From Candidatus Zixiibacteriota bacterium (lineage in GTDB: Bacteria; Zixibacteria; MSB-5A5; SM23-73-2), in contig JAUWYR010000041.1 in assembly GCA_030615745.1 (NCBI GenBank), positions 1 to 23,140 of the forward strand: DNA of 23,140 nucleotides, in the 5' to 3' direction. Made by a program: the position numbers and the translations under genes. The number at the start of each line of letters is the position of its first letter. Positions within the stretch are counted from its first letter, which is position 1. Shown here in pieces: positions 1-23,140 of the stretch. Below the pieces are notes generated by a model. That model saw only the letters and a program-made list of their open reading frames with translations, made no database searches and was not told where the DNA came from.

Positions 1-621
1 CTGGTAAATGAGGTTGCTTTGATGTGCGATAGGTTAAAAATAGATGTCTGGGAGATAATAGATGCAGCATCTTCTAAGCCTTTTGGCTTTATGAAGTTCT
101 ATCCCGGTCCCGGGTTGGGAGGACATTGTATACCCATCGATCCACATTACTTGTCCTGGAAATTGAAATCTTTGAATTACTATGCCAGATTTATAGAATT
201 AGCCGGTGATATAAATTCCCATATGCCTGAGTATGTCACAGAGAGAATAGCTCGGGTTTTGAATGAAAGGAAAAAAAGCTTAAAATCCGCAGAGATTTTG
301 GTTTTGGGAGCAGCTTACAAAAAAGACATATCGGATATTCGTGAATCCCCGGCTCTGGATGTGATGAGGCTTTTGGAACAAAGGGAGGCAAAAGTCTCAT
401 ACAATGACCCTTATGTTTTAGAAGTATCGATGAATGGTTATACTTTAAAATCTAGGAGACTCACCTCAAAATTATTGAAAAAAGCTGATTGTGTGGTGAT
501 TTTAACTGACCATAAAAGTTACGACTACTTCTGGATAGTGAAAAACTCAAAGCTTATCTTCGATGCCCGTAATGCCACCAAGGATGTGAAAGTCGGGAGA
601 AAAAAGATTGTGAAGTTGTAG
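1..621 (+). CDS. UDP-sugar (UDP-HexNAc type) 6-dehydrogenase, C-terminal part
   Basis: The reading frame is open from base 1, so the gene begins outside the window; about 206 residues are present. The protein is the C-terminal half of a UDP-glucose/GDP-mannose dehydrogenase family enzyme, which oxidises a UDP-sugar C6 alcohol to the uronic acid with two NAD+. The catalytic cysteine motif GLGGHCIPIDP is present near residues 40-50 of the visible part, followed by the C-terminal UDP-binding Rossmann domain (VLGAAYKKDISDIRESPA, then DPYV). GHCIPIDP with a following HYLSWK resembles the WecC/WbpA branch acting on UDP-N-acetyl-mannosamine or -glucosamine rather than plain UDP-glucose, but the exact substrate cannot be fixed. 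The next gene is a capsule-type outer-membrane protein, which fits surface polysaccharide synthesis. Confidence 0.9.
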   Translation: MVNEVALMCDRLKIDVWEIIDAASSKPFGFMKFYPGPGLGGHCIPIDPHYLSWKLKSLNYYARFIELAGDINSHMPEYVTERIARVLNERKKSLKSAEILVLGAAYKKDISDIRESPALDVMRLLEQREAKVSYNDPYVLEVSMNGYTLKSRRLTSKLLKKADCVVILTDHKSYDYFWIVKNSKLIFDARNATKDVKVGRKKIVKL

Positions 622-701
622 TTTTTCAAATAAAGCAATGCATGAAAGCATCAGAGCTTTTTATGTGGTATAGATAATTTGATGTAATAAAGCCACAAAT
701 A

Positions 702-2243
702 GTGAAAAGAAAAAAATCAAAAAAGAAAAGATTCGATCTTTTTTTAGTAGCTACGTTATTTTTAATTTTTTTTCTTTTTAAATCTTCAAATTCTACAACC
801 TTGGAGAATATCCCCATACAAAGCTGGGTATATCCTGTAATAGACCAGCTATATGTGCAGGGGTTTTTTCAAAAGCTTCATAAAAATTTAAAACCTTACA
901 AAAGAGGTGAAATTGCCAGATATCTTTTAGATATAGATAAAAAAATTAAAAGAAAAGAAATTTCACTTTCTCCTTATCAAAAATGGTTGATAAAAAAGCT
1001 CAACCTTGAGTTCAAAGAGGAGATCGAAGCTTTGAAAAAAAGAAATAATAGGATTAAATATGGAGTAAATCCATTTTTTTATCTTACCTATAATCGTATT
1101 GACACCTCCTGGGCAAGAGGTAAATTGGTGCTTGAGGGTGCTTTTCAATTTAAAGATAGATTGGTTTTAAAAGACAAAATACTCATCTGTACAAAAGCGG
1201 AAAAGGAGAAAAATATTTTTGGAAAAGAATGGGAAAACGGCTTGACCGGTGTTTTCGATGAATCCTATATTGAACTTGATTTAAAACATATCTTTATTTT
1301 TTTCGGCAGGGATTATCTTCGCTGGGGACCAGGTGAGAAAGATTTTCTTTTGTTGTCTGGATTTGCTCCTCCCTTTGATATGCTAAAACTTCAAGGAATG
1401 TTTGGCTCATTTAAGTTCTTATTTTTCGCCACGATATTAGATGAGATGAGTTTCTCTGATAGATTATATGAAAGGTATTTGTCCGGACACCGAATTGATT
1501 TCAAGCCTTTTTCTTGGCTGGAACTGGGGTTATCTGAGGTGGTGGTCTATGGTGGTGAAAGGAGAGGATTAGAACCTTATTATCTTAATCCGATTCTTTT
1601 TTATTATGGTGAGCAGTGGAATCAAGGATATGATGATAACCCTTTGTGGAATTTTGATTTCAGCTTCACTAAGTTTAAGAACACTGAGATCTATGGTGAG
1701 ATTTTGATAGATGATTTCCAGTATGACTTTAAAACTGAACCTCAACAGATAGGTTTTAGATTGGGATTATCAAAAGCTAATCTTTTAAACTTTGATGGAA
1801 CCTTTTTGAATTTAGAATATGAAAGGATAAACAACTGGGTGTATGGGCAGAACAAACCCTGGAATCTTTACACTTTTCATGATGTTGGGATGGGGAGTTT
1901 TTTAGGTCCGGATGCAGATAGGTTTTATTTTAATTTTTTCTATCATCTAAACTATGAATTTCTGTTTGGCTTAAAAGGTGAATATAAAAGAAAAGGGGAG
2001 GGGAAAATAGATGTTCATCCAAAAGGACCAGTTCCAAAAACTAAGTTTCCTTCAGGGATCGTTGTTGAATACACAAAAAAAATTAGCCTGAAAAGCATTT
2101 ATCAGCCCAATCCATATTTATTAGTCGAAGGGGAAGCTGGATATAATAGAATTGATAATTTTGAGAATGAAAAAAAAGATCAGGACAACTTCTTTTTCTC
2201 AATAAGATTTAACTATAACTTCTGGAAGGAGAGTAAGTTTTAA
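702..2243 (+). CDS. Wzi-family capsule assembly / outer-membrane beta-barrel protein
   Basis: A 513-residue protein with a GTG start and a very basic N-terminus followed by a hydrophobic segment (residues 11-28), taken as a signal peptide. After it comes a helical region of the kind found in this family (about residues 38-75, ending PYKRGEIARYLL), then alternating aromatic beta-strands to the end, including GRDYLRWGPG (202-211) and HRIDFKPFSWLELGLSE. The arginine-rich WGPG motif and barrel pattern are typical of the capsule assembly Wzi family, outer-membrane lectins that attach capsule to the cell surface. It stands 80 bases after the sugar dehydrogenase and 1 base before ispE, so it is probably in one transcript with both. 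Family assignment is by motif only; it could be a different barrel with the same fold. Confidence 0.75.
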   Translation: MKRKKSKKKRFDLFLVATLFLIFFLFKSSNSTTLENIPIQSWVYPVIDQLYVQGFFQKLHKNLKPYKRGEIARYLLDIDKKIKRKEISLSPYQKWLIKKLNLEFKEEIEALKKRNNRIKYGVNPFFYLTYNRIDTSWARGKLVLEGAFQFKDRLVLKDKILICTKAEKEKNIFGKEWENGLTGVFDESYIELDLKHIFIFFGRDYLRWGPGEKDFLLLSGFAPPFDMLKLQGMFGSFKFLFFATILDEMSFSDRLYERYLSGHRIDFKPFSWLELGLSEVVVYGGERRGLEPYYLNPILFYYGEQWNQGYDDNPLWNFDFSFTKFKNTEIYGEILIDDFQYDFKTEPQQIGFRLGLSKANLLNFDGTFLNLEYERINNWVYGQNKPWNLYTFHDVGMGSFLGPDADRFYFNFFYHLNYEFLFGLKGEYKRKGEGKIDVHPKGPVPKTKFPSGIVVEYTKKISLKSIYQPNPYLLVEGEAGYNRIDNFENEKKDQDNFFFSIRFNYNFWKESKF

Positions 2244-2244
2244 T

Positions 2245-3081
2245 TTGGTCAAGCTAAAATCTTATGCTAAGATAAATCTTTGTCTTTATGTTTTGAAAAA
2301 AAGAAAAGATGGCTATCATGAGATTTTTACTGTGATGCAGGCGGTTGAGTTATGTGATGAGATTTTTTTATCCAAAGTCTCTAAGGGTATAAAAATCGAG
2401 TGTGATGACCCTGAGGTTCCAGCTAACAGTTCAAATTTAGCATATAAATCAGCCAAGCTTTTATTGAATGAGGCAAAAATTGACTCCGGGGTTAAGATAA
2501 GGATAAAAAAGAAAATACCGGTTGGGTCTGGCCTGGGTGGGGGTTCGAGCAACGCCGCTTTTACTTTGATGGGTTTAAATCGGCTGTTTGATCTTAGGTT
2601 CACAAAAAAGAAGCTTCACCAAATAGCAGAAAAGGTTGGCTCGGATGTTCCCTTTTTTTTGTATTCCGGTCAGGCTGTGGCAAGGGGTCGAGGTGAGAAG
2701 ATAAAAGAGATAAAACTTCCAAAGGATTACTGGATAGTTTTAGTAAAACCAAATTTTAAGATACTTACCCCTAATATTTATAAAAAAATAAAAATTGACT
2801 TGACAAAAGAGAAGAAAAAAATTAAAATTAGTTTTAAAAAAGAAGGATTTTTTGCCCTTTTAAAAAAGTGGAGGAATGATCTGGAAGGGGAAGTAGAAAA
2901 AATCTTCCCTCAGATTGAAGAGATCAAAGATAGCCTTCAGGAAATAGGGGCGATAAAGGTGTCAATGTCAGGTAGTGGACCTACCGTCTATGGTATATTT
3001 GAGAAAAAACCAAAAAACAAGGAGGTGAAAAAGAGTTTCAGGGGCGATTGGCAAATTTTTATGACACGACCAATCCCTTAA
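2245..3081 (+). CDS. ispE: 4-diphosphocytidyl-2-C-methyl-D-erythritol kinase
   Basis: A 278-residue GHMP kinase of the non-mevalonate isoprenoid pathway; it phosphorylates the 2-hydroxyl of CDP-methylerythritol with ATP. Seen in the sequence: the N-terminal KSYAKINLCLYVLKKRKDGYHEI, the ATP-binding loop PVGSGLGGGSSNAA (about 91-104), DVPFF in the middle, and the C-terminal SGSGPTVYGIF. Length matches the family. The start is TTG, one base after the stop of the Wzi-like gene, with GGAGAG inside the end of that gene as ribosome-binding site; no ATG fits better, because the conserved AKIN motif begins only eight residues in. This spacing suggests translational coupling. It is followed by spoVG, a common order in many bacteria. 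Confidence 0.96.
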   Translation: MVKLKSYAKINLCLYVLKKRKDGYHEIFTVMQAVELCDEIFLSKVSKGIKIECDDPEVPANSSNLAYKSAKLLLNEAKIDSGVKIRIKKKIPVGSGLGGGSSNAAFTLMGLNRLFDLRFTKKKLHQIAEKVGSDVPFFLYSGQAVARGRGEKIKEIKLPKDYWIVLVKPNFKILTPNIYKKIKIDLTKEKKKIKISFKKEGFFALLKKWRNDLEGEVEKIFPQIEEIKDSLQEIGAIKVSMSGSGPTVYGIFEKKPKNKEVKKSFRGDWQIFMTRPIP

Positions 3082-3166
3082 AACCTTAGGTCCTAAATGA
3101 TAAATTCTATCGTGTCATCAATGTTAACCTTACTACCAATAACTTCTTAGGCAGGAGAAGAGTAAA

Positions 3167-3442
3167 GTGGATATAACCGAGATTAGGATTACCTTAAGGG
3201 ATGAGGAGAGATTGAAGGCATTTGCCAATATAACTTTTGACGATGCTTTTGTAGTTCGGGGATTGAAGGTGATAAACGGGGACTCTGGATTTTTTGTTTC
3301 AATGCCGTCGAGAAAAAGGGCTGATGGAACTCACCAGGATATTGCCCATCCAGTTAACAATCAGATGCGTAAAATAATAGAGGCTAAAGTCCTGGAGGCT
3401 TATAAAAGAGAGTTGACCTTAAAAAGACCCAGTTCAGAATAG
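3167..3442 (+). CDS. spoVG: SpoVG family nucleic-acid-binding regulator
   Basis: A 91-residue protein with a GTG start preceded by GGAGAAGAG. It carries the family core MDITEIRITL, FANITFDDAFVVRGLKVI and the signature FVSMPSRKRADGTHQDIAHP, followed by a helix with basic residues. SpoVG binds DNA and RNA in several bacteria and is not restricted to spore formers; its target here is unknown. It lies 85 bases after ispE and 35 bases before tRNA-Gln on the same strand. ispE, spoVG and a tRNA-Gln are often neighbours, usually followed by prs and rplY, which are absent here. Confidence 0.95.
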   Translation: MDITEIRITLRDEERLKAFANITFDDAFVVRGLKVINGDSGFFVSMPSRKRADGTHQDIAHPVNNQMRKIIEAKVLEAYKRELTLKRPSSE

Positions 3443-3477
3443 ATGAGTTGAAAAGGCTTTAGACTTGAAAGATTTTT

Positions 3478-3548
3478 TGGGGCGTCGTCAAGTGGCAAGA
3501 CACAAGACTTTGGATCTTGGATCCCAGGTTCGAATCCTGGCGCCCCAG
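3478..3548 (+). tRNA. tRNA-Gln (anticodon UUG)
   Basis: Full cloverleaf: acceptor stem TGGGGCG (3478-3484) with CGCCCCA (3541-3547), D arm GTC/GAC, anticodon stem CAAGA/TCTTG with loop CTTTGGA giving anticodon TTG, T arm CCAGG-TTCGAAT-CCTGG, and discriminator G at 3548. The 3' CCA is not encoded. The first pair U-A is usual for bacterial tRNA-Gln. Accessory DNA begins directly after it. Confidence 0.95.
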
Positions 3549-3554
3549 TATTTG

Positions 3555-3585
3555 TCCTTATATTTCAAGAAGTTAGAGATTACAC
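3555..3585 (+). repeat. Dispersed short repeat, family B, copy 1
   Basis: A 31-base stretch with the core TCAAGAAGTTAGAGATTACA, 7 bases after the tRNA. It matches 6669-6699 at 28 of 31 positions. No open frame or obvious hairpin. Both copies are in non-coding DNA on the same strand. Confidence 0.6.
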
Positions 3586-3629
3586 CCTATAATTTGTATG
3601 AATCATCCTAAAAAAGTCTTATTTTCTAC

Positions 3630-3658
3630 TTGACAAATAGAGAATTATTTTTTAATTT
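3630..3658 (+). promoter_or_regulatory. Sigma-70-type promoter for the FG-GAP gene
   Basis: TTGACA at 3630-3635, 17-base spacer, TAATTT at 3653-3658 in an AT-rich stretch. Transcription would give a leader of about 280 bases before the gene at 3946. The -35 region is followed by AAT, as in the promoters at 6938 and 10466. Confidence 0.55.
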
Positions 3659-3945
3659 AAGTAAAAGCGGTATTTAATTTAACGGCTTTTTCTCTCAGAA
3701 ATAGGTAGTATTTTTAATATAGAACAAGAGTTAAGACTCATTTAAATCCAATAACTGTGAGCTATGAATTTTAATTATTTATGTTTTTAAGGAGGTGATA
3801 TCCTAAAACTCTTTTTTGTTTTTTCTTCCACCAGTAAACATTAGAAGCAAAAGGAGGAGGTGATCTATTCAAGAATTTCTTATATTCAAATTTTTGGAAG
3901 TTTCACACCGGAGGGGGATCAACCTTAACTAAATAAGGAGACGTC

Positions 3946-5427
3946 TTGAGGATCCTAAGAAACAGCAGTTCTTTAAACCTTATGTGTCCGAAGCCATTGG
4001 TTGTTTCAGCTGTTCGCTCGAAGCACTTTTGGGCGCTGGTGGTGGTAGTTTTTGTGGTCTGGATTGGAATAGCTCCAACAGTGCGGGGCCAATGTCCTTC
4101 TTTGACATATACCTTCGACGGAGAGGCTGCGGGTGACGAGTTGGGACATTCTGTTTCCGGAGCGGGTGATGTAAACAGTGATGGATATGCTAACCTGATC
4201 GTGGGAGCATACGATAATGATGCGGGAGGTAGTAATGCTGGTCGAGCCTATGTCTATTCTGGTCAGACCGGTGCTCTTCTCTGCACTTTTACCGGAGAGG
4301 CTGCGGGCGACAGGTTCGGATATTCGGTTTCCGGAGCGGGTGATGTAAATGGTGATGGATATGCTGACCTGATAGATGGATATACCAAAATTATTTCCTC
4401 ATGTAACAATGCTCGTCGAGAATATGTCTATTGTGGTCAGACTGGAGGTTTTCTCTACGCTTTAACCGGAGAGGCTGCGTATGACAGGTTCGGCTATTCT
4501 GTTTCCGGAGCGGGTGATGTAGATGGTGATGGATATGCTGACCTGATCGTGGGAGCATACAATAATGATGCGGGAGGTAGTTGGGCTGGGCGAGCCTATG
4601 TCTATTCCGGTCAGTCTGGAGATCTTCTCCACACTTTTACCGGAGAGGCTGGGAACGACTGGTTTGGACGTTCTGTTTCCGGAGCGGGTGATGTAAACAG
4701 TGATGGATATGCTGACCTGATCGTGGGAGCACCCAATAATGATGCGGGAGGTAGTTGGGCTGGTCGAGCCTATGTCTATTCCGGTCAGTCTGGAGATCTT
4801 CTCCACACTTTCACCGGAGAGGCTGCGGGTGGCGAGATGGGACTGGGACATTCTGTTTCCGGAGCGGGTGATGTAAATGGTGATGGATATGCTGACCTGA
4901 TCGTGGGAGCACCCAGTAATGATGCGGGAGCTGGTCGAGCCTATGTCTATTCTGGTCAGACCGGAGATCTTCTCCACACTTTCACCGGAGAGGCTGCGGG
5001 CGACATGTTGGGACATTCTGTTTCCGGAGCGGGTGATGTAGATGGTGATGGATATGCTGACCTGATCGTGGGAGCACCCGGGAATGATGCGGGAGGTAGT
5101 AATGCTGGTCGAGCCTATGTCTATTCTGGTCAGACTGGAGGTTTTCTCTACACTTTCACCGGAGAGGCTGCGGGTGACGAGTTGGGACATTCTGTTTCCG
5201 GAGCGGGTGATGTAAACAGTGATGGATATGCTGACCTGATCGTGGGAGCACCCAATAATGATGCTGGAGGCACCAACGCTGGGCGGGCTTATATCTATTC
5301 GACTCCTCAGCTCCCTATCCCCACCCCCACCCAATGGGGTCTTATTGCTCTTATGCTTGTGCTTTTGGCTGTAGCCACCTGGGGATTCTTCCGGAGGAGA
5401 AAAGTCATAGGTGAAGGGGTTGCATAA
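3946..5427 (+). CDS. Secreted seven-bladed FG-GAP beta-propeller with IPTL-CTERM-like sorting tail
   Basis: A 493-residue protein with TTG start and AAGGAG 5 bases upstream. Residues 29-48 are a hydrophobic signal segment ending VRGQC. Then come seven near-identical repeats of about 57-60 residues, each starting TFTGEAAGD and containing SVSGAGDVNGDGYADLIVGA, the FG-GAP/integrin-type calcium loop D-x-N-x-D-G; seven such units make a closed propeller. The C-terminus has IPTPTQWG, a hydrophobic helix (LIALMLVLLAVATWGFF) and an RRRK basic end, which is the pattern of IPTL/PEP-CTERM proteins processed by an exosortase. The second unit is degenerate (LIDGYTKIISSCNNARREYVYCG replaces the usual loop, in part). 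No exosortase is in the window. Likely a cell-surface protein; ligand unknown. Confidence 0.8.
   Translation: MRILRNSSSLNLMCPKPLVVSAVRSKHFWALVVVVFVVWIGIAPTVRGQCPSLTYTFDGEAAGDELGHSVSGAGDVNSDGYANLIVGAYDNDAGGSNAGRAYVYSGQTGALLCTFTGEAAGDRFGYSVSGAGDVNGDGYADLIDGYTKIISSCNNARREYVYCGQTGGFLYALTGEAAYDRFGYSVSGAGDVDGDGYADLIVGAYNNDAGGSWAGRAYVYSGQSGDLLHTFTGEAGNDWFGRSVSGAGDVNSDGYADLIVGAPNNDAGGSWAGRAYVYSGQSGDLLHTFTGEAAGGEMGLGHSVSGAGDVNGDGYADLIVGAPSNDAGAGRAYVYSGQTGDLLHTFTGEAAGDMLGHSVSGAGDVDGDGYADLIVGAPGNDAGGSNAGRAYVYSGQTGGFLYTFTGEAAGDELGHSVSGAGDVNSDGYADLIVGAPNNDAGGTNAGRAYIYSTPQLPIPTPTQWGLIALMLVLLAVATWGFFRRRKVIGEGVA
4111..5304 (+). repeat. Seven tandem repeats of about 175 bp encoding propeller blades
   Basis: The blades are nearly identical at DNA level as well as protein level; for example GTTTCCGGAGCGGGTGATGT recurs in every unit, as does GATGGATATGCTGACCTGAT in most. 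This implies recent tandem duplication or gene conversion. Unit 2 (about 4280-4455) diverges in its second half, and unit 5 has a small in-frame insertion (MGLG) while its asparagine loop is shortened. Confidence 0.85.
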
Positions 5428-5595
5428 CTGTATTTAGTCAAACCTTATATTGAACTTATGAGAATGGATCACAGGCGAAAAAAAAGACAAAGGATAAAAA
5501 GGGCAAATCGATTAGAATTCTGCTCTGTGCGGAGATGTTAGATGTGATAGATTTAGTTAAATATATCTTTGGCTATTCGTTCGATTTGAACTGCC

Positions 5596-5635
5596 AAAAC
5601 CCCAGCCCCTTTTTAGAGACTGGGGTTTTCTTTTG
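5596..5635 (+). terminator. Rho-independent terminator after the FG-GAP gene
   Basis: AAAACCCCAG (5596-5605) pairs with CTGGGGTTTT (5620-5629), loop 14 bases, followed by CTTTTG. It lies 168 bases after the stop codon and can work on both strands because the stem is flanked by A and T runs. Confidence 0.75.
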
Positions 5636-5692
5636 CGAGAGTTTTACGGATGGCTTTGATTTAAGAGCCTAAATTAAGGGCAGGAATCTCAA

Positions 5693-5736
5693 TAACCTCA
5701 GCTTCTGCTATCAAAAAAGTTCTAAATCGTCCACTA
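5693..5736 (+). repeat. Dispersed short repeat, family A, copy 1
   Basis: Contains GCTATCAAAAAAGTTCTAA and the flanks TAACCTCAGCTTCT and ATCGTCCACTA. Matches 6611-6656 and 12279-12320, and in part 8735-8760. It lies in a 575-base gap (5428-6002) that otherwise holds the terminator at 5596 and a promoter at 5860. No gene is visible in the gap. Confidence 0.75.
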
Positions 5737-5859
5737 AGCCCAGCCAGTGATTTTTCTATTTTCGATTTTGGTAGCGCCTAATTCATGTGGACGGCCGTTT
5801 ATTTTTCTTTCATTTGACATTTGTCATTCATTATCAAATATTTTTCATTATTTAAAAAC

Positions 5860-5887
5860 TTGACTTTTGGGGGAGAATAGATAAAAT
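5860..5887 (+). promoter_or_regulatory. Sigma-70-type promoter for the membrane protein gene
   Basis: TTGACT at 5860-5865, 16-base spacer, TAAAAT at 5882-5887. The gene at 6003 follows after about 110 bases of leader. Confidence 0.45.
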
Positions 5888-6002
5888 TAGACAAAGAAGT
5901 GAACCAAAATCGGAAAACGAGATCTTAAGGCTATAAGGGGAAAAACTGCTTACAAATAGGGAAAGGAATGTAAAAATAATAACCTTTTGAAAAGGAGAAA
6001 GG

Positions 6003-6593
6003 ATGGAGATTCTTTATGATGTTCTGAAATTTTTCCACGTTATGAACTTTGTGTTTATGTCTGTTCCATTGTTTAATCTCATCGTGGTCAATGAGCGAGC
6101 AAACTTGGGAGGATCTTTTAACTATTATGCTGATCGCTATATGGAGAACATTATCCGTCGGGGCGCAACCAGATGTTTCGTATTCCAATCCACGGTTGGG
6201 ATTTCCGGAGTTATGCTTTTGATTTTCGGCTCCTTAGGGATTGAGGCTCTTTGGACCAACTGGGTGGTGTTAGCTAAAACTCTTCTTTTATTTACTCTGA
6301 TGGGACTTTTATCCTATGTGCATTTCAGTCTCCAGCCTAAAATCGAATCCTTTTTAGCTGATCTGGGTCCCGAATCGGCTGTGTCCGATGGTTTCGCCGG
6401 TAAACTTAAACCTTATCGGGTCAGGAGGAAAAGGCTAGCAACTTTGTGCCTGTTTTTAGTGATCACCACTATTATTTTAGGGTTACAGGTTTATGAGACC
6501 TTCAGCCCAATCTTGACCATCATTCTCATTGGTTTGGCAGGTCTTTTTGCATTGAGAGTTAGCCGAACCCTTATTCGCTTTGGCTGGATTTAA
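6003..6593 (+). CDS. Integral membrane protein, unknown function
   Basis: A 196-residue protein with ATG start and AAAGGAGAAAG ribosome-binding site. It has about five hydrophobic segments: roughly residues 5-33, 57-80, 87-108, 142-163 and 167-188. Between the first two is a polar stretch with several basic residues (ADRYMENIIRRGATR), and before the fourth a basic loop (YRVRRKRLAT). I do not recognise a family with confidence; the architecture is compatible with small copper-resistance/DUF-type four- or five-helix membrane proteins, but no metal or heme ligands are conserved obviously (one histidine at residue 13 and one in the third helix could be heme ligands). It has its own promoter and stands alone between repeats. 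Confidence 0.7.
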   Translation: MEILYDVLKFFHVMNFVFMSVPLFNLIVVNERANLGGSFNYYADRYMENIIRRGATRCFVFQSTVGISGVMLLIFGSLGIEALWTNWVVLAKTLLLFTLMGLLSYVHFSLQPKIESFLADLGPESAVSDGFAGKLKPYRVRRKRLATLCLFLVITTIILGLQVYETFSPILTIILIGLAGLFALRVSRTLIRFGWI

Positions 6594-6610
6594 GAAGGTC
6601 GGAGATAAGA

Positions 6611-6656
6611 ATAGGATCGGCTTCTGCTATCAAAAAAGTTCTAAGATCGTGCACTA
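6611..6656 (+). repeat. Dispersed short repeat, family A, copy 2
   Basis: Begins 18 bases after the stop of the membrane protein gene. Shares GCTATCAAAAAAGTTCTAA with copies 1 and 3, then GATCGTGCACTA. The gap 6594-7099 (506 bases) also holds repeat B copy 2, a promoter and a leader hairpin; 6700-6930 shows nothing further that I can name. Confidence 0.75.
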
Positions 6657-6668
6657 CCCCCAGTTTTA

Positions 6669-6699
6669 TCCATATATATCAAGAAGTTAGAAATTACAC
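6669..6699 (+). repeat. Dispersed short repeat, family B, copy 2
   Basis: Core TCAAGAAGTTAGAAATTACA; 28 of 31 positions identical to 3555-3585. It lies 12 bases after a family A copy, so the two families may be parts of one larger mosaic element. Confidence 0.6.
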
Positions 6700-6937
6700 A
6701 CCAAGTTTAGCCAAAGCGAAATCCTTCTCATAAATGCTTAGCTCACTCTGAACTCAAACATCTCATATAACTCAACTTTCTTAATAAATGAGGACAAAAA
6801 GCTAAGGTAGTATAAAGCATTTTGAGATATATTTTTTTAACCAGAGCTGTCCTCTAAATCAGGTTATTTCATCCTTTAATTAAGGCATATATTATAAGTT
6901 CGCAACTTTTTCACAGGCAGAGGAGTGGTATTTGAAG

Positions 6938-6965
6938 TTGACAAATCCTGATTTTTGAGTATATT
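6938..6965 (+). promoter_or_regulatory. Sigma-70-type promoter for the M28 peptidase gene
   Basis: TTGACA at 6938-6943, 16-base spacer, TATATT at 6960-6965. The bases TTGACAAATC followed by a TGATTTTTG-like stretch are also seen at 10466, upstream of the other dockerin gene, suggesting a shared promoter type. Confidence 0.6.
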
Positions 6966-6987
6966 AAAATTAGATGTCTTGAGAAAA

Positions 6988-7026
6988 CCAGCTTTAAGAT
7001 CTGTTCTGATTTGAAAATAAAGCTGG
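6988..7026 (+). promoter_or_regulatory. Hairpin at the start of the peptidase leader
   Basis: CCAGCTTTA (6988-6996) and TAAAGCTGG (7018-7026) form a perfect 9-base stem just after the predicted transcription start, followed by CTTTGTCATCTTATT. Could stabilise the mRNA 5' end or act as an attenuator. Confidence 0.45.
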
Positions 7027-7099
7027 CTTTGTCATCTTATTCTGTCAACGTTTTAACGACAACGAAAGGACAAATAACCATCAACTCAGGAAGTGTTTT

Positions 7100-8641
7100 A
7101 TGTGTAAGAGAAGCTCAGCTTTGTTTTTTGCAGTGATGTTAGCCGTTTTAGCATTAGGGGGCAGTCAGCTTTTAGCCTCACCGGTTTTGATCAAACTACA
7201 CCTAAAAGATCTGTCCGATTATCAGAAAGCCAAGGCTTTGAATGTATTAGCTTACCACAGATTTGATAATCTATTCATAGCTGAATTTGAAAAATCGGAG
7301 CTTTTGGCTCTGGATGATGCGAGCTTGACCTATCAAATCATTGATGAAAAGCCCTGGATCGAAAGCTATTATGTGGTCTCAGAAAGCAAAAGATGTGAGG
7401 GGGTGGATTTATCCCGTTACGGCGAAATTCTTGTGCAAGAGGGAAATTTTTATTTTCTAAAGATCTCAGATCAGGGTGCTCGAGGTTTAGCTGAGAAGGG
7501 CTATCATATAGCAAAAGTCTTTCGTCATGCCATCCCTTTAAAATACAAGAAAGTGACCGAAGCGTTGCCCAAGGCTTTACTTTACGATCCCAGCATCGAC
7601 AGCCTCCTTTCTCTGATCTCAGAGGATTCCCTTTATGTCTGGGATTTACGTTTGCAGAATTTTCAGACCAGATATTCCTATTCCGATTCGATACATAGTG
7701 CTCGGCAGTGGCTTTTTGGCAAGTTGGTAGACTTCGGCATCGACTCGGTCTGGTTTCATCATTATTATTATGATTCTGATCAGTACAACGTAGTAGCAAG
7801 TGTGGTGGGAACGGCTCAGCCGGATAAAGTGATAGTGGTGGGTGGGCATTATGACTCGGTAGTATACGGAGGAGGAACGAATCCCTATGTTTGGGCACCA
7901 GGTGCGGATGATAACGGTTCAGGCACGGTTGCTACTTTAGAGATAGCAAGGATAATCGCCCAGAATCCTTTGCCGGTCACGGTGATCTTTGTCCCTTTTG
8001 CTCAAGAAGAGCAAGGGTTGATCGGAAGCTACTATTTCGCTGAATATCTTTATAATCAAGGAACCGACCTTCATCTGATGCTCAATGCTGATATGATCGG
8101 TCACAGCGTGGATGCGGATACGGACGTTGTAATCTACGCTGCTGCGAGTGCAATGGAGTTTGTCAACATCATGATGGATATGGCAAACAGCTATACCTAT
8201 TTGAGCCCATATTATGGAGGTCAGTCTGGAGGGAGCGATCACTATTCTTTTTATCAATGGGGATACGATGCGCTTTTTGCCTCGGAGGGTGACTTCTTTT
8301 ACAATGGCTGGCACAAGAATTACGATATCGTGGATAGCTTGGATTTCGACTACATGAAAGAGGTGGTGAAGATGGAGTTGGCTACCTTAATCACTGTGGC
8401 AAGATCCCTTGTACCACAATATGTCTGCGGGGATGTCAATGGAGATGAAATAATAGATTTAGCTGATGTGGTCTACTTAGCAAATTATTTACTCAAAAGC
8501 GGAGACGCACCACCAGACCCAATTTGTCGAGCTAATGCCAATGGGGATGCATTAATAAACCTGGGCGACGTTATATATTTAGCTAATTATAAGTTGAAAG
8601 GTGGACCTCCGCCCCATGATTGCGGAAACCACCAGCCTTAG
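7100..8641 (+). CDS. Secreted M28-family metallopeptidase with C-terminal dockerin-like module
   Basis: A 513-residue protein. ATG start with AGGAAG upstream; signal peptide at residues 4-27 (ends LLASP). A propeptide-like region follows (30-180). The M28 di-zinc aminopeptidase domain has the expected ligands: GGHYDS (His250), PGADDNGSG (Asp270), AQEEQG (catalytic Glu303, ligand Glu304), NADMIG (Asp331) and HKNYD (His405). Residues 443-513 are a duplicated dockerin-type calcium module, GDVNGD...LADVVYLANYLL and NANGD...LGDVIYLANYKL, ending in CGN. The family releases N-terminal amino acids or cleaves short peptides outside the cytoplasm. The same 71-residue tail ends the protein at 10581-12221, so both may attach to a common cohesin-like partner or the cell surface; none is in the window. 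Confidence 0.9.
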   Translation: MCKRSSALFFAVMLAVLALGGSQLLASPVLIKLHLKDLSDYQKAKALNVLAYHRFDNLFIAEFEKSELLALDDASLTYQIIDEKPWIESYYVVSESKRCEGVDLSRYGEILVQEGNFYFLKISDQGARGLAEKGYHIAKVFRHAIPLKYKKVTEALPKALLYDPSIDSLLSLISEDSLYVWDLRLQNFQTRYSYSDSIHSARQWLFGKLVDFGIDSVWFHHYYYDSDQYNVVASVVGTAQPDKVIVVGGHYDSVVYGGGTNPYVWAPGADDNGSGTVATLEIARIIAQNPLPVTVIFVPFAQEEQGLIGSYYFAEYLYNQGTDLHLMLNADMIGHSVDADTDVVIYAAASAMEFVNIMMDMANSYTYLSPYYGGQSGGSDHYSFYQWGYDALFASEGDFFYNGWHKNYDIVDSLDFDYMKEVVKMELATLITVARSLVPQYVCGDVNGDEIIDLADVVYLANYLLKSGDAPPDPICRANANGDALINLGDVIYLANYKLKGGPPPHDCGNHQP

Positions 8642-8703
8642 AGAGTAAACGGAAAACAGAAAACAGTAAACGGTAGAAGAAAAAAAATCTAATTAATGTT
8701 GGT

Positions 8704-8726
8704 GTCAGGAGCACGGGGCTCCTGAC
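8704..8726 (+). repeat. Palindromic hairpin repeat related to 18797 and 19622 copies
   Basis: GTCAGGAGC (8704-8712) and GCTCCTGAC (8718-8726), perfect 9-base stem, loop ACGGG. The arm GTCAGGAG/CTCCTGAC is shared with the hairpins at 18831-18850 and inside 19761-19807. It lies 62 bases after the peptidase stop. Just before it, 8650-8680 is a short imprecise repeat of GTAAACGG and AAAACAG. Confidence 0.6.
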
Positions 8727-8734
8727 CTACTTCT

Positions 8735-8760
8735 TTCTAAGATCGTGCAATTGGAGACTC
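8735..8760 (+). repeat. Dispersed short repeat, family A, partial copy
   Basis: TTCTAAGATCGTGCAATTGG followed by AGACTC aligns with the right half of copy 3 at 12306-12332 (TTCTAAAATCGTCCAGTTGG then GGGACTC). The left half, with the A-run, is missing, replaced at the boundary by the hairpin repeat at 8704-8726. Confidence 0.5.
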
Positions 8761-8822
8761 CCGAGGCGGATAGTGACGAGAGCCAGCTTGGGCTCGCGCT
8801 CAAGTGCAAGATAGCAATATAA

Positions 8823-8857
8823 GCGGGGCTTGTTACCTTCTGACAACATCGCCCCGC
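8823..8857. terminator. Hairpin between convergent genes, candidate bidirectional terminator
   Basis: GCGGGGC (8823-8829) pairs with GCCCCGC (8851-8857), with TTGT/ACAA extending the stem inside. It lies between the + strand peptidase gene and the end of the - strand Bor-like gene at 8901. No strong T run follows on either strand, so factor-independent termination is uncertain. Confidence 0.4.
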
Positions 8858-8900
8858 CCATACTGTTTTCTTGCATGAAGTTATCTGCCGTTGCGTATCC

Positions 8901-9197
8901 TTATTTTGTTACTGTGACTGTTCGCGACTGAACAGTAATCAAACTCACCGGGATACCAATGAGGAAGTCAATAGGTGATATTTCAGTTTTAATTTCATAA
9001 TCAGTAGCATCACCAGCTATAGCCTTAGTATCCACTTCGTTCAGTTTAACCAGTCCCCAGAGGATATACCACTGGCGTGCTTGTTGTATCTCATTTTTTT
9101 GGGGACCATTCCCAACAGTATGTATGTGGGCGGCACAGCTAAAAACAAAAAAGGCTATTAGAACAACGGCTAATATTACTGATACTTTCTTTGTCAT
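8901..9197 (-). CDS. Bor-like small lipoprotein
   Basis: A 98-residue protein with a lipoprotein signal: hydrophobic residues 6-20 and a lipobox ending FSC with cysteine 21. The mature part starts AAHIHTVGNGP and contains WYILWGLVKLNEVD, then TDYEIKTEISPIDFLIGIPVSLITVQSRTVTV. This arrangement (VGN-P, a tryptophan-rich W-GLV strand, a conserved T-x-x-S-x-x-DFLIG segment, a final beta strand) resembles the phage lambda Bor lipoprotein family, whose founder gives serum resistance; that role cannot be transferred here. ATG start with AAGGAGG 5 bases upstream. The upstream gene stops (TGA) immediately before this ATG, so the two are translationally coupled. Confidence 0.7.
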   Translation of the reverse strand: MTKKVSVILAVVLIAFFVFSCAAHIHTVGNGPQKNEIQQARQWYILWGLVKLNEVDTKAIAGDATDYEIKTEISPIDFLIGIPVSLITVQSRTVTVTK

Positions 9198-9917
9198 TCA
9201 ACCTCCTTTCTCTTTTTTTGTGTTTATCCCTTTTTCTTTGAGATTTTTTTCTTTATTTATCACCTCCTTTATATTTTTGTTTGAGTTTATACTCCCAATG
9301 GATGACTCTACTTTGCGAATTTCTGTATCGTAGATACCATTGGGAATAAAATAATCAATTTGATAGAAGTTATTATTGATTTCACAAAATAGTTTAAAGG
9401 CTACGATATCTTTGTTTATGATGCGGTATTGTATCGTATTATTCCCATTCAGGCTAAACTTACCTTTAGTGACATTTTCCGTTTGAAAATTTAGTTTTAA
9501 CGATTTCTCAAAATCTCTATTCAATAAATCAAATAAAGGGGTTTTGTTAACTACTTTTGAGACAACAGAAGAAGCACCTTGTTCTGATCTAAATATTTTC
9601 AGAAGTTCTAATCTGAGGAAGGATGATGTATCACTATTTATAACTTGTCTTGCAGCATTGAATGATTGAGCATCGACTTCAGGCCAATCTGACGGCATTT
9701 GTATTGAGAATGAGTTATCAATTGGAAGGGGCAACGAAAGTAAATCGGGGTTTACATTAAACTCGATGGAAGGGAAGTTACTATTTTCGTCTGGTTTGTT
9801 AGCGCAAGAGATTATAGTCAACAATAATATTTGAATGGTGACATATTTTAGGATGTTCTTTACTTTCTGAGTAAAAACAAATTTTAAAATTTTGTTATAA
9901 ATAGTATTTTTTAGCAT
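9198..9917 (-). CDS. Predicted lipoprotein, unknown function
   Basis: The frame is open back to 10043, but the first 42 residues have no good start or homologous appearance; the ATG at 9917 (LKNTIYNKILKF next), with AGAGAAG upstream, is chosen, giving about 239 residues. It has a long basic n-region, a hydrophobic segment and a lipobox LTIISC at about residues 33-38, so it should be an exported lipoprotein. The mature domain is mixed alpha/beta (for example IQMPSDWPEVD, then FSLNGNNTIQYRIINKDIVAFKLFCEINNNFYQIDYFIP), which recalls PsbP/DUF-type domains that start with a 'P-x-x-W' element, but no family is assigned. The C-terminal 40 residues are highly charged and lysine-rich. It is directly followed by the Bor-like gene. 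Confidence 0.65.
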   Translation of the reverse strand: MLKNTIYNKILKFVFTQKVKNILKYVTIQILLLTIISCANKPDENSNFPSIEFNVNPDLLSLPLPIDNSFSIQMPSDWPEVDAQSFNAARQVINSDTSSFLRLELLKIFRSEQGASSVVSKVVNKTPLFDLLNRDFEKSLKLNFQTENVTKGKFSLNGNNTIQYRIINKDIVAFKLFCEINNNFYQIDYFIPNGIYDTEIRKVESSIGSINSNKNIKEVINKEKNLKEKGINTKKEKGG

Positions 9918-10465
9918 TTCGATCTTCTCTCTTTTTAGGCAATGGTTCGCATAGAAGAAGTCCTCCCCCTTGTGGGGTCTGGGGAAATCTTTAATTCCCA
10001 TTTTATCCACTTTTGCGCGAAGTTGCCCTTTCACTTCGTCCAAATAAATAGAGAGATTACCTGATTGTCAAGTAAAAAAGTAAAGGAAAGAGCTAAAACT
10101 TGAGTAGGTGCTTTTAGGGTCTTTAATTGTGATATTTAATGCCGCTCCCACCTCAAGTTCGTTGTGGATGTTATCATCCACAACGAATATAAACTTCTTC
10201 CGAGATGATAACAATCCCAAGAGGATAAAGAGTCTAAACTCCGTAAAAATTTTTACACTATGAACCACCTCCGTTTAACTATGGTTTTATTATTTCATGA
10301 CATCTCTATCTCTCCCGCCTTTGGCGGGATAAAATAACATGCCAAGAACTGTTACCCATGTGAGTTGATGATTCTGTTGCCGATGTAGGTTAATAATACA
10401 CTTTAGCTTAGCATTTCACATAAACCTTTCCAATATGACTTTTTCAGAAAACTCATACAATCTAA
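9918..10465. other. Non-coding region between divergent genes
   Basis: About 550 bases. It contains a perfect long hairpin (10158-10187), a 14-base palindrome GTAAAAATTTTTAC at 10243-10256 and a GC hairpin CCCGCC-TTT-GGCGGG at 10314-10328. A frame on the - strand from 10268 to 10068 (66 codons) runs across the hairpin and its GTG start overlaps its own ribosome-binding-like GGAGG, so I do not call it a gene. The N-terminal extension of the lipoprotein frame (10043-9918) includes another small CCCC-TTGT-GGGG palindrome. Confidence 0.4.
10158..10187. repeat. Perfect 13-base inverted repeat
   Basis: TTCGTTGTGGATG (10158-10170), loop TTAT, CATCCACAACGAA (10175-10187). The symmetry is perfect and no T run follows on either strand, so it looks more like an operator, cruciform or relic of a mobile hairpin than a terminator. 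Confidence 0.7.
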
Positions 10466-10493
10466 TTGACAAATCTGAGATTTGTTGTAACTT
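10466..10493 (+). promoter_or_regulatory. Sigma-70-type promoter for the propeller-dockerin gene
   Basis: TTGACA at 10466-10471, 16-base spacer, TAACTT at 10488-10493 (TTATAA at 10492 is an alternative with a long spacer). TTGACAAATC matches the promoter at 6938. A small hairpin AAAAAG/CTTTTT at 10496-10512 followed by a run of eight T (10515-10522) opens the leader. Confidence 0.45.
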
Positions 10494-10580
10494 ATAAAAA
10501 GAGAAGCTTTTTGGTTTTTTTTAGACAAGTTAAAATGTCTTTGAAGTCAAATTCCAAGTTCTTTGGAGGTGAGTTCAACC

Positions 10581-12221
10581 ATGTTAAAAGTTAGATGGTT
10601 TTTTGCACTTCTTGTCATAGTCTCAGTCCTTTTATTATCTCAAACTGGATCGACCGAGAATCTTGACCGGGACTGGCAGATAATTCAACAAAGATTATCT
10701 GAGGGTGTTCCAGTTGTAGAGCAGGTGAGTCCGGTGGTAAAAAGCGGTCCTAAAGCTGGGGGGGATCTGATATGGTGGTTTCAGGGAATCGAGAACGTGG
10801 AATGCGTCTCCCAGTTTGTGGACGTAGACGGGGATATGCTTCCTGATGTGCTGATAGAGACCTATGATGCTGGAGCTCCCCAGCAAGATCACCTTTATTG
10901 TATCAAAGGGAATAGCCCTGGTTATGGCACTGTTATCTGGTCCTGCCGTCCCCCGGGCGGACCAAGTAACAGTAGAGGCTATGGTGATCAATGCGTCTCA
11001 TACACAGAAGACCTCAATGGAGACGGGCATGCCGACGCTTTATTGGGAACTGCCTGGGGAGGAAGAACCGCCTATGCCATCGACGGCGATTCGGGAGACG
11101 TAATTTGGTCCTATGACACGTACGACCATCCGCCTTCTGGCTGGATTTACAGCATCTGCCCCATCGCCGACTTAACCGAGGATGGCATACCCGAAGTCCT
11201 TTTTGGCGCAGGTTCGGATGCAGACGCAGGTTATTGTGTGAATGGCACAAATGGAAATTTGATCTGGAAGTTTCAAGCTGATGATGCGGTCTTTGCTGCC
11301 GCTGAGATCCAGGATGTAAACGATGACGGCTATAATGATGCCTTGTTTGGAACCGGAGATCCCTACGAAGATAGGATGGTCTGTGTTTCTGGTGCCAGCA
11401 CAGGAACAGCTACCCTGTTGTGGCAGCACCACTTTGGAGCCTCGGTTCACGATGTTGCTGCTATTGAAGATGTGAATGGAGACGGAATACAGGACGCTTT
11501 AGCCGGAGTGTGGGACGGATATGTATATTGCAGAAGCGGAACCAACGGAGCACATATCTGGAGCTACTATGTAGGATTATATCAGTATGTGATGAGAGTT
11601 GTGCCCATCGACGATATCGATGAAGATGGAATTCAGGATGTTCTGATCGGATCATGGAAAAATGCAATAATATGCGTCTCTGGTGCCAACGGAGCCGAAA
11701 TCTGTAACTACACTGTCGGAACATTGAACGGAGGGGATGTCTGGTCAGTCGATGCATTGGAGGACGTAAATGGCGATGGGTATCCTGAGGCTGTCGGGGG
11801 CTCATTTGATCATAAAGTCTACTGCGTCGATCTTAGAGTCTGCGATACCCTCTGGACCTACACCACCGGGAATCGTGTCCTTACGGTAAGAGGTCTTCCG
11901 GATGTGGACGGCGACTCCGGGCCGGATGTTCTGGCAGGAACCCAGAAACTATCTGGTTCACCTGGCGGAAAAGCCTTTTGCATATCAGGAGGGGTAGCCT
12001 TCATCTGCGGAGATGTCAACGACGATGGATGTATAAACTTATCAGATGTCATCTATTTGGCAAACTATTTGCTTAAAAGCGGAGACCCACCACCAGACCC
12101 AGTTTGTCGAGCTAATGCCAACGGGGATATAGTAATAAACCTGGGTGATGTCATATACTTAGCTAATTATTTGTTAAAAGGTGGCCCTCCTCCGCACGAT
12201 TGCGGAAACTACGGGACTTGA
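10581..12221 (+). CDS. Secreted VCBS/FG-GAP beta-propeller with C-terminal dockerin-like module
   Basis: The frame can be read from a TTG at 10563, but ATG 10581 is chosen: GGAGGTGAG lies 8 bases before it and the protein then begins with a proper signal peptide (MLKVRWFFALLVIVSVLLLS). The 546-residue product contains about seven blades, each with a calcium loop of the type DVNGDGxxDALxG alternating with a PQQ-like strand (CVSGANG-x-x-IWSY). Residues 476-546 are a 71-residue duplicated dockerin-like module, almost identical in protein and DNA to the end of the M28 peptidase. There is no catalytic motif; the propeller probably binds a ligand or scaffolds at the cell surface. Cysteines are unusually common for a propeller (one per blade), suggesting disulfides. 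Confidence 0.85.
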   Translation: MLKVRWFFALLVIVSVLLLSQTGSTENLDRDWQIIQQRLSEGVPVVEQVSPVVKSGPKAGGDLIWWFQGIENVECVSQFVDVDGDMLPDVLIETYDAGAPQQDHLYCIKGNSPGYGTVIWSCRPPGGPSNSRGYGDQCVSYTEDLNGDGHADALLGTAWGGRTAYAIDGDSGDVIWSYDTYDHPPSGWIYSICPIADLTEDGIPEVLFGAGSDADAGYCVNGTNGNLIWKFQADDAVFAAAEIQDVNDDGYNDALFGTGDPYEDRMVCVSGASTGTATLLWQHHFGASVHDVAAIEDVNGDGIQDALAGVWDGYVYCRSGTNGAHIWSYYVGLYQYVMRVVPIDDIDEDGIQDVLIGSWKNAIICVSGANGAEICNYTVGTLNGGDVWSVDALEDVNGDGYPEAVGGSFDHKVYCVDLRVCDTLWTYTTGNRVLTVRGLPDVDGDSGPDVLAGTQKLSGSPGGKAFCISGGVAFICGDVNDDGCINLSDVIYLANYLLKSGDPPPDPVCRANANGDIVINLGDVIYLANYLLKGGPPPHDCGNYGT

Positions 12222-12652
12222 GTTTAGAAACTATTGCCACTTTTGGCTAATTCCAAAAATCCGGTACAGGAACCTGCGTAACCTCGGCTTCTGCTATCAA
12301 AAAAGTTCTAAAATCGTCCAGTTGGGGGACTCTTTTTTAACTTTGAGCAAAGGGAGTTTCGCCCAATACGGTGGAAAAAACACCAATAACACCCTCAGTA
12401 ATTCGTCGGTTCCCGAACAGGTTGGCCCCTGCTATCCCTACTTCTCTATTCGCTGTCGAAGCAAGCTTGAGGTTAGTTAGTTTCATCCGTAAATTTTAGT
12501 TTAATTTTTATAATTATTTCTAAAGTATGATCTTTTCGAAGAAGGTTGGAGTATTTAGTCAAGCAGGTGAAGATTAACTCTTTGTAAAACTGCGAGTTAC
12601 GATTTTATTTTGATGTATAAATGATCTATAAAAGTATAAACCTTTTATTTGT
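12222..12652. other. Intergenic region between convergent genes
   Basis: 431 bases without a convincing gene. It contains family A repeat copy 3 (12279-12332). A weak stem CTATAAAAG/CTTTTAT near 12627-12645 could end the - strand operon. A frame from 12181 to 12480 on the + strand overlaps the dockerin end and the repeat and looks non-coding. Confidence 0.4.
12279..12332 (+). repeat. Dispersed short repeat, family A, copy 3
   Basis: TAACCTCGGCTTCT, then GCTATCAAAAAAGTTCTAA, then AATCGTCCAGTTGGGGGACT. The left two thirds match copies 1 and 2; the right third matches the partial copy at 8735-8760. It starts 58 bases after the stop of the propeller-dockerin gene. Confidence 0.75.
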
Positions 12653-13834
12653 TCAGGACTTAGGCAATGCCTCAACATTAGAACCCTTTTTGGGAATCGT
12701 AACCGCTTCTGGTTTGGAATTTGCCTCCGGATGCTGAAAGATCGGCAAATAGCGAGCAGCTAATGAGAAGATGAAAAAGCCGGTGGCGATAATAGCTAAG
12801 GTGATGGAGATCTCCATCCAGGAGGGGAAATAACTAACCCCGGAGGAAGCCTGCATCCCGGTCACAGTGACATTAAGCCGGTTGAGTAGGAACCCGGTAA
12901 TGGTGCATACAGAAGCATAATATAGACCCTGAGCAGAGAGTCTGACTTTCTTTATCGATAACAAGATGATCGGAGCGAAAACCCCTATCAAGATTTCTGA
13001 CCAGAAAAGGTAGGTTTCAGTTCGCATTTCAAATATATGTGCCCAGACCCCTCTTCCTGAAAAATCCTGAATTTTCAAAATCGCATAAACCACTAAAGTG
13101 ACCAGCATAACTCTGCCCAGATCGGCCAGAAGATCAAGTCTTAAGCGGTGCCCAAATGCTCTATAGCTTAGATGTGATTCGAAAATCACCATCGCACACC
13201 CAACCGCAACAGCTGACAAAAAGAACAGGAATGGTATAATGGGAGAATACCATAAAGGATATAACTTCTCCGGCATTATCAAGTACAAAGCGCCTAAGGA
13301 GGATTGGTGCAAGGTGGAAAGAATAACGCCTGCTATAACCAGGGGCACGGCAACCGTGCCAATCCATTTCTTAGGTTTGCCCCAGCCTAGACGCTCGAAG
13401 AGTATAGGGCTAAACTCTAAAGCTAAAACCGTGGTGTAGAGCATCACGCACCAGCCGACTTCAAATAACACAGAGTGGGGGTTCCAGTATATTAATAGAT
13501 GCCAGAGTCTCCAGGGCTGCCCCAGGTCGAATAAAAGACCAACTATCATCATAATATATCCTAAAAAGGCAGTCAGAATAGTGGGTCTTAAGATCGGATA
13601 GAATCTTTTTATATCAAATATGTAAACTATGGCTGCTATGGTGAATCCCCCCGCTGCTAAACCCACCCCGCACAAGATGTCAAAACCAATCCACAGTCCC
13701 CACGGGAACTGATCACTTAAATTGGTGGATGCTCCCAGACCTTTCGAAAAACGAATGACTGCGGCCACAATCCCTAAAATCCAGATTACTACCAAAATCC
13801 CTTTCCAGAAAGTGAGCTTGAATGATAATTTCAT
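12653..13834 (-). CDS. HybB/NrfD-type membrane subunit (quinone-interacting)
   Basis: A 393-residue polytopic protein with about ten hydrophobic helices, ATG start, GGAGATAC ribosome-binding site. Family features: FPWGLWIGFDILCGVGLAAGGF (helix 2), the following IKRFYPILRPTI, FDLGQPWRLWH-LIYWNPHSVLFEVGWCVMLY, and HQSSLGALYLIMPEKLYPLWYSP. This is closest to HybB within the NrfD/PsrC superfamily: membrane proteins without heme that exchange electrons with the quinone pool via a partner iron-sulfur protein. The partner is the gene directly upstream (11-base gap). No hydrogenase, molybdopterin or cytochrome catalytic subunit is encoded in this operon, so the electron source or sink is not visible. 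Confidence 0.92.
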   Translation of the reverse strand: MKLSFKLTFWKGILVVIWILGIVAAVIRFSKGLGASTNLSDQFPWGLWIGFDILCGVGLAAGGFTIAAIVYIFDIKRFYPILRPTILTAFLGYIMMIVGLLFDLGQPWRLWHLLIYWNPHSVLFEVGWCVMLYTTVLALEFSPILFERLGWGKPKKWIGTVAVPLVIAGVILSTLHQSSLGALYLIMPEKLYPLWYSPIIPFLFFLSAVAVGCAMVIFESHLSYRAFGHRLRLDLLADLGRVMLVTLVVYAILKIQDFSGRGVWAHIFEMRTETYLFWSEILIGVFAPIILLSIKKVRLSAQGLYYASVCTITGFLLNRLNVTVTGMQASSGVSYFPSWMEISITLAIIATGFFIFSLAARYLPIFQHPEANSKPEAVTIPKKGSNVEALPKS

Positions 13835-13845
13835 TTGTATCTCCT

Positions 13846-14628
13846 CTATATTTTATCTGTTATTTTCTCATCCTCGTCTGAATCCTTTGATTTATTTCTC
13901 AACTCAGCCAACTCCATTCTTCTGTTGATGATCCAATATATCCCGTATAGAAAAACTCCACTGATCACTACATAATTAGGAATCTTTGAGATGATTTTCC
14001 AGGTTAGATCTGAAAGAGGCTCGTCAGTAAGGTTGGTTGGGAACCCAAGTTTCTCAAAAGGAACATTGGAGAGCATCAAGACCGAAGTCCCTCCTGCCTC
14101 TTTTTCGCCGTAGATGTGGTTTACATATCGATCCGGGTTCTGCAGTATCATTTTCCGAGCCACTTTAAGAAGCTCGTCTCTTTCACCAAATATGGTGGCT
14201 TCCATGGGACAGACTTGAGCGCAGGCAGGGATTTTTCCCTGTCTCTGTCTTTGTATACACATATTACATTTTCTAACCAAAGGATTTGTTTTTTGCCATT
14301 CGAAGGTCGGAACACCAAAAGGACATGCCTGGATACAATAGCGACAGCCTATACATTTCTTGGGATCATAGATTACCGCACCCTCTTTTGTCATCTCAAA
14401 AGCTTTTACCGGGCAAACCGAGGCACAAGTGGGGTCATTACAGTGCATACACAATCTACGAAAATATACCCCTTCTTTTTCTTTTACCACGGTGTAGGCT
14501 GTCGCCGAAAGTTCCTTTTCCTCCTTTTCCGTATCTGGAAGATGATTGGCCTCCTTACACGCCCACACACAAGCCTGACACCCGATGCATTTGGTGATAT
14601 CTATTAAAAGCGCTTTGGGCTTTGTCAT
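13846..14628 (-). CDS. Membrane-anchored four-[4Fe-4S] ferredoxin (HybA-like, cytoplasmic type)
   Basis: 260 residues. Sixteen cysteines in four groups can bind four [4Fe-4S] clusters: 14/17/20/24, 60/63/68/72, 92/95/98/102 and 121/124/136/140. It has one hydrophobic helix near the C-terminus (about 217-235, NYVVISGVFLYGIYWII) followed by a charged tail. There is no twin-arginine or other signal at the N-terminus (MTKPKALLIDITKCIGC), unlike periplasmic HybA, so the clusters should be on the cytoplasmic side unless exported with a partner. It would shuttle electrons between a soluble partner and the HybB-like subunit. ATG start, AAGGAGG ribosome-binding site; 17 bases after the regulator gene. 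Confidence 0.92.
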   Translation of the reverse strand: MTKPKALLIDITKCIGCQACVWACKEANHLPDTEKEEKELSATAYTVVKEKEGVYFRRLCMHCNDPTCASVCPVKAFEMTKEGAVIYDPKKCIGCRYCIQACPFGVPTFEWQKTNPLVRKCNMCIQRQRQGKIPACAQVCPMEATIFGERDELLKVARKMILQNPDRYVNHIYGEKEAGGTSVLMLSNVPFEKLGFPTNLTDEPLSDLTWKIISKIPNYVVISGVFLYGIYWIINRRMELAELRNKSKDSDEDEKITDKI

Positions 14629-14645
14629 TTGAAACCTCCTTATTT

Positions 14646-15518
14646 TTACTCTTTAGGTTTTACCTCTAAGTTCACCACCCCTTTTTCCACCACCACCGCC
14701 TCCATCTTGGTGGTGGGTTTTAAATCTCTGGCAATCGCTCTATTCTGAGAATTCAATCCACCTTTCCTCTGTTGATCCAAAATGGAGGTATTGCCTGACC
14801 AATTTTTCATGTCCTCTTCTAAATTGGAGGGTTCGAGTTGAACAATCCATCCTTTTCCAAATGGGTCTTTGTTAATCAAGTCGGTATTGAAGTTGATTTC
14901 ATAGTTGGTTCTGATAACCCGACTCCGAATAGGAACGTAAAGCTTATGCACCTGCCTGTCCGAAGCTAAGATCCTGATACATAGCCTTCCCTGTTCGACC
15001 TCAGTCTCATCAAAGTGTAAAACGACATACAGGATATCTCCTATCCTTTCCCGAAACAGGTTATTCACTCCAATTTTTACCGTTCTATCATCTAACAATT
15101 TTGCCCAGATATAATTCTGGTAATGAAAAAGATCTTTTCTTTCAGTTTTTCTCTCTTCTAAGGCTTTTTTCAAAGCTTGAGTTAATACATCCGGGGTGAA
15201 AGGCTTAGGAACGTAGTTGGAAATACCTAATCTCATCGCTTTGACTGCTGATTCCACTGATGGATATCCAGTTATCATTATGGGAATAATGTCCGGATGA
15301 TTTTTCTTCACAATCCTCAAGACCTCCATTCCGTCAATATCCGGCATCTTCCAGTCGGCAATAACCACATCATATTTATCCTCTTCCACTTTTTTCAGAG
15401 CCTCTCTTCCGTTCAAAGCCATCTTAACATTATGTCCTTGTTGGCTTAATATCTTTTTACAGCTGTTGCACACTATCTGCTCATCGTCTACCACCAAGAC
15501 ATTTGCTCTATAGGACAT
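14646..15518 (-). CDS. Response regulator receiver fused to a GcvH-like domain lacking the lipoyl lysine
   Basis: 290 residues. Residues 4-122 are a receiver domain: acidic pair DD at 11-12, phosphoacceptor Asp55 (VVIADWKMPD), MITGYPS, Lys105 (YVPKPF). It is close to the receiver of the NtrC-type protein at 19819. Residues about 136-240 look like glycine cleavage H protein: DRTVKIGVNNLFRERIGDI, the strand TEVEQG, LYVP, then LINKDPFGKGWIVQLEPSNLEED. Aligned on LYxP, the lipoyl-lysine site (ESVKA in GcvH) reads ASDRQ, with Arg188 in place of lysine, so it cannot be lipoylated in the normal way. The tail 241-290 is of unknown type. First gene of the operon, downstream of a sigma-54 promoter; no DNA-binding domain is present, so it probably acts through protein contacts with the redox subunits. 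Confidence 0.85.
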   Translation of the reverse strand: MSYRANVLVVDDEQIVCNSCKKILSQQGHNVKMALNGREALKKVEEDKYDVVIADWKMPDIDGMEVLRIVKKNHPDIIPIMITGYPSVESAVKAMRLGISNYVPKPFTPDVLTQALKKALEERKTERKDLFHYQNYIWAKLLDDRTVKIGVNNLFRERIGDILYVVLHFDETEVEQGRLCIRILASDRQVHKLYVPIRSRVIRTNYEINFNTDLINKDPFGKGWIVQLEPSNLEEDMKNWSGNTSILDQQRKGGLNSQNRAIARDLKPTTKMEAVVVEKGVVNLEVKPKE

Positions 15519-15559
15519 TTTCTTTCACCTTCCTCTCTTTTCTTTCCAATACCTTAAAG

Positions 15560-15575
15560 AGCAATAGATGTGCCA
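15560..15575 (-). promoter_or_regulatory. Sigma-54 promoter of the receiver-GcvH/HybA/HybB operon
   Basis: On the - strand TGGCAC (15575-15570), five bases, TTGCT (15564-15560): a canonical -24/-12 element with GG and GC at the proper distance. Transcription would start near 15548, about 30 bases before the ATG at 15518. A sigma-54 activator is encoded at 19819-21216. Confidence 0.8.
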
Positions 15576-15692
15576 CATTGTGATTTTTTTCACAAAGTCT
15601 GGCAAAAATATCTGTTAACAATTTGAAATATAAGAACTTATAAATTATAAAGAAAAGTAAGGGCGGATATATTTTGAGAGGCTAAACAAACA

Positions 15693-15715
15693 GATGCATA
15701 TTAAAATTATGCATC
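15693..15715. promoter_or_regulatory. Inverted repeat, candidate enhancer for the sigma-54 activator
   Basis: GATGCATA (15693-15700), 7 bases, TATGCATC (15708-15715): perfect arms centred about 155 bases upstream of the predicted start, a usual distance for NtrC-type activator sites. A second inverted repeat, CGTATA-N7-TATACG, lies at 15785-15803, nearer the end of the neighbouring operon. The rest of 15519-15834 shows no gene. Confidence 0.5.
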
Positions 15716-15834
15716 AGTCTGAAGTGCTTTTATTGGTAAATAAGGACTTAGGTGGGATTTATGCTGTATAAGAAAAATATACGGCGTATACATTTCATAT
15801 ACGATTTTAGTCTATTGGGGTTCAAGTAGTTATG

Positions 15835-17055
15835 TTAGGACAGGGGTTGCACCCCTATCCTTTCTCTAAAACATAAAGCAGGGCAATTTTTACATTCAGA
15901 AAATGAACAATTAATACATTTTTTTAAAATATCATCAATTCCATATCGAAAATCTTCGAACTTTTTTGAAACCCATTTTTCAAGTAAGTCATCTTTAATA
16001 ATATTACCCATTTTTTTATTCCTATACATCTCACACGGATAAATATCACCATTACAAGATATCCATAATTTTGTTTTTAATGCACTACATATACCGTATG
16101 AATTCCTTAAATAATTGTTTTTGACTAAAAAATCTATGAAATCAATTGAAGGATAGAATTCAATATTATTTTTGTTTAAAAATAATTTTGGAAAAATGAA
16201 TGTTGATATTTCGAAATGGATTTTTTTTTGGGTAAGATAATCTATTGTCTTTTCTATTGATTTTTCATTGTGAGATGTAGTGACTATATGTAACGAGAAA
16301 GCACAATCCTCGTTCATTAATTTATCAATAGATTTCATAACTCGATTATAGGCACCTTTTTTTTGAACAAAACTATCGAATACTTTTTCATGTATACTAT
16401 GATAAGAAATCCTAAGGTCTGCGCTTCTAAAATTTTTATATAATCGAACAAAATCATCATCAATTAATGAACCGTTGGTGCAAATAGTAGTATCAAATCC
16501 TAAATCATCTAAAGATGATAAAAGGTGATTTAGTCCTTTGTAAAGAAAAGGCTCGCCTCCAGTAATTTCTATCCTAACAATTCCAAAATCTTTTAGTTTA
16601 TTTAATATATTTATCCACTTTTTGCTTGGTATAAATTCATTCTTGGCACCTTTCATATAACAAAATTTGCAATTAAAATTGCACATCGTAGTTATTTCTA
16701 ACTTTAGAGAAAAAGGTGAATTATTTTTATATAGAAGAGAATTGTATTTTTTTCCTTCTATACTTGTATATGAATATATGTCTTCAGGTAAATTACTCGA
16801 AAAGCAAACGTCATTAATCTCAATAAAATCATTTAACGCAAGAAAAAGTAAAAAATGTTGATTTATTTTTTCTTTAACTATGTCAATTTCAAATTTCTTT
16901 TTATAAATAATAGCATCTAAATAACATTTAGTTTCATTACAAATAGGATAAAACTTTTTGATATTATGACCATCTATATATAACAAATAATGTTTATCTT
17001 TAATTGTATGCGTAAACAGATGATTAGTTGCTCTTATTTGTATAGTGTTATTCAT
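15835..17055 (-). CDS. Radical SAM/SPASM peptide-modifying enzyme 1
   Basis: 406 residues. Radical SAM cluster C125-x3-C129-x2-C132 (CNFNCKFC), GGEP at 166-169, TNGSLI, then a SPASM domain with cysteines at 323, 334, 341, 380, 383, 388, 391 and 395, enough for two auxiliary [4Fe-4S] clusters. Residues 1-85 precede the barrel and may be a PqqD-like/RRE leader-peptide binding fold (short beta strands, then helix EIDIVKEKINQHFLLFLALNDFIEI), which is a guess from pattern. Such enzymes form thioether or carbon-carbon links in RiPP precursors. The ATG lies inside the end of the upstream enzyme gene (8-base overlap, ATGAATAA). Codon use is very AT-rich. The gene ends in a GGGG-TGCAA-CCCC hairpin at 15842-15854, which overlaps the last codons. 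Confidence 0.9.
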   Translation of the reverse strand: MNNTIQIRATNHLFTHTIKDKHYLLYIDGHNIKKFYPICNETKCYLDAIIYKKKFEIDIVKEKINQHFLLFLALNDFIEINDVCFSSNLPEDIYSYTSIEGKKYNSLLYKNNSPFSLKLEITTMCNFNCKFCYMKGAKNEFIPSKKWINILNKLKDFGIVRIEITGGEPFLYKGLNHLLSSLDDLGFDTTICTNGSLIDDDFVRLYKNFRSADLRISYHSIHEKVFDSFVQKKGAYNRVMKSIDKLMNEDCAFSLHIVTTSHNEKSIEKTIDYLTQKKIHFEISTFIFPKLFLNKNNIEFYPSIDFIDFLVKNNYLRNSYGICSALKTKLWISCNGDIYPCEMYRNKKMGNIIKDDLLEKWVSKKFEDFRYGIDDILKKCINCSFSECKNCPALCFRERIGVQPLS

Positions 17056-18139
17056 GAAAAAGAGCCCTTTTCCTTTTTGCTAGATAGCAATTATATTCAA
17101 CCCATTTATCTCTTTCTAATTTATTAATATACGCCTTCCCAGGACAATAAAAGCAATATTTACTTAAATCCCCACAGCTATTACAATTTGCAGGTTCTTT
17201 AAAAATTTCATCAACAATTCGAATAGTATATTTAGAATTCCAAATCTTTTGCAGAGATTCTTTTAATACGTTGCCTAATTTAATATCAATCAACCTGCAA
17301 GGAAATACATTTCCATATTGATCTATACTACATGAACTTCTCCCACCAATACATATTCTTTTTGTGGGTCTTTTATTTAATATATCTTCAAAAGAGTTTC
17401 TCAATAAAATTAAATCCGATCCGTTAAGTTGCAAGTTTTCATTAGAATAGTTTTTATGTGGAAGTATATCTATATCATAGGCAAAATCAACTCCCAATTT
17501 TTTGCTTAATTCAAATAAGCCTCTAATCGAATCATAATTTTTTTGAGTAATTGTCATTTTCAAGACTACTTTTTTAACATAATCCTTAATAATTTGCAGA
17601 TTTTTTATTGCCTTTTTAAATGAACCTTTTACTCCGACTAAAGAATCATGTAAATCTTCAATATGAGAGTGTATTGAAAAAACGACACAATAAATGTTTT
17701 CAAAATTAGTTTGTTTGAAAAAATCGTCGTCAAATAGTGTCCCATTAGTGAAGAATTCAATTATTAACCCTTGTTGCGTAGCATAGTTTATTATTTCTGA
17801 TAAATCATTTCTACATCCAATTTCACCACCATCCAACTGTAAGAAAAAAACACCAGCTTTTGATATCTCATTTATTATTTTTTTCATATCCAAAGTATTA
17901 ACTCCAAATGAATTGTAATCATCATACGCATAACAATGATAACATCTTAAATTACATGAACCAGTTAATACCAATCTTGCTCTAACAAGTTGTTTTCTAT
18001 TACATAACCATCGATAAGCCTCAATACCTTTAAGGATTTCTGAAGAATTATTCTGAAGTATAATTGGACCCCATATACCTGTAAAATACATCAAAACAAA
18101 ATCGTCAATTTTTTTATGATAAAGCAAAGATTCAGACAT
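17048..18139 (-). CDS. Radical SAM/SPASM peptide-modifying enzyme 2
   Basis: 363 residues. Radical SAM cluster C62-x3-C66-x2-C69 (CNLRCYHC), GGEI at 104-107 (variant of GGEP), FFTNGTLFD, VFSIHS. The C-terminal SPASM domain has cysteines at 263, 270, 281, 319, 322, 329, 332 and 351. It is distinct from enzyme 1 over most of its length apart from motifs, so the two are not a recent duplication. Its N-terminal 55 residues are too short for a full RRE. It is the first enzyme gene after the candidate precursor (101-base gap with a hairpin) and overlaps enzyme 1 by 8 bases. ATG start; ribosome-binding site weak (GAGGGA 10 bases upstream). AT-rich like enzyme 1. Confidence 0.9.
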   Translation of the reverse strand: MSESLLYHKKIDDFVLMYFTGIWGPIILQNNSSEILKGIEAYRWLCNRKQLVRARLVLTGSCNLRCYHCYAYDDYNSFGVNTLDMKKIINEISKAGVFFLQLDGGEIGCRNDLSEIINYATQQGLIIEFFTNGTLFDDDFFKQTNFENIYCVVFSIHSHIEDLHDSLVGVKGSFKKAIKNLQIIKDYVKKVVLKMTITQKNYDSIRGLFELSKKLGVDFAYDIDILPHKNYSNENLQLNGSDLILLRNSFEDILNKRPTKRICIGGRSSCSIDQYGNVFPCRLIDIKLGNVLKESLQKIWNSKYTIRIVDEIFKEPANCNSCGDLSKYCFYCPGKAYINKLERDKWVEYNCYLAKRKRALFHE

Positions 18140-18176
18140 CCTATTATTCCCTCAAAATAAATTAAGAATTGTATAA

Positions 18177-18213
18177 GGGACTCTTTCTCGGGGTCGGCTA
18201 CGAGAAGAGCCCC
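18177..18213 (-). promoter_or_regulatory. Hairpin between precursor and enzyme genes
   Basis: GGGACTCTTTCTCG (18177-18190) and CGAGAAGAGCCCC (18201-18213) form a stem of 12 pairs with one mismatch and one bulge, loop of 10. No T run follows on the - strand. In RiPP operons such intergenic hairpins commonly reduce read-through or protect the precursor mRNA, giving more precursor than enzyme. Confidence 0.65.
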
Positions 18214-18240
18214 AATGTTAATTATCTGTCAATAAGGTAA

Positions 18241-18420
18241 CTAGCATCCAGAAACACAAATGATAATCTCTTCCATTTCTTGACCGACTTCCTTTATGAT
18301 GGGAATTTTTCCTGCGATTAGCCCAACAGACAATTCTTTTCCACGGAGATTAATCCCTAAATTATCCAACACCTTAAGTTGATCATCAGTTAGCTTAATG
18401 CGTTCAGTTTTTTTTGGCAT
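18241..18420 (-). CDS. Candidate RiPP precursor peptide ending in CVSGC
   Basis: 59 residues from the ATG at 18420 (MPKKTERIKLTDDQLK). A longer frame reaches 18471, but AAAGGAGGTGATAAT lies directly before 18420 and is one of the strongest ribosome-binding sites in the window. Residues 1-50 are a soluble, helix-prone leader (TDDQLKVLDNLGINLRGK, then LSVGLIAGKIPIIKEVGQEM); the end is EEIIICVSGC with the only two cysteines of the peptide, at 55 and 59, the last being the C-terminal residue. A short leader-type protein with cysteines only in the final five positions next to two radical SAM/SPASM enzymes is the pattern of a sactipeptide/ranthipeptide-like or cofactor-type precursor. I do not recognise the family. 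No transporter or protease is adjacent. Confidence 0.75.
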   Translation of the reverse strand: MPKKTERIKLTDDQLKVLDNLGINLRGKELSVGLIAGKIPIIKEVGQEMEEIIICVSGC

Positions 18421-18455
18421 ATTATCACCTCCTTTCATTGCCGACCCATTTAAAA

Positions 18456-18484
18456 GCGACAATAGAAACATTAGTGTCTATCGC
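18456..18484 (-). promoter_or_regulatory. Leader hairpin of the RiPP operon
   Basis: On the - strand GCGATAGACAC...and TCTATTGTCGC form an imperfect stem followed by TTTT (18455-18452), 32 bases before the precursor start. It resembles a weak terminator/attenuator in the 5' leader. Confidence 0.4.
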
Positions 18485-18495
18485 CACTTTTTTAG

Positions 18496-18524
18496 ATAAA
18501 ATAGAATTACTATACGCCTAACAA
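18496..18524 (-). promoter_or_regulatory. Putative promoter of the RiPP operon
   Basis: TTGTTA (18524-18519), 17-base spacer, TTTTAT (18501-18496) on the - strand. Predicted start near 18489, just before the leader hairpin. Match to consensus is only fair. Confidence 0.35.
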
Positions 18525-18527
18525 TAA

Positions 18528-18596
18528 TTATACAGTCTGCATAAACGGGCAAAAGCAGACTGTCTCCTTCTGCATAAGAACCGTGAATAATCGCAT
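18528..18596 (-). CDS. Possible small ORF (22 residues)
   Basis: ATG at 18596 with AGGAGG six bases upstream (18607-18603), reading MRLFTVLMQKETVCFCPFMQ plus two residues and TAA. The start MRxFTVxxxK recalls the first strand of HicB-type antitoxins, so it could be the stub of a lost HicB gene; it may equally be a leader peptide or chance. The end overlaps the inverted repeat ACAGTCTGC/GCAGACTGT (18532-18540 and 18555-18563). Confidence 0.25.
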   Translation of the reverse strand: MRLFTVLMQKETVCFCPFMQTV

Positions 18597-18662
18597 TCAA
18601 AACCTCCTAAACCATCAAGAATCAATATCTTGTTGTTCGTCGTGGGCTGATGAACAGCCAGG

Positions 18663-18679
18663 TTATACAGTCTGTATAA
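18663..18679. repeat. 17-base palindrome TTATACAGTCTGTATAA
   Basis: Perfect arms TTATACAG/CTGTATAA around one central base. A near copy, TTATACAGTCTGCATAA, is at 18528-18544, 135 bases away. They lie between the integrase relic and the RiPP operon and could be operators or recombination-related sites. Confidence 0.5.
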
Positions 18680-18685
18680 ACCCGC

Positions 18686-18793
18686 TCAGAGCGCATCGAC
18701 GGGGCTACGCACGCCGTGGCCTCCTTTGTTCAGGACATGGGTGTAGATCATGGTCGTGCTGACATCTTTGTGTCCCAGCAGTTCTTGGATGGT
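18686..18793 (-). pseudogene. C-terminal relic of an integron-type tyrosine recombinase (IntI-like)
   Basis: On the - strand the frame from 18793 to a TGA at 18688-18686 reads [20 protein letters not shown] followed by [15 protein letters not shown]. This is the end of the catalytic domain of IntI-type integrases: LLGH is the box with the catalytic histidine, and the tyrosine in MIYTHV is the nucleophile; the GVRSPxDAL tail is characteristic of IntI. Only about 35 codons survive. The frame breaks exactly where the palindromic repeat at 18797 begins, so the gene was truncated by or beside that repeat. Non-functional. Confidence 0.85.
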
Positions 18794-18796
18794 TCC

Positions 18797-18858
18797 GTGT
18801 TGTGTCAGGTCCTAGACCTGACACGTCTGTCAGGAGTAGCTCCTGACAGAACAAGAAA
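18797..18858. repeat. Palindromic repeat, intact copy (X)
   Basis: 62 bases made of two hairpins: GTGTCAGGTC-CTAG-ACCTGACAC and CTGTCAGGAG-TAG-CTCCTGACAG, framed by GTGTT at the left and AACAAGAAA at the right. The same unit is at 19622-19807, interrupted by an insertion. In both places the right end lies 11-14 bases from the stop codon of a - strand gene, so on that strand the hairpins are immediately 3' of genes. Confidence 0.85.
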
Positions 18859-18872
18859 TGATTTGTTAGGTC

Positions 18873-19142
18873 TTATTTCTTTCTATAGACATCTCCTCTT
18901 GAGCCAATATGATCAACATATATTGTCTTCAATTTATGATCAATCCAAAAAATTACTCGAATGTCTCCAATTCTCATTCTATAATATCCCTTCCACTCTC
19001 CAGCCATTGACTTTACATCCACTTTATCCGTAACCCCATCTTCTAATTCTCTCAAAGATTGTTTAATGCGTTGCCTTTGAAATTCAGGGAGACTTTTTAA
19101 ATAACGAGCCGCTCGCTTGTGGACAATAACCTTATGTTTCAT
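18873..19142 (-). CDS. RelE/ParE-family toxin
   Basis: An 89-residue protein with the RelE superfamily fold signature: KVIVHKRAARYLKSLPEFQRQRI at the start, KSMAGEWKGYYRMRIGDIRVIF in the middle and YVDHIGSRGDVYRKK at the end. Family members cut mRNA on the ribosome (RelE type) or poison gyrase (ParE type). The basic residues K/R around YYRMRIGDIRVIF and the terminal Y fit the mRNA interferase branch, but the target is not proven. Its ATG overlaps the end of the antitoxin gene by 4 bases (ATGA). It lies next to an integrase relic and repeats, the usual setting for mobile toxin-antitoxin pairs. Confidence 0.92.
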   Translation of the reverse strand: MKHKVIVHKRAARYLKSLPEFQRQRIKQSLRELEDGVTDKVDVKSMAGEWKGYYRMRIGDIRVIFWIDHKLKTIYVDHIGSRGDVYRKK

Positions 19143-19339
19143 ATAGAATCCAGTTCTACGTATGCATCTTTTTTACCTTTTTCTCTATCTTTTCGTGCTT
19201 GCTTGAGATCTTCAATAGCCTTCTTATCAAGATCTAATCCTAACAGCTCTTCTATTTTTTTATACTCCTTCCAGGGAATAATCACTTCGGTTGGTTTGCC
19301 CTTTTCATCCACTATAATTTTTTTATGTAGCGTAAGCAT
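19139..19339 (-). CDS. RelB/Phd-like antitoxin
   Basis: A 66-residue protein from ATG 19339 (MLTLHKKIIVDEKGKP), chosen because GAGGTGAAG stands just before it; an in-frame ATG at 19372 would add 11 residues without a ribosome-binding site. The N-terminal part (IIVDEKGKPTEVIIPWKEYKKIEELL) forms the Phd/YefM-like beta-strand and helix used for dimerisation and DNA binding; the charged C-terminal part (AIEDLKQARKDREKGKKDAY) is the disordered toxin-binding segment. Gene order antitoxin-toxin with a 4-base overlap is typical. Confidence 0.85.
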   Translation of the reverse strand: MLTLHKKIIVDEKGKPTEVIIPWKEYKKIEELLGLDLDKKAIEDLKQARKDREKGKKDAYVELDSI

Positions 19340-19379
19340 AACTTCACCTCTTCTTTTTTTAATCATACCCAACTATTGA

Positions 19380-19398
19380 TTATATGGTTTCCGTATAA
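19380..19398. promoter_or_regulatory. Palindrome in the toxin-antitoxin leader, candidate autoregulatory operator
   Basis: TTATATGGTTTCCGTATAA, an imperfect palindrome between the predicted promoter and the antitoxin start. Antitoxin-toxin complexes normally repress from such sites. Outer arms resemble the TTATACAG palindromes at 18528 and 18663. Confidence 0.45.
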
Positions 19399-19426
19399 CA
19401 CTCCTTTAATATTTGATCATTAAATA

Positions 19427-19455
19427 AATTTATACTCAACACTCTCCAATGTCAA
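19427..19455 (-). promoter_or_regulatory. Sigma-70-type promoter of the toxin-antitoxin operon
   Basis: On the - strand TTGACA (19455-19450), 17-base spacer, TAAATT (19432-19427). Leader of about 80 bases to the antitoxin start at 19339. Confidence 0.65.
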
Positions 19456-19518
19456 GTTATTTTAACGAGATCTCTCTGAAAAAGTCAAACAGTGGAAAGT
19501 TATTCTGGAGTGTCAAGC

Positions 19519-19537
19519 CCCCCGCCATAGGCGGGGG
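19519..19537 (+). repeat. GC-rich hairpin
   Basis: CCCCCGCC-ATA-GGCGGGGG, perfect 8-base stem, followed on the + strand by ATTTTC. It is enclosed in a wider inverted pair GGAGTGT (19507-19513) and ACACTCC (19607-19613). A short hairpin GTTCAC-CTAAAA-GTGAAC lies at about 19591-19608. No gene in 19400-19818. Confidence 0.5.
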
Positions 19538-19621
19538 ATTTTCGACTTCAGCTTGACCAGAAACTTCTTGAGAGACAACGTGTTTTAACTGGTTCACCTA
19601 AAAGTGAACACTCCAATTTCT

Positions 19622-19807
19622 GTGTTGTGTCAAGTCCTAGTGCTTATCCCACAAAATGAACCTAAAATGTAGGGGAGACCCTTGTGGTCTCCCGCTGGTG
19701 GTTGGGAGGGGACAAGCCCCTCCCCTACAGAAGAATTTGCATTATTTAATTGGAATGGCACTAGACCTGACACATCTGTCAGGAGTAGCTCCTGACAGAA
19801 CAAGAAA
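19622..19807. repeat. Palindromic repeat, second copy (Y), split by an insertion
   Basis: 19622-19640 plus 19761-19807 equal the 62-base copy X with two to three substitutions, once the inserted element and one duplicated CTAG are removed. It begins 12 bases beyond the stop of the sigma-54 activator gene. Confidence 0.85.
19640..19761. mobile_element. 122-bp MITE, probably IS630/Tc1-type, inserted at CTAG
   Basis: Flanked by TA on both sides within CTAG (19637-19640 and 19761-19764), which is the known target and duplication of IS630-type transposases. Ends are GTGC...GCAC, with an imperfect inverted match continuing over about 23 bases. The interior is fully structured: an outer pair TGTAGGGGAG/CTCCCCTACA (19668-19677, 19720-19729) enclosing hairpins GGGAGACC/GGTCTCCC and GGGAGGGG/CCCCTCCC. 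No coding capacity. The empty site is preserved in copy X at 18797-18858. Confidence 0.75.
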
Positions 19808-19818
19808 ATGGTTTTAAC

Positions 19819-21216
19819 CTATTTCTCTATTCTTATTTTATATTTCCTCATCAAAGCCTGAAAATTTGATCTCTGCATCCCCACATCTCTGGCTGATCTG
19901 GTTATGTTCCAGTCGTTTCTGGTTAAGGCATCCAGAATGAATGATTTTTCAATACTTTCAACAGCAGATTCCCTCACCTTCTTTTTTGTTCCCTTTAACT
20001 CTTTTGAAGTTTTGGGGATAGGGGTATCAGGATGAGCTGTCTCAGCTTTGACTGCAAAGGGGAGGTGCTCAGTAGTGATAGTATCACCTTCAGCCATTAC
20101 AATAGCTCGCTCGATCACATTCTCCAGCTGCCTAACATTTCCGGGCCAACTATAGGCATTTAACATATTCATCGCATCGACTGAGATACTTTTGATATTC
20201 TTGTTCATCTCCTTAGCATATTTTCTAAAAAAATGATAAGCTAAAAGGGGAATGTCATCTTTTTTTTCCCTTAAAGGTGGTATAGTGATGCTGAACACAT
20301 TCAATCGGTAAAAAAGGTCCTCCCGGAATTGTTTCTCTTCCACCATTTTTTCCAAGTCTTTATTAGTGGCTACAATAAATCTTAAATTTACCTTTTTAGG
20401 ATTGACTCCCCCAACCGGGGTGAACTCCCTTTCCTGGATCACCCTCAAAAGTTTAGACTGAAAATTTTGGTTTATATCCCCAATCTCGTCTAAAAAAATG
20501 GATCCACCATCAGCTATCTCAAATAGTCCTGGTTTGGTCACTATTGCCCCGGTGAAGGACCCTTTAACATGACCGAAAAGCTCAGATTCCAAAAGTTCTT
20601 GAGCAAACACTCCGCAGTCGACCGGAACAAAGGGTTTTTGCTTTCTATGGCTATTGAAATGGATAGCTCGGGCGATGAGCTCTTTGCCTGTCCCGCTTTC
20701 CCCCCGAATTAGAACGGTGCTATCTGTTGGAGCAACTTTACGAACTAACTTATATACTTCCAGCATCTTGGGGCTATTGCCAATAATATTATCGAATCCA
20801 TATTTAGCCTCTAACTCTTTTCGCAGGTAGATATTCTCAAAAATTAGGCTTTTTTTTTCCAGAGCCTTTTCAATCACAATTAAAACTTCATCCGGGGTGA
20901 AAGGCTTGGGGATGTAATCAAAAGCTCCTAATTTCATTGCCTGGACCGCGGACTGGACTGTGGAGTAACCGGTGATCATAATCACTATGGTATCCGGGTA
21001 TTTTTCCTTGACCTTTTCCAGAACTTCCATCCCATCGATCCCCGGCATCTTCATATCAGTGATCACAATATCAAATGGCTCTTTTTCCAGAAGCTCAAAA
21101 GCTTCCTGACCGGAAAGGGCGGTAAAGACCTGATGCCCGCCACCTTTCAGTATCTTCCGACAACTCTTCAATACAATCTCCTCATCGTCCACCACCAATA
21201 TTTTAGCTTTAGTCAT
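19819..21216 (-). CDS. NtrC-family sigma-54-dependent response regulator
   Basis: 465 residues in three parts. Receiver 3-120 with Asp54 as phosphoacceptor and Lys104. AAA+ domain about 142-375: Walker A GESGTGKE at 172-179, GSFTGA at 219-224 (the sigma-54 contact loop, with Ser for the common Ala), Walker B IFLDEIGD, and the arginine-finger region FREDLFYRLNVF. C-terminal Fis-type helix-turn-helix about 421-462 (WNITRSARDVGMQRSNFQAL). It activates sigma-54 promoters after phosphorylation by the kinase encoded just upstream, whose stop codon overlaps this ATG (ATGA). Its most obvious local target is the promoter at 15560-15575, because that operon also starts with a closely similar receiver. 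Confidence 0.96.
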   Translation of the reverse strand: MTKAKILVVDDEEIVLKSCRKILKGGGHQVFTALSGQEAFELLEKEPFDIVITDMKMPGIDGMEVLEKVKEKYPDTIVIMITGYSTVQSAVQAMKLGAFDYIPKPFTPDEVLIVIEKALEKKSLIFENIYLRKELEAKYGFDNIIGNSPKMLEVYKLVRKVAPTDSTVLIRGESGTGKELIARAIHFNSHRKQKPFVPVDCGVFAQELLESELFGHVKGSFTGAIVTKPGLFEIADGGSIFLDEIGDINQNFQSKLLRVIQEREFTPVGGVNPKKVNLRFIVATNKDLEKMVEEKQFREDLFYRLNVFSITIPPLREKKDDIPLLAYHFFRKYAKEMNKNIKSISVDAMNMLNAYSWPGNVRQLENVIERAIVMAEGDTITTEHLPFAVKAETAHPDTPIPKTSKELKGTKKKVRESAVESIEKSFILDALTRNDWNITRSARDVGMQRSNFQALMRKYKIRIEK

Positions 21217-22802
21217 TTACTTTTCCCCTTTTTTCCAATTTCTGAGGTTTTTTCTTTTATCGGTAACTTCACAGTAAAGGTAGTCCCTTTTCCCACCTGG
21301 CTTTTCACCTCTAATTTGCCTCGATGCCTTTCAATTATGCCATAGCTTACAGAAAGCCCCAGGCCAGTCCCCTTTCCTTGTTTTTTAGTTGTGAAGAAAG
21401 GGTCGAAGATTCTTGGTAAATTCTTCTCTGGAATTCCAATGCCGGTATCAGTAAATCGAATAGCTGTCATCTCATCTTCGATCCCTGAAGACACGGTCAA
21501 AGTCCCTCCCTGGGGCATAGCCTCAATGGCATTGAGCAAGATATTTATAAATACCTGTTGAATCTGCCCCACATCTATCATTATTTTGGGCAAGTCCGGT
21601 TTGATTTTCTTCTGAATTTTGACATTTTGCATACTGGCTTGATGGGAAATCAAATTTATCGATTTATCTATCACCTCATTTATATCGGACAAAGCCTTAT
21701 GGGGTTCGGTCTGTCGGGCAAAGTCTAAAAGACCTTTAACGATCATTTTGCACCGATTGGTCTCATTTACGATAAGCTCTAAATCCTCCTTTTCAGGGTC
21801 TTTATCCTCCTTGGCTTTAAATAAGAGGGAAGAGTAGGTCAGAATTCCGGTTAATGGGCTATTGATCTCATGAGCAATACCAGCAACCAATTTACCTAAA
21901 GAAGCTAATTTCCCCGACTGAATCAACTGATTCTGGGTCATTCTCAACTCTTCAGTCCTTTCTTCCACCTTCTGCTCCAAGGTTTCCCCCCACTCCAGCA
22001 ATTTTTCATCTGCCTTTTTCAAATCTAAGGTCATTTGATTAAATGAGGAAGCCAACTGTCCGATCTCATCTTCAGTTTTAGTGGGAATGGAATAGTTAAG
22101 GTCCCCTTCGGCGATTTTTTTGGTTCCTTTGACTAATTCCCTGACCGGGCGAGTGACATATCGATTGATGGAAATACTGATAGTCACCGAGATCACCAAA
22201 AAGGCAATAATGGCGAAGAATATCATCTTATTTTGGACATCTTTTATCTCCTTATCCACTTCCGCTAAGGACATCCCGATGTCCAATACTCCCAAGACTT
22301 TCTGTTCTTGTGGGTGGGCATGGCAGTCCGGGGTATAACAATCGGGCTCATTATATATAGCAGATATGACTCCTAATACTCTATGACCTTGCTTGGTTTT
22401 GAAAATTCTGGAGCGGTCTGGCATGTCCAGTCTCTCTAAAGGTTTTTCCGCTGAATGACAGGCATAGCAGGCTTCAGCTTTCTTGTCCACCATTTCTCCA
22501 ATCTCATTTTTATCAGAGGAGAACATTATCTTCCCCTCTTTATTGAAAACCCTGATCTTCTCCAAACCCTCCTGCTCTCCGATGGTCTCGATGATCTGGT
22601 GTACATCTTCACTTAGGTTTCTCAGCATATCATATCTGGTGCTTCTCCTTATGGTCTCACTTATCCTTATAGCCCCCCGCGTCACCTCACCTATCAGGTG
22701 TTTTTTTTGCGAGGCGATATTAACATAGGCAAAGATTCCTATGGACAATATCAGGAAAAACCCCACCAAGCTTAGCTTCGCCCCAATACTTTTCCGCCAC
22801 AT
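21213..22802 (-). CDS. Sensor histidine kinase with periplasmic c-type heme motifs
   Basis: 529 residues. Membrane helices at about 9-29 and 193-213 enclose a periplasmic domain. It contains CYACH (112-116), a standard c-heme site, and C155-x4-C160-H161, a longer spaced CH motif that could bind a second heme or a metal. Then HAMP (214-265), coiled linker (265-300), phosphoacceptor His311 (AGIAHEINSPLTG), N box (NILLNAIEAMP), G1 DTGIGIP, FDPFFTTKKQGKGTGLGLS and a final GKGTTFTVKLP. The kinase is therefore expected to sense redox state, or a heme ligand such as NO or CO, outside the cytoplasm. ATG start; ribosome-binding site AAAGGATAA. It probably phosphorylates the overlapping NtrC-type regulator and perhaps also the receiver-GcvH protein. 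Confidence 0.94.
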   Translation of the reverse strand: MWRKSIGAKLSLVGFFLILSIGIFAYVNIASQKKHLIGEVTRGAIRISETIRRSTRYDMLRNLSEDVHQIIETIGEQEGLEKIRVFNKEGKIMFSSDKNEIGEMVDKKAEACYACHSAEKPLERLDMPDRSRIFKTKQGHRVLGVISAIYNEPDCYTPDCHAHPQEQKVLGVLDIGMSLAEVDKEIKDVQNKMIFFAIIAFLVISVTISISINRYVTRPVRELVKGTKKIAEGDLNYSIPTKTEDEIGQLASSFNQMTLDLKKADEKLLEWGETLEQKVEERTEELRMTQNQLIQSGKLASLGKLVAGIAHEINSPLTGILTYSSLLFKAKEDKDPEKEDLELIVNETNRCKMIVKGLLDFARQTEPHKALSDINEVIDKSINLISHQASMQNVKIQKKIKPDLPKIMIDVGQIQQVFINILLNAIEAMPQGGTLTVSSGIEDEMTAIRFTDTGIGIPEKNLPRIFDPFFTTKKQGKGTGLGLSVSYGIIERHRGKLEVKSQVGKGTTFTVKLPIKEKTSEIGKKGKSK

Positions 22803-22845
22803 AAGTTATCCTTTTATTAGTGAATTATTTCACAATCATCCAATT

Positions 22846-22874
22846 ATTATACGAAAGTTGCAAACCAAAGTTAA
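22846..22874 (-). promoter_or_regulatory. Putative promoter of the kinase-regulator operon
   Basis: On the - strand TTAACT (22874-22869), 17-base spacer, TATAAT (22851-22846), about 44 bases before the kinase ATG. The -10 is perfect, the -35 weak. Confidence 0.4.
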
Positions 22875-23022
22875 TCTAAAAAACCAATACAGTTTTGGCT
22901 TTCCGTATGGAATATTATTGATTCGATTCTGGATTGTCAAGGAATTTTGACTATAGGTATAGATTTAGAGAAGAAAAAGAAAGAAGAGGAACTTAACTGA
23001 AGAATTTTTTACCTTCGCTGGT

Positions 23023-23140
23023 TATTGGAACGTCCTCAGAGCTTTTTCGATCGGGTGGCGTATGCCTCAATAGAACGTATTCACCTTTCAAGATTTTGTT
23101 AACTACTCGGATAAACTTTTCCGGGGCTAAGGATTGAAGC
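23023..23140 (-). CDS. C-terminal end of an unidentified gene (partial)
   Basis: The - strand is open from the window edge and reads LQSLAPEKFIRVVNKILKGE, then YVLLRHTPPDRK, before stopping between 23023 and 22994; I am not certain of the exact stop. I do not recognise the family. The bases 22803-22990 after it hold only the putative kinase promoter. Confidence 0.3.

What the first reader, a model, noticed from the sequence alone, without database searches (positions are those of the whole stretch)
15835..18420. Putative RiPP operon with two different radical SAM/SPASM enzymes and a CVSGC precursor
Seen: a 59-residue peptide gene with a strong ribosome-binding site, then two overlapping genes for radical SAM enzymes with eight SPASM-region cysteines each. 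Known: radical SAM/SPASM proteins beside a short Cys-ended peptide usually make thioether-type or cofactor-type RiPPs. Inferred: two enzymes acting in sequence on an unusually small core, with residues IIICVSGC. The combination of a two-cysteine C-terminal core with two non-paralogous SPASM enzymes, and no transporter, fits none of the families I know (SCIFF, PqqA, mycofactocin, sactibiotics).
Basis: partly seen in the sequence, partly recalled or inferred. Interest (0 to 1): 0.85.

Follow-up and report, generated by a model that had tools for sequence, protein, structure and literature searches.

The report
Peptide-modifying operon in an integron slot
A tiny gene for a two-cysteine peptide and two radical enzymes that probably cross-link it form one compact operon, and it sits in the capture site of a decayed integron inside a 4-kb foreign insertion; it matters because I found no report of an integron carrying a whole peptide-natural-product pathway.

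Summary
On the minus strand lie a 59-aa peptide gene ending IIICVSGC (18420-18241), with the only 10/10 Shine-Dalgarno match among 753 ATGs of the window, and two radical SAM/SPASM genes overlapping by 8 nt (18139-17048, 17055-15835). Neither enzyme reaches any named NCBIfam family; the peptide matches nothing. The enzymes' nearest relatives (about 30% identity) are peptide maturases beside short Cys peptides, and the second enzyme models onto SuiB over its full length, with a beta3-alpha3 N-terminus typical of a leader-binding (RRE) domain. An operon making a radical-SAM-modified peptide (RaS-RiPP) is the best reading; the bond formed is inferred.

The operon (28% GC against 41%) lies in a 4.0-kb insertion absent from the syntenic site of a relative. 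It begins at the GTTAGGC core of an integron attI, next to the tail of an integron integrase; homology between attI copies stops at that core. The last stop codon lies in TCCTAAC, 6/7 complementary to the core, but the rest of an attC is missing. So it looks like a three-gene RiPP cassette in a decayed integron. No homologous trio was found in roughly 1,650 genomes; the precursor remains an orphan.

The parts
18241..18420 (-). precursor peptide gene, 59 aa, C-terminal IIICVSGC
   Evidence: perfect Shine-Dalgarno
18244..18267 (-). codons 52-59, presumed core IIICVSGC (Cys55, Cys59)
   Evidence: sequence; that this is the core is inferred
18425..18434 (-). Shine-Dalgarno AAGGAGGTGA of the precursor
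18177..18213 (-). hairpin between precursor and enzyme 1, possible attenuator; weak (region z-score -1.34, no T-run)
17048..18139 (-). enzyme 1, radical SAM/SPASM, 363 aa
15835..17055 (-). enzyme 2, radical SAM/SPASM with N-terminal RRE-like domain, 406 aa
16822..17028 (-). RRE-like beta3-alpha3 domain of enzyme 2 (residues about 10-78)
   Evidence: AlphaFold secondary structure; full-length fit to SuiB and SkfB
18516..18522 (-). attI core site GTTAGGC; cassette would begin at 18521
   Evidence: homology between attI copies stops here
18516..18685 (-). attI region with two near-palindromes TTATRCAGACTGTATAA (18528-18545, 18663-18680)
18686..18805 (-). C-terminal remnant (39 aa) of an integron integrase
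   Evidence: 83% identical over 35 aa to an integrase of G108 whose C-terminal 227-aa frame scores above the TIGR02249 cut-off
15834..15840 (-). TCCTAAC, putative attC 1L half-site containing the stop codon of enzyme 2
   Evidence: 6/7 complementary to GTTAGGC and the only such match in the operon
15817..19818 (.). about 4.0-kb insertion relative to the syntenic site of G107; AATAG at both edges
18873..19372 (-). RelB-like antitoxin and RelE/ParE-like toxin genes inside the insertion

Best explanation
The three genes are an RaS-RiPP operon. The peptide is made in excess (very strong ribosome-binding site), its roughly 50-residue N-terminal leader is held by the RRE-like domain of enzyme 2, and the two radical SAM/SPASM enzymes use SAM-derived radicals to modify the short C-terminal core around Cys55 and Cys59, most likely making thioether cross-links to neighbouring residues, either one each or as a joint complex. 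A host protease and exporter would finish the product, since none is encoded here. The operon came by horizontal transfer as one gene cassette: its first base follows the attI core of an integron, its last stop codon lies in what looks like the first half-site of its attC, and the integron has since lost most of its integrase and the rest of that attC. Shown: the genes, domains, attI junction, foreign composition and the insertion. Inferred: precursor role, thioether chemistry, integrase-mediated capture.
For: Genes and strong Shine-Dalgarno. Both enzymes radical SAM + SPASM. Enzyme 2 fits SuiB with bound precursor over residues 6-406 (Z 26.9, rmsd 5.1, 359 aligned) and SkfB (Z 25.6), and its first 78 residues are predicted beta-beta-beta-alpha-alpha-alpha. 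Enzyme 1 matches SuiB, SkfB and CteB. Nearest relatives of enzyme 1, 29-33% identical, stand beside short peptides with Cys: L114 ...SCNRCATGPAQIC, L115 ...CQMSSPCSPIRHNC, L194 ...TCCLSGC..., L197 ...TCCKSGAC.... attI: the window, contig C54 of the same genome, G103 and G108 share the region up to GTTAGRC; identity to C54 and G103 is 0.77 and 0.72 over 47 nt up to and including the core, and 0.33 and 0.28 over the 60 nt after it. C54 is a real integron: integrase remnant, attI, one ORF, then a 133-nt attC with GCCTAAC and GTTGGGC ends and a folding stem. G108 carries an integrase frame above the TIGR02249 cut-off. Insertion: in G107 the flanking genes are 294 bp apart, in the window 4.3 kb. 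GC 28% against 41%. Absent from the other 131 genomes of the phylum, also from the same-genus genome.
Against: No second copy of the peptide beside related enzymes was found, so conservation of the core is untested. No complete attC follows the operon: only a 7-nt half-site with one mismatch, whose first base breaks the RYYYAAC rule. Three genes in one cassette is unusual ('generally a single gene', PMC8876359). The modification chemistry cannot be read from sequence; both enzymes are only 15-22% identical to solved maturases.
Confidence: 0.68

Rival explanations
1. The operon is a RaS-RiPP operon but not an integron cassette: it was brought in or left beside an old attI by another insertion, and the GTTAGGC and TCCTAAC boundaries are coincidence.
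For: No full attC after the operon; the insertion has AATAG at both edges, which could be a 5-bp target duplication of a transposon, and contains 47-bp dispersed repeats and a toxin-antitoxin pair.
Against: Homology among attI copies stops at the core in every copy compared, and one of these copies has a proper cassette and attC. TCCTAAC is the only match within one mismatch of GCCTAAC in the operon on that strand and lies on the last stop codon. Transposition may have moved the whole decayed integron later; the two are compatible.
Confidence: 0.22
2. The enzymes do not make thioethers but another radical modification: epimerisation, a C-C or C-O bond, or decarboxylation, with the cysteines left free or as a disulfide.
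For: Radical SAM/SPASM maturases do all of these; SuiB (C-C bond) is the best structural match, EpeE (epimerase) also matches; enzyme 1 scores best on AhbD and NirJ models, though far below cut-off.
Against: The core has no Lys, Trp or Tyr; it has Ile, Val, Ser, Gly and two Cys. Relatives' peptides are Cys-containing.
Confidence: 0.3
3. The product is a small redox or metal cofactor, as in PQQ or mycofactocin, rather than a secreted peptide.
For: Tiny C-terminal core, no transporter.
Against: Carried by one genome of 132 in the phylum and on a mobile stretch; no dehydrogenase or partner enzyme nearby; below cut-off for MftC and PqqE.
Confidence: 0.08
4. The 59-aa ORF is not the substrate but an unrelated small protein or a chance ORF.
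For: No homologue found anywhere searched.
Against: Best ribosome-binding site of the window, first in the operon, leader-like N-terminus and Cys-rich end; codon-position GC is gene-like (0.50, 0.28, 0.33).
Confidence: 0.06

Closest known systems
Two-enzyme sactipeptide systems: thuricin CD (TrnC/TrnD; PMC12093266), ruminococcin C (RumMC1/RumMC2; PMC8188230)
   Same: Two radical SAM/SPASM maturases for Cys-containing precursors; an RRE is important for TrnC/TrnD.
   Different: Those cores bear several thioethers; here the core has two cysteines at the very end. Whether thioethers form here is unknown; no transporter, and only one enzyme here has a recognisable RRE.
SuiB and SkfB maturases (PDB 5v1t, 6efn)
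   Same: Enzyme 2 aligns over its full length including the N-terminal RRE domain.
   Different: 19-21% identity; neither system has a second radical SAM/SPASM enzyme as far as I know; peptide unrelated.
Radical SAM clusters of Omnitrophota and Nitrospirota (loci L112, L114, L115, L117, L194, L197)
   Same: Closest relatives of enzyme 1, beside short Cys peptides; L194 has TCCLSGC.
   Different: They have a separate PqqD-like gene and kinase-like gene, mostly one enzyme per peptide, and peptides with a different leader and residues after the Cys motif.
PqqD - radical SAM - 40-aa peptide - radical SAM - ABC transporter of a Macrococcoides bohemicum plasmid (NZ_CP079985)
   Same: Two enzymes and a short peptide in one operon; its second enzyme is 30% identical to enzyme 1 and is the best plasmid match of enzyme 2 by bit score among the rows listed.
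   Different: Has a PqqD gene and transporter; peptide MKKEFKKPTIIVKPTDNVIMANKSAQCSGSSSHIIIKKSE is unlike this one.
Integron gene cassettes
   Same: Begins at the attI GTTRRRY core beside an integron integrase tail; stop codon inside a half-site.
   Different: Three genes and 2.7 kb instead of usually one gene; attC truncated; integrase decayed. No cassette with a radical SAM RiPP pathway was found in the paper library.

Membership tests
RaS-RiPP (radical SAM-modified ribosomal peptide) | short precursor gene beside a radical SAM/SPASM maturase | tested here: met
RaS-RiPP (radical SAM-modified ribosomal peptide) | leader-binding RRE domain | tested here: met
   beta3-alpha3 N-terminus of enzyme 2, pLDDT about 57-79, fits SuiB and SkfB from residues 6-10; no Pfam match, so it rests on the model
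RaS-RiPP (radical SAM-modified ribosomal peptide) | precursor covalently modified by the enzymes | not testable with these tools
   needs co-expression and mass spectrometry
Sactipeptide / ranthipeptide | Cys sulfur linked to carbon of another core residue | not testable with these tools
   only the presence of Cys55 and Cys59 is shown
SCIFF, PQQ, mycofactocin, GeoRSP, SynChlorMet, AlbA, SkfB, StsB families of NCBIfam | enzyme score above the curated cut-off | tested here: not met
   best scores 122.5 bits (AhbD, cut-off 500) and 93.2/89.2 (GeoRSP, cut-off 400); mycofactocin 90.2 of 265, PqqE 70.7 of 381, SkfB 67.3/74.6 of 300, ScmE 80.6 of 400. SCIFF maturase not among the listed best 25
Known RiPP precursor families of NCBIfam or Pfam | precursor matches a model | tested here: not met
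   0 families at E up to 1
Viperin (pVip) defence proteins | viperin-like enzyme over the whole domain | tested here: not met
   partial hits to the radical SAM core (1.7e-23 for enzyme 2, 2e-14 for enzyme 1); the SPASM domain and the RRE-like domain lie outside viperin; NCBIfam viperin 67.8 bits, cut-off 180
Integron gene cassette | 5' end at the GTTRRRY core of attI | tested here: met
Integron gene cassette | complete attC at the 3' end | tested here: not met
   only TCCTAAC at 15840-15834, then host sequence from about 15816
Integron gene cassette | integron integrase gene beside attI | tested here: inconclusive
   only the last 39 aa remain here; a frame above the TIGR02249 cut-off lies beside the same attI in G108

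The most novel reading that the evidence does not exclude
A complete RiPP pathway (new precursor family plus two maturases) travels as a single integron gene cassette, so that integrons can trade ready-made peptide natural products between distant bacteria, with protease and exporter supplied by the new host.
Probability: 0.45. Interest if true: 0.66.

Novelty: new variant of a known kind. Interest (0 to 1): 0.52.

Why it matters
If the peptide is modified, it is a minimal RiPP system (one peptide, two enzymes, two cysteines) useful for asking why a precursor needs two SPASM enzymes. If the cassette reading is right, integrons, known for single resistance and accessory genes, also move whole biosynthetic operons; that would be a route for the patchy spread of RiPP clusters and a place to look for new ones.

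Tried and rejected
Single-sequence scans of genome contigs and viral contigs with enzyme 1 found no relative. I then steered the pattern choice of the search for related loci with alignments containing made-up variant rows (A3-A6; only the first row was real and the reported confirmation used it). Precursor: only chance-level matches in the phylum (best E 0.068 outside its own genome), none at E 0.05 in 22 genomes holding relatives, none in plasmids or phages at E 1. A small-ORF scan for Cys-ended peptides near 80 loci gave several plausible precursors (for example in L151 and L167) but none like this one. Strict attC search (RYYYAAC...GTTRRRY, 45-160 nt) over 15300-19900 found nothing. The hairpin between precursor and enzyme 1 is no better than many shuffles. 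Rfam: one sub-threshold hit with E 0.38, taken as chance. Viperin-type defence considered and dropped. Paper searches for integrons with radical SAM or RiPP cargo gave nothing relevant. Absence from the named families was tested only through NCBIfam, Pfam and PADLOC.

Full report
The finding checks out as a sequence observation. On the minus strand the window holds a 59-codon gene (18420-18241), then two genes of 363 and 406 codons (18139-17048 and 17055-15835), the last two overlapping by 8 nt. The small gene has AAGGAGGTGA before its ATG, the only ten-base Shine-Dalgarno match among the 753 ATGs on both strands. Both large proteins have a radical SAM core and a SPASM domain. The peptide ends EEIIICVSGC.

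Family membership. No NCBIfam or Pfam model matches the peptide even at E = 1. Enzyme 1 scores best on heme b synthase AhbD (122.5 bits, cut-off 500), enzyme 2 on GeoRSP (89.2 bits, cut-off 400); none of the listed equivalogs is near its cut-off. Viperin models hit only the shared core.

Function. AlphaFold models built on alignments of fetched relatives reach mean pLDDT 81.9 (enzyme 1) and 79.2 (enzyme 2). Enzyme 2 fits SuiB with bound precursor over residues 6-406 (Z 26.9, rmsd 5.1, 359 aligned, 21% identity) and SkfB (Z 25.6); its N-terminus is predicted as three strands and three helices, the arrangement of RiPP recognition elements (from my own knowledge of PqqD and SuiB). Enzyme 1 fits SuiB, SkfB and CteB and lacks such a domain; its first 30 residues are of low confidence. 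The simplest reading is that enzyme 2 supplies leader binding for both. The closest relatives of enzyme 1 (29-33% identity) come from Omnitrophota, Nitrospirota and a Clostridium relative; in the Omnitrophota and Nitrospirota loci they stand beside PqqD-like genes and short Cys peptides, one of which (L194) contains TCCLSGC. A Macrococcoides plasmid has peptide, PqqD, two enzymes and an ABC transporter together. None of these peptides resembles the one here beyond its cysteines. Thioether formation is therefore an inference from the kind of enzyme and from two cysteines in a short core without Lys, Trp or Tyr; epimerisation or another bond is not excluded. Whether the enzymes act in order or as a complex is open; in thuricin CD they act as a complex (PMC12093266).

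Distribution. Enzyme 1 (E 1e-25), enzyme 2 (E 1e-20) and the peptide occur in none of the other 131 genomes held for the phylum, one of them of the same genus (the peptide search returned only chance-level matches). In samples of 375, 374, 385 and 388 genomes from four other phyla the best matches to enzyme 1 are 29-33% identical, that is, not orthologues of the trio. So 'orphan' means not found so far.

Context. The operon has 28% GC, the rest of the window 41%. In G107, of the same order, the genes that flank it here are neighbours: histidine kinase, NtrC-type regulator, response regulator, Fe-S protein and NrfD-like protein, with 294 bp between NtrC and the next regulator. In the window homology to that site stops at 19819 and resumes at about 15816, so roughly 4.0 kb are inserted; AATAG stands at both edges and once in the empty site, possibly a target duplication.

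The insertion, read in gene direction, holds a 47-bp dispersed repeat, a RelB/ParE-like pair, a second copy of the repeat, the last 39 residues of a tyrosine recombinase, about 165 nt, and then the operon. The recombinase tail is 83% identical over 35 residues to a frame in G108 that scores 361.9 bits on TIGR02249, integron integrase (cut-off 265). After the integrase stop come two near-palindromes and GTTAGGC. The same arrangement occurs on contig C54 of this genome, and parts of it in G103 and G108. Identity to C54 and G103 is 77 and 72% over the 47 nt ending with the core and 33 and 28% over the next 60 nt. Integrase recombination cuts between the first two bases of GTTRRRY (PMC8876359), so this is where a captured cassette should begin. 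On C54 the core is followed by one 185-codon ORF and then a 133-nt attC with complementary ends GCCTAAC and GTTGGGC and a stable stem, which makes that locus a true integron and validates the attI. In the window the stop codon of enzyme 2 lies in TCCTAAC (15840-15834), 6 of 7 bases complementary to GTTAGGC and the only such match in the operon. The remainder of the attC is gone; host sequence follows within about 20 nt. The 2.7 kb between the two sites are filled by the three genes.

Verdict. A RaS-RiPP operon of a new precursor type is likely (about 0.85 on its own); that it entered as an integron cassette is likely but unproven for want of a full attC (about 0.7); thioether chemistry is the leading guess (about 0.5). 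I found no paper describing an integron cassette with a radical SAM or RiPP pathway, in an open-access library only. The chemistry is of a known kind; the vehicle and the two-enzyme, two-cysteine minimal layout make it a new variant.

Noticed in passing
window 18812-18858 and 19761-19807: 47-bp direct repeats (98% identical) with the palindrome TCTGTCAGGAGTAGCTCCTGACAGA flank the toxin-antitoxin pair; related copies are scattered through this genome and others of the order, a dispersed repeat family of unknown nature.
   Followed up: partly
G000 contig C54:19084-20249 (locus L226 7084-8250): A second integron remnant in the same genome: integrase tail, attI, one 185-aa ORF of unknown family, full attC.
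   Followed up: partly
L024:4688-8764 (Macrococcoides bohemicum plasmid NZ_CP079985): PqqD, radical SAM, 40-aa peptide with a single Cys, second radical SAM, ABC transporter: a two-enzyme RaS-RiPP-like cluster on a plasmid.
   Followed up: no
L112 (Nitrospirae MAG PEUB01000031) 3900-9466: Two RiPP-like clusters side by side, one with a peptide of GGGGQ repeats after ...ALACGG, the other with a four-Cys 59-aa peptide.
   Followed up: no
window 15817 / 19818: AATAG at both edges of the insertion, as a 5-bp target duplication would give, but no transposase inside.
   Followed up: partly
window 3946-5427: 493-aa protein of near-identical FG-GAP-like repeats with an IPTL-type C-terminal signal; the opposite strand is also open for 290 codons because of the repeats.
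   Followed up: no
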